A DNA stretch of 64,000 nt from Sthenelais limicola (Eukaryota > Annelida > Polychaeta > Phyllodocida > Sigalionidae): assembly GCA_942159475.1 (NCBI GenBank), contig OW804095.1, positions 88,797,740 to 88,861,739 of the forward strand, read 5' to 3'. Shown here piece after piece: positions 1-64,000 of the stretch. Below the pieces are notes generated by a model. The model worked only from the letters and a program-made list of their open reading frames with translations. It was not told the origin of the DNA and made no database searches. How positions within the stretch are numbered: the stretch's first letter is position 1; every line of letters starts with the position of its first letter. Both the position numbers and the translations under genes were made by a program.

Positions 1-1750
1 CTGGCAAATCCTGATGAGCAAGGCCCGGCCAAGCAACATCTTTTTCTTAAAGTTCACTGCTATACCTTCTGTGTCTTCACCTGATTCAGGGCAAATATCT
101 TCTAACTTAGGTTTCTGGAACCACATTTTCTACCTTTTGGCGGAAAATGCTTAGACCCACACATGTTGCACATTCTAGTAGGCTATGACTGGGAACTAAA
201 TAAAGTGTGACAAGCCTCTCTATGTGTGACCAAGCGTAACCCCAATCCTAAGTACCAAGGTGCGGATGTGTGCCAAAGAAAAAACAGGGGTTGACACAGA
301 GGAGGTGCAGCAGAGAATGAGCGTAGGGCCAGGACCATGCCCTACCTGCTGATCACCTTGTGTCGCCCTCTAGCTACAAACCCCTCACCTCCCCCTCGCG
401 GGAATTGAGGGAGTCAAAAAACTACAATTACAATTGCTTTCAGTGGTGATATCATGGGTTGAGACATTAGATCATAGCATTATATTGAAGAATACCATGC
501 CATTCTTCATTATAAATTTTGGGTCAACAGCCGGGTGAGATATTAATCAATGCAACACACAGAGTGCTATGTTCCAAGGCCAGAACCGAACTAGTTGAAA
601 GAGGACAATCTTTTATTGGTGCTTATGTAGTGATTTCGTTTGGATTTGTATCCCTTAACTGTGCTTTCTATAGAACAGAAGGAACAAAGATGGCACAACC
701 AGTTTGCAAGGGTTTTATTTCAGAGAATTGTTAGCAATCAGCTCAACCAATCTTACCTGAGTCCGAGGATCTCGGGTCTCCTGGCCAGCCAGGTGACCCT
801 CGACCGCAGGTGTCTCAGGCAACATGCATGCTTGGTGAACCACTACCCAAGCCAGAATAAGAGTAACAATGACTTAGTTACAATATAAAGACAATTCATA
901 ACATTTGGCATAATAAGATTAACCCAGGTTGCTGTTACTCGAGCAACAACAGCTAGATCGCTGTTATATATAAAATGCAACAGGTAAAATAGATATCACA
1001 GACTAAAAAGTCACTTCAGACCAGTACTGCCCACTAGGGTAGTTCGCCTGAACTAACCCACAGCAGAAAGCACCTAGAGTTAAACCCTAGTTAAACCTAA
1101 TATCACCACACTTATATATACTAAACAGATACACAGATACCGGGTTGATTGGCTTATCCTGAATGGACCAATTAATTGCCTTAAAAGATGGAGGATCCAA
1201 TCAGCCACAGGTTAACAATAATTTGTAATTTGATCTGAGGCAGGAGCACACGTTTATCACTGCCTGACCAATCTAGCTTAACACCTTCACTGGTAACTCT
1301 GTTATTTCCCGCCCCTCTCCCTCCCCTCTCCCTCCCCTCTCCCTCCCGCTATAATCAGTCCCCCCACCCTTTGGGGCCTGCTGGCCATTTAATTGCCATC
1401 CTCCCCTCCCTCCCACTTGATAATAATTAGTGACACGGTGATTGTAACCAGTAACCAGGGTGTTTTGTGATGAAAAGAAGTTCCTGAGTGGTGGCGGGAA
1501 GAAGGGTAGTTAGGCCCCTGAGCCGGAAGGGGTTGTGGCAAATGCGTTTCTAAATAAAACTCAAATAAAAAAGTTTAGGCCAGTCAAAGACGAGCCCTGG
1601 CTTTTACAATATAATATGGTATGCAATAAATATATATAATGTTAGAAATATCCACAGACATATTGACATAATTGACATCTATTCAGATGTATTTGTGTCA
1701 TCACATGTCATGTCATCATAGTCCAGTCGATTTGTGCAAAATATAGGACT
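1..1750. other. Non-coding stretch, no gene seen
   Basis: I find no ORF with family signatures. The longest open frames (up to 82 codons) look random. The only structured part is a pyrimidine-rich 12-bp tandem array near 1312-1348. Confidence 0.6.
1312..1348. repeat. Pyrimidine-rich 12-bp tandem repeat
   Basis: Three consecutive copies of a CCCCTCTCCCTC-type unit are visible. The strand is purely C/T, so it is a homopurine-homopyrimidine tract that could form triplex DNA. Confidence 0.8.
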
Positions 1751-1900
1751 AATTGTGCACTTTTTCATAAAAGCATGAAATTTGGCATAGTGGAACTTTT
1801 GGATGTGCTGATCATTTTTAGCTATAGACCCAATCTGGAATTTTGTTCCTTGGCCATGGTTGCTAACACATTCTAATAAGGAATTTGGCTTTTATAGTTA
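1751..1900 (+). repeat. Direct repeat, copy 1 (partner 2638-2790)
   Basis: About 150 bp containing AAAGCATGAAATTTGGCAT and TATAGACCCAATCTG recurs about 890 bp downstream with substitutions and small indels. The region around both copies also contains several ATGGTTGCCATGGCAAC-like words. It reads as an old dispersed or tandemly duplicated repeat with no coding capacity. Confidence 0.75.
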
Positions 1901-2637
1901 CATCAGCACAATTGTTTGCAGGGGTGATATGTTTTGAGGATTGATTCCTATACAGAATTTTACCCTCTTTCATTTGGACTGGGTCAAATATCTGGGAAAT
2001 GTGGGACTTGGTCACCATGGCAACCAAATCGAAAAATGTAATGTTTTCGGTATAAAATAACAAATATTCTGTTTTATTATCATGTTGCATATCAAAACAA
2101 AGCATTCTTAAAGATCAATTGAACTATGCCCATGAATTTATTCTAAGAATGTTCTGGTAACCATGGCAACCAAATACCCTCTGAAAAATGAGTCAATATG
2201 GGTCATATTTTATTCTTTAATTTTGCTTATAAATCATGGGTGCAACAATGATTAAATACATTGTATCTCTATCTCCTTAGCTTTAATTTGATGTATAGAA
2301 ATCTTCATTGGTTGTCATAGTTACTGAGGTCCGACTCCACAAACATGGATTCAATATCATCTCTACTACCCTTGTATTGTCCCTTGTATAGACTTCCAGG
2401 TCAGAGTAGCCTACCCCTGGGTATGACCATAAAACCTGCCTGTCAAGTCATTTTCTGTTCCCATCAAGGTCATTTTTATTTTAATAGTGTTTTAAGGGTG
2501 CTGGTAAAGACAAAACAGGGTGCCAATTTTTTTTTCAACATCTCTGCCATTTTTGCCCTTTTGTATGCAAATTAGCTGAAATCAGATTGGTTGATAGGGA
2601 ATCAAGTTGGCGGGTAAATGTCTGTCAATTAGCAACA

Positions 2638-2790
2638 TAATTGTGCTTTTTTTCATAAAAGCATGAAATTTGGCATATAGGCGTATTTTCATGGGCTGTT
2701 CATTTTTGGCTATAGACCCAATCTGAAATTTTGTTTCCTTGGTCATGGTTGCCATGGAAACATTTTAATATGGAATTTGATATTTATGGC
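2638..2790 (+). repeat. Direct repeat, copy 2 (partner 1751-1900)
   Basis: This is the second diverged copy of the repeat described at 1751. The order of shared blocks is the same, so this is a direct duplication. Confidence 0.75.
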
Positions 2791-4517
2791 AAGCAAAAAT
2801 AAAAGGATTTGTTCATTCTTATCATTATTAAATGGATGTAAATGATTTAAGATCATAAGAAACAGCTTAAAACATAAATTCCCTTGTTGCTATGCAAGAA
2901 ACAGTCGCCTAGCAACCAGAAATTGATGAAATAAACATCCAATAGTAATGACCATGTTTCCCTCAGATTGGTTAGGCTACAAATTAAGGTTACACTAAAT
3001 TTGTTGTCAACTTCAAAATATCCAGGCATTTTAATGGTGTTTTCATTTATTTGTGAGTTTATTCTGTTGCTTAGCAACAACAGTGGTTACACTTTCACCC
3101 TAGTTACGGACCTTTTAGAGACTCCCAACTGAAAATCTAATGATGCCTACCTGCTAGGTAATCCACACTGATGATTCCATGATGATATATGCATTGGCTG
3201 CCTACCCGATGTGCATGATTGCTGACCTAATTTTTACCTGGAAATATTGACCTGATTTTGACCTGGTGCTTTACCAGTGGAAATCGTAAACAGTTGTGAG
3301 GCTCATAACGTATTTTTTAATGCTCTATGGAGCAGCTTTTTAAATGCACTTATGAAGCTCTCAACAATGCTCTATGGACCAGGTTCATAAATGCAATTCT
3401 GATGCTCCCAGTGACACACTATTTAGCAGGTTATTGAATGCACTTCTAATGCACTTGGGGAGGGCGGTTTGATTCCTCTTTACATCAGCAGTATTTAGGC
3501 TGGTAATTTCTTCTAAAAAACATACCCCTATAGAGTACAAAGAGTTTATACCAAGGTATGTTACCATGTTTTGCATGGTAAAACATCAATTAATTCATCA
3601 TTATTTCCATCCTGTTAGCCAGCCGTAATGCCAAGCAGCACCCCCAGAAGGGTTATTCCAGTTGTACACTAGACCTTAGTGGGCCAGTCTACCTGAGCTA
3701 ATGAAGTATGCAATGATGGGGGGTGTTTTGATCAAAACATTTTTCCACATCAAACAATTAAAATACATAAATAAACTATAGAAGTATATCAGTTATAACA
3801 TTCCTATGTACATAATGTGGAATATCTGTAATGGTATAAATGCCACACAAGTGTATTAGCGGCACTTTCATTGTAAAAGAAATTGTAATTGCACCCCAGT
3901 TACCATTTGCGCCACCTGGTGAGAGAGAACAGTATCGCCACCTGGTGAGAGCATGTGTCATAATGGTAAGCCTATGGGGAGATGCAACCTGTATTAAAAA
4001 TGATTAGTGGTTGTATTGTCTAGTATTAAGATGGAATGTTGTTTTATGCCTGCCTTATAATAATTTAGCATTATTTGATATGCTTTGTCATGCCCCATGG
4101 CACTAGTACTAGAAGGCGGGAGCAGATGATTAGTTGAATGCTGTGATATACGGTCAATTCTCACGAAATCTCATCTCAATTCTCATAAATTCTTTATTCC
4201 AAGGATCACTGACCTTACATTTTTTTTTGTTTATTTTTCATTCACATCATTTAGATCACACTTTGAGCTTTCGAGCCATATATGATACATTAATGAGAAA
4301 ATGTGCATTTTGTACATAAAATTGTCAAATATAGGTGAAAATAGGCCTTTTTAAAAACCTGAAATAAAATATGAACGTAGGCACTCAAAATGATAAATTT
4401 ATGTCGGAATTTTTACTTCACAGAAGCAGTCCAAGCATCTACTAAATGTTTTTTTGTTAAATTCTGGTGAAAATATAGGCATTGCCATTTTCCCTAAGAA
4501 TAATGGCTAAAATCGCA
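2791..4517. other. Non-coding stretch, no gene seen
   Basis: I see no protein-family match and no RNA gene. It contains one copy of a dispersed 82-bp repeat (3840-3921), listed separately. Confidence 0.55.
3840..3921 (+). repeat. Dispersed 82-bp repeat, copy 1 (partner 27719-27800)
   Basis: The block starts ATGCCACACAAGTGTATTAG and ends GCGCCACCTGGTG. It has an equally long, highly similar copy 24 kb away in the same orientation. A GGGGTGTTTTGAT word lies upstream of both, so the full repeat is probably about 200 bp. Confidence 0.75.
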
Positions 4518-4905
4518 GGGTGCCTATGTTGGGGTAGTAAACTGTGTAAAAATAAATATATAAGAAATTAACTCACAACCAGGGTAATTATGATACGTAT
4601 AAAGCCAATAATATTCATAAAAGAGAAAAATAAACGGGTGGCAGACCCTTCAATCTTTTATGTCAGGCAAATTCTTTTGAAAAGATTTTAATTCGGCTAA
4701 AATCTGCATATGCCTATGTCGGGGTACAATTTATTCAATCATTCAGTTATTAATCATATTTTAAACTCCTAGTGCCTATTCAGTAATGTGTATTTTACGA
4801 CTTCAAATTCTGAAAATGAACAATATTATATGGGGAAAATATTTGAAGAAATAGCCAGATAACCTTACCCCGACGTAGGCAGCCCCCACCCGACGTAGGC
4901 ACCCC
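4518..4905. repeat. Possible small inverted-repeat element with TGCCTAYGTYGGGG motifs
   Basis: TGCCTATGTTGGGGTA at 4521 and TGCCTATGTCGGGGTA at 4711 are direct copies, each preceded by a GGCTAAAATC-like word. Reverse complements of the same motif lie at 4866-4881 and 4888-4905. The outer copies could be terminal inverted repeats of a roughly 390-bp MITE. I cannot define a target-site duplication, so the boundaries are tentative. Confidence 0.4.
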
Positions 4906-4995
4906 ATGGAGACAACAATTAGGCTTTATATACTTGAATATTCCTAATACGATGCATATGATTATCAGTGTGATGACTTCAAGATGTAGAGACAA

Positions 4996-7900
4996 ATACC
5001 TATTTTTTTTCCGGCCGTTTTTTGTGAATGATTGAGATTCGTGCTACTTTCCCGAACTGATTCATTATTTCCCAACTATACATTTCTACTTTCTATACTA
5101 CCAATCAAATTACATTTTGAAGTTTACATATATAGCATATGTATTCATGCCTTCAGGTACAATAATATTAATTCACCAAAAGGTTGATTACTATACCCTT
5201 GTCAAGTATAAATTACAATAGTGTACTAGGAACAATTACGGAAATCAGTAGAAATAATATTCAGATAATCTTAAGTATAATTTTGGTAATATGGAGGTAG
5301 GCTTGCATCGTTTAGATTTGCTTGTAGGGGTTTCTTTGACTTGGTGTCAGGGAGTGAGCATCAGTGTCAGAGAATCGAGTGTCAAATGTGCGACAATGAG
5401 TGTGAATGCCAGGTGAGTATGCAGTGGCAGGTATTGCGGCCTTTTGTGGCTTCACTGTATGACATAATTTTATGGTAGTTGTGGGCACGGATTTGGTTAG
5501 AAATATCATTTGTGATACAGGTGTCACATATATGGGATCTTCTGGCCCATACTAGCGTCAGTCCCGAACGCACGTACCTACCATGAATGGGAACATGTTA
5601 TGTAATCTATTTTGGGTGTTTACCAGTTGCTCCCAACGATGTGCTACTGACCAGGTGTAAAGACACAGTTATAATGCACTCAGTGAAGCACTCTCATTGC
5701 TATTGCTATGTGGGGGAGAGGGAGGGAATTACTTAGTAAAAGTTATTCCTTCATTCATCACTGTTCATACAAATAAACAAGACATTCAGGTAGAGGCTTA
5801 ATTTATAAGAATTTTATTCTTTATAGGGCTTTAACAATTACATTGAAAAAACGCTGTATTCACCATAAATGCTTTTTATGTTGCCTTATGAAATATGATT
5901 ATATTTTTGAGTCAGAATAAAAGATACTATAATTTACGAATTGTATAAATTCCTTTAGACTGACTGACATCCATTAATTCCATTGCATGTAGTTAGTGCA
6001 TTGATACCCAATTTATATACATAAATTTGATACGCATTTTTGGAGTGCATCTGATGATGCACATTGCATCAGGTGCAAAAGCAGGTGCAAAACTGCTTTT
6101 TTGAGCGGATTGCACTTTTGTGACTGGTCAGTGGCACTTTTACATGCACTGGTGGATTTTCCAATGCACATCGGGTAGCAATGACCAGGTAACATTTAAT
6201 TTCCCTAGCAACAGCATTGCCAAGTCCAAAGCTGGGGATTTAGAGGCCTTGGACAGATTTTCTAGCAATGTGACTTCAAGTGAGTGGTCTATGGTTGCTG
6301 GTTGCCCTGTACCTGGGGCTCTCTTGAAAAGATTGGCACTCAATATACTGGATAAGGTTGACCTTGAATATTGGTTTCCTGTAACTTGTACTGGAGTATC
6401 TCATGCTTTTATGAACAAGCAATTTTGGCTGTGACAAAGACAAAGGAAAGAATGGTTCCCCCAATAGAGCCCTATGCCCCTACCCCCTTTCTTGGCACGG
6501 GAAAAAGCGTTGTCAGGGACTCAAAAGTACATTGTGCGTTACTAATTTTGCATAACTTAGAAGACGTAATGATGTACGTTATATTAAATTATTGCGTCCT
6601 TGCCGACATTCCTCCCATCTTCCTCATTTATCAATCTATATTGACTAAGATAAATATCTAGGCCTATAGGGGGAGACAGGGGTTTCACATATGTTTTAAG
6701 CTATTTATCACGCAGACCATAGAACTATAAGCCAAACTAGAACTAGAACCCAAACGATTAACCTAGACATTAAATCTTTTCTTTCCGATGCTGTATAGGG
6801 TTAGGCGATTATTTCATATATTAATGCCTTAGAATGCGATATTAGACAACCCAGTTTGCCACGAGGATCGGATTTTTGTCAGTAGAGTCAACAAGCTGGC
6901 AAGCTTTTTTATTTTTTACTTATATAACTGAACACTTTCTCTCATATCTGCCTCATTTAAAGGTTGAACTTGAAAAAAACATATTTGGGGTAGAAAAGCA
7001 TGCTCTTTCTGGATTCCAACATTTTGGCAAGGTATTTTGAGTAGAAATAGTGATTTTTATCAATTTGCGTTGCGTTCGGTGCTTGTACCGCCTTTGGTGG
7101 GGGAAACCTTAAAAAAATACACCATTATGTTGCTAACTTTAACCATCTGGAAATTTACCTTCCTGAAGATTACCTCACCAGGATATCTACCATCCAGGAG
7201 ATTCACTCACCTAGGACAATTACCCCATGAGTAATTAAAGTAATTAATTATTATCCTTTGAATGAATTCAAATTATATTGGGTGAGGATGTTAGATCAGT
7301 GAAATCTTGAGATCACTTGACACATGGACTATCCAGATGGATACCCAGGAGGTGTACAGCCAGAATGTTCACATGGATTTGCATAAGCTGCCCAGGAGAC
7401 AACAATAGTGACTGTAAGACAGGATAGAATGAATGGTACATGGAATGATAGAGATTGAAAGCCTCAAAAGGCACCCCCTATAGGAAGGGACACATATTGC
7501 CAAAAAGCATCATGATTACAATGTAATTTTGTAGTGGTGACCCACCCTGAAATGACATAACATTATTAAAATGTGCATTGTCAATAGCAATGTGGATGCT
7601 GTACAGTGTCATCCTCATGGGATATGTATATTTCCAGCAACATCAGCAATTGACATTCATTTTCTCACATTTGGGGTCAAGCATAATGTTATTTTGATGG
7701 TGCTGTCCTGAATGGGTTAAGCACCCACAGCTCACTCATTCCCTAAGGTCACATTACTAGTAAATCTGTCTCTAAATCTCCTAATCTGCTAAGCAACACG
7801 TGCTTATCAAAGAAATTGTCATTTGACTGCTTGGAGTGAATTTAGGCAGGGTATACAATACAGTGCACCTACGAGAGAATACCCGGCAACCCCCTTCCTA

Positions 7901-9554
7901 TATGACATAATAGTTCCCTGAATATACTCAGCCTAAATAATAATACAATAGTGTAATATTCCGTATCTCAATGGCCAATGATCTTAGTTGAGGGGTTTAT
8001 AGCTCAATAGGAAAGAATTTCCCCACAATATCAGTCTTCAATTACCAACTTTTACCATACAATTACCTTGGGTTTTTCCACTTCTGGTTTCAACTGTTGT
8101 CTTCTTGGGCTATGTATTGGAAACAGGAGCTTAGCCAACTCAAGCGACCTACTAAGCTCAGACAAATAATACTGTGATGCAGAGTGCTCAATGACCAATT
8201 ATTTGGGCTCTACTATGAGGATAAAAACCACTCCCACAAATTGATAGGATTCCACTTTCACAAAGTGGATTAATGAATTAATGATTGAATTGGAACCATT
8301 TCCCCCTATCAAGCAGGCATCATCCAATTTACTGTTGTATTAATTGACAATCATCCAATATATACACAGAACTGCCCGGAATTTGAGGTGGGAGAGAATA
8401 TTCACTGATGACGGTCAAGGGGTGGTAGTCCCGCAACTAATATTCATGATGCCGAGAATCCAAGGGTTAATTGTTCTGTGTTTATTTCACCCCACACACT
8501 TTAAAAATGTTAAAGAATGATGATTTAGTGCCATTTTGAGGAATAAATACTTTTTATAAATGCATTATCTTTTTCACTCAATTCGCTTTGATCCAAGAGA
8601 TAGCTTCAAAGAACTATTCAAGCTGATGTATTCATACGCCGATGTTCTAACTGACGTGAAGCAGGCCGACAACTCCGCACATAACATAGATCAAAATGAA
8701 ACCGAGATTTGGACTTGTTTTCTATTTTTATTTCACGCTGCATACTTAGATAATGATAAATTAACATGATCTAAAGCAATTTTGAGGAATGAATCAATTA
8801 TTTAGCCTAATTTGCTTTGAAAACATGCCTGAGAAAAGATCCAAGGAGACTGGAAACCATGTATGCGCACAGTGTACCAAGAGTCGGTTTCATCCACTTT
8901 CTTCCCGCTTACCGAAGGGGCAAAATGGCTATTTACATCATTTATATCGTTTGTCCGCTGATAAATCCACATCAACAACCAAGAATAGAACATGGAGATT
9001 CTATTATACGAAGATTTGACTGATGAAGAGTCAGAAATATATTGGATTGTCGATTTGACAGGGCCCGCTGGGCAGCTTACAGAATATTGAGTCAAGGTCT
9101 TAGTCTACACTTCAAATTCTTTTATTCAACAATATCTGGTCAGAATTGTACACCACCAACCTTCATATATTTTGAAGTGCATCGAAACTGAGAAGAAACA
9201 TTGAAAATTTTACAAAAAAATAATCGAACTAACATCATGAGGAGTTATTATAAGATCATAGATGGGAAGGGATCATGGTATCACGAGTTATTATAAGGCA
9301 TATGAACATTTATACAGCTCATTTTTATCGAATAAGTCATTTTTTGTTCTCAATCGTCTTCAGTTCTGGTGAAGGATTCACATTCGACTGAATATTCGCT
9401 GATAAACCAATGTGGTAATTGATTGTCACTGCCACTCCCCCTGCTATATTTGCTCCTCGGAACATCCCCTCAGCTCCATCCAGGGGGTGGGGAATTTTGC
9501 GGTATGATGGTACTGCTGCTACTGCGGTTTCTTCCTTCCTTTTTTTGGCTCCTG
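4996..9554. other. Non-coding stretch, no gene seen
   Basis: Several short frames are open, the longest 104 codons at 6120-6434, but none has a recognisable family signature or plausible neighbours. A dispersed repeat copy lies at 5325-5500. Confidence 0.5.
5325..5500 (+). repeat. Dispersed repeat, copy 1 (partner 40337-40486)
   Basis: Shared blocks AGGGGTTTCT, TGTCA-ATGTGCGACA, GTGTGAATG and TTTATGGTA occur in the same order at 40337-40486. The copies are clearly diverged and non-coding. Confidence 0.65.
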
Positions 9555-12336
9555 TTAGGATATTTCCTTATGTTTTTCGAAATTGAGCAGGCTAGAATTA
9601 TTTATACTGTTCACATTCTTATGCCCTGAAAGATGGCATATGGTGTTTGGGTCAATGCCTTCATCAATGAGGTCTTGCCCCGCTTTTTTCCTGAGGGAAT
9701 GGTTAGTGGGTTTTTTTGTCATCAAACCCAGCATCTTTTGCAATGTTCTTCATGATTCCATTCAACAAAGTCTTGCCCATGGCCTTGTTTAGGTAGCAGA
9801 CCTTGTCGTTCATGGTAGCATTTTGTTTCATTCCCAGATGGAAGGGACTATCTGGCCGGTTCATTGGCCCTTGCCTTTTTGATCACAATAGCTTGTACAT
9901 CTGTATTGGGCACTTATCAACCCCTGTCACCATTACCTTGTTTTTGTAGGCTCTAGAGTGTTTTTCGTCTGCAGTTCTTGTTTTGGTCAATCTCTCATTG
10001 AATTAGAGATACTCCTCCCCTTTCTTGTTCTCTAGCAATTGAATGCCTCCCCACCTCACGTCCAAGTCCCATGGACTTTAATTCTTTTTTCCTTGCTTCG
10101 AGGACAGCTCTCCTTGAGTCAAATATAGGGCTTGTGAAAATGTTTACCACATAGTGCTTCTTCTTAAGGAATCTGTAAAGAAATGATGCATATTTTTTAC
10201 TTTTTTTTAAATAAAAACAGATTTAGTGTACAACCTCTACAGATCGAAAAGGCCAGAGCAAATGAATCAGCTAGAAGGGGTGGGGCCTTAGTATTGGCAG
10301 ACGACTGGAGAGAGAGTGGCGGGAGATTAAACTGGGTTTGCTCGAAATATATATTAGCAATTCCACCAAAAGTGCGCCAAGTGCTCCTCCAGAGGCTAAA
10401 ATATTTATCTGAGATCATTTTCTTTGGTATTTTCGGATCCAGAGGAGAAAAATCCCCTAGGGGGAAGTATCCTACGAAATTTGTTTAGTTATTTTTTAAT
10501 TGTGAGGCCAGGAAAATGCCTATTTTCCTGCCAGCACCACACATACAAAACGAGGTTTTTCCTTTCAAAACCACTGTTTAAAAAATGAATCCAGAATTTT
10601 TTTGGGAAAACACATTACTCTGAAATAATATGTTGGTACGCTTAAAAAATCACTATTTTCAACTTCCCAATCTAATTTTTGGTGATATGAAAAATTAATG
10701 TATTTGGAAGCCCCCTGTTGCCATAACGGGGGTCTAAACATATAGACCTAGAAGAAATAAAAATGAAATCCCCCCTTACCACCATTACTTATAACAATGT
10801 TTATGATTAGTACATTTTATTCATTGAAAAATCTCCAGCTAATTCTTTCCAGCTTAATAGTGGGGTTAGAATGCTGAAAAAAGTGTGGGGGGATATTAAT
10901 GTCGCCATAACAGGGGTTTCATCAATAAATAAATTAATATAAGCATAAATTATTTTCTACAAGCATTATAATGTGTAAGAAACACAAGGGAAAATAAATA
11001 AATAAATACAAAAAAAAATCCAGTCATACCTGAGATGGTAGCAACAAGCAAAAGTAGTATGTCACCGCAACAGGGGTCTAGAGGGTGCCCATGTCGCCGT
11101 AACAGGAGTCTAGAGGGGGCGGGGGTCTAGAGGGGGATGAAAACTATTTTTTCTAATTTTTTCCCTACTTATTTTGCCTCTAAATACTTAGACATAACTT
11201 ATATTTACCTCCATAAACAATCAAAACAAGTAATTCAACAGGAACACAAGGGGAAAACATTGTTTAATATTTTTGTATATTCTAAATATAATGGGTTATA
11301 TGTGAATAATGGGCAAGAGGGTCAATGACCTGTGACCTGTGCCGCTGCCATTACTATTACCATTACTGAATGGTTATTTTGCTGTAACTTTTCTTGTAGT
11401 TGGAACTAGCGTTATGACCCTTATATCAAGACCTATTCTGTATACACTAATTTAAAACATTATGCTTACATTTGTATTATTTATTTCTAATTTAAATCCT
11501 CATTTATGTAGAAATCTGGACCTTTCCCTTTTGTTTATGTATGAGAAAAAGTAAATCAATGGAAGCAATTGAAAAAAATATGAATTTTCAGCCCTGGATA
11601 GCCAAATGACACATTTTTGGTGGAATTGCTCATATGATGTGTACCGAAGGCGCTTATTTTGAGCAGCGAGCGAGCAGCAAGCGAGTGAGCAGGAGTTTCG
11701 AAAAGCCCACCGCCTCCACCCCTCCTTGTTACCGCCAACACACCCTCTCGGTGATCGGTCTGGTTTCATCAATCTCCCTCGGAAACTAATTGTACGTTGT
11801 TTTTTGTTGTTCTTAATAAATAATGAATATTCTTACCTTGCAATTCCTCAAAGGAAGTTGGTTAAACTATTTGGCTGATACAATCCCCTGTCTTGCTTTT
11901 TAGCCCTCAGAAGAAAGTTTGCCATGTAATTATTCAGCTTCAAGGGAGGCATATCTTCGATATCTTGTGTTTCTGAAGTATTTTCACTTAGCCATAGATT
12001 GAATCTTCTCAGAGTTTACTATTGTGTTGTGGGACTCTTGAGCTTTGATGTATTGGTCAAACTCCCCTTCGTCCATCAGAGATCTGCTGGATGTGCTGGA
12101 GACATTGGCGGCAAGGTGGCTATGACGTCTGCTTCAGGAATGTTGATGTTTTCCTCTTCAAGTCCCTGAGAATCAAGCTCGACATATACAAATTCTGCCA
12201 TTTCTTCTTCAGTCAGTTCTTCGTTAATCTCTTTGCTGATTTCTTTTAGTATTTCTGAAGCTGTTTGGTATGATAGTTCGTTCATTATGTACTCGCCAAC
12301 CCAAGTTGTGAGCCTCTCCATCGTGAACTGAGCCAA
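9555..12336 (-). pseudogene. Decayed Crypton-type (DUF3504) tyrosine recombinase gene with an intron
   Basis: What it was: a tyrosine-recombinase-like protein of the Crypton/KIAA1958/ZMYM DUF3504 group. The N-terminal part (12336-11837) has an acidic leader, then in a shifted frame LNNYMANFLLRAKK followed by YQPNSLTNFL, the usual SAM-like core-binding start. This part ends at a CAAG|GTAAG donor. After about 1.66 kb a TTTCTTTACAG acceptor (10173-10174) leads to FDSRRAVLEARKKELKSMG, then NRPDSPFHLGM. The final 62-aa frame (9743-9555) has NHSLRK, matching the catalytic HxxR box, and SGHKNVNSINNSS. Stops and frameshifts break the chain, and the middle carrying the first catalytic Arg is not recognisable. 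The residue where the Tyr nucleophile is expected reads Ser. This is family recognition by eye. It could be a domesticated derivative or a dead transposon. Confidence 0.75.
10705..11135. repeat. Scattered GYYRCCRYAACRGGGGTCT motifs
   Basis: Four near-copies occur: TGTTGCCATAACGGGGGTCT (about 10708), TGTCGCCATAACAGGGGT (about 10900), TGTCACCGCAACAGGGGTCT (about 11058) and TGTCGCCGTAACAGGAGTCT (about 11090). All are in the same orientation and lie inside the putative intron of the recombinase pseudogene. Confidence 0.6.
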
Positions 12337-13289
12337 CTGAGCCTAGGCTCGGGAAACACCCTGTCAGAACTACTTTGGCCTGACCCAGATCCGATATTAT
12401 GCAATCAAAACACTAGACACTAGGTCGGCACATCAGTTACTGACCTGCTAAACAATATTCCGGCTTATGTTATTTCTGCATATCGAGGGTGAGATAACAA
12501 TACATAACTTATATATAATAATATGTGCTAACATATAACTCTGTTAAAATGAGGCTCATTACCCATAATTGGTAATTAAAATTGCACCAGAAATAAATGA
12601 TTCTATGCGTCCCTAATGCGGGCACTCAAAGGACTTTGATGGGATAATCTCCAGAATAATTGGTGTTTATTGTCCGCATGTAATGAATTCTAATCAAAAG
12701 GTCTGTGATCCGGATTCAGGTTCCATTCAATAACCATTTTAAATTCAAACTATCGCTGATGGATTCTGATGTGCAGAAGGTTACATGGAACTAGGCACTA
12801 ATAAGCCTGAAGAAGCAAGCCCCGCCAGACCGCATGCCTGTTGCGGCTTGTATGCGGTTTGGTAGTTATGCCATGTATTAATTATTATAAAGAGCCTATG
12901 TTGCATAATCTATCAATACTCACCTCTGACCAGCTCTATTTCATATTATATTCGGATTGATAATGCACTACAGATTGTAACCATAACAACCGCAGAGGGA
13001 AACAACATCAGTGGAGTCAAGCCATCAATATTCTGTTGTTGTATATGTTTATATAAGAGTTTGAAGCGTAATCACCAAGAGAACTGCCACTCGTGAGGTA
13101 TGATAAATGAAATCACCATAGGAAATGATTAGGGTGGGTCCTTCAAATACATATCAGGACGTTTCAACAGTCCTTTAGCAAAAACAACATGACAAAATCC
13201 TTCAACGTTTTGGTCAAGTGACCTTTAGATGGGTGGGAATAGAATGGAACAAAAAGTAGAAACTATTTAGACTTCGCAGGGACGGATCC

Positions 13290-13347
13290 AGGGGAGGGGG
13301 GGGGGGGGGGGGAGCTGGGAATAGTTCTAGCCCCCCCCCCTCCCCTT
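13290..13347. repeat. Poly-G / poly-C inverted repeat
   Basis: AGGGGA followed by a long G run is matched about 25 bp downstream by a C run ending CTCCCCTT, so the two ends form a GC hairpin. The G run could also form a quadruplex. Confidence 0.75.
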
Positions 13348-13454
13348 AAACCCCACCTGATCAAAAATATTTTGAGGCAAATCTTTCAGAGTTCCAATGA
13401 AAAACAATGAAAAACAAATCAAACGATCCATCATGGATACACAAAGACCCTAAT

Positions 13455-13499
13455 CATGTCGGACATGTCGGACATGTTGGACATGTTGGACATGTTGGA
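13455..13499 (+). repeat. 9-bp tandem repeat x5
   Basis: Five consecutive copies of CATGTYGGA; the first two have C and the last three have T at the sixth base. Confidence 0.9.
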
Positions 13500-14125
13500 C
13501 TAAGAAGCAGTATTAGTGTCCAGTGTCCAGTACTAGGCCTACTCTAATATTAGATAAGCATTGTAATGATCGTATCACTGCATATACATGTACATATCGG
13601 AACAAGGTAAAAAGATAAGGATTGACTATCAATGATTATTTTTTGAATTTCACAAGTCTGAAATTCTGTTCTAGTCTAATTAAACATATGACATGTCAAA
13701 AACCTTATATTTTATTCCAATAGTCTTTCCTAATCTTGAATTCATCCATCCATTTGAGCAATTACTCCTGCACTTCACGAAATATCTCCTGCGTTTAAAT
13801 GGCATGCCAAATAGGGAAACAAATATTTAGAAATTCTAATACACATATTCCCTGAAAATTATCAGAAAATGGTGTTGAAGTGAATTGTATGTTATATATT
13901 TCCTTTTGGGGAAACATTTAAGATTAGAGCAAAATATGCTAATTCTCTTAATTGCAGAATGAAGCTAATTAGCCTCCTCCCACCACACATAAATACCCTG
14001 AATGAGAACTGCCTGGGCTCCTCCCCCCGCCCCCCACACACACCCTTCTTTTTGACCGATGTTAACCAAGAGTTCAGCTTTATTGCATGGGACATTCATT
14101 GATTTACCTCGTCCCAAAAGTCTTG

Positions 14126-14822
14126 TGCTCAGTGTCAATAAAACTACATATGTAGTGGGTCCGGCACCCGGGATACATCAACGCTGCCGACCATCACCAA
14201 CTACTATCCAGGCTACGACAGCAGGGGCACTTGTACTGGAGCCGGAGATGACCACCAGTTCCGGCCGCTTCCGTCAGAGGGTGACATACGTCATCGTGCT
14301 GACAGCACTGCAGACACCCTCCGACAGACGGTAGGCGGAGGATACTACTACATCCGCAAGGGGATCCAGGCTTCGCTTAACACTACGGACTCGAGCCGCA
14401 CCGCGGACCGAGATACTTCTGTTGTTCAAATTAAGCAACTTTGTTCAGAGACAATACCTTTGTAACTGTATACCTTTGGGTAATAAACACAGTTCAAACG
14501 AATTTCCTCGTATTTGTGATTCTTTCCTGAATTCCGAAGGCGGTACGAGCGCCAAAGGCGGTACGAGCGTCGAAGGGGGTACGAGCGTCGAAGGGGGTAA
14601 GAGCATCGAAGGGGGTACCAGCATCGAAGGGGGTATGAGCGTCAAAGGGGGTACCAGCATCGAAGGCGGTACCAGCATCGAATGCGGTACGAGCGGTGAT
14701 TTTACACTCCAGCAAATTGATAAAAATCCCTATTTCTACTCAAAATACATTGACAAGATGTCGAAATTCAGAAAAAACAGGCTTTTCTACCCCCACATAT
14801 GTAGTTTTATCAACACTGATAT
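14126..14822. repeat. Pair of inverted repeats around a GC-rich block and a minisatellite
   Basis: TCAATAAAACTACATATGTA (about 14136-14155) is mirrored by ACATATGTAGTTTTATCAAC (about 14793-14812) in inverted orientation. Between them is an unusually GC-rich 14155-14420 block and then the 18-bp minisatellite. The arrangement is compatible with a roughly 690-bp MITE-like unit, but I cannot find a clear target duplication. Confidence 0.4.
14539..14695 (+). repeat. 18-bp minisatellite that keeps an open reading frame
   Basis: About 8.7 copies of an 18-bp unit, which on the plus strand encode a GGTSVE-like hexapeptide (GGTSAK, GGTSVE, GGKSIE, GGTSIE, GGMSVK and similar). It sits in a 134-codon frame (14422-14826) whose flanks look like random sequence. 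The antisense frame is also open, as expected for a repeat whose length is a multiple of 3. I do not call a gene. Confidence 0.8.
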
Positions 14823-14826
14823 TTAA

Positions 14827-17500
14827 ATAAGAACGATATTAGAGAACCTTTACTGTTGCATAAGTAAACAAAAATTTGACAACTTTTCAGCGTGATTGAA
14901 CATAGACAGTTCATGGCAGTTCTAGGCTATATACATCAACTGAGCGGATTGGGAAAAACGCTATGAATTTAGGCCTACAGTACAGATTAATCATAGATCA
15001 AAATGAAGTAGAAATTAATAAAGAATAACTCTTATTATATTGACGGATACAGGTGAGATTACAGGTGAGGTGAGATTATAGGGAAAGTATAGGCCTATCG
15101 ATACCGATAGCGGCAACAACGCAATAATATACTAGTGACGTCTTCTAATTTTCACAACGTTAGTAACGCACCATGATAACTGAGTCCTGGACAACACATA
15201 ATAGACATTTTCCCGCTTGGAAGAAGAGAGGGGGGGGGGCATTTTTTGTTTAGGCGTATGGGCCCTATAATAGAAATGGAATAGTCAGGGGAAACCGTTT
15301 TCTCCTTGCTCACAACCAAAATTCTCTAGGGTAATTCTCTAGGGTAAAGTATTGCTGCAGAGTGAAGATTGTAGCCATGTGTTTTCTGAAATTGAGAATA
15401 CAACAGCACTTCAAAGCTACATTTTCAGCTGTTATGTCACATACATCTTACCAATTTCAATCATTGTGTGATCCCATAGGACTTCATCAATATGCTTCTA
15501 CTGTTGTGTAAGTGACACAATCGCAGGAAAGGATCCCCGTGGGTGTCCAAAATATTATTGTGGACCTTGATGAGGCCCTGCAGCAAAAGAAACCTGGCAA
15601 AATCCTCCCAAACTTTGGTCAAATGACTTGTAGATAGGTACGAACAAAACGGAACAATGAGTATAAACTCTTTATTTTTTTATTGATGTTAGCTGTTGCG
15701 TCCCAAAGTCGTCATCTGTACGACCTGTGTAATATTACAGACTTTTCTTCTTTTTTTGCACATATTACGCATAGCCAAAATCCATATCAAAGACACCTTT
15801 TCCTATTACAATCTGGATATTCCTATTCCTGGAACAAATAGTTTCATGGCACTGACTATTTCTTCATTACGGAGATCTTTTCACCCATGACAAGGAGTCT
15901 TTTTACTATGACGACTCCCCTGTTACCCATGACGTGTGCCATCTGCTGCTATTGCACATGGCACTTGGTTTTTTTGAGATATGACAGTGATCGGATCTGT
16001 TCTTTTTGCTCTAAACCTTTCTGTCATGGATAGACTAGCGCACCTTGATTATTTATTATTTTTTATACATATCAATATATGGGTAGAAATGAAATTTATC
16101 AACTCATAGCCATTAATTTAAAGGCAATACTTTTAAAACGATTCCTAAAATAATGTTTCTTAAAAATAAAGGAAATGTATCATCTAATAACCAACTTCAC
16201 TTTGGTCTGATTTCTGGTCTATGAGAATAGCCTAAAGGACTTAGTGCTAGTCTACTAGCTAATAGTCAAACACCACATAGTAATATATACAAATGAGGGA
16301 GTACCTCAGGCATTTGACATGTCTGTCTTTCTGTCAAAAAGGAATCCAAAATAGTACCTCTTCGGATATCAAGATATCCATAAGTCATGTTGATTATGTG
16401 TTGGAATATCTTAGAAAAGGAAATGATATTTGAAAAAGAAAAATGTTAAATATATGGGATATTTACTATGACACATTTTTATTCTGACAGTTTGGGGTCA
16501 AAACATTAGCTTAGAATGCAGCTTTAACTGCTGCGATGATGTAGTTGAAGTGTATAAATTAGTTATCAATAACCACTAGAGCTCGTTTTTAATATTTCCA
16601 ATATGTTCTTCCTGGGCATTATTCACAGGGGGTAACCCTAAACAAATTCTGCCAAATCCAGCACATTCGAAAAATGGATATCCTTTCAGATCTGCATTTG
16701 ATTAGGCAAGATCTTTTGAAGACTTAGTCCTAAGCCAAGACTTTTCAAGGCAGTGCATCTAGCTGTGGCAATGCCTCACAGGCTGCAGCTGTTCTGTGGC
16801 ACAACCCAACCCATTGCATGATGATTCACATGAGGATTTATGACATTCTATACTTAAATTAAAAAACTTTTTTGATACATTTTATGACAATACATCCAAA
16901 TTTACATTCCGTACCTCCTAACATTCCGTACCTCCTAAAGTGATTTCTAAGCCCCTTTTGAAATTCTGCCTCCAGTCTATTAAGAACCACCAAATATAAG
17001 GCATACTGTAACCAGATGGTGACCAGATGTCCTATCTTGTCCATTCCCTTTTTGTCAGTATTGTCTTTGGTCTGATTGACCCCAAATGGGTACTTGAGCT
17101 GAGATGGAGATTCCGAGAAGTCTCGCCCTCCAGCAGAAAAAGAAAGCTAGACTTTGCGCAACCGCCCCGCCCCCTACAGGGTGGATTTAGACCACCTTTA
17201 AACTTCCTACGTTGCTCAAATACCCCTGGTTTTCTCACTTATACAGAACTCGCAGCCATGGCCCTGTTTTTTATGTATTCCCATGTAAATGGGTACCATT
17301 ACATTGTCTGTAAGGCAAGTCATGTTCCTCCTGATGCCTTTTAAGGGGACGACTTATGTATAATGTGGTACAGGAAAGTTGCAATTTTAAATATAAAAAT
17401 TGGTTTAGACTCCCACCCCTGTCGGACCTCTCACACACACTGCACCTTCACTCACTCACATAGCTTCACACAACCCAGTACCACACACTGCCCCTCCCGC
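14827..17500. other. Non-coding stretch, no gene seen
   Basis: There are no family signatures. A diverged copy of the 13140-13270 repeat is visible at about 15590-15680 (GGCAAAATCCT, TTTGGTCAAATGAC, GGAACAATGAGTA blocks). Short poly-G occurs near 15230. Confidence 0.5.
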
Positions 17501-17519
17501 TGCCTGCCACTGCCTGCCA

Positions 17520-17562
17520 CTAGTGTGTGTGTAGCCTTGCCTCAAGGCTACACACACACTAG
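17520..17562. repeat. Perfect 20-bp hairpin (20+3+20)
   Basis: CTAGTGTGTGTGTAGCCTTG, then the loop CCT, then the exact reverse complement. Outside it, CTGCC repeats on the left and GGCAG repeats on the right extend the pairing imperfectly to roughly 17496-17583. Confidence 0.9.
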
Positions 17563-18140
17563 GCAGGTAGGCAGGTAGGCAGTCAGGTATCAAACACTAC
17601 CACATGGATTCTAATGTGACGGGAGGAGTGAAGGATGGGTGGTTGGTGGGCATGCAGTGTCATTCAAGGTGAGAAAAACGACAACTATAAGAACAAAAAC
17701 AAATAAGTACAGCAAGCAAAAGTACTAGCGGGTAAAATTTTTGGACATTTTAGGCTGACAATTGCCTACTGTACATCCTTAGAATAACCGTCCATGATAT
17801 GTACAAAACTATGCACCAGATAGTCCAGGGACTTCTTCGGTCTATTCCTGTTAAAAATTATATTCATTCACCAGATAGTCCAAAGACTTCTTTTGTCCCC
17901 AAGTCTACATTCTGTAAGTAGAACGCTTCCACATTTAGGGGGTTTCATACGATTTGATGAGCTTTTGAACTTGCAAAATTGAACGCCACCAGGATTCATA
18001 GGATCAGGATTGAATATATTATCTGCTTATAGTTTCATTTGATAGTTATTTGTGGTTTAATATTTCATCGTTGAGACGTTTACCAACGTTAATTATTGCT
18101 CTTATTAGACTTAAGATCCCTTAACAATATAATTACAGTT

Positions 18141-18190
18141 AATTATATCAGATGGATACAGAGGGCCCTCAGTATCCATCTGATATAATT
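18141..18190. repeat. Perfect 19-bp hairpin with palindromic loop
   Basis: AATTATATCAGATGGATAC (18141-18159) pairs exactly with 18172-18190. The 12-nt loop itself contains the palindrome GAGGGCCCTC. Confidence 0.9.
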
Positions 18191-18213
18191 GCCAAAAGGT
18201 TAATTCTGCTTAA

Positions 18214-19454
18214 GGTGACTCAGTACTGATCTTGTAATGGGGTGCGCGGCAATGCCTAGCGTGAGTAGTGGGTTACAACTTTTGCCATTTTTCATGCAAT
18301 GTGTATTCAATACATATAGCAGGGAATATCAGCATTATGCAGACAAAGTATGTATGTTAAGTCTTGATATAAACATTTCAGATGCTGATTTTTGGTGTGG
18401 GAGTTGTTATGTAACATTACGTAACATTGTGTAACCTCATTATCTATCTAATTATCACCCATTAATTATAATATCTCATTATTAAATTCGCTAATTATAC
18501 TTAGCTATCCAGTACTGTGCAAGTCTACTTATTCATGCTAAGCCATAGGTATTACGTAAGGGCTCCGCCCCCTACTCTTTTACACATCCTGTATGGACAT
18601 AGGTACAGATGCTAGATCATTAAATCAGTTGCTTAGTTCTTCCATTCATACCTTAACAGAGTTAGTATCTACGATCCCTATACATCCCTATTAAATTTCA
18701 TTAAAATTTATGGAGCCATATGTGTATAAATCAAATATTTATCAAGAATTTTCTCATTTTTAGCCAATTTTCTCATAATTAAGTTGTAACATAAAAAATT
18801 CGGACTAGAAATTCATGCTGATTTTTGGTGTGCGAGTTAGTTACTATGATAGCTGTATCCATATAGAATTTCATCAAGATTTATGAAGCCATTTTTGTTC
18901 AAATCAAATATTAATCAGGAATTTAATTTTGTTTTCCCAATTTTTCTCATAAATAAGTTATAATATAGAAAAATTTAGCCTGGAAAGCCATCCTGATTTT
19001 TTGTGTATGAGTTGGCAAATACTGTATCTACATTCATATTAAATTTAAAAAATATTCATCAAACAGGTTTTTTTTAAAACACTGATTGTCATCAGCCAAA
19101 GTCAATTTTGCTAGTGCCCCATACTGCCACTAGGGGGCTTCCAGGAGGCTAACTTAGGATCTGTGGAAAAAACATTATCTGATGATAACTATATATATGT
19201 TGAATGTCTGGGTGAAATTTGATGTCTGAATTCATGTCAGAACCATTTTAAACGAATTATGTTAATAAATCACTCAAATGTAGTAAAATTTCTCAAATAT
19301 GATTTAATATTTATATCGCCATACCGCCATAGCATGAAAAGTAGCCTGGTGACCTATGTTTTTTTTTCACTCAATAATGATTATTTCATGTCAAGTATCA
19401 TTGGTAAAAATTTTAGAAAAATTCATCAATAATCAAAATCACTACTGAGTCACC
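18214..19454. mobile_element. TTAA-flanked inverted-repeat element (MITE-like), interrupted by a solo LTR
   Basis: GGTGACTCAGTACTGAT at the left end and its near-exact reverse complement at the right end are each flanked by TTAA (18210-18213 and 19455-19458). A TTAA target site is typical of piggyBac and Kolobok superfamilies. There is no transposase ORF, so it is non-autonomous. The interior consists of about three diverged copies of a unit containing GCTGATTTTTGGTGTG, a TTTCATYAARATTTATG block and CTCATAA blocks. A 254-bp LTR is inserted in the first unit. Confidence 0.75.
18405..18658. mobile_element. Solo LTR, same family as 63017-63421
   Basis: It starts TGTTATGTAACATTACG and ends TTAACA, and is flanked by the 4-bp duplication GAGT (18401-18404, 18659-18662). 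The first about 150 bp match the LTR at 63017 closely and the remainder is more diverged. A 4-bp duplication fits a Ty3/gypsy-type integrase. No internal region remains, so this is an LTR-LTR recombination product. Confidence 0.8.
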
Positions 19455-19458
19455 TTAA

Positions 19459-20617
19459 AACTGTAGAAAAAGAGGACTGAAGATTTCTTTCTTTCTCTTT
19501 AGGAAAAACCCCAAAACACCCCAACAAGAACTGTTTAATATATGGACTAAAATATATTTTGCTCATGCCCCAGATACTAGCAATGAGGTCCTAAAGGAAT
19601 GAATATGGAATAATACTCATATTAGATGTAATAAGTTAACAATTTCTTTCCATAGATGGAAGGCTGCTGATATTTTTTGGTGGTGTAAAGTGGAGTGGTG
19701 ACATGATGAATTCAGTCATTGACCCCGATACGGAAGGGGGGGCTTCATGCCTCAACTGAAATAGAACAGGCTCCTGAATACAGGAGACTGAGATCTGAAG
19801 AGAGAGATGTTCTGTCAGTAGAGAAGGGTAAGGTGGTGGCAGACCAGGAGTGCGCCAATGTCGTCCAGCAGACACTGCTCCGGAAAGTTAAACTGGTGAA
19901 TTGACATGGCCGACCACGGAAACCTAAGCAGGAGAGCAGAATGGTAACAAAGCTAGTTCTTGAAAAGCAGAATAATCACCCCAAAAATTGCGGGAGTCAA
20001 AGGTGATTCCTCCCATGAGACCCAGAGAAACTGTATCACGAGGCCAAGGGAAACAAATCAGTAGAAAACCGATCAGGTTTAGGATCGTTTAACTGCTACA
20101 TTTGTGGGGTCTTCAAGATATGGTGAAAGTTTGTCGATCCTCCCAGCTGTGTCTGTGAAGGCAGGGGAGGATGTTTAAAAGTACACAACGAGAAGTCTTC
20201 TGGTTAGTACAGATGGGGGATGGACTCCTCAGTACAAGCCAGCCACTATACGGCAATAGCTTACAAAGGGGATGATAGAAACTACTTGCTTGGTTCCACG
20301 AAGACTGACAACAGCCATCTTGGCTCGTAGTAAGATATCTGAAGCTGAGTCTGTATTTCCCCAAACATCATATAAAAGAACAACCTCTGAGTGAAGGGGG
20401 TTGTACATTGGAACAATAGTTTTGATGTGAAAACATCCTCTGGCCACATGCATTCTATTCAAATTGAACTATTTGTGTTGTGTAAGCAGCGCGATTCCTG
20501 GAAGTGGGCACTGCTAGTTGCGCCACCTCTAGGACTTCTTTGCTGACATGTTATGAACTGGGCGGAATGTGCCCTGGGGGACACTCAGTCAAGGGAAGCA
20601 AGTTGGAAGTGACAGGA
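19459..20617. other. Non-coding stretch, no gene seen
   Basis: Open frames up to 83 codons lie on both strands and overlap each other. None has recognisable features. Confidence 0.5.
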
Positions 20618-20620
20618 TTC

Positions 20621-21060
20621 TTTTTTTTTTAATAAATTTTATTGGCGAAGTTTCACATTTACCGCGATAGTTCTCATTCCCAAGTAAATATTAAATTAAA
20701 TACATCGACAACAATTTTTAAGCTTTAAGTGTTATCTTACATAATCAGCAATAATTATTACTATCTCCGACCATCATTACATGTTCATATCAATTTATGC
20801 GCGTGTGGCTCCCTCTGATGTTAGTTTTATTAACCAACGTCACATATTACATTAACTAGTATAGCCGCTATGGCTCCACCTGGTGTTTCGTATTCGCAAT
20901 ATTATAGGGTCATTACAACATGGCCTAGATGAAGAATTAAATTTATAAATGTTACATATTCTAAACTACCTCTATCATCCTTTTCCAACATTTTTTTGTG
21001 GGCATATAAGAACAAATACATAAGTCGCAATAAAATCCTGATAGACTACGCAAAATCCAC
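20621..21060 (-). mobile_element. Probable 3' end of a minus-strand retroelement
   Basis: Read on the minus strand, the block ends in AATAAAATTTATTAAAAAAAAAA, that is, a polyadenylation-like signal followed by an A tail (the plus-strand T10 at 20621-20630). The body is non-coding and the 5' boundary is not visible. It could be a SINE or the 3' UTR of a truncated LINE. Confidence 0.4.
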
Positions 21061-21080
21061 CTAAACATAACTTTTAATAC

Positions 21081-21646
21081 TCCTAGGAGCATTTTTGAGT
21101 ACAAAGGTGCATCAGCACTTTTCTGGCTAATTTGGGTGTGCTGAACACGACAAATCACTGTTGCCAAGCTGAAATCTGACTCCTTCCCTGTCAAAAAGCA
21201 AAAAACAAAAATGGCTGCCATTCATTTTTTAGAAAAATCATAAAACACACATATATAGTCATGTGATACCTCAAAATGATGGAAATTGAGAGGACAATCC
21301 ATTTTACACACTTACTTGGATGTCACAGCAATGTGGTTACCATGACGACCAAATATCCACACATAGTATTTGTTTTTCACTCATTTCTGAGAAAAATCCT
21401 AAAAAAACACATATATGGTCATGTGATACCTCAAAATGATGGTAATGCAGAGGGGAATCCATTTCAGATATTTTCAATGTTGTAAGGACATGTTATAGCA
21501 TTTCAGGCCATACCATAGCAAAACAATCTGAATAAAAAGTCCATACATTCCTGGCTATAACTTCATCGTTCAATCAGTTGAAGAACTGCCTTGTGTATGG
21601 TGCCTGTGCACCTAAGTAGTACATCAAATTGATTGCATGCAATATC
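21081..21646 (+). repeat. Left long terminal inverted repeat
   Basis: It mirrors 25626-26190. It contains two internal direct subrepeats (CACACATATATAGTCATGTGATACCTCAAAATGATGG-type at about 21246 and 21408), and the same pair exists in the right arm. Confidence 0.8.
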
Positions 21647-21792
21647 ATTGGCATATAAATATTGCTATGAAGGATAGCCTATAGATTCATGAAGGCAATT
21701 CAGAGACAGAGACATGTTTAGAAATATATACAAAGTACAGAATCAGAGGTACAGTGAAATGGTTACAAGCCAACCTTCATAAAGTTTTGTAT

Positions 21793-23752
21793 CTATTCAC
21801 TCATGTTGCTGTAGACACCTGCATTTGTATCACTGACTGTTTTGAAGTGCATGGTAGAATGGTGTTCCTGCAACCTCAATGTTGATTTGTACCCCCAGTC
21901 TTGCATTGACTCAATGTCTGTGATATGCAAGCTATCAGCTACAGCATCTTTGGTCATAAGGATGGGCACAAATTGCTGGTCCTTTAGTGCCCACCCAAGT
22001 GTTGTAGGGTCAGGAATATACAAGTCATATGGGCAAAATTCTAAACCAGGGCTTAGTAATGGGCACATTGAGTATGCAGCATCAGTGCATCAGCAGTGGA
22101 TGGCAACGCTTCTGTCTTATTCAGTTTTCCAAACAGAAGTAACCTTGTCAATTGATGTTGCTCCTGGTATGTTGTATACATAGCACAAGAACTTCTCAAC
22201 TGAAGATACCATATCTTGGCTGAGTTCCAGTTCGCTCCAAGTAAGTCATGGTTTTCAAGAAACACATTGGTTTGTTGTCTGTGGTGAATGCTATGAATGA
22301 TGTTGTGTCTGGCCTTCTTATGGCATGGAAGGTAGGAAAATACTAGCAGGAACCTTCAGGGATATTGTGTATAACCTCATGCACTGGAATATACTTTTGA
22401 AAAAGAATGGATGGCATGGAGTCTGGTGTCTGCTTCTTTATGCTCTGCTACCAGAGGACCAAGGTCAAGGAGTATGGTACTTTTCACCTCACCATTGGGA
22501 AAGCTGCCACTAATAACAATCAACCTCTGACCAGCACATTCTAAAATCTTAACTTTGCTAGTTCTTTAGATGAGCCAACTAGTTAGGCCCGTAGTTAGCC
22601 AAGTTGGCTGGAAGTGGCACATTCCTATTGTCAACCAGTTTCCTGATGGGTACTTTCTGTTTCTGGCGGTGCTTTCCTGACTGTGCTTTGATAGTAATGT
22701 CTTTGTACTGGTCAAATAATAGATCAATTCTTCCAAATGCATTTCCCACTTTCAGAACTGTCTCAGTAAAGACATCTGTGTAATCCTTAAAGGTAGTGAC
22801 TCCATCCGGTTTTCAAGTGCATTGATTAATGCCTGACCATCTATAATGAGAATTGAATCTGAAATCACACCAACAGCAGATGGACAGGGAATATTTTCAT
22901 TTAGTTAATGAATCAAGATGGCTTTATTACCAGTTTGTAGATTATCATTGTCTTCTGCCAGAGAGAATGTTCTAATACTTTTTCCAATCCAACTCTCTTC
23001 CAGCTACATATTCTCTGCATAGTGTTACAATCTGCTTTAAGAATGATGTTTTTATCCTTTGTCTTTCCCTTTTTCTTGATTTTGTAGACGCAACTGAAAG
23101 TAAGGGTATTAATCCTCACCACTGGATCATTGAAGTTTTCAGGTGTTTTGATCAGCCTCATTGACACAGATGTATCTAGTTGTCTCTGGCCCCTGGGATA
23201 TACTGTACTTGCATCCTGAATTGCAATTGTCAAAAGATCTTTGTTTGACAGATTATGTGAGAATTCCATTGCAGAGAAGAATCCAAGATTAGCAAGTTGG
23301 TCATGATCCTCATCCTTCTTATCTCTTTCCATATGGTTTGGCTGACTTTCATTGAGAACATTGTCATTCTTCTCAACATTGTAGTTGGCATATACAGTGA
23401 TGCTGATGTGGGGATAGAGATTGTAGGAGGGTGCCCCTCTGATCAGAGCCGGTCTAGTTTTGGTGATGCTTATAATTCCACCAGCACCTTTCCCTACTTT
23501 GTTGATCCACTACAGTGCATCGTCAGCAGCTACCTGGTTGACCTGTCTGTCAGAAAGTGTGACAATGAAGTTTCCATGTTCAAACTTGGTCAGTACATGA
23601 AGTGGAAGATTGCCCATCTCTGCAAGGTAGACTGAACCCCACTTTGCATAGTTGGTATGATCATACCATATGAAATATGGTAGCATCTTCTTGAAGGCCT
23701 CAATGTTGAGGTGCAAGTCAGCATCACAGTAGGCCCTTTTGTTATACCTCAT
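21793..23752 (-). pseudogene. Broken ORF inside the long-TIR element
   Basis: On the minus strand, a frame running 23752-22913 is interrupted by one TAG (23510-23512). It carries DHTNYAKWGSVYLAEMGNLP, then FEHGNFIVTLSDRQVNQV, then GGIISITKTRPAL. Further downstream, in other frames, come ADALMLHTQCAHYQALV and PTTLGWALKDQQFVPILMT. I recognise these as pieces of a large protein repeatedly found in many copies in cnidarian, arthropod and deuterostome genomes, where the last block usually precedes a Cys-rich CXC-type segment. Its function is not established to my knowledge. Its position between long inverted repeats suggests it is element-borne. Several frameshifts and stops make this copy dead. 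Confidence 0.55.
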
Positions 23753-24343
23753 TTAATAATCAATATTAATTAATACAGCATTTCTCTTGGTCGCGCTGCA
23801 CCTGCCAATTACTGTTTAGGGATTACCTGATGGTAATCCATTCAGGTATTTAACAGGTGCCTCCTGCACCTAAAAGGGAACTTGCCATTACCTATTTCAC
23901 CCAGTACATACCATCTTCATACGGCAATAAACAGTTCAGACTCTACCAGTTCTTCAGTCCTTTATGTTACATCCATTATAACACTTTCTCAGAGAGATAG
24001 CTGAGAAAATTGGGGAGCAGAATCCTTGAAAGGGCATGGTGTGTGATTTTGTGAGTATGCATTGCCTTGTTGTAGTCATTGTAGCCTTGCTGTAGTCATG
24101 TACCTTGTCTCAAGATGTCACTCTTAACCCAGACCTCCACTATGCCAGAACTTTGTATATGTTGGCTGGTTTCAGACAGCTCATTGCTATGTGTAGGCCT
24201 CCAAGACGAATGAACACCCTCTTCTTGAATAATGGAGTATGTCACTTCAGTTCCATCAAGCGACTAACTAAGGCCTGATCAACCATTGTTACAGTATAAT
24301 ACTGGCCAAGTTGCTTTGACACATACATGCACCTCAGTGTTAA

Positions 24344-25441
24344 AGGCAAACGCTACTATCTAGTGGAAAATGAAAATAAATGTCATTTTTCTGAAACTTT
24401 GAAATTTGATTCTTGAAGTGTTTCTGGTCATAAAGATGGAAAAAAATCAATGGGTCACCGTGCTCAATTTTTAATTAGAGTGCTTCAAAAGTTGGTATCT
24501 CAAAAGAACCAATGAGGATCAAAAGGGGGGCTCATTTTGGAGTACCTCGACTTCATAGTTCATATTTGCTATTTATATTCCCTCAATTTAAGTAAGGTTA
24601 ACAGTTTTAGAGAGAGTATTATTTTGCCAATAATTCTATGCCTCTTTTTTATAGAATGCATGGTTATTTTTATTCTGAAAACAAAAAATATGAAATACAA
24701 ATTTTAAATTAAAAACTCGAAAAAACCCACCTTTTTTTTACTAATTTAATAAAAACATTTTTTTTCTCTCTCATCGAAATTAAATGTCATTTTTCTGATT
24801 CTTTAGTATATGGTTCTTGAAGTATGTGTGTTCATAAAACTGAAAACAAAATAATGGGTCACCGTGCTAGTTTCTGAATCATGGGGCTTTGAAACATGGC
24901 ATGACAACCATAAAATCTGCTGTTTCAATGTGTTCTATGTTTCCTAAACATGTCTATTTCAAACAGCTACAATTATTTTTTTAGCGTGATGACATACATT
25001 TTTTTCCCTATATATGTGTAGAATATTACCTGCACTATATGTGTAGAAAATTTTGGGACATTAGGAGTTTTTATTTTTGTTTTATTCCCAAAACCTTGAA
25101 AGAAAAATGCAGCACTTCCCAATAGACTTGCATACTAAATGGGTACAACTGAGGGTACCCACAGTTAGCTCAGTTCCCCAAACATGTCTATTTCAGACAG
25201 CTATAAAAAAAAATCTAACTCTGTTTTATTTCCTTTTAATATGTAGTATATAACCTGCACTATATGTGTAGAAGGTTTTGGGACAGTAGGAGTAGCCATT
25301 AATTGTTTGTTTTATACTATAAAACATGAAAAAATGGGCCGTTTCCTCATAGACTGCAGTGCTAAAGCAATCGTACGTAAAATGCCCGTATATTTGGTAT
25401 ATGGAAAAGGGGGGCGTGGCAGTGAATAGTAGCGTTTGCCT
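24344..25441. mobile_element. TTAA-flanked element with 16-bp TIRs, nested in the long-TIR element
   Basis: The left end AGGCAAACGCTACTAT and its exact reverse complement at the right end are flanked by TTAA (24340-24343 and 25442-25445). An AGG-type terminus plus TTAA fits Kolobok-like elements best; piggyBac is the alternative. There is no transposase ORF. The interior has direct subrepeats (ATGGGTCACCGTGCT at about 24452 and 24854; CTGCACTATATGTGTAGAA at about 25030 and 25256). Confidence 0.8.
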
Positions 25442-25625
25442 TTAAGTGTGTCTACTTCATGGGCAGGTGCTTGGATGGTGGGCATATAACAAATTATTGT
25501 CATTTCGATTGTTGGTGCATTTCTTTGTACCTCTGATTTTGTACAATTGTATATATTTCTAGTCTCTGAATTGCCTCCATGAATATATAGCCTTCTGTTA
25601 GCATTTAGGGAGAGCTTAGAAGAAA

Positions 25626-26190
25626 GATATTGCATCCAATCAGATTGATGTACTACTTAGGTGCATAGGCACCAGACACATGTCAGTTCTTCAACTGGTT
25701 GAACTATGATGTTATAGCCAGGAATGTATGGCCTTTTTTTCAGATTGTTTTGCTATGATATGCTATAATATGCTATGACAAGTCCTTACAACAATGAGAA
25801 TATCATAAATGGATTCCCCTCTGCATTACCATCATCTTAAGGTATCACATCACCATATATGTATTTTTGATGATTTTTGTCAAAAAATGAGTGAAAAACA
25901 CATACTATGTGTGGATATTTGGTTGTCATGGTAACCGAATTGCTGTGACATCCAAGTAAGTGTGTAAAATGGATTGTCCTCTCAATTTCCATCATTTTGA
26001 GGTATCACACGACTATATATGTGTGTTTTATGATTTTTCTAAAAAAAATGAGTGGCAGCCATTTTTGTTTTTGATTTTTGACAAGGAAAGAGTCAGATTT
26101 CAGCTTGGCAACAGCAATTTTCGTGTTCAGCACACCCAAATTAGCCAGAAAAGTGCTGATGCACCTTTGTACTAAAAAATGCTCCTAGGA
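25626..26190 (-). repeat. Right long terminal inverted repeat
   Basis: Inverted copy of 21081-21646. The arms differ by scattered substitutions and small indels, so the element is not recent. Confidence 0.8.
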
Positions 26191-26398
26191 TTGAGAATTT
26201 TTCATCTGTTTCCCAGTCTATGAATCGTAAGCAAAGTACACTGTAATTTTGACACAATGTGTCCTAATTCGACTTCATAGAAGTCTACTTTTTCCTGTTA
26301 ACTCTCAACATTTCTCCCCAAATAATACATCTACTGGTTTACTAAACACTTAGCCATGATAGTACAACAAGCACGTTTGCTTTAGGTCAGTTATGTTA

Positions 26399-27170
26399 TT
26401 AATCTCTCCACCTGTCATTGGATTTTAGGTACGATTTAAGAGCAGGCCAAGATTGTTCTTTATTTACTTTACTCAATCTGTTCCATAATTTCGGGCCTTT
26501 TACCTGTGGTGATCTATTAAATTTCTCCGTCTGACATGGGGGTTGTATGAGATTAATACCTTGTGCTAACCTGGTGTCTCTAGGCATCAACTGTATTTTT
26601 TCAGGGTTTTCTTTAAATTTAAACATCAGACCCAGAAGAGAAATATCTCCTCGTTTTTTTTACAGAGTCTATCTTCAGGTCTCTCATCATCTCTTCCATT
26701 GACATATTATTATTAATATTAAAGTAAACCAGCCTGATCGCCCGATTTATCACACTCTGTAACTTGTTTATATGCATAACATTGGTAAGTGAGTATAGAT
26801 AATTACCATATTCAGCCAACGATAGAACATGCGTCTTAACAACTGTCTTGGCTATCTCTTTGTTTAGGCTGCCTCTAAGTCTTCCGAAACCATTTATCTT
26901 TTGCTGTATAGCATTTTTGATTTTAATAAAATGTTGGTTGAAACTTAGGGTAGCATCAATAGTGAAGCCTAAATAACAAGTTGTTTTGACCTTCTCTATT
27001 GCACAACCATCAATAAAGATATCTCCCAGTGCGGCAATATTAATCCTTTTTAAATTTCTATTCGAGCCCAACATTTGTAGTTGACATTTTTGAGAATTTA
27101 ATTTAAGTTTATTTGCCTTCATCCAGAGAGACACCTCATTTGCCACAAGTTGGCTTACCCTTCCCGACGG
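26399..27170 (-). pseudogene. C-terminal part of a non-LTR reverse transcriptase
   Basis: A minus-strand frame carries VANEVSLWMKANKLKLNSQK, the block that normally follows the YADD motif, then CYLGFTIDATLSFNQH (RT motif E/thumb region), then a C-terminal tail ending WNRLSKVNKEQSWPALKSYL. The tail is in another frame, with the switch in an A8 run near 26655. The catalytic palm is absent. Sequence style and strand match the RT of element A, which stops just before this block at 40860. It may therefore be the displaced 3' half of the same insertion, or an independent 5'-truncated copy. Confidence 0.75.
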
Positions 27171-28307
27171 GCAAATGAACGCGATTCTACACGATTTTTA
27201 ATGCGCGATCATGTCGCCATAGTTCTGTGATGAGAGTGGACGCTTTTCACGCAATAACTATTGCGCAATCATTGCGGGATAGTCACGCTAAGGATATAAC
27301 GCAATATTTGTGCAAAAATTAGCAAATTCTATTGGCATTTGAGTGGGATATTTCATGCACAATTTTGACCTTATTGTATTGCGGGTTTTTTTCAGAATAA
27401 CATCATTCGAAATTACTCATAATAAATACTCCATTTATCCTCAGCCTGTAAGAGACCTAAAATACTTCAACATCATTTTCGCCATATCTTTCCAATTCAC
27501 CAAAACAGCAGGTTTAGCTTCCTGTAGGTGACGTCAGTGTGTGTGTACTTGTACAACAGCTACAGAGCACTCATAGTACCCATACAGTTTCTGTATACAG
27601 TTATACGGGGTGTTTTGATTATTACCCATTTCAAAATAAAAAAAATAAATTACACTAATGAACCATTTGAAGATATTACTTTCTAATCAAATAGTTAGAA
27701 CATATATATAATGTATAGATGCCACATAAGTGTATTAGCAGCACTTTCATTGTAAAAGAAATTGAAAATGCAACTAAGTTACCAGTTGCGCCACCTGGTG
27801 GTATTTACTTCCGGTCTTACATGAAGTCAATCTTACATAAAGTTATAGGATTAAAATATAGGATTATAGCTCCTGTAAATGGCTTATTGTCATTGTTCAT
27901 TTCTAAATAGTGTTGTGAGATTGTATAGTTATCTCTGCGATTCAGTTTGCTGTTGTAATTAAATAATTAATTAAATCTGATATAATTGTTCCCTTGTCTG
28001 CTCTTCAAATGTCCTTCTTGGTTTTCTATTTTTTATCGGTAACAAACTCTACTGTAAAAGTGGTTACATGGTTGCACGATCTCACCACACATGAAAGAAC
28101 AAAATAAAATGTGAAATAAACACTACATGGGCACTTCTCATGAAATGTCGACATATCTCCTAGACCTGTATTTCATGATAATGAGTGACTTGTTGGTTCC
28201 GAGACTATATCTATATAAGTCTATATTCCTATTTATTGGGCTATAAATAAGGGACAATTGGCATTTCAGCATCAATATTTTAGAAAAACATATATCAGGA
28301 ACATATA
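27171..28307. other. Non-coding flank of the gypsy element
   Basis: No gene seen. It contains copy 2 of the 82-bp dispersed repeat (27719-27800) and several GCGCGAT/TTGCGCAA words. Confidence 0.5.
27719..27800 (+). repeat. Dispersed 82-bp repeat, copy 2
   Basis: Same length and orientation as 3840-3921, with about ten differences. Confidence 0.75.
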
Positions 28308-28655
28308 TGTAATGACCCTCAGGTGTGCGCAGGGGAGGAGAAATAAAGACAACAAGCGTTAACTATATTGTAGTTACTCTAATTTATTCTATGAGGCAGA
28401 TTCAAGACAGGTACAATAGTATCACGTATAACAAAAGGTGTTGTAAGTAAATAATAGGAAGTATAAAGAAGCAAATGAGAATATAGGGAAGTAGACAATG
28501 TCGTACTGCCACCTTGTGGCTACTCTAGTAATTATACTACACAAAGTAACATGCGCAAGGCGCGATAACTGAATGCGCAGCATGCGCACGTTATATAATC
28601 TATATTAAAACAATCGCAAGTAGTACAAAAAGTAAGATAAAGTAACGGCACTACA
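28308..28655 (-). repeat. 3' LTR of the gypsy element (element orientation)
   Basis: 348 bp, identical to 39446-39793 except at 28495. In element orientation it begins TGTAGTGCCG and ends GGTCATTACA. Confidence 0.95.
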
Positions 28656-28678
28656 TTACCCCCTACGAGGTTTAAAAG
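28656..28678 (-). other. Polypurine tract next to the 3' LTR
   Basis: In element orientation the sequence just before the LTR reads CGTAGGGGGTAA. The G5 run abutting the LTR is the usual plus-strand primer for LTR elements. It is short and not purely purine. Confidence 0.6.
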
Positions 28679-29466
28679 TTATTCATAAGATAACTTGATA
28701 CACAACAGAAATAACATCACGACAAGAAAACTGAAATATATAAAAGAAGTAATCGACTTCTCTCATAACTCTTTACACATGAACCCTGCGCAAAATATAA
28801 AATATGAAGCGCAAAAAAAATACAAAAGTCTCATAAAGACTGCCACAAGTCTCTTCAAGACTCTCTAAGCCGGGTAAAATCCAGTAAAGAATTAATTATC
28901 ACAATTTTCTATAAATATATCATGGAAATATTTCATAATAATATCTGCTTCTTCTGTCATCCAAACTACACATTTTTTAAACACCTAAAACGATCACAGA
29001 GGAAAAATACAAAGTGGCGAACAATATAAATAGGAGAAAAAAAAAAATTCTGTTCTGTTTTTTTTTCCAAGGTAGAAGAAATACTAATATAAACACAACT
29101 TGAAAGCACTGCGCAAACCTGCGCGTATGGTCTCATTAAGACAAATTTTCAAGGAAAAATTAATAATCAAGTGAATACATATTTTCTCTTCTCAAATAAA
29201 TATCGCACACTATTGCAGATCTTGTCCTTGATCGATCATCTCCTCTCGTCCCGTATCAGCGGTTTCTTAAGCTTCGGGATCCTACTGTCATACGAATCTG
29301 CTGTTTCTTAAAATGTCCGCCTCACATCGCCAGGTAGAAATTAAATATTCAGACAAGAAATTTTACAAATATTAACCAAAGTTGATATTATATTCAGACA
29401 TAAACAATATAAGGACATACCATCCAATTTAAATTGAATATTCTACACACTCAGCACAGTGAAATA
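28679..29466. other. 3' untranslated part of the gypsy element
   Basis: AT-rich, with no ORF. It lies between the stop of the extra ORF and the 3' LTR. Confidence 0.7.
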
Positions 29467-31380
29467 CTATGAAGGATTATCACACGTTTCGTTCGTTTTT
29501 GAACGATTTTTCTCGTCATCATTAATCAAATCCGGCAGTTCTTTTATCATCTTGTCATCATCAAATCTCTGCTTTGTTGGAGTATTCAAACCTCCTCCCA
29601 TGACACTAGACGTCATAGAGGTAACCATAGACGACCCAGTCACCAAGCTATCAGGTGATAGCATCTGGGTACAACCAGCAGGTGGAAAACTGGACGATTC
29701 GAATAATTGTGCAGCAATGGCCTCAGCAGATGTAGTTAGTTCAGCCACCGATTTTGTAGTCCCAGTCGAAGGTTTAACCATAGTTTTATTCAAGTCTGAA
29801 ACAGAATTTGTCACGGTACAAGTGGTACAATTCATTAACTGTCTAGCCCTTACATTTCTGGCACGAATCATCTCCATCGTCGTCAATGGTACAACATTCT
29901 TACCTGAAGAAGTGGAAGGACGTGGAGAAGATTTTGTCGAATTGGAAGCTAACTCAGCCTCCAATTTAGCCACTTTATCTGTGAGATTCTTATTAGAATT
30001 TTCCAGATCTAATACACGCATTTGTAACATGTCATTAAGGTTGCTCGTTTCCTCGACTACCTCCAGTAGACTCTTGACTTCCTCTTGGTTTTTTACAATC
30101 TGTTCAACATCAGCCAAAGGCTTCATTAAGTCATTTAAATGTCTTTCAAAACGTTCTCTCACAGCTATCACAGCATCTTTAAACTGTTCCTCAGCCATAG
30201 CAGAGGCCACGTTAAATTGACCCAAAGCATGACTGAATTCATCTTTTATCTGGTGTAGACTCTCACTGGTCACGTTCAAACCAATCCCAGCTGCTTCAAA
30301 ACTACAACTATTAGAAATAGTAGGCATCGCAGATTGTCTTGCTGTCCAAGCATTCACTGATGGAATTGGAGCATCAACAACCTTTTGTTTCTTTATCATT
30401 TGTCCTTGAGCCTTTGGTACAAACCCAGATTCTCGTGCAGCCTCCTCCAGGGCCTGCCACACATTACGAGTCACTACAAGGCTCAAATGAAAATTCGGAT
30501 TGGCAACCGTAACCAGAGTAGGGTTAAGGCGCACATCTTCAAGTATACGACCAGCACTTGACTTACCCCGTTTATGGCCTCCTCCAGGGCTTGTCAAATG
30601 TATCAATAAGTCTGACATTCGATCAAACGCATGGGGGCACCATCGAATAGGGCATTTCAGTCCTGAAACAAGTGGAGTGTGCTCCTCACACAAATGTCTC
30701 AGAAATGTTTCTTTCGTTGAGTACACTTTGACACCTTCTGGATTCAGATCCTTAGACCTGCAACAGGTAAAGGGACATCGCATATTGTTCGTGAATATCT
30801 GAGCAGCCATTTTTAATTTAAGGTACTGGTCCTCAAATACTACACAGTTTTTACCTGCTAAGACATTGGAAGTCTCGCAATTAGTCGCAAACAATTCCTC
30901 AAAACGATTCATATCGTCTAGAGCATCATCGGTTTCGGGTACTGAAGTAAACTCATCTTTCTCATCATTCGGCAAAATAGGAACGACAGAGGTGTCTTCT
31001 TTAGGCAACCAAGTCTTAGTTGATTTTCTTCGAATATTAAAACGTCTGGGAACATCGTCCCTCTCCCGATAACTGGAAGCAGTAGAACTAGCATCAGACG
31101 ATTTTTTCTTCGTTTTGGACTGTTTTTTACCTTGTTTCTGTTCACCAACCTTGGGAATTTTGTAGTTCGCAAGGTCTTTCGGGACGGCAATGCCACTGGA
31201 GCTACAGGACTTTAAAAAGTCCTCCATGGTCGGGCAATTTTGATTCGGAAGGGTAGAGGCCTTGCCTGAAGCACCAGCCTCTTTCAAACTTTTATTCGGG
31301 GGTTGGACTTGCTTTGAGGTGTCCATATCGACCTCATTCGGTGCAGCAGCTGGAATCGCTGCCGGCCCTTTTCCGGCCAT
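29467..31380 (-). CDS. Extra ORF3 of the gypsy element: zinc-finger and coiled-coil protein
   Basis: 637 aa from an ATG, in the position where some gypsy elements carry env, but with no signal peptide, membrane segment or furin-type site. Residues about 1-150 are low-complexity with a Lys-rich patch (about 81-95). Residues about 202-234 look like a C2H2-type finger (C202, C206/C207, H229, H234) and about 243-269 a second one (C243, C248, H261, H269). Residues about 380-490 form a heptad-rich coiled coil (EEVKSLLEVVEETSNLNDML). The tail is Ser/Thr-rich. The profile suggests a nuclear or nucleic-acid-binding oligomer rather than an envelope. The gene lies 1.57 kb beyond pol, so a subgenomic or spliced mRNA would be needed. 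I do not recognise the family. The overlapping 253-codon frame on the plus strand is a shadow. Confidence 0.8.
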   Translation of the reverse strand: MAGKGPAAIPAAAPNEVDMDTSKQVQPPNKSLKEAGASGKASTLPNQNCPTMEDFLKSCSSSGIAVPKDLANYKIPKVGEQKQGKKQSKTKKKSSDASSTASSYRERDDVPRRFNIRRKSTKTWLPKEDTSVVPILPNDEKDEFTSVPETDDALDDMNRFEELFATNCETSNVLAGKNCVVFEDQYLKLKMAAQIFTNNMRCPFTCCRSKDLNPEGVKVYSTKETFLRHLCEEHTPLVSGLKCPIRWCPHAFDRMSDLLIHLTSPGGGHKRGKSSAGRILEDVRLNPTLVTVANPNFHLSLVVTRNVWQALEEAARESGFVPKAQGQMIKKQKVVDAPIPSVNAWTARQSAMPTISNSCSFEAAGIGLNVTSESLHQIKDEFSHALGQFNVASAMAEEQFKDAVIAVRERFERHLNDLMKPLADVEQIVKNQEEVKSLLEVVEETSNLNDMLQMRVLDLENSNKNLTDKVAKLEAELASNSTKSSPRPSTSSGKNVVPLTTMEMIRARNVRARQLMNCTTCTVTNSVSDLNKTMVKPSTGTTKSVAELTTSAEAIAAQLFESSSFPPAGCTQMLSPDSLVTGSSMVTSMTSSVMGGGLNTPTKQRFDDDKMIKELPDLINDDEKNRSKTNETCDNPS

Positions 31381-32955
31381 AAGGTCCAGATTAGGTTAAT
31401 CCTGAAAAAACAAAAAAAACAATAATAGTTTAGTAATAATTCAATATTAACCAATGCGCAACTTGCGCACAGGCTGCGCGAAGCTAGAATACCGTATTAG
31501 TCGATTTAGGTGACCTCTCGTACGCAGTCCCATAGAACTCAACACTGCACGTACCGTACCCTGCTCTCTCCGACGTCCGCGCTTTTGTCATAAGAATAGG
31601 CCGCACTGCGCGATGCTAGGGGACCCTGCGGATTCCCTCGGCTCCGGCCGGAACATGTATGCCCCAAAAGCAAGGCCAAACTTTTTAACATATCGCTAGA
31701 CTTTGTGCGCATAGGTAGAAATCTATCTAGCTTGATAGATTTCATACCGCTAACCATTGCTAAGCCTTGTACTAGGATATCGCAAATGTGCGCATTGAAA
31801 AACAGCCTGTTTAACATAGTTTTAATCATGTCTAAAGCCCAAACCACAACATTCATGCCAAATATAGCTAGTATGACGTATCTTAACGAGATTAACGTTT
31901 CCACAATACATCAACTTAATCAGGATATGTCAGTCATCCCCTTTAGATAATATCAAGTGAATAATTTGCTTATTTACGCTTAATTATCAGTCACACGATA
32001 ACATATCACATACACATCGACCTTTGTTTACATCCTTACTTTTCAAACTCATAAATATTCATGATAGGATAGCTTGCCACGAGCACCGGTATCCCTGAGT
32101 CGAGCAACATCCTACATTAGAGTTCTAAGTCATAATGATGTTATATCAAGGCAATATATTCCAGTAACTAGTTTTTCAGAAAAGGATCTACTTACAGTTT
32201 ATGTCTTGTAACAGAGGCAAGAATGACTCCCTCAATACAAAAAACGAGAAACTTTCTTTCGTATCCTAGGTTCAGCAGTCCGTATGGTTTGAAGACCAAG
32301 GCAGGAGTGCCTGAAACACCCCACCGTCCAACTAACCTGTACTCGATTAACACAATCACCCAGCCAATAGCTGGATAGGTAATCACATGAAATATACAGC
32401 AGTTTTTAAGCTATTGAAAAACAATTCACTTTTAATTATGTCAATATAAATAAGAATAGCACTGAGACCCTACCAAGAGAGAAGGCTCAATCCAATCAGT
32501 TGTAGAATGGTCTGCTTATAGCAGTGCCTACCAAGGTAGTTCTCGTACATAAATCATTGCAATGTTTGTATTTTTCTTTTCTCCACATATATGAATATAG
32601 CATAGGGCTCCAAGGATCATCATACGCTCATAGATTAACCCATTGGATACTTCTCGTTGTGTTTTTTTTATTTGTCGATTTATTCGTTTCAACAGTCAAT
32701 AATCGCCATGGGAGCTCAATCACTACCAGACCAGAAGAAAGATTGCTATAATATTCAACTAGCATGGCGTATAACGATCAGGGGCATTGATGTTTCTCTT
32801 CCCTTCTCCTCGTACCAGAGGCACGGTATTATCTACATAATTATTAATCTTTTTAGTTCGGTTTCGCGGTTTTCTACCATTCTCTTTTAACTTTTGAGAT
32901 ATGCTGGGAATATTATTCACAGTATTTACTACTGCATCCTCCCCATGCGTCTTCT
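31381..32955. other. Spacer between pol and ORF3 of the gypsy element
   Basis: There is no clear gene. A 121-codon minus-strand frame (31904-31539) has a hydrophobic stretch near its start (VILAIFGMNVVVWALDMI) but no family match. It could be leader sequence for a spliced ORF3 mRNA or a vestige. Confidence 0.5.
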
Positions 32956-35900
32956 CTAAGCTAGAAGGTGGCTTTCGTGGAGGTCTACCACGACGTCTAG
33001 TATTATCCGGTTTCTGCCTAGAAATAAATTGTTTAATCTCCTGGCCTGGATATACCTTACCCCATTAAATCGAATGACATCTCTGCCTTCCTCACGTAGT
33101 TTTTCCATTTCGGGAGCACTACCCAGGTTAGCAGTAATAGTCAAGCCATCTTGCGATGTTGGATCTATTGCTGTTTTCAGGAAATCACCATTCCAACGTA
33201 CATCTCCTCTTGCTGTATTCAAAAGATATGTACTGTCATTCACTTTTTTTAGTATTTTGAACGGTCCATCCCATTTAGCCCCATATTTGTTGCTCGCTAT
33301 AGGTGGATAATATCTGTAGACCCATTCACCTTCCAGGAAGTTTCTAAGTCTAGTTCTCCGATCAAAATTCTTTTTCTGAGCAAGTGAAGTAACTTGTAGT
33401 CTGTCACGAGCAATTCTGTGTCCCTCACGTAATTGTTTACGCAATTGTTCCAGAAATACACTTCGTGCTGGCAAATCCAATCCTCCACGTGGAATACCAA
33501 ATATCAAATCAGCAGGAGTATATGCCTCCTCACCGAATAACAAAGAATATGGTGTACAGCCAGTACTAGCATGAACACTAGTATTATATGCACTGGCTAT
33601 ACATGGAATCAGAGTGTCCCATTTCTCAGAGCCATAATCAATGTAACATGATAATTGCTCAACCAATACTCTATTAAAGCGTTCTGATTGTCCATTCCCC
33701 ATCGGTCTATATGGGTTCGTGTGGGATTTGTGTATATCAAATATTTTGCATAATTCTCTCATTACCCCACCCTCAAATTCTGGGGCTCCATCGGTATGTA
33801 TCGAATTTGGTGTGCCAAATCGCAATATCCAATCTTTAAACAGAGTCCAGGCGACTGTCTCTGCCTTATGATCAGGTAAGCAAAATGCTTCTGACCATTT
33901 TGAAAAACAGTCAGTCACAACCAATACACATATATTACCATTTGGGCTTCGTTTAAATCCACTAAGAACATCCATAGCTATACGAGAAAATCGTTCACCA
34001 GCTATGTCCTTAGTCAGGGGTGAAATATTCTTTCCTGCTCTTGTTTTTCGGGTTAGGCAGGCTTCACATTGCCTGATCCACCTCCCAACATCTCCTCTAA
34101 GACCTGGCCAGAAATATCTGGGCTTAATAGCCTTATGGGTACGAGGATTTCCAAAATGCCCAACACAAGCTGGGCCATGATGGCGATCGAATATTTTCTT
34201 CCTACAACTAAAAGGTATCACAACTCTACTGAATAATTTTCCTGTAGAGGGTTGCCTCCAGCGTAGACATAACAGATTATCCAAAATTACTAGATCATTT
34301 TTCTTAGCTACAATGCTTCGAAATTCATTGCTCTCTGCCCCAGTATTAGTCGGCCAAGGAATAGTTCCCTGAACAAATAATATGATGCGCTTTAAATCAG
34401 GATCTATGGCTTGTTCAGCCTCCAAATTTAAACTTTTTTGAACATTATTATTCACAACTTTTGCACTGGCTATGACAGCATTATGAGCCCCACAGTCTGT
34501 ACAATCCTCTCTCTTACATCTACTATAAGGGATGCGCGAAAGAGCATCGGCATTGATATGAGATTTCCCAGCTCGATGGCGAATCACTCCAGGAGCAGTG
34601 ATATTATACAACTGCAAGGTCATCAACCAACGAGCAAGCATATGCTCTGGTTCTTTAAAACCGATCAGCCAAGTCAATGAAGCATGGTCAGTTCTCACAA
34701 TAAAATCGGACCCAAGAATATAATGTTTAAATTTCTTGGCATAGGCTACTACCGCAAGCAATTCCCTATAAGTAGTACAATAATTCCTTTGAGATTTACT
34801 TAGAGAATGGCTAGCATAACCAATGACTCTTTCTTCTCCATCTTGAATCTGGGATAGCACCCCGGCCATACACTTTCCACTTGCATCAGTATCTAATATG
34901 AATAGACCTTCTGCTCGTGGATATGCAAGGACAGGAGCCTTTGTAAGAGCATTCTTAGTAGCTATAAATGAAGCTTCACAATCTTTGGTCCACTCCACTT
35001 TATATTTGGCGATTTTACTAGATTTCCTCACAATTTCCTGAATGGGAAATACCATATCAGAAAAATTCTGTACAAATTGCCTATAATATGAAGCAAATCC
35101 AAGAAATGATCTAACCTCTTTAACATTCTTAGGCTGTGGCCACTCTCTGACCACTTTGACTTTCTCTGGATCTGCTCGAATACCCTCTTGTGATACAACA
35201 CGACCCAGATATTCAACTTGCCTTTGAAAAAGTTTACATTTCTTTGGTTTCAATTTGAGACCATATTCTCTCAAACGACTGAAAACTTCCTCCAAATTTT
35301 CTAGAGTTTCTTGCAGCGATTTGCCAAATATTATTACATCATCCAAGTATACGAGGCATGTCTTATTCACCAAACCTCGCAACATATTATTCATCATCTT
35401 CTGGAAAGTAGCAGGAGCATTACAAAGTCCAAATGCCATTACTTTAAACTGGTATAGCCCAGAAGCAGTGACAAATGCAGTTTTTTCTTTGCTGTTTTCA
35501 TCCATTGCAATCTGCCAGTAACCACTTTCCAAATCCAGTGTACAAAACCAGGTATTGCCACCCAGAGCCTCTAGACAATCGTCTATACGAGGCAAAGGAT
35601 AGCAATCCTTTTTTGTGATACTGTTTAATTTCCTATAGTCTACACAGAACCGTATGGTGTTATCTTTTTTATTAACCATAACAATCGGTGAGGCCCAAGG
35701 GCTATCGCTTTCCTCTATCGCACCAGATTCCAACATTTTTTTAACATGTTCTTCAGCCACATTCCTTTTTACAGGAGCCTGTCGGCGATAAGCTTGCTTA
35801 ATCGGTACAGCATCCCCCGTGTTTATAGTGTGGGTGGTACGAGATGTATAGCCTAGGGTCTCCCCTGGTAGACGAAATACATCCTGATTTCGTAGAATCA

Positions 35901-37065
35901 TTTCTTTCAATATATCCTTCTCTTTATCACTTTTCACATGTGCATCGTTGATGAGTAGATCTAAGCTTGATGTGTCGACGCCTACATCTTCCACCTTAGT
36001 AGCAGCAATATAACAATCGGTGATATCAGAAGGATTAACCGTTTTTAAGCTATTTTCTTCAGCTTCATAAATATATCCAACAGGAGTATTTTTACGAATA
36101 CGAATCGGGAGTGCAGTAGGGTTACATAGAGGCATCCTCGCATGATTGGCATTGTACAAGTAAGTATTCAAGCCTCCAAAGATTTCTCCATTTTCCCCTT
36201 CTACTTCTGGTTCTACCAAATATGGTCTGTCGGTGGGCAGATTTCCAAGAGAAACTTCTGCATTTATTATCGCAAATGCTCCCAATTTGATATCTTTTTT
36301 TATAACCGCAGTGCCCACTGCCCCCTTCCTCAGACAATTCACATGATTCTTGCCATTGTTCAGGGATAATCGACCAGGCCAAGCGATACCACGTCTATAT
36401 CGCCAGGTAAAATCCATTCCCAAGATAGCTTGGTCGCCATCTAGGTGTGATACAACTAAGCAGGCATTTTTATAGATTTTCCCACCTATATTTAATTCAA
36501 AAATTGCATAACCCAGCGTTTCAATAGGCTCACCAGCTACAGGTTTAATCCTCATTCGTGAAGCGAACAAACGAGGCTTGCTGATGAGTGATTCATAGAA
36601 TTCTTTAGATACTAGGCTGGTTTGAGCCCCAGTATCGTAAAGAAATTCTCCACACTTTTGACCTATTTCAACAGGAACATACCATCTCATCCTAACTGCC
36701 AGAGGCGTTAGATCTATCAAGATTTCTGATTCATTACATGGGTCCGATAGCGTTGAAACCTTGATTTCTCCATCGTCGCACTGTATAGCGCTAACTAGAG
36801 CAAGGTCATCCGTTTCCAAACCTCCTCCTCTCACACTATCCAAGTATTGGTTAGTTTGGGAAGAAATAGGGACACATTCCGCTTTCGGCTGAGAAATATT
36901 ATTGACAAGGGAAGAACAAGGTTGATCTACCTCTCTATCTTCCACGAGTCTATTCCTCAACTTCTCACTAGAATCTTCATCCTGAGGATGATCGGTAATA
37001 TCTGGAATTATTCTGATTATATTGTCATCACTAGAAAGGCTAAGGGCCCCAGCTGCGCTTCTCAC
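32956..37065 (-). CDS. pol: Pol polyprotein of the gypsy element (PR-RT-RH-IN)
   Basis: 1369 codons. Aspartic protease: DTG at about 144 and ILGMDF at about 214. Reverse transcriptase: LDLESGYWQI (catalytic D about 511) and YLDD (about 573-576). RNase H: DTDAS (D about 725), YRELLA (E about 768) and RTDH (D about 793). Integrase: zinc-binding H962/H970/C1000/C1003, the D-D-E triad at about D1032, D1092, E1128, and a C-terminal WDGPFKI (GPY/F) module; no chromodomain seen. The frame starts at GTG and overlaps the gag stop. It is open upstream into gag in the -1 frame, so it is made as a Gag-Pol fusion by -1 frameshifting (signal at 37044-37086). All catalytic residues I can check are present. 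Confidence 0.95.
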   Translation of the reverse strand: MRSAAGALSLSSDDNIIRIIPDITDHPQDEDSSEKLRNRLVEDREVDQPCSSLVNNISQPKAECVPISSQTNQYLDSVRGGGLETDDLALVSAIQCDDGEIKVSTLSDPCNESEILIDLTPLAVRMRWYVPVEIGQKCGEFLYDTGAQTSLVSKEFYESLISKPRLFASRMRIKPVAGEPIETLGYAIFELNIGGKIYKNACLVVSHLDGDQAILGMDFTWRYRRGIAWPGRLSLNNGKNHVNCLRKGAVGTAVIKKDIKLGAFAIINAEVSLGNLPTDRPYLVEPEVEGENGEIFGGLNTYLYNANHARMPLCNPTALPIRIRKNTPVGYIYEAEENSLKTVNPSDITDCYIAATKVEDVGVDTSSLDLLINDAHVKSDKEKDILKEMILRNQDVFRLPGETLGYTSRTTHTINTGDAVPIKQAYRRQAPVKRNVAEEHVKKMLESGAIEESDSPWASPIVMVNKKDNTIRFCVDYRKLNSITKKDCYPLPRIDDCLEALGGNTWFCTLDLESGYWQIAMDENSKEKTAFVTASGLYQFKVMAFGLCNAPATFQKMMNNMLRGLVNKTCLVYLDDVIIFGKSLQETLENLEEVFSRLREYGLKLKPKKCKLFQRQVEYLGRVVSQEGIRADPEKVKVVREWPQPKNVKEVRSFLGFASYYRQFVQNFSDMVFPIQEIVRKSSKIAKYKVEWTKDCEASFIATKNALTKAPVLAYPRAEGLFILDTDASGKCMAGVLSQIQDGEERVIGYASHSLSKSQRNYCTTYRELLAVVAYAKKFKHYILGSDFIVRTDHASLTWLIGFKEPEHMLARWLMTLQLYNITAPGVIRHRAGKSHINADALSRIPYSRCKREDCTDCGAHNAVIASAKVVNNNVQKSLNLEAEQAIDPDLKRIILFVQGTIPWPTNTGAESNEFRSIVAKKNDLVILDNLLCLRWRQPSTGKLFSRVVIPFSCRKKIFDRHHGPACVGHFGNPRTHKAIKPRYFWPGLRGDVGRWIRQCEACLTRKTRAGKNISPLTKDIAGERFSRIAMDVLSGFKRSPNGNICVLVVTDCFSKWSEAFCLPDHKAETVAWTLFKDWILRFGTPNSIHTDGAPEFEGGVMRELCKIFDIHKSHTNPYRPMGNGQSERFNRVLVEQLSCYIDYGSEKWDTLIPCIASAYNTSVHASTGCTPYSLLFGEEAYTPADLIFGIPRGGLDLPARSVFLEQLRKQLREGHRIARDRLQVTSLAQKKNFDRRTRLRNFLEGEWVYRYYPPIASNKYGAKWDGPFKILKKVNDSTYLLNTARGDVRWNGDFLKTAIDPTSQDGLTITANLGSAPEMEKLREEGRDVIRFNGVRYIQARRLNNLFLGRNRIILDVVVDLHESHLLA

Positions 37066-37086
37066 TGAGACCCGGCAGATTTTCCC
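37044..37086 (-). promoter_or_regulatory. -1 ribosomal frameshift signal at the gag-pol junction
   Basis: In gag frame the minus strand reads G-GGA-AAA, the slippery heptamer GGGAAAA (37086-37080). A 6-nt spacer follows, then a 9-bp stem: GGGTCTCAG (37073-37065) pairs fully with CTGGGGCCC (37052-37044), counting G-U pairs, around a 12-nt loop that begins with the gag TGA. Slipping back one base enters the pol frame with no stop before the pol domains. Heptamer, spacer and stem match the standard -1 frameshift layout. Confidence 0.85.
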
Positions 37087-39335
37087 TGGTTTGAGGCCTT
37101 AGCTCTTTCAATTTTCATCTCCTCCTGTAAGGATAGGACCCTTGGACATCTCCATTTGGGATGATCTTTAGCAAGGCAAAACTTACATTTGAATTTGGTT
37201 TTTTGCTTACCAGAATCCGAATCTTTGTTCTGCTTTTTATCAGAGTCATATTCCTTCTTACCATCTCCAACTCGTTGGTTGAAGGGAGCAGATTTATTTC
37301 CAAAATAATTCGGTCTTTGATAGTTTTGGTAACCCCTTTGTTGCATTTTAAATGACTTAAATGCAGCAATTTCTGCTTCCATCTCAGGATCGTTTATTTC
37401 ATTACTCTCCTGAGGCGGACAGGCGGCTACAGCAGCCAAACTCACCGGTTTCGCCTCCTTTGGTTGGAAAGAAACCAATTGTGTTGGCATTTGATCAAGT
37501 ATTGAAGCTCTCATCTCAGAACAACCTCCGGCTACCCTGATTTTTCTTGCAATATCCACAGCTTTTTGTAGAGTGACAGGCTTTTTATACTTCACCCAGA
37601 AAACTGTGAATTTGTCTAATAAACCTTCACAGAATAACATAAGCGTTTTTGTTTTCAAGCAATCTGGATATTCTCCATAAGCTTTACGACACAAATCAAT
37701 TAAACTTTCAGCAAAATGCTGGAAAGATTCGTCTTTCTGTTGTACCCTGGATTCGTATTCTTTAATTCTTTCATCAGGCGTTTTCTCATCCAATTGACAA
37801 GAAAGCCTACTTAATACTTGAGTCAGGGTTAACGAACCAATATCCCCCCATGTTGTCTGACCAACATGATTTGACGTTGAAATAATCAATTCTCGGATCA
37901 ATGTTTCGTCGTCCCAGCCATATAGGCTGGCCCAATTCATAGCTCCTGCAATATATTCTCCCCAGTCAGTCCCTTTGTATTTCTCCAAAGCTTTAGCCTT
38001 GGGAACTTCACGAGGGCGTGTGAGGGAAAGTCGAGGGGCAGGTATTGGTGTACCAATGTCCCTTATTACCACCTCCTGGTCCATTTCTGGCATCGTCGAT
38101 TTCCTTCGAGAATAATCCATCTTTGGAACAGGGAGAGTTGACACATCAGTAGTCACATGCCCTTGGCTTCTTGCTTGAGCTATTTTAGTCGATTTTTGAC
38201 ATGGTTTGATCACATCAGAAACAATTGTCTTCGTAGGATTAGGCTTGGTTCTTTCCCCAGCATTATCCCCTGCGACAATGTATGTTACAATTGGTTGTTT
38301 AGATGAACGACCAATATTTAGATCAGGCTTTGTATTCCTACCAGCATCGTAAGCAGGTATTTTGGGAACATTTTTTATTCCTTCCTTAGACTTCACTGAC
38401 CCACCCGCACGGGTAGGAGTTTTCCAAGCGATACTAATATCGTCAGGATCTAAAGAATATAAATCACCTTGATCAGCCCTATCTCCACCCTCAGAAACAG
38501 GCTTTGTATAGGCTTTAAACAATTTCTGTAGTGTTTTTCTTCTATTACCTTGCAATTCTGGCTGTGAACCCCAGAATCTATAAGTAATATTATTTCCAAC
38601 CGTAGGAAATTTATCTGGTACAGGGATGGGATCGATAATTTCCTCCCTACCACTAGGAAGGCGATATCCACCAATACCTTTGGGTTGTAATCCCAATTTC
38701 ATGCAATGAATCATACAGTAATCAACTCTTCCAGTGTCCAACTGGTAAACGTTATCATAAACAGAATTCGCAAGAGCCCTTATAAAGGTCTTTTCAGCTT
38801 CTGTATATGCTGCTAGAGCTTTATTATTCTGTACACCATATTTGATTAATGTTTCTAAAGAAACCAAATCATTCAAGGCTTCATTTGGCGTGTAAATTTT
38901 TTCATGAAAAACAGATTCGGCCACAGATATATTGCCTACTACTGCTTCATATGTTGGTGGATTTCTTCCACCTCTCCCAATGTTCCCTCGTTGCACAAAA
39001 TCTTGTGTATCGGGTACTGTTGGGGGGGGTGTTGGTCCCACCGTATTATTCACAACAGGTATTTCATTAGGGTTATATGTACCCCGATCGGATCCCAGTA
39101 GAGAATTCCTCGCAAACTGTGCAGCTCTTGCAGTATTTGGAAAGGCTGCGATAAATCTGCGATTATATTCAGCAAACTCACGATCATATTCCTCAAAATC
39201 AATGCTAGATGTAGGAACGACAGATGCTGTTTCAGAACCATCTTCCATGATAACATGATTTTCATTACTACCATTCTCCGTATTATTCCCTGCTGGGATA
39301 TTTAATACGGGTTCGGCGAGTCCATTGCTGGACAT
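37062..39335 (-). CDS. gag: Gag polyprotein of the gypsy element
   Basis: 757 aa from an ATG about 110 bp downstream of the 5' LTR. The N-terminal half is long and low in complexity, with Pro/Thr-rich segments. Residues about 455-620 (from TDWGEYIAGAMNWASLYGWD through LCRKAYGEYPDCLKTKTLML) resemble the helical capsid of gypsy Gag. Near the C-terminus is one CCHC zinc knuckle (about 717-730, C-x2-C-x4-H-x4-C) in a Lys-rich context, which would bind the genomic RNA. At 757 aa it is longer than most gypsy Gag proteins. The stop TGA lies in the loop of the frameshift hairpin. Confidence 0.9.
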   Translation of the reverse strand: MSSNGLAEPVLNIPAGNNTENGSNENHVIMEDGSETASVVPTSSIDFEEYDREFAEYNRRFIAAFPNTARAAQFARNSLLGSDRGTYNPNEIPVVNNTVGPTPPPTVPDTQDFVQRGNIGRGGRNPPTYEAVVGNISVAESVFHEKIYTPNEALNDLVSLETLIKYGVQNNKALAAYTEAEKTFIRALANSVYDNVYQLDTGRVDYCMIHCMKLGLQPKGIGGYRLPSGREEIIDPIPVPDKFPTVGNNITYRFWGSQPELQGNRRKTLQKLFKAYTKPVSEGGDRADQGDLYSLDPDDISIAWKTPTRAGGSVKSKEGIKNVPKIPAYDAGRNTKPDLNIGRSSKQPIVTYIVAGDNAGERTKPNPTKTIVSDVIKPCQKSTKIAQARSQGHVTTDVSTLPVPKMDYSRRKSTMPEMDQEVVIRDIGTPIPAPRLSLTRPREVPKAKALEKYKGTDWGEYIAGAMNWASLYGWDDETLIRELIISTSNHVGQTTWGDIGSLTLTQVLSRLSCQLDEKTPDERIKEYESRVQQKDESFQHFAESLIDLCRKAYGEYPDCLKTKTLMLFCEGLLDKFTVFWVKYKKPVTLQKAVDIARKIRVAGGCSEMRASILDQMPTQLVSFQPKEAKPVSLAAVAACPPQESNEINDPEMEAEIAAFKSFKMQQRGYQNYQRPNYFGNKSAPFNQRVGDGKKEYDSDKKQNKDSDSGKQKTKFKCKFCLAKDHPKWRCPRVLSLQEEMKIERAKASNQGKSAGSQ

Positions 39336-39424
39336 ATAGATCGTATCTGCGACTTGTTGTAGCAGAGGTAAATCAACAAAATCTTATTAAATAATTTAAT
39401 AAGAGTTATTCAGCTTTACTCCCC

Positions 39425-39445
39425 CAAAAGGTCACGGCACCAAAA
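39425..39445 (-). other. Primer binding site, tRNA-His type
   Basis: Immediately inside the 5' LTR the element reads TTTTGGTGCCGTGACC. Its complement, GTCACGGCACCA, equals the last 12 bases of metazoan tRNA-His(GTG) plus CCA; the 13th base differs. The tRNA identity is from knowledge of the acceptor stem, not from a search. Confidence 0.75.
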
Positions 39446-39793
39446 TGTAATGACCCTCAGGTGTGCGCAGGGGAGGAGAAATAAAGACAACAAGCGTTAA
39501 CTATATTGTAGTTACTCTAATTTATTCTATGAGGCAGATTCAAGACAGGTACAATAGTATCACGTATAACAAAAGGTGTTGTAAGTAAATAATAGGAAGT
39601 ATAAAGAAGCAAATGAGAATATAGGGAAGTAGATAATGTCGTACTGCCACCTTGTGGCTACTCTAGTAATTATACTACACAAAGTAACATGCGCAAGGCG
39701 CGATAACTGAATGCGCAGCATGCGCACGTTATATAATCTATATTAAAACAATCGCAAGTAGTACAAAAAGTAAGATAAAGTAACGGCACTACA
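39446..39793 (-). repeat. 5' LTR of the gypsy element (element orientation)
   Basis: 348 bp with TG...CA ends and one difference from the other LTR. It should hold the promoter, but I cannot mark a sure TATA box. Confidence 0.95.
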
Positions 39794-40859
39794 TTTATGT
39801 GATTCAAATATGCTATTAGCTATTATTCTTTTGTTGGAAAAAAAATATAATAAAGCCTTATTCGGTCTCAGGCCTTCATCCCGCATTCTGCGTCACATTG
39901 CGTACATTTGTGCATAATTTCTAAGCACTCTGGTGCCAAAAGTAATTGAGCTAAGTATGGGAAAGTATACATTTCCTGAAAGAGGAATATCGTTTCTATA
40001 TAATCAAACAGAAATAAAAGAAATGACATGATTTGTATAGACACTGCGAATGATGGAAGTAAGGAAGGGATGATTTCTGTCAATTGTTCATCCGTAGAAA
40101 ATGAAACCAATCTATATTATATGCGGTCAATTCCAGGATTTAATTGCAATTTTGACCTTTTTCACATTATCTGTTTATGTCATATCTTTATCTTTGTCAA
40201 TTCCGATTGTATAAGCATACACTTGGTATGTATGTATTCCTATGAATATGCCCCTTATTTCTAAAACCATTTTAAGGTTATAGAGATAATGAAGCCACAA
40301 GCCATCATAATGCCTGACACTCACGGTCACCTGTGCAGGGGTTTCTATGACTGAGTGTTAGCGAGCTGGTGTCAGATGTGCGACATTGAGTAGGTGTGAA
40401 TGTCAGCTGAGTATGAGTGACAGGAATTTGTGGTTTCGAGCATTGTGTTGTGTAACTTTATGGTACTTATTACATCTTGGTTTGTTGCGTTTATTAGTTC
40501 CAGTGAGGCTGACAATAGAATTTATTTAATTTATATAATGAGTATTTAGACGCGATTTTGAATGCGCATTATATGCGCGATTGTGATCACACCCATATTA
40601 TTAACTTTTAAAGAAAACATGTATTCATAGATAGAATTGGTTGAGAAACACATGTGTAATACATAGATAAATGAATATGAATGAGAACTTGGTCCAACAC
40701 AAATGTGAGATCACCAACAACATGGGAGGAAATAAACGCAATGTATTTCCCATAATGGTAGCTAATGGGATGTCCATTTCACTGTGATTCAAAGCCATAC
40801 GTATCACATACACATCACACTTCACTAGTTTGAGGCCAATCACAAAATGATCACAGTGC
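39794..40859. other. Non-coding stretch between the gypsy element and element A
   Basis: No gene seen. A copy of the 5325 dispersed repeat lies at 40337-40486. Confidence 0.5.
40337..40486 (+). repeat. Dispersed repeat, copy 2 (partner 5325-5500)
   Basis: Same order of conserved blocks as at 5325, diverged. Confidence 0.65.
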
Positions 40860-43038
40860 CATCACACTCAATTGCACTCAGTGCCTGTCGGGTTGTACAT
40901 TCGATTGGATTCCTCCCAGTGACCGTTATTGCTGTGTCGTCAGCATAGACTGCAATATTTAATTCCAGTTCATTTTTTTGGTAATCTATTCTTTCTAAAC
41001 AAGTTGGTAAATCATTAATGTAAATTAAAAAAATTAACGGTCCTAAGAGGCTTCCCTGCGGTACACCGTTTTCGATTGTACATGGGTCAGATATGATATC
41101 ATTTAGTTTTGTCATCTGTCTTCTCTTATATAAATAATTCTCAACCAATCTAGTGATACAAGAATTAATATTATATCTTTCGAGCTTTAATCTGAGAACA
41201 TCATGATCAATACAATTAAAGGCTTTCGCCACATCATAATATGTGGCGGCAGTCACCTTTTTTCCATCAATTCCTCTAAGAATCGGATTCAGAAAGTCAT
41301 AAACACTGCGATTAGTAGAATGGTTTTTCCTGAACCCCCCCTTGTTTGCTAGAGAAATAATGATTAAATTCCATATGATCTATTAAAGCTCGACAAATAA
41401 AATGTTCTAATAATTTTGATGGTAAAGGTACAATAGCAATAGGTCTTAAGTTTGACAGCTCTCTAGGATTCTTATTTTTGGGAATCGGGGTAATACAAAA
41501 TTCCTTCCATTCCTGAGGGATATGGCCATAGGAGACACACTTCTTCAATAAAAAGGTAGTCTCTCTCAGCATATAAATCAGGAAAAACTTCAAAATCTTT
41601 GAGCTGACCCAGCTAAAACCGCTACTCTTATTTTCATCAATACCTTGGAGATATTCCAAGACCTTATCGCAATCTATTATAATCTTTGTAGAGGCAATAT
41701 GTTCTTGAGTATTGACCATGTAGTCTAAGGGATTCTTCCTCAGATTTATATCCACCTTACCCATGTTTTTAAACACAGTATTTAAGGTATTACTCGCTTC
41801 TCGACCTTTTATAACCCTACCATCATGTAGATAACTGTTTTGAGAAATTGATTTCTTTTTCCCAAGGAGATCGTTCAGTTTCCTCCAAAACTTTTTGCTG
41901 TTATTTTCACATGCAGTAAGAGAATCTAATATAAAGGAACGTTTAGCATTTCTAATAAGTTTGGCAGTGTTTCGCCTGGCCACTGTTGCTCTAATAAAGT
42001 CATCTTTCAATTTAGATCTCTTTGCGATTTTGAAAAGATTGTCTCTATTCCTAATCGCTTCAATACATTCTTGATTTAGGATTAGTTTACCCCTCCTTAT
42101 GACCGTTTTCTTTACATAGGGACATTTTTCATCCAGGTAGGCAGTTAACTTAGTTTTTAAGTTCGACCATATAATATCAGGCTCTGGATTTTCTTCAGGA
42201 ATAATCATATCATCAGTCGATAATTTGTTACAATAGGTCTTAAAATTTAACATATCAATTCGTCCATAATTTCGCGACAGTTTCACTTGTTTGTCGATCA
42301 TACTCTTGCCTTTTTTTATGTTTATGAAGACAGCATTGTGGTCAGATATATTCATCTCTAATACACCTGAGGTGGTGACATGGGGATAATTTGATGCCAT
42401 GATATCCAACAAACTACTTTTACCTATCATTTGCCGAGTATCCTCAGAGATGAATTGATTTAGTGACATTTCTCCCAACAAATGCTTAAATTCAATTACT
42501 GAATCATTTTTTTATCGTTCATGTCGATATTTATATCACCGCATAGCAGTATATTTCCATGCCGACATCTCTCTTTGACCGAATTCAAAATATTCTGCAA
42601 ATGCTCAATAAATGATCTCTTATTCCCTGACGGCGGGCGATATGTATTACAGAGTATTATTGATTTCCTATTACCAGGTTTACATTTGATTATTTGGGTC
42701 TCAATGTTCTCATTACATACATTTAGGTCAGAGAACACCCACGGGTCTGCCTGATATGTATTATCGATAAAACAACCCAAACCACCTACCTTTTTGATCT
42801 CATTACTAGACAAGGTAGAACGATCCTCTCTGAAAAGATTAAAGCGGTTTCCAAATAATAACTGGCTATCAGCATCTGCTTTGGTCAACCAGGTCTCCTG
42901 TAATAATAGTATATTTGTATTTTTACCTAGGAGTGTATCATTAATCTCGCCTATTTTATTTCTTAGAGATCTTATATTTAGAGATAGAATCGTCAGTCCC
43001 TTGAGTTTAGAGAGTTCTGTCATATCAACCAATACCAT
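40860..43038 (-). pseudogene. Element A ORF2: endonuclease-reverse transcriptase, broken and 3'-truncated
   Basis: Minus strand, three frame pieces. 43038-42496 is an APE-type endonuclease start: LNIRSLRNK, QETWL (metal-binding Glu), YRPPSG and GDINIDM. 42481-41312 continues with NISDHNAVF (SDH catalytic box) and the RT fingers (LRPIAIVPLPSKLLEHFI). 41256-40840 has the palm: motif A YYDVAKAF, GVPQGSLLGPL and YADDTAITV (intact catalytic Asp pair). Frame switches fall in an A7 run near 42510 and a G7 run near 41335, typical of single-base slips. The RT then stops at RQALSAI, before the thumb. The remainder may be the fragment at 26399-27170. It belongs to the same element as the NADAR ORF1 upstream. 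Confidence 0.85.
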
Positions 43039-43955
43039 TGCGCTCCTCAGCCATTTTCACTAATATCAATACTTGGCAAACTCTTGAAACACATGAGCAT
43101 TCATGTAGCATGGTTCTAAGCAACAATAATAAGCGACAGTTAAAACAAACAATAGCCCAATATAAAAACAAGTTACAGAAATGTTCCCTCATTGGGGTAA
43201 GCAATGTGCTCATGTAACGTACGGCGACCGATTCTCTGACTATAAAACTAGCTGTCAAATTTTAACCACACTTCTTTGGTATTCACAATTTCCACATAAT
43301 GTGGGGATAGTAGGTACCATACATCAACAACAATCAAGACAAGTTTATGGTAGAAACCAGAAAGATACATACATAATTATTTTGTCATAATCCTCAAGGC
43401 GCGTGTAAAACTAACTTCATCCGCCATTTTGAATTGGTACCGCAGAAAATACACATCAAGCTCTTAATGGTAGAAAATAGTACCAACGTCGTATCGAGTC
43501 TTCAAACCCTCTATATTTAGGTCAAGAAAACAAATTTCCAGTTCTATAGTTAAATATCATAATATCAACTATCTAACAAAAGTGTACTAAATCCATCTAA
43601 GCAGGGAGAAAACTATTTTTGTGGAAATCAATCTCCTTGTGGGTGAACAACCTTGACCTATCTATTGACCTCGTGGAGGTTTGTTTGTAAACTTTTACAC
43701 ATGCGGACCCCTTCATAGGGATAACACTAGACGGAAATTGGGTCAAATCCCATAGACCAGTATATATCGAAACATTATTTTAAATATAAACCTCATGAAT
43801 AATCAAGTATAATACCATACATTGACACATTTAGAAACATAGCAGATATTTTAGAGAGTGAGATCGATCAGCGAGGTAAAATCACTTCCGTCCGCCATTA
43901 GCTATTTGGTGTTGACGGAGGAGCACGTTACTTTTAGTTTTAGTTCTAGTTCATC
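43039..43955. other. Spacer between ORF1 and ORF2 of element A
   Basis: About 0.9 kb without an ORF. The long ORF1-ORF2 spacer resembles that of element C, but I did not find its hairpin motif here. Confidence 0.6.
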
Positions 43956-45777
43956 CTACTTCTTTCCTTTTCTTGGCTTTGTGCGTCGAGTGTTCATATT
44001 ATGCTCGGTGATAGTTTCATCAAGTGATATGGCCACTCTGCTCATATCCAGACGAAAGAGTCCAGCTGCAGGCGATTTCTTTGCACTCGCCGGGGTACTA
44101 GTTTTACTTGTTGGCTGTTTTACGTCAGTATTCTCCGATTCAACTTCCATCTCAATAGCAGAACTGTCATCACTGGAATACTGCTCATCGCTCGAGTCCT
44201 CGTCCATGGATGTGTTGAGATTGCAACCCTTCATGGAGGTGAGTTGCCTATTTGTATTCAGTATCTTTTCTTCTGATGCAGGCGACTTCTCGAAAACTCT
44301 GCGATGCTTCATATTTCTTGATTTGGGCGAAAGCTTGGAGGGGGTGACGACCGGAGGGGGCGGGGACGTAATCGTAACCTCATTCAGTTTGTTTTGGTAC
44401 TTTTCTTGCATTTCCTCTCTGATCTCCATCAAAATCTTGCCCTGCTTATTAAATCCAGACGTGTCCCAAGTATGGGTGCGAAGGTGAACAGAGCCTAAGA
44501 AATAACCACACCCCCAGAAACGATCTCCAGTCGCTTCCACCAATTCAATATCACCAGTTTCTAGGAGCAACTTGCGAATCGCAGAATTTTGGTCGAACTT
44601 TAGGCAAATGATTGACTTCATATATTGCGCTTCTTTCGACTTCCATTCGTCGTTGACTGATAATTTGGAGCCCTTCTCTTTGATCTGAAAAGGATCCCTC
44701 ATAGAATAAATAGTGCGAGATGCGGCGAAATGTCCATTGTATAGCGCCTTCTTGTACATGAAACAATGTTCTACCAATGTAAATTCAAGCTTCTTCATTC
44801 TTATCTTGGTGTTATACAGGTTACTCGGCCACACATGTTGCCCGTGGTACGCGATGACCCCACCCACCTTCTGGACTTTGATGTTTGCTGGTTGAATTTC
44901 TACTGGGATGCAATCGAGTTCATTTACAGTGTAGGTCTTTCCTTTAATCTCTACCTTGTCCCCCTTTGCTTTAGCGTATAAGTCGATCTTCTTTTCAGAG
45001 GCTTGCTTGGCAATTTGTCTTAAGAGATTTCCATCGTACGTCCGGGTTTAAATCGTCTTCGAACAACCAGAACTTATGAGAGGGGAACTGGTCATCTGGG
45101 AAAACTGAATGATCAAAAATTCTGGCTTTGTTTGCCAGAAACATCTTCTTGTCACTCAGGGCGATGAAGTTAACCATAATGGGATCGGGCCTGTTTGAGT
45201 ATGTCCTATTCTTACTGGTAAGCCTGTATACCTTGTCCAACCTACCGGGGTTAAATTCTGGTAATGCAAGTTTAATAATTTCGGTACACGTATCAATTAG
45301 ATCCACATTATGCCTGCCTCTCACACCATTGAATATCAGAGACTTTTGTCTCAGCCTCGTATCAAAATCGTTGTTCATTTCTTTTTGTATTTTAAGTTTG
45401 TATTGTAAGTTATCAACGGTTGACTCAAGCGACTTCACTTGCTTGATTAGATCTTTGGTCAAGCGTTTCATCTCTACCTTGTCTTGAATTTCATCACCAT
45501 GTGATTTCGTTAAGTCATCTAAAAAGTCTTTAGTTTTGGTAGCATATTCGGCGAGTTCATTATGGCTCAATACTAGTTGGGGGAAAGTAACCCCTTCGCT
45601 TTCCGACCCAGCCATTTCTTGTGACTTTTCAGTAGTAACACTCGGATCAGAGTTTATATCAACAGGGATGTCAACACTAATATCTTTGCTTGCTTTTTTA
45701 TGTACAGGTGAAGTTCCTTCAGATCCAGAAGCTTTCCTTTTTCCATAGGCCAGATCAGATTGTAGGTTGACACTCAT
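43956..45777 (-). pseudogene. Element A ORF1: coiled coil, RRM-like and C-terminal NADAR domain (one frameshift)
   Basis: Two adjoining frames. 45777-44995 (260 aa): basic/acidic leader, heptad-rich coiled coil (KDFLDDLTKSHGDEIQDKVE onward), then an L1-like RRM segment starting QKSLIFNGVRG and ending NPDVR. A one-base shift near 45040 moves into the frame that runs through QIAKQASEKKIDLYAKAKGD and GKTYTVNEL into 44867-43956. There the NADAR domain begins: VIAYHGQHVWPSNLYN, LVEHCFMYKKA (Glu-His pair), LKFDQNSAIRKLLLETGDIE, LVEATGDRFWGCGYFLG and GKILMEIREEM, the classic YbiA signature order. The tail is acidic (SSDEQYSSDDSS) and ends in basic residues. NADAR proteins act on ADP-ribose/NAD-related substrates, and bacterial members remove ADP-ribose from guanine in DNA. 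In this copy one indel separates the RNA-binding half from the NADAR half. Confidence 0.85.
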
Positions 45778-47039
45778 TCTTTACGACCATTGACCAGCGT
45801 GTGACAGACTGTCATCTTGTGACTTCGATGTAAACAAGGGCGATGATTGAGGAAGGCGGGAATATGTACACACAATCCCCTATTACCGTTCACTTCGGAG
45901 GATCGAACTATAACCACAGTGACAGATTATAGCTAATAAACATCCAAAGTTCATTCAAGATGTTCCTGGAGTCTTCAGTAAACGGTATGTCTTAAAATTT
46001 TTCGGTAAAATCCAATATTTAGTCTTTTAAATCGGTTGTGTGCCTCAGCCTAGTAATACACGTCCGTACGTACCACCGTCATCGCCACTTCAGGATTGAT
46101 AGCTCACGCCCTACTCAAATCTCTAACTTTAACAGGACAGTGGAGAAATCCAAAGATCTGTAAGTAGCTGCAACTGCTGCTTGATTGTCGTGGATCATTA
46201 TATGTCTTGTATGGTGTCTTAGTGTTTTTGCAATATTAAACGATGTTGAGAACTTCTGCCTCAAGGGAGCAAGCCCATCTTGGCTGCCATGTGCTCCTGA
46301 GAGGATTGAAACTTAGGTCCAAGGTCTGGATACCTCTTTCCCTATGGAAATTTCCATAAGCGAGTGTTTCGCCATGTGTACAGTACAGTACAGTACAGTT
46401 GCACGCATCTTGTTTGGGTGTGGTGTCAACACCTTGGGGGCAAATGAGTAGTGGCTGCACCGAATAGCTAAGTGAGCAAACCAGGCTATATAAGGCTCTG
46501 GGGTTTGACAACCAGCAATTAATGTGTGCAACCACGAGTGTTGCACGACTCTCACTTACGTTTAGCTGTGTGCTGGTTACTTTGCTAGTTACGCTGCTCT
46601 AGTGTCTGTCAGAATTTTTTGTTGTTTCCTCTTTTCCTACAGAACATGATGGGCGCTTGGTGCTGATAGTTCTACTGAAGCTGACTGGACTAACAGCCAA
46701 AAGTCAGTTTCTATGTCACGCCTGTGGATCTAAATTCTACTGTGGATCTAAATTCTAATCCATTCAGGATACCAAGATGGCCGCATAGTAAGATGCCTGA
46801 TCGTATCGAGGAAATTTAAATCGACAATCTATCGGAATGCAGCTGATCAGAGAGTAGCGATCTATATCAATGCAGCTCTGTTTGTGAATATAGAAAACAG
46901 ACTTTGTACGATATATTGGATAATTGGGACGATTACCGATATATGAGACAATTTTAAATATACCCAATCCAAGGTGAGCGATAGTGGGGTACATAGCCTG
47001 AGTTTGCCGCCAGTAACCACGGTAAACAAACACTGAACA
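45778..47039. other. Region between the divergent elements A and B
   Basis: It should contain the 5' UTRs of A (minus) and B (plus). Overlapping minus-strand frames (46236-46555, 46764-47188) look non-coding. No shared promoter motif is visible to me. Confidence 0.5.
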
Positions 47040-48523
47040 ATGGGCGCAGGCAGGGGCCATCGTAGAAAGAAGAGAAAACAGGCACAAGTCACATCACAAT
47101 CACCCCAAAGTGAATCAGGAGAAGTATCTTCAGTATATAACCCAGCCATGTCTGCTGAGATGGATACCTTACGCACACAGATGGCCACGTTTTTAACGAA
47201 ACAGAAAGAGTTTCAGGAATCCGTGGAGAAAAGACTGGATGACGAAAAAACTGAAATGAAAGTGTCTATTGAAAGTAACTCGAATTTTGTCAATGATCTA
47301 ATCCTGGACTTAGACGGTGAAATTTCAAAGAGACGAGAACTGGAGAATGTGGTATTTGACGTGAAACGAGAGAGTGATTATACGAAACAAGATATCAACT
47401 GTTTGAAAAATCAGATTGACGTATGTGAAACAATGACAAAGGAGAACTATATGGAAATCGAAGGATTAGAGTTCTACAAGGGAGAAAGCCCTAAAGATAA
47501 GGTAGTAAGTCTTTGTCAATTGTTAATTCCTCACTTCACTCATGACCTTGTCCAGAAAGCCTACAGACAAGGGTATCAAAAAGGGAAAATACCACCGAAA
47601 ATGATGGTAAAACTAACAAACATAGGTATCAAAGAAGAACTAATCAGAGGTCAAAAGGTGCTAAAAGACAGAATGAAATTGGGACAGAGATACAATTACC
47701 TTAAATTCGTTAAGCTGAATAATGTGTTGCCTTGAGTTCAGCAAAAACGTAGCCTGGCACATCAAATCGCAAAAAGGGCTATAGCGATTGGATATAAAGA
47801 AGAAGAAACAAGGGCCAAAGGTGACCAACTGATGGTAAAATATATGATAATAGCCTTCTTGAAACCATCCCAGAAGACGTCCTGCCTGAGACCACGAAAG
47901 TAGTGCCCGTTGATGGAGGCTATGCTTTCCAGGGGGAGCGAGCCTTTCTCTCGAACTTCTATAATGTTAAATTTATATATGAGGAGTTTGAGTATACATC
48001 GTCTGAGCAAGCTTACTTTGCCAAGAAAGCAGAGGTGCTTCAAAAGGATCGGTTAAGGTCAAAGATTACCAATTCAAGAGACCCTAGGATGTGTAATAGA
48101 TACGGAGAAGCAATTCCCACAAATGCCAACTGGGATGCAATGGCTGATTCAGAGATGAAGAAAATCATAGTGGCCAAATTCGAACAGAATGAAGTGCTAA
48201 GGAGAAAACTAGTGGGCCTAGGTAAACGCGAACTGATTGAGGCCACTCCGAATATGAAATATGGTGCTGGCTGTTACCTTGGCAATTATAGACTAGACGA
48301 CCACTCATGGGGGGGTGGTAATCTGCTAGGCAAGATGCTTATGGAGGTTAGGGAAAACATGAGAGCAAGATACCCCCTCGATGAACCAATATCACCGATC
48401 CGTAAACATAGGGATCATTTGGTCTTCAAATATAACAAAGTAGCAAAGAAAGATGCGAGACGAGTGGTGCCACTAGGAAATGATTCTGAAGTTATCATGG
48501 AATACATCAAGGAAAGAGGATAA
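47040..48523 (+). pseudogene. Element B ORF1: coiled coil, RRM-like and C-terminal NADAR domain (stop and frameshift)
   Basis: 47040-47735 (231 aa) has a Lys/Arg-rich start, a coiled coil (MDTLRTQMATFLTKQKEFQE and on) and an RRM-like part (YMEIEGLEFYKGESPKDK). A TGA at 47733-47735 interrupts it, and the same frame goes on with HQIAKRAIAIGYKEEE and AKGDQL. A shift near 47828 leads into 47903-48523, the NADAR domain: FQGERAFLSNFYN, YTSSEQAYFAKKA (Glu-Gln instead of Glu-His), AKFEQNEVLRRKLV, LIEATPNMKYGAGCYLG and GGNLLGKMLMEVREN. Domain order and the Gly-Asp linker before NADAR match element A, although overall identity is low. An acidic tail may continue in another frame to about 48725. No ORF2 follows. 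Confidence 0.85.
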
Positions 48524-50616
48524 TGAAAGAAACGAAGAAGATAAAGAAGACCGAGCCATTGCTCCAACCCAAGCTGAGTCCATAACAAGTAATCTCGTCC
48601 ACGATGACCCATCGAGAGAACAAGAAGAAGAAGACAGAGATCGTAGAATTGACCAAGTGATGGATTACGGTGACCAACACTTTTCCTCCAGAACCCTGCC
48701 ACTCCAAAACCTTTTTCCCCATTAATCACTTCCCCCCTATACTTTTTCGCCCCACCTGCAATTCACGCACACACATGTATACTCATGTACCTGTTCGCAC
48801 CACACCTATAGCACACTCCGTTTTTCCCCAGGCTTGTCCCTCGGGCAGCACTGCTTTGTATGGCTGGCACCCAGGCCCATAAAAAGGCGTCCTCTCCCTT
48901 GGGTGAAACAGTGTTCTGAGTACCGCTCACCACTGGCCCAATAGACAGCCTCTTTTAAAAGTGTGTGTGTGTGGGGGGGGGGGGGGGGGGCAGGGGGAGG
49001 GAAGTGGGGGGAGTACTTGAATCATACATACATGTACATTTAGAGAAAATGTTTTATTCTCAATAAAATACAAAGATGCATTCAAATCGGAGCATTCTAT
49101 AGCTCTGACTTTTCATTCAATTTTGCTAGCCGAATTAGTGGGTAATTTACCCCAATCTTAAACTAAATTGTTTGGTTAATTAAGTTTGATATGGGCAAAA
49201 CAAGGCAAAATAATAGGGAAAATATAGGTATATGAAGCATAGGTGTAGGAATCGAAATAATTGTCACAGCCTTCCCAAACTTGTTCTGCATTATACCGAT
49301 ATTCCCTGCTATATGTACCCCAAAGGTTGTAGAGATTGAATGTATTCTATTTTTTCTAAATTAATGGCCTCCTGAAATCAAATGCTTCGCATTTGGGAGA
49401 GTTACAGCAATATGACTATTTCAGAACTTGAATATCAACTTGCTTCTCACTCCAATATCAACTTGCTTCTCACTCCATGTTGATTCTGTTCTGACTCACT
49501 CCTAATTTCTTTCAATTCCGAATTCCTAACTAACTATGCATAAGGTAAACAAACATTTTATACAGTATTAACATCATGGTACTCTGCAGTAACCAAGGAG
49601 TAACCAAGAAGAATTCTCTAAAGCTAATATATGATTGGAGAAACAGAAAGTACAGGGGTCACATGATCGTTGCACAAGCTAAACAGAGAAATATACACAA
49701 GTGTAGCTGTTGGGCTATTACATGTTTACATACTAATATGAATATTTAAAATTATTACCAACACAGAAGCGAGAAATTGTCTACACATCAAAATTTTTAA
49801 AAATCATTCAGAAAAATAAACAGACATTTAGCATTATGCCTACACCTTGGAAATTAGAGATAAGTGTATGAATGTGTATGTATTTCCCCTGTAATTTCTT
49901 TGTAAGAACCTGACAAAAATAGCAATACTATTCTGACATTGTGAGATATAATTTTAAGCCTAAATTCGTTCAAGCATCTGTTAATATCTACTTTTAGATA
50001 CAAACTCAACGAATTCTCAAATGTTCATCTGTAAAGACCAGTAGATGAGACTGAATTCAGTTGCCCATAGCAACGGCGTTTTAAAGCATAAAGGGGGGGG
50101 GGGGGGGAGACTTGTAACATACAGGTACATTTTGAGAAAATGTTTATCTTAATTAAAAAAATATTTATTCAAATCAGTGTATTCTAAGTGGAGCAGTGAG
50201 GGGATATTAGAACCATTCCCTCTGGCAGTCAGATTCATAAACATTGCAAACCGATACCATGTTATATATAAATATATATCATACAATTGTTTCGTATACT
50301 AACAATAAGCAACATGGCTGTATAGCTTATAGGCTGAACTACCAAAATTTTTCCTTATTACCCCCTCCCCATATGCCAACACATGCAAGGACTTGAAGAA
50401 GCAATTAATGTGCACAATGATATTAGAATGAGTCATTACAGTTGACCAGCAGTATGTTCTATTTTTTTCCTAAAGAATTCATATAAATTCCATTTTCTAG
50501 AATACCTTAAAACAACCAAGTCAACAATGTAGGAGACATTAGAAGCTAACTTATTGAACACAACAACTTTTTAGTTAGGCCCTGATTAGATTATGAAAAG
50601 ACATCAAATAAATAAT

Positions 50617-50810
50617 CATATATTTAAGCAATTGCGAACCATGTATTGGTCTAAAACCTATCACCCATGTCTTGCCCCTGATAAGCACCCTTATGGTGGG
50701 GCAGTCTGCAATCATACATAGACATGGCAAGGAGGTTCTGATCTTTCATTAAAATCTATATTTATTCAGATCGGACCATTTTAAGTGAGGATTTAAAGCT
50801 TTCTTTCCCT
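50617..50810 (+). repeat. Diverged direct repeat, copy 1 (partner 51052-51230)
   Basis: Shared blocks are TATATTTAAGCAATTG, CATGTNTTGCCCCT, CAAGGAGGTTCTG and TCGGACCATTT, in the same order 435 bp apart. Confidence 0.7.
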
Positions 50811-51051
50811 TTAAAATGTCCCTTTTTGGTATTACCAGGGATATAATGAGCTATTGTTTCTACCATTTCTCGCTTTTGATAGGTCTGAAATAAAATCATT
50901 TGTCACCAAAATAATGTCTGAAATAATCTCCAAATGCTTATTTGAATTTATGGAAAAAATATCAGTTTTTGTAATTGTCGCTAGCTAGGTATTATCGATT
51001 GGAGGTGAATATTCATTGTTGAGCAATAATTTATTGTTCCTTGGATTGTTT

Positions 51052-51230
51052 TCATATATTTAAGCAATTGTGAACGATGTATTTGTCTAAAATATATCAC
51101 TCATGTGTTGCCCCTAATAACCCCCTTATCAAAGATGGGGCAATGCGCAAGGAGGTTCTGCTCTTTAATAAAAATCAAGATTTATTCAAATCGGACCATT
51201 TCAAGGGAGGATTTACAAATTTTCTTTCCA
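51052..51230 (+). repeat. Diverged direct repeat, copy 2
   Basis: See 50617-50810. Two more distant relatives start at about 49020 and 50105. Confidence 0.7.
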
Positions 51231-52064
51231 GTTACAACTAAGATATTTCCAGATTTTGGCATTACCTGGTATGTTCAGTGGGTTCAGTGGGTTCAATCTG
51301 AATATAAAATATATCACAGAAATTCCCTGACTGTCAGGAAGACAGCCCTGCTTTCAGATTTAAAATCTGACGATTAGTTTTGTCGTAATAAATAATTTCC
51401 GTCGGCCGCATCAAGTCGTTCGAATCAATATAAAACGTATTTTATATCGTTATTTTACAATGATATTTTTCAAAGTGATTCATTCACAAGATCTCTTTTT
51501 TGGAATGTTCCTATTTTTGGAGGGATTATTGCTTTTAGTCATATACATATGTGTACCAAATCTCAAAACATTGCATTGAATATATCATTGCGTTTTACAT
51601 ATTTCCCGTGCTCCGTCCGGTGCCGCGTGAATAAATCACTTTGAAAAACTTTGAAATTTAAAAAAGATTGTGGGAGCTACAGACGGATTATTATAGCTCC
51701 CAGTGCAAGCTTGATTTAGCTTTTCCTACCTGCTCTTGTACATGTACTTTCTTGTATTATTTAATGAAAGAAATTATATCAGTTCTCTGACTTTGTCCCT
51801 TCCCAGATATTCTAAGAAATAACAATTAATTCTAGATGATTCCTGCTTTTAGAAATCGCATTTTTAGCATGTCATTCGTAATCTATCGCGATAGATTATG
51901 TATACATTTTAATCACATGTATAAGAGAAATAACAATATATCTGAGTATTTTGGTCGATGTAACCTATCAAGACATGGACAATGATCATGTATGCCAAAG
52001 ATGGTAGCTTATACTTTATTATTTATTAATCAAACGTATACACCAAGTTTTAAACGAGAAGGGG

Positions 52065-52135
52065 TTTAGCGCTGTAGAAATATGTTATATAGTATCCGTG
52101 CGACGATCAAGAAAAAAGGTAGAAGAAAGAAGTCT
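52065..52135 (+). repeat. Short direct repeat outside element C (partner 60090-60155)
   Basis: GGGGTTTAGYGCTGTAGAAA and TATGTTATATAGT recur nearly unchanged at 60090, on the other side of element C and in the same orientation. The copies differ at several positions, so this is a dispersed repeat rather than a fresh target duplication. Confidence 0.65.
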
Positions 52136-52553
52136 ATAATGATGTTTCCCAATTTACGAGGCACGGGCAGCCGCGATGACAAGTCGCACATGAACTGAGC
52201 TCCGCAAGAGCCGACTCAATTCGGAGTTTATCTATATATACTGCTATATTTTCCTGGATAATTTTCTAGTACACGCTAATACTGGACTTTGTGTTGTACC
52301 TGAAGGTATTTTTTACCTTGGATTGTGTTTTATTATTTACTTATAACGGTTTTACTACTGGGAGTACACAGTGCATGCTAGAGCCACTACAAACATGGCG
52401 TGCCGTCCACCTTACACAGAATTGGATCTAATGGCTTTTGAACAATACCGTTGGGAAGAAGCCCGTAAAGCAGCTCAGAGACAATATGGATATACATCCC
52501 CTCCTCTGAGATCGCCACCACCATTTATGCCTACGCAAACAACCCAAATGTCT

Positions 52554-53360
52554 GTATAATAATAATAATAGATTTTTATTTCCATATTACATTTACAACA
52601 ATTGTTATACAATGTAGAATTAAAAGAGAGAAACCTATGGAAAGAGGAATAATCTCTGTGACAGTCACAGCTCTTCCGAATATCCCTTAAATTTTGTTTT
52701 ATTTTGCTATCCCTATTGTTTGTACATCTATTTCTAGTTAAAATATAGACAGTGTCTAATATTGGACCTGCCTGCTACACAACAGTATAATGTAATTACA
52801 AAATAAAGTAAAATCAAGGCTAACTAAGTGAATAAAATAAAGTGAAAGTAAGAATCAAGGGTAAACTTGTTCATCGCTGTCCCTTTCTGGTGCATTAGCT
52901 TTACAGGCTAGATATGTGTACAGAGGTGGTTCTATATCGTTAGTCAGATAATATTGACTAATGAATGACAACATTGACAGAAATCCGCTTGTAGCTTGCG
53001 ACTAGCGAACAGCTAGTAAGAAATATACCTGAGTGTTGAGTCTTATTGCTATATAGTATAGGAGCTCTGGATATAGGTATATATGCCTACTGGTATAGTA
53101 CCACTCCATTATAGGGATAAGCCTATACATTATATGCTACTGCATCTCCAACTCTAAGACTATAAGATCTTATAGTCTTAGAGTTGGAGATGCAGTAGCA
53201 TATAATGTATAGGCTTATCCCTATAATGGAGTGGTACTATACCAGTAGGCATATATACCTATATCCAGAGCTCCTATACTATATAGCAATAAGACTCAAC
53301 ACTCAGGTATATTTCTTACTAGCTGTTCGCTAGTCGCAAGCTACAAGCGGACTTGGTATA
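52554..53360 (-). mobile_element. Non-LTR retroelement insertion inside element C ORF1, with a fold-back 5' end
   Basis: GTATA at 52554-52558 and 53356-53360 is the target duplication. Read on the minus strand, the insert ends TGGAAATAAAAATC plus a (TAT)n run, typical of a LINE or SINE 3' end. Its 5' end is a 368-bp perfect palindrome. Removing the insert and one GTATA leaves ORF1 in frame. I see no coding capacity. Confidence 0.8.
52984..53351. repeat. 368-bp perfect palindrome with no spacer
   Basis: I compared the two 184-bp arms line by line and found no mismatch. The centre lies between 53167 and 53168 (AAGA|TCTT). The arm adjoining the unique part of the insert (52984-53167) is probably the original and 53168-53351 the inverted copy. 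Confidence 0.95.
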
Positions 53361-54959
53361 TGGACCAAATGGAAGCGTTTCATCTGCATCGATTGTCAAC
53401 TCCCAGGCCTCTCTACAGACAGCACAACCTACCCTGACCCAGGCATCCAGTCAGTTAAGTCGTTCATCTACCTCAGTTTCCTCTCCCCCGAAACCTGTTG
53501 TAAATACTAAATTATCTGATGGTAGTCGTGACTTTATTATTGATGAACTTAGGCAGAGCATGTACAAAATCCAAATCTCCCTAGGCAAGCTTGCCGATGC
53601 AAATTCTGGTATTGAATCTAGAGTAAACTCGATTGCTGCAGCTAACACGACGATTGAAAATAGGGTCAACATGATTGACTCCAAACTAGATAATATTCAG
53701 GCGATAAATGAAAGGCTTCACTCTGACAATCTTTCTTTGGGAGGGACCATCGGTGAATATTGCCAACGTATCCCCCAGCTAGAGGGAACAGTGGCTGCGC
53801 ATGATAACAGCTTGGTGAGACACAAGGACAGAATCTCTAGAATTGAGGAAAGTCTGTCGTCTAAATCCCGACCTAATCCTAACCAGCCCCCATCTATGAT
53901 CAACCCACCCACGATCAACCCTGCTGATAATAATACTTTAGTTTATGCGAATCAGAACCAACAAGCACCCGATTCAAGGGATCTGAGTCTAATAATCAAG
54001 GGTATTTTCGAACCACCAAATGAAGTTATGGCAAATACGATCGATGCATTCTTCAATAATATTCGCTTGAATATCAGCTACGTACAAACGGCTGGTGCAA
54101 GCCGGCTAGGCTTATACGATCAAGAGCAAGCCCAAGCCGCTGATACACTAAATGCCACAGAAGGTAAGCCAAAGTACGGTAGGCCAATAAAATTACAATT
54201 GCTCTCCCTAACTAACAAAGTCAATCTCTTTAAACAGCTGTCTGCCAACCGAAATAATCCATTGCTCAATGGAATCAGGGCATTTAATGATCTGACCAAA
54301 AGTGACCAGCTACTTGAAAAGGAAGCAAAAGCCTTTGCCACCGCTGCTCGCTTGAATGGTAAGAGGGCAGTTGTTAGAGGCATGTCATGTGTTATTGAAG
54401 GAACAACATACGTGGCCGGGGACTATGATAATCTTCCTATTGGAATAACAAAATCGAATGCCTCCACCCTGGACACGCCTGACGGAACGGCCTTTCAAGG
54501 CCATATGAGCCCGCTGTCCAACTTGTATAATTGCGAGCTAACAGCAGATGATAGTACTGTAGTCAATTCGTCAGAACAGCTATATCAATTATCCAAAGCC
54601 GTTGCCGCCAAAGCCAATCAAGAGCTCATTGAGAAATTAAAAGTAGTTAAAAATCCCTATACGATCAAGAGACTTGCACGCAAAATTCCCACCAATAAGG
54701 AGTGGAATGCCGAAACCCAATTGACCAAATGCGCAAGAGCGAAATTTGATGCCCACCCCGAGCTAAAGACTTTTCTCATGAGTCTGAAGCAAGGAAATAT
54801 ATACGAGGCTACGTATGAATTTCCCTACGGTTGTGGTTTCACCTTAGCGCAATCCAGAACCATAACAGCTGATAGGGTTGATGACGACAGAAACCTATTC
54901 GGAAAGATTCTGATGGACTTGAGAAATCATTATTCTTGAACCTCTCCTAATCCTATACA

Positions 54960-55613
54960 ATGGCAAGATTTCAAATCCTAATCCTAGGTGACTCAAGGGT
55001 GAAGCATTGGAAACCAATCATTGCTGAATATGCACTAACATATGATTGTTCCGATCTTGATATCGCATGTCTAGCTGTTCCTGGAGGGAATTGCGAAAGC
55101 ATAACTGACCAAGCAATCATACACTATGATTCCATGCAGTTTGACTTATTATATTTTTGCGGTGGCATCAACAACCTGTCCATCAAACTAAAATATAAGC
55201 AAATTGTCCCTGCGCTTCAAGATTCTTCATCTCTGACTGCAATGGTCTACGAAGATATATTCCGTGAACTTCCACGCCTAGGGGCCCTGGCAAGGGCTTT
55301 AATAATATGCGAGGTTGTTGGTCTTTCGTTCGACAATTATAATATTTGCACTATTACCTCACAAGTCGAGCAGAATATTATTGACGAGACAATATATAAC
55401 CTGAATAAGCTAATAAGAAAGCTAAATAGAGCCAGACGTGTCATCACCCCCCACTTTGAAGCCCATGTTCATAAAATAAGACATGGATATATCTCACATA
55501 GATACTCAGCCACCACGACGGATGGAATTCACTACAATAGTACTACCAACCGGAAATTTGTCATGAAGCTATTCTCCACTTTCTATCGCAATATACACCC
55601 GCTCTGCGAATAA
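54960..55613 (+). CDS. Element C SGNH-hydrolase-like ORF
   Basis: 217 aa from an ATG, 20 bp after the ORF1 stop. The SGNH/GDSL blocks are visible: block I GDSRV (Ser12), a Gly block PGGN (about 41-44), block III CGGINN (about 67-72, Asn) and block V DGIHYN (Asp188, His191). The Ser-Asn-Asp-His set is thus complete. Esterase-like domains of this fold are known within ORF1 proteins of CR1-type LINEs; here it is a separate short ORF downstream of a NADAR-type ORF1. The length is that of a single SGNH domain without a signal peptide. Close spacing suggests reinitiation or a shared transcript. The substrate is unknown; lipid or acyl-ester binding is the usual assumption. Confidence 0.8.
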   Translation: MARFQILILGDSRVKHWKPIIAEYALTYDCSDLDIACLAVPGGNCESITDQAIIHYDSMQFDLLYFCGGINNLSIKLKYKQIVPALQDSSSLTAMVYEDIFRELPRLGALARALIICEVVGLSFDNYNICTITSQVEQNIIDETIYNLNKLIRKLNRARRVITPHFEAHVHKIRHGYISHRYSATTTDGIHYNSTTNRKFVMKLFSTFYRNIHPLCE

Positions 55614-55632
55614 TTATTATACCGGAGTGACT

Positions 55633-55661
55633 CTCCTCACACAAATTCTTGTGACTAGGAG
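55633..55661 (+). other. Element C hairpin 1
   Basis: CTCCT-CA-CACAA-attc-TTGTG-ACT-AGGAG: inner stem CACAA/TTGTG and outer stem CTCCT/AGGAG, with the invariant CA and ACT internal loop. Confidence 0.75.
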
Positions 55662-55780
55662 CTAAGTTCAATCCTTTTTTTCCCATCTATGTTTAGTAGA
55701 TAAATATATTTCACTTCATGGGATGGTGTAAACTTATATTTCATGCGCTTATTAGCCCTAATGTATATACCCATTAGTAT

Positions 55781-55812
55781 ATCTCCCCACACTGAGCTAG
55801 TGACTTGGAGAT
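55781..55812 (+). other. Element C hairpin 2
   Basis: Inner stem CACT/AGTG with loop GAGCT, internal loop CA/ACT, and outer stem ATCTCC/GGAGAT. Confidence 0.75.
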
Positions 55813-56009
55813 CTGACGTTGATTATTTTTCTGATTATGATTCTGTTTTTCTGTTCTTGACTTTGATATAGAGAATGACACTTGATACGGTCGTTAATCT
55901 GGATCTACTTGAGGATCTTTTGTGCTAATCTAACTTGTGTCTACTAATACCTGATACATATAATGAATTATACCTGAATAATAGCCTTTCAAAAAACTAT
56001 TATTTTTAA

Positions 56010-56038
56010 CTCCTCACACTTATGACAGTGACTCGGAG
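56010..56038 (+). other. Element C hairpin 3
   Basis: Inner stem CACT/AGTG with loop TATGAC, internal loop CA/ACT, and outer stem CTCC/GGAG. Confidence 0.7.
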
Positions 56039-56115
56039 CTCGGAATATTCTGAATAATTTAATATCTTGAGTAATCTAAAGGAGAAAATCTGTTCCTAAG
56101 CAATTTACTCCTTTT

Positions 56116-56368
56116 ACTCCTCACACTACACCCTAGTGACTAGGAGTTAACCAATCAATTGTTTGATGTAGTATGTATTATGCATGGAATTATACTATAA
56201 TGTTATTACCTCTAGTAATTGCGGGACTCAATCCAGCTCTCCTCACACTACACCCTAGTGACTAGGAGTTAACCAATCAATTGTTTGATGTAGCATGTAT
56301 TATGTATTATGCATGGAGTTATACTATAATGTTATTACCTCTAGTAACTGCGGGACCCAATCCAGCTC
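56116..56368 (+). repeat. 122-bp tandem duplication, each unit starting with a hairpin
   Basis: The units start at 56117 and 56239. Both begin with CTCCT-CA-CACTA-caccc-TAGTG-ACT-AGGAG, followed by GTTAACCAATCAATTG. The second unit has a 7-bp internal expansion (extra TATTATG-like word). The units lie in the spacer before ORF2. Confidence 0.85.
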
Positions 56369-56546
56369 TTAAATCTCCGATGATGAGTTGGTTCACTGAT
56401 ACCGTCTTGACCTCCGTCGGTCCCTTCTTCTGATTCCCGGCTGCCCCCGGCTGTGCGTTTGCAGTCAGCCGCCCCTGCCCCCCCCCCCCTTTGTTTTTAT
56501 AAATTTTTAGTTTTTATCTATTTTTATATTTCTTTATTTTTCCATA

Positions 56547-59401
56547 ATGTCTCTTGCTAACAAAAAGAATGGCCTCATGCTCTATCACCTAAACTGTCAA
56601 AGCTTATGTAACAAATTCGATACTGTAAAACAAAATATACTCCTTCTCAAGCCCTATTTTATCTCCCTATCCGAAACTTGGCTTAGCACCCCCTACCCTG
56701 ATCAACTCATTAATATACCAAACTACAACCTAATTAGACTTGATCGCACCTTTCTGCTGCCAAACTCCTCGACTATCAAGAAAGGAGGAGGCTTACTATG
56801 TTATATTAAATCAGATCTAAATTATAGAAGACTATCTGATCTAGACCAATCAACTAGTGATATCGAATTGTTATCAATTCAACTACTTCCAAAAAACCTT
56901 AAGCCTATGACTATTTTCTTAGTCTATCGCCCTCCATCAGGTACTATTGAATCCTTCATTAGCAAATTGAATGATATCTTAGCATCAAATCCATGTGATC
57001 CCTCAGATCATGAAACTTTTATGATGGGTGATTTTAATATAAATTATGCGAATAACTCTTGCCCGGACAAGAAGAAGCTATCCTTATTTGCTCAGCATAA
57101 TGGACTACAACAGTTGATCAATGTTAACACACGTTCTGCCATTAGGAATGGTACTATCTCCTCTACCACCAAGATCTAATACTAACAGACTCAACATGTG
57201 TCTCTGACAGTGGAACAATACATCATAATATAAGCGACCATGAAGCTATCTATATGATCAGGAAGAAAATAAAAACAAAGAAAACCTTTACGATTAAAAA
57301 AGCTCGCTCATATAAGAATTTTAACTCGTTGGCTTTCCAGCAGAGCTTAAGAAAGTCATTCCAGAGAAATGAATTTATGGCTCTCTCTAACCCTAATGAT
57401 TCATGGAATTATATCTTATCCTGTATCACTGCTACTCTCGATGACTTATGTCCACTTAAAAATATTAAGGTCAATGACACAAATGACCCCTGGTTCACTA
57501 GGGATATTCTAGAACTGATAACAAAAGAGAATGCAGCTAGGAAAAAAGCAAGAAAATTGGGTACTACTGACAGCTTCCTGGAAGCAAAGATTCTCAAGAA
57601 AGAAGTAAATATTAAACTTAAGAATGCTAAAAGAAACTACTTTCTAAACACTCTACGTGACACGAAAGATCCCAAAAAATACTGGAAGACTATAAATTCT
57701 ATCTTTCCTTCCAAGCCAACTACATCTCATCTAAATCTCAATGATAACAACAATATGCCTGTCCCTAATGAAGACCGACCTGATTTTATTAATCAATATT
57801 TCGCAAATATAACAGATAATCTTCTAACTAATGCACCCAAAACTCCCATGACAAATACTGACCAAAAAGTCAACTCCCAATTATCGGACATCACGACCAA
57901 TGAAATTGAAGTGCTTGCTCTTATACGAAACATCAATACTAATAAATCCTCTGCCATTGAACATATCTCAAGCAATGTATTAAAAGATGCATTTACTACG
58001 CTCTTACCTGAACTAACTCACTGTTTTAATTTGTCTTTGTCCACTCATATATTCCCTTGTGCATGGAAAACAGCTACTGTTGTCCCGCTTTTCAAAGGAG
58101 GAGATAATACGATATTAAATAATTACAGACCTATTTCTTTACTTCCAACACCAAGTAAATTAATCGAAAAGATAATCCACACCAGAATACTAGCATACTT
58201 AACAAATCATCAGCTACTTGACACCCATCAAGCAGGCTTCTTGCGTGGAAATTCAACTACTGATACTATTAGTAAGTTAACTGACCAATTAGCAATCAAT
58301 TTAGAAAATAAACTCCCAACTTTACTTACATATGTGGACTTCCGCAAAGCTTTTGATTTAGTGGATCACGATATTCTTCTTGAAAAAACTAGACTTCTTG
58401 GTATTAAAGGTGGACTTCTTCTCTGGTTAAAATCCTACTTACAAAACAGAAATCAACGAACTATTGCAAATAATCTAACTTCTAACCTAGCGATGATTAA
58501 AACTGGTGTTCCCCAAGGGTCAATTTTGGGACCCCTGTTGTTTCTGATTTTTATTAATGACCTTGGTAGCTGTCTGGACTTCTGTAGTTATCTGCTGTAT
58601 GCAGACGACACCGTTTTATATCTCTCTGATAAATCACCTCAGACTCTAATTGCCAATATGCAACATGATATTGTAAACCTGTCCAACTGGTGTTCTCGTA
58701 ATTGTTTTCTTATTAACACTACTAAAACAAAAATTATGCTTGTGAACAAGAATCAGAAATTCCCTGATATTAATATTATGCTGAATGGTAGCAAACTTGA
58801 ACAGGTACAAACATACAAGTATTTAGGATATACCTTAGACGATCGACTAAATCACCAATATCATGTAAAAAACCTAATCAGGATTATCTCACATAAAATC
58901 TTTCTGCTTTTAAAAGTTCGTACTTTCCTAACAAAACCCGCAACTTTATTGGTCTTTAAGTCAAAAATACTACCTTTCTTCGACTATGGGGATATTATCT
59001 ACCATAACTCCCATCGTGCAAACATGGATAAACTTAAAAAATTACAAAACAAAGCCCTGAGAATTATACTACAACCCTTCAATAGACTTTCGACCTTAGA
59101 AACCCATAGAGATTTAAAGATCCCCTACCTATTTGACAGAAGAAAATTTCATCTTCAAACATATGCCCATAGAAGAAGTAAGATCGATATATATTGTGAC
59201 TTCACAAAAAACAGAAATACAAGAGCAAATGATGCCATACTTCTAACTTTACCCAAATTTAAAACAAAACTAGGTCGTATCTCTGTTCTTTTTAAAACTG
59301 CTTCAGCTTGGAATGAGCTATCACCTAGAACTCGAAACATTGCCAATGTAGAGACCTTCAAATCACTTCAACACAAACTTCTCTATAAAACAATAACTTA
59401 A
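56547..59401 (+). pseudogene. Element C ORF2: endonuclease-reverse transcriptase (one frameshift)
   Basis: 56547-57179 (210 aa) is the APE-type endonuclease: LNCQSLCNK, SETWLS, YRPPSG and MGDFNINY. A one-base slip near 57170 moves to the frame of 57254-59401 (715 aa); the NISDHEAIYM box lies in that second frame. The RT has YRPISLLPTPSKLIEKII, TYVDFRKAFDLVDHD (motif A), GVPQGSILGPLLFLIFINDL and YADDTVLYL (about 58598-58609, both Asp present). The thumb block YKYLGYTLDDRLNHQYHVKN and the C-terminal PRTRNIANVETFKSLQHKL follow. It is of the CR1/jockey-related group by look, and I do not assign a clade. Apart from the single slip it appears complete. Confidence 0.9.
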
Positions 59402-59840
59402 TTATCTGTTCCCTTTCCACTTGCCATGCTTGGATCACACTCTATGATAGTGACTACTCCTTGCCTTCCGATCTTATGTACACCTTTAAACTATCTGTTT
59501 CCCTCTCTTCTTGCTCATGCTTGGATCACACTCAATGTTAGTGATTATTCCTTGCATTCTGATTTTTTATTACACTTTTGCAGTCATTCGTTTTCCATTT
59601 GTATTCAAATATTTCCAAATACGATTGTAACTAGACTTACCTAACAGGTAATAATGTGTCTGAATTGCTACTATCTATGCTCTTGATTGTAATAACATGA
59701 CCACACTCTATGACAGTGACTATTCATTGAATCTATTGGCCCTATCTTTTTGTAAACTGGGCGCATTAGAAGATCCTGGAAGTTCTGGGACAGTGTCAAC
59801 CCAGTGTAAATAAAATCTTAAAAAAAAAAAAAAAAAAAAC
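59402..59840 (+). other. Element C 3' UTR with three hairpins and a poly(A) tail
   Basis: The core CA-CACT-N7-AGTG-A(C/T)T occurs at 59436-59455, 59527-59546 and 59702-59721. The flanking stems differ from those upstream (GGA/TCC twice, ATGA/TCAT once) but still pair. The element ends AATAAAATCTT followed by about 20 A (59821-59840). This marks the 3' boundary and the orientation of element C. Confidence 0.8.
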
Positions 59841-60367
59841 CTTTACACATTTGAGTGGACATATGTAGCCATTTAAAACAGTTTTTTTTAAAACAAAATC
59901 GTAGATAAATCTTGAAGGTGAGAAGTGATCGTGTTATACTAGGGGGGCCAGGTTGTATATAATTGATGTTTCCTTAATGGGATGGAATAAAACCCTGTGT
60001 TATGATTTTCTATGGTTTATTCACTTCAAAATCGTAGATAGTTTTTGTGGTACAAGCCGGAACATTTAGACTAATTATTTCCGCGGGAGGGGTTTAGTGC
60101 TGTAGAAATATGTTATATAGTGTCTGTGCGACAATCAGGAAAAAAGGTAGAAAAAATAACTCCAAACAAATGTAACTTTTACAGGTTCGAGAAGATATAT
60201 GCAGCTATGCAATACAATTTAAATTTCAAAAAAGTGATGGCTAGTTTTTAAGATAGAGGTCAAAACGCATAGACCACATTATTTCCGCAAATCAATGCTT
60301 AGGACAGAAGGGAGTTGGAGCGACGGTCTCGGTAGAATGCACCTGGCACACAGCGCAGTGAAGTGGG
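59841..60367. other. Non-coding stretch between elements C and D
   Basis: No gene seen. AAAATCGTAGATA occurs twice (about 59896 and 60029). Copy 2 of the 52065 repeat lies at 60090-60155. Confidence 0.5.
60090..60155 (+). repeat. Short direct repeat, copy 2 (partner 52065-52135)
   Basis: Same orientation; shared blocks are given at 52065. Confidence 0.65.
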
Positions 60368-60724
60368 GTGGAGCGAAAAGACACAAACAGTTCTGAATAT
60401 GGAGGAAATAGGTATACACCTTCTGATTCCAGTTTAGTGGAGAAAGGCGTGTTGCGCGAAAAGGTGCGGGCGAAACGCAATGGCGGAAAAAGGTATAGAA
60501 TCATGGATTACCAGGATCACGATTCTCTGGAGGTAGTGGATACCCAACCTCAACGTGATCACGAAAACATGGCAGAAGCACGGGAGTTCAACACCAGAAT
60601 AACAAGAGGAATGATATCTACCCCTCAATCGTACAGTCAAAACCTACTGAATACTCCATACCAGCGCATGAGTCAGAACGCTAATCGCAAATTGAAACTC
60701 GATCTATTGAAAAAGGACAAATAA
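60368..60724 (+). CDS. Small ORF upstream of element D ORF2, unknown
   Basis: 118 aa from an ATG, hydrophilic, rich in Asn, Arg and Glu, and ending in the basic KLKLDLLKKDK. It has no coiled coil and no NADAR motif. Its place 385 bp before ORF2 suggests the tail of a 5'-truncated ORF1, but I recognise no domain. It could also be a chance frame. Confidence 0.4.
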   Translation: MERKDTNSSEYGGNRYTPSDSSLVEKGVLREKVRAKRNGGKRYRIMDYQDHDSLEVVDTQPQRDHENMAEAREFNTRITRGMISTPQSYSQNLLNTPYQRMSQNANRKLKLDLLKKDK

Positions 60725-61109
60725 TCACTTTTTAGTAAACTCACCAGTAGTCAAATCGTATGATGATACAGTTGGGAAGTGTGTTTATGGAACATGTTTC
60801 ACCAGTCATATCAGTGTTAACTATATTTGACAGGGATTGAAATGCATATTATATTATATGTATTATACCATGTTTTCATTGACACACGACAGCACAGCTG
60901 ATAGGGTCAGTAGATAGGACGGTGGGGAGTCCGCACTCTAACAATAACAGAGATTGTGTAATACCGCTGTTGTATATTGTTTGTTTGAATTGCTCTAACT
61001 AGTGTATAGGGTATGGCCAAGAGCCTATTGATATGTATCACAATCGCCTTTTATAACAATTATATACCGAATATGTTAAACACAGGGTTTGTAGACTTGG
61101 ACCGTAAGG

Positions 61110-64000
61110 GTGATGGTTGAAAGAATTGATGTTAGCCAGATCACCCGACGAATGGGGCAATCGATTGTAACATATAATTGTAGGAGTCTTGTTGCAAATT
61201 TAGAACAAGTACAGGAGTGCCTATTGAGTAAAGATCATTCTGTCATAGCTCTTTCTGAAACGTGGCTAAATGAGCACGTTAGGAACTCATACGTGTCTTA
61301 TGAGGGATATAACTTGTACCAACAGGACAGAAATATTGATAACACAGCAGAGAAAGGTGGAGGATTAGCAGTATTCATTAAAAATGGAATAACTGCCTCT
61401 AACAAGGGAGTGGAAGGTATGGATATTTGTAATATAGATATAGAATTGCAAGCCCTATCGTTAAAGATAGGTAATTGGGGAGGTTTGGTACATCTGAATA
61501 TATACCGCCGTCCATCAGGCGCGATAGAGAGATTTCTGGAGTATCTGAAAACTATTCTAGGCACATTGAACAGATGTAAGAAATGTATAATATTGTTGGG
61601 AGATATAAATATCGACCTGAGTTGTACGAATAGTCAGGCTGCTAAATGGAACGATCTTATGCAAAGATATAACTTGAGTCTGGCGGTGAAAGGTTGTATG
61701 CGTGTAACGTTAAATACAGCAACAATGCTTGATGTTATATGTAGTAATATGAATCTATCACAGGGAACCATACACAAATTGCATATATCAGATCACTTTC
61801 CGATCAGTTGCAGAATAAATGTTAAAAATAAAATAAGCCTGAATGAACGAGAATATAAATGGGTCCTGACGGGCAGAGCTAGGACACAGAAAGTTTTTAA
61901 AGAAAAATTGTGTCAGAGGGTCGGTAATTATAATAAGAATGTGAACAGAGGTATAAATAACAGCTGGAATGGTTTCGGCTCGGACATAAGAGATTGTATA
62001 GAACAATCGTCTAAAAGAATAAGGGTGCGTATAAGGTACAAGACTCAAACCTATATAGATCAAGATGTGAAAGTCATAATGAATTTAAGGGATGAGACTT
62101 TCCGTAAAGCAAGACTTTATAATGACACGGATATGGCTATTGAGGCTAAAAGACTGAGGGTCGGTGTAACAAAACTTATACGAAGGAAAAAGAAAGAATG
62201 CTTAATAGCAGCAGTAGAGACAAATAAACATAACCTGAGAGGATTTTGGAAGAGCATCAACAGAATATATAGCAATAAGGATGAAATTAATGAAGAATTG
62301 AATGAATTCTATCATGATGGGTTGTTGTTATCTGACCTTCCGGCCTTAGAGCATGCAAACAAATTCTTTGCCGAATTGGGAAATGAAAACATTGTAACGG
62401 TTGATGATGATGCTTTAACTGATATACCGATAGTATTCGATATTACCAATGATATTACAGAAAAAGAGGTAATAGAAGAAATATCAAAAATAAAAATACA
62501 CAAGAGCTCGGGGATAGTCGATATTGACAATACTATACTGTGTTTAGCATTGAGAAATAATTCTAAGTATTTCACTGACTTGTTAAATAACTGTATATCG
62601 AGCAGAAAAATACCGTCTGAGTGGAAACAGTCTGCGATAATACTGTTGCCTAAACAAGGAGACTGTAGAATCTTAGATAATGTCAGAGCTATAACGATAG
62701 TACCAACGATGAGAAAGGTAATCGAGACACTGGTATATGATCGCTTATATAATTTTCTGGAGGAATCAGACTTTTTCACTGACGCTCAATTTGGGTTTAG
62801 GAAGAATTGTTCCAGACTGGGAGCTATTCACGAGAACTTAGAAGGAATATATGAGAGCTTAGACGCGAACAATAAATGTCTTTCTATATATTTTGACATC
62901 AGGAAAGTATTTAATACCGTATCCCATGCTTTATTCCTGAAAAAATTAACATCGATGGGAATCGGTCCGAACTTGTGTGGTTTGCTGAGAGTTTTCCTTA
63001 GTAATAGGCAACAGTTTGTTATGTAACATTACGTAACATTGTGTAACCTCATTATATTTATATTATTATTAATTATCACCTATTATCACATTACTTAAAA
63101 TCGCTAATTATACTTAACTAGCTAGGACTGTGCAAGTCTACTTATACATGCTATGCCATGGATATTACGTAAGGGCTCCGCCCACTCATTTGCTATGCAT
63201 GTAACCTCCTGGAGGAGCCTGTATCTGAGATTACCATTAAACAGTTGCTTCGTTCTTCTCATGAAGATCAAACGTTCGTTAGTCTTCTTCTATTAGACCA
63301 TTACACTGGCGGACATGTAACCTCCTGGAGGAGCCTGTATCTGAGATTACCATTAAACAGTTGCTTCGTTCTTCTCATGAAGATCAGACGTTCGTTAGTC
63401 TTCTTCTATTAGACCATTACAAGTTCTTGAAACAGAAAAATCTTTGTACCTCGAACCAATATGTGCCAAATGGTGTTCCACAAGGTAGTATCCTAGGACC
63501 TTTAATGTTTTTAATTTTCTGTAACGATTTGGGACAGATTGATTTCGGTGGGAAGTTAATATTATTCGCCGACAATGCTGTGATCACAGTAATGGCGAAG
63601 GGTATTGAAGAACTCACAACGAAGGCTCAGTTTGCGATAAATACTTACAGTAAATGGTGCAAAAAGAATGGGTTCGTACTTAACACAAAAAAGACAAAGT
63701 ATCAGTTATTCAGCAAAAGTAGGATGGCAGAAAATATTGTACTGAAATGTGAAAATGATGTGTTACATTGTGTACATACTTTTAAATACCTAGGGATTAC
63801 TATCGACGACAAGCTTAGCATGAATGTCCAGGCAAATAACATGGTTGCAAGAGCCAAATGGACTTTATCAGGGATAAGCAAAAGAAGAAAATTTTTAAAT
63901 AGTGATATATGCTGGCTGTTATGTAAAACCTACGTATTACCATTAGTCGAGTACACAAGCCCTATAATAATGAATTGTAGAATGCAAATACAGAAGAAGC
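61110..64000 (+). pseudogene. Element D ORF2: endonuclease-reverse transcriptase, split by a solo LTR
   Basis: 61110-63016 carries the APE-type endonuclease (YNCRSLVANLEQV, SETWLNEH, YRRPSG, LGDINIDL, LHISDHFPISC) and the RT up to motif A (YFDIRKVFNTVSH). A solo LTR (63017-63421) with an AGTT duplication interrupts it. From 63426 the same frame continues with GVPQGSILGPLMFLIFCNDL, then FADNAV in place of the usual (Y/F)ADD (Asn codon at 63574-63576), then YLGITIDDKLSM, and stays open to the window edge. Loss of the second catalytic Asp makes polymerase activity unlikely even without the LTR. The gene runs off the window. Confidence 0.88.
63017..63421. mobile_element. Solo LTR inserted in the element D RT gene
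   Basis: It starts TGTTATGTAACATTACG and ends CCATTACA, flanked by AGTT (63013-63016 and 63422-63425). It is longer than its relative at 18405 because a 116-bp segment (63198-63313) is tandemly repeated (63314-63421) with one or two differences. The excised reading frame is in phase, confirming the boundaries. Confidence 0.85.

Follow-up and report, generated by a model that had tools for sequence, protein, structure and literature searches.

Three different non-LTR elements (A, B and C) in the window, the whole 64,000-nt stretch of Sthenelais limicola DNA analysed here, each have an ORF1 with a NADAR domain. The same fusion is abundant in the genome, is linked to a downstream endonuclease-reverse transcriptase (EN-RT) with which it shares a history, and its NADAR retains the active-site residues and is under constraint. 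We interpret the elements as CR1-like LINEs whose ORF1p combines a LINE-1-type RNA-coating protein with a YbiA-type NADAR that may act as a self-protection (counter-modification) module, a reading to which we give about an even chance. NADAR in LINE ORF1p is already in print and hence not unreported: it was noted in 2025 for 'Tx1' LINEs of Crassostrea gigas (Repbase), whose ORF1 proteins carry it, and, in addition, for Ectocarpus Gypsy Pol (PMC12477816). The remark of an earlier, sequence-only reading that it knew of no described retrotransposon group defined by this fusion is therefore not supported as it stands. Among the literature matches listed (a scope that left Repbase and most subscription papers outside), no other report of NADAR in retroelements was found.

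NADAR domains in the ORF1s of three LINEs

NADAR was defined by Pfam family PF08719 (gathering cut-off 35.1 bits), and matches were obtained in the frames 43959-45047(-) of A (96.8 bits, E 2.1e-27), 47825-48520(+) of B (95.8 bits, E 4.4e-27) and 53323-54936(+) of C (54.8 bits, E 1.8e-14), so that a chance match is ruled out (E 1.8e-14 or better in each case). Exactly these three domains were matched among the 1475 stop-to-stop pieces of at least 25 aa in the window by a 28-domain NADAR profile, of which A, B and C are themselves member rows. The sequence-only reading had thus recognized the domain correctly in all three ORF1s, and its coordinates for them were accurate; it had also placed the NADAR at the C-terminus, which is literally so in C alone, since the frame continues beyond the domain for about 150 aa in A and about 55 aa in B. 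All three copies are broken in the window.

The ORF1 of C (53323-54939, + strand) comprises a coiled coil (~53518-53859), an RRM (~53986-54288), a CTD-like part and the NADAR (~54490-54924), and structure prediction returned the same architecture (coiled coil, LINE-1-like RRM-CTD, NADAR). Coiled coil, RRM and CTD are arranged as in LINE-1 ORF1p, and by profile and fold the first half belongs to type II (CC-RRM-CTD) of the five LINE ORF1 types (I-V), among which no NADAR type appears in the accessible text of PMC4120745. The stretch 52395-52558 (+), read directly, is probably the N-terminus of this ORF1, severed (from ~52395) from the remainder by an inserted segment with a palindrome in it (190-bp arms, 52978-53357; 99.5% self-complementary over 374 bp); the relative C5:111012177 has a frame of 647 aa, compared to 538 aa in the C ORF1 of the window. 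Downstream on the + strand follow an SGNH hydrolase-type ORF (54951-55613), an endonuclease that is frameshifted relative to the RT (56511-57179; Exo_endo_phos 25.2 bits, cut-off 24.5), the RT (57146-59401; RVT_1 120.2 bits) and a 3' UTR (59402-59839) that ends in AATAAAATCTT and an A-rich tail. This 3' end is common to 6/6 copies examined (the window and L033-L037), the flanks beyond being unrelated, and RT copies with 97-98% identity were present among 60 scored of 26366 candidates. NADAR-free full-length relatives were sought at five loci, taken from the 26 C-type RT copies for which no ORF1 had been scored: in three the homology ends ahead of ORF1, as 5' truncation would produce, one has the NADAR ORF1 and one gave no match.

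SGNH/GDSL hydrolases are characterized by a Ser in block I, a Gly in block III, and an Asp and a His in block V. The motif residues are invariant in 10/10 SGNH-type ORFs, including S15, D191 and H194; in C the motifs read DSR, GGI and DGxH. The frame was found in 11 of the 20 sampled loci (9 of these 11 are rows of the SGNH profile itself) and is lacking in L024, although L024 is grouped 'sgnh' by lineage in the RT tree. No Pfam family matched in the three ORFs scanned, and a PDB profile match was weak (E 0.05). The ORF resembles ORF1 type IV; the esterase type is described as confined to vertebrate subgroups (PMC4120745), whereas here the SGNH-type frame is a separate ORF beside the NADAR ORF1.

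The ORF1 of B consists of two + strand frames separated by a frameshift, an N-terminal piece with coiled coil and RRM-like part (47037-47735; frame list and alignment) and a C-terminal piece with the NADAR (47825-48523, domain ~47924-48352). No EN-RT lies immediately 3' of it. The last stretch 3' of the NADAR (48428-48684, +) aligns to the relatives L043 and L044 (75% DNA identity to L044 3-261), and DNA alignment to the same two loci outlines an insert of about 11.8 kb (48669-60502, bounds approximate), which holds element C and is accompanied on either side, at 48660 and 60503, by the 9-bp ATGGATTAC. Beyond it, the sequence continues (60500-63999, +) with a spacer (60500-61096) and EN-RT frames (61095-63023 and 63283-63999) that run past the window end. 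Over 637 aa, this EN-RT (D; RVT_1 39.9 bits and Exo_endo_phos_2 32.3 bits, both over the Pfam cut-off) is 75% identical in amino acids to the ORF2 of 952 aa that follows the B-type ORF1 in L043 and L044. Judged from the relatives L043-L045, B makes up the 5' half of an element that has the EN-RT at 61095-63999, across the insert, as its ORF2; B as an orphan ORF1 was rejected accordingly. When 150 candidates for B-type ORF1 were scored, the 11 next-best copies were 78-85% identical, with frames of 559-734 aa in 10 of the 11.

Element A lies on the - strand. Its ORF1 is likewise in two frames, with a frameshift ahead of the NADAR piece: an N-terminal piece (44998-45780; coiled coil and RRM-like part), which aligns with the N-terminal part of the public protein P0001 and of the C ORF1, and the C-terminal piece (43959-45047; domain ~44418-44852). 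Of its putative ORF2, an endonuclease piece (42499-43056) reached 22.2 bits for Exo_endo_phos, under the 24.5 cut-off, and is 37% identical (115 bits) to the L021 ORF2, and RT-side pieces (40843-42511; frames 41315-42511 and 40843-41379) match the ORF2s of L012 (31%, 183 bits) and L021 (37%, 110 bits); the Pfam scan of frame 41315-42511 matched no family. In the genome, the top copies among 112 scored candidates for A-type ORF1 are 95% and 94% identical, with frames of 572 and 609 aa.

Relatives in the genome and among public proteins

NADAR ORF1s form a very large set, in part recently copied: a first look at the genome gave 5561 NADAR candidates, and all of the 150 scored were above the cut-off. 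An EN-RT follows the NADAR ORF1 on the same strand in 20/20 sampled loci (and in 2/4 extra rows chosen for short frames), as well as in 3/3 loci of B relatives. Among public proteins, the C ORF1 as query gave at least one match and an alignment of 16 ORF1s at least five, none of them named (best 8000 candidates scored in each search); the A piece gave no match. The frameshifts in A and B, and the lack of an RT immediately behind B, might be taken to indicate that host NADAR pseudogenes with no relation to the elements happen to lie next to retroelement sequence, the outcome that would have undone the earlier reading. But in relatives with long open frames ORF1 and NADAR share a single frame, the EN-RT linkage is found at every one of the sampled and B-type loci, and six public proteins from other sources show the same ORF1-NADAR order, which leaves this explanation with a negligible probability.

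RT lineages and joint history

About five RT lineages appear to carry the NADAR ORF1, and their RTs are by score nearer to CR1 than to L1. With a provisional CR1 reference, CR1 was the top score in 22/22 RTs, by at least 28 bits in 20 of these and by only 7 and 10 bits in the partial RTs L028 and D; 19 of the 20 loci and C scored 95-139 bits to this CR1 and 58-85 bits to L1. Over all RTs the L1 scores (39-85 bits) did not exceed that of L1 to R2 (82 bits) except in two rows (82.4 and 85.1), in a comparison with CR1, L1 and R2 as references. Tx1 is a clade of the L1 group. The C. gigas elements resemble ours in having a YbiA-family NADAR in a LINE ORF1p, but are labelled Tx1 (PMC12477816), while the RTs here score higher to the provisional CR1 reference than to L1. 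In Ectocarpus the NADAR has likewise been captured by a retroelement, albeit an LTR element (Gypsy) of another host group with the domain at the N-terminus of Pol (PMC12477816).

The RT tree was built from 19 elements together with 3 references, without the partial RTs of D, L017 and L028 and without A. CR1 falls among the NADAR lineages, in a position without settled support, and three of the five lineages are starred (ii, with 87/100, and iii, with 84/81, are not). The NADAR tree recovered lineages iv and v, while i, ii and iii did not each come out as one group, and the placement of its long branches (C, A, B, L012, P0001, P0005, P0006) is uncertain. NADAR and RT have a joint history, with a correlation that drops to r 0.38 under 60% NADAR identity (171 pairs). 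We propose tentatively, and well short of an even chance, that the NADAR ORF1p defines a large, old LINE group predating the split of the roughly five RT lineages and provides a portable eraser of guanine ADP-ribosylation. If so, this would point to ADP-ribosylation of the RNA, cDNA or nicked target DNA of retroelements as an unrecognized form of host defence, to which LINEs, Gypsy elements and RNA viruses would each have responded by arming themselves with a NADAR.

Active site and proposed role of the NADAR

Both active-site (distal-ribose) glutamates, the equivalents of E43 and E125, are kept in 33/33 NADAR domains. A last-strand Glu (E125) marks the YbiA type, as opposed to an Asp (BC4488) or a His (phage) (PMC11543638), and together with the YbiA fold of the domains it bears out the YbiA-type order seen in the earlier reading. 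The antitoxin/eraser enzymes YbiA, the DarT1-linked NADAR and the P. nicotianae NADAR (8bau) share this fold, the distal-ribose glutamates and the phosphate-binding K/R; unlike them, the NADAR here is joined to an ORF1p of the RNA-binding kind. Rescue of E. coli from DarT1 has been published for other NADARs. Pairwise comparison of relatives showed that sequence change in the NADAR is constrained, but not peculiarly so everywhere, because the upstream part is conserved equally or more in 2 of the 14 pairs having such a part. Since the domain is under constraint inside a self-copying RNP, the success of the element seems to depend on it.

The likeliest role is still that of an ADP-ribose eraser, with guanine of nucleic acid as the likelier target, which suggests that the elements guard their own nucleic acid from chemical modification. 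The reversal of guanine ADP-ribosylation invoked in the earlier reading applies to the NADARs characterized in PMC11543638, which strip ADP-ribose from guanine; E. coli YbiA works on riboflavin intermediates (PMC11543638), so guanine-ADPr is not the only NADAR substrate. Multimers of ORF1p would coat the element RNA and deliver the NADAR to wherever target-primed reverse transcription takes place. There it could cleave the N-glycosidic link of ADP-ribose to a base, most likely to guanine at N2; the base may belong to the RNA template, to newly made cDNA or to the target at the nick. Such adducts, derived from a host ADP-ribosyltransferase or from damage, would if uncleared halt reverse transcription or second-strand synthesis. 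If the domain does erase guanine ADP-ribose, a host enzyme should exist that places this mark on the nucleic acid of retroelements. A guanine ADP-ribosyltransferase, CARP-1, is known from clams (PMC11209040); a search of the genome for the Scabin-like ART PF22596 gave 0 matches, and the controls of the same search were also empty.

A catalytic NADAR could instead find its substrate among the products of a host response to viruses (NAD-capped RNA, ADP-ribosylated protein or small signals made of ADP-ribose), which has been suggested for the NADARs of viruses; we rank this possibility as fairly unlikely. Both RNA and DNA viruses repeatedly carry NADARs, with soluble or macromolecular ADPr as the proposed target (PMC9503650), and a stand-alone NADAR gene lies beside non-LINE ORFs at two places in the genome (L029, L030; by eye these may be Polinton/Maverick elements, which Pfam did not bear out, matching the NADAR alone and nothing in five neighbouring frames). 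The fusion to ORF1p, however, would place the substrate at the RNP or close to it, as a diffusing signal should need no tether. Less probable again is a simple housekeeping role, in which the NADAR, independently of host defence, keeps the surroundings of the RT clear of N-glycosidic adducts or of reactive metabolites of the riboflavin type; N-glycosidase activity of bacterial and plant NADARs on riboflavin intermediates (PMC11543638) is in line with this, but it leaves the presence of NADAR in LINE ORF1, Gypsy Pol, and RNA and DNA viruses unexplained, and we regard it as improbable.

That the NADAR counters host PARPs is unproven. Loss of PARP1/PARP2 reduces human L1 retrotransposition (PMC8535693), and PARPs therefore aid rather than block human L1. 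The same promotion of L1 insertion would suit a reader or RNP scaffold that binds ADP-ribose, RNA or host repair proteins, guides the element to DNA that is damaged or carries PARP marks, and can dispense with hydrolysis; the RNA-associated nematode protein SNA-3, with three NADARs, shows that the domain can take on RNP functions (PMC9303266). Yet a pure binder would hardly need glutamates invariant in 33/33 domains, and even in SNA-3 mutation of residues homologous to the catalytic ones of YbiA impaired function (PMC9303266), so an enzymatic role is possible there too; we consider a mere reader unlikely, ranking it below action on small signals or proteins and above housekeeping. The role of animal NADARs is described as an open question in the field (PMC11125620).

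Other positions of the domain vary, which weighs against the eraser reading. K50 is replaced by R throughout lineage v (6/6 rows); the K95R mutant of the E. coli C7 NADAR was active in vitro, yet gave no rescue from the toxin (PMC11543638). The D130 position holds a residue other than D in 7 of the 33 domains, and W133 is a Y in B and C.

NADAR domains in three LINE elements of the window

The window (G000:C2:88797740-88861739 of the 1.13-Gb genome) contains several retroelements. The sequence-only reading had placed a NADAR domain in the ORF1 proteins of three of them, A, B and C, and the Pfam NADAR family (PF08719, cut-off 35.1 bits) was matched above its cut-off at all three places (A, 96.8; B, 95.8; C, 54.8 bits); these were also the sole matches to a NADAR profile of 28 domains among 1475 six-frame pieces of the window. 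In single-sequence comparisons, A matched Escherichia coli YbiA (2b3w) with an E-value of 3.1e-6 but 8bau with only 0.028, and both matches of C were weak (8bau, 0.0013; 2b3w, 0.0026).

Element A lies on the minus strand, with ORF1 in two frames, an EN domain (42499-43056, Pfam score just below the cut-off) and RT-side frames (41315-42511 and 40843-41379; 31-37% identity to ORF2 of other elements), both its ORF1 and its ORF2 being frameshifted. Element C, on the plus strand, consists of ORF1, an SGNH-type ORF (54951-55613), EN, RT (RVT_1, 120 bits), a 3' UTR and an A-rich tail ending near 59839, and is broken by an insert in ORF1 and a frameshift in ORF2. Its 3' end is common to all six copies examined (one in the window and five elsewhere, 86-99% alike in this part) and the flanks beyond are unrelated; the copies are therefore separate insertions. 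A near-perfect palindrome with 190-bp arms (52978-53357), resembling a foldback or hairpin insertion, was seen within ORF1 of C, and a 75-bp direct repeat (89% identical) at 52060-52134, about 260-335 bp before the ORF1 start, and 60088-60162, about 250 bp past the tail.

Behind B, no RT was found in the window pieces ahead of the insert. In all three B relatives examined downstream (loci L043-L045) EN-RT directly follows ORF1, and the window EN-RT at 61095-63999 (D) shares 75% protein identity with ORF2 of L043 and L044 and 60% with that of L045. Window stretches 48428-48684 and 60500-61096 can moreover be aligned with neighbouring parts of L044. B and D are therefore a single element, split by about 11.8 kb containing C. 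The 9-bp ATGGATTAC occurs at both sides of this insert, either by chance or as a target-site duplication. Apart from the insert, B is broken by a frameshift in ORF1. The expectation of three separate elements with a NADAR-ORF1 was thus borne out: A with EN and RT-side frames, C with EN-RT, and B with EN-RT across the insert. Long-open copies of all three families are present elsewhere in the genome.

Linkage of NADAR and EN-RT in the genome

A search of the genome for the NADAR family gave 5561 first-look candidates, 150 of which were scored; every one exceeded the cut-off, 148 matched without a stop, and the frame was at least 500 aa long in 110 and shorter than 200 aa in 5. At 20 loci sampled from these (every 7th row, rows 1 to 134), an EN-RT frame lay behind NADAR on the same strand without exception (20/20). 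Four further rows, picked for short frames, comprised two decayed LINEs with EN-RT and two stand-alone NADAR genes beside other ORFs (L029:3048-3533, C1:94.85 Mb; L030:1533-2018, C1:66.98 Mb; 162 aa, 109 and 107 bits). By eye, the ORFs next to the latter two resemble genes of Polinton/Maverick-type elements, namely those for a protein-primed DNA polymerase and a packaging ATPase; Pfam gave no confirmation of either identity.

Among relatives of C, 60 RTs were scored (of 26366 candidates): in 34 of them a scored C-type ORF1 precedes the RT by no more than 15 kb on the same strand (spacing 1.4-4.4 kb in 31), and none had one on the opposite strand. Five of the other 26 were inspected; homology ended before ORF1 in three, as in 5' truncation, one has a NADAR ORF1 and one gave no match.

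The SGNH-type ORF was also seen between ORF1 and ORF2 at other loci (L010-L012, L014-L018, L023, L027, L028). In PMC4120745, esterase ORF1s were reported only from vertebrate subgroups, whereas here the ORF is a separate gene in LINEs with a NADAR ORF1. In L016 (4415-5584) and L023 (4486-5781) another ORF, about 390-432 aa long, separates the SGNH-type ORF from ORF2; the L023 copy matched no Pfam family above its cut-off.

Active site and constraint

The NADAR-ADPr complex of P. nicotianae uses E43, K50 and E125 (PMC11543638). These positions were mapped by alignment and by the E-to-K spacing of 7 in 33 rows (the 20 sampled loci, A, B, C, loci L029-L032, and six public proteins from elsewhere, P0001-P0006). 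E43 and E125 are kept in all 33; the K50 position holds K in 22, R in 10 and L in one (P0005), the D130 position D in 26, N in 5, and V and E in one each, and the W133 position W in 31, with Y in B and C.

In 22 of 23 pairs with more than 55% NADAR identity (the remaining pair being nearly identical), pN of the domain was 0.05-0.32 versus pS of 0.69-0.95. The tail behind NADAR is looser (pN 0.15-0.55; 20 diverged pairs having a tail), as is the part before it in 12 of 14 pairs; in the other two that part is as constrained as NADAR (L016/L023) or tighter (L021/L009). Saturation of pS left only two pairs for which a NADAR dN/dS could be calculated (0.07 and 0.11). The pN/pS pattern indicates constraint across element generations.

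RT affinity and history

The sequence taken to represent CR1 was the top-scoring reference for all 22 RT segments (57-139 bits, partial D left out, versus 50-85 for L1 and 44-71 for R2). Pfam found no RNase H in the two intact ORF2s scanned. About five lineages (i-v) can be told apart in the RT tree, of which three are starred; C sits next to L012 (84/81). Across 20 elements, NADAR and RT distances agree (Mantel r 0.86; 0 of 9999), and the agreement is weaker for the 171 distant pairs (r 0.38). In the NADAR tree lineages iv and v each hold together while i, ii and iii do not. A single old acquisition of NADAR followed by joint descent with the RT is the simplest reading, although several separate captures may have occurred instead.

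Prior reports and possible function

The sequence-only reading knew of no described retrotransposon group defined by this fusion. Joining NADAR to a LINE ORF1p is, however, already on record: PMC12477816 (Genome Biol 2025) describes an Ectocarpus Gypsy lineage whose Pol begins with NADAR and, from a query of Repbase, ORF1 proteins with the domain in Tx1 LINEs of Crassostrea gigas. We found no other report of NADAR in retroelements among the papers listed by the literature searches; the main text of a bivalve LINE paper (PMC10294476) contains no word starting with 'NAD'. As far as these searches show, the CR1-like RT lineages, the architecture in which NADAR follows the coiled coil, RRM and C-terminal domain of a LINE-1-type ORF1p, the scale within a single genome, the conserved active site and the constraint are new.

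RNA processing has been suggested as the role of retroelement NADAR (PMC12477816). Bacterial and oomycete NADARs strip ADP-ribose off guanine (PMC11543638, PMC11125620), and the authors of PMC11543638 point out that what NADARs act on when encoded outside DarT operons is not known. An ORF1p bearing such an enzyme would tether it to the RNA of the element and to the place of insertion, and the likeliest role would be removal of ADP-ribose adducts from RNA, cDNA or target DNA. DNA-guanine ADP-ribosyltransferases are known from clams (CARP-1; PMC11209040); a search of the present genome for the Scabin-like family gave no match, and neither did its controls. The counter-PARP role proposed in the sequence-only reading meets a difficulty, because human L1 is promoted by PARP1/2 (PMC8535693).

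Other retroelements in the window

Another LINE RT fragment (26622-27197, minus strand; 27-31% to C and L021) has no NADAR near it in the window. In a Gypsy-type LTR retrotransposon (29467-39335, minus strand), aspartyl protease, RT, RNase H and integrase share a frame of 1369 aa, which is preceded by a 757 aa frame and followed by one of 637 aa, both presumably part of the element.
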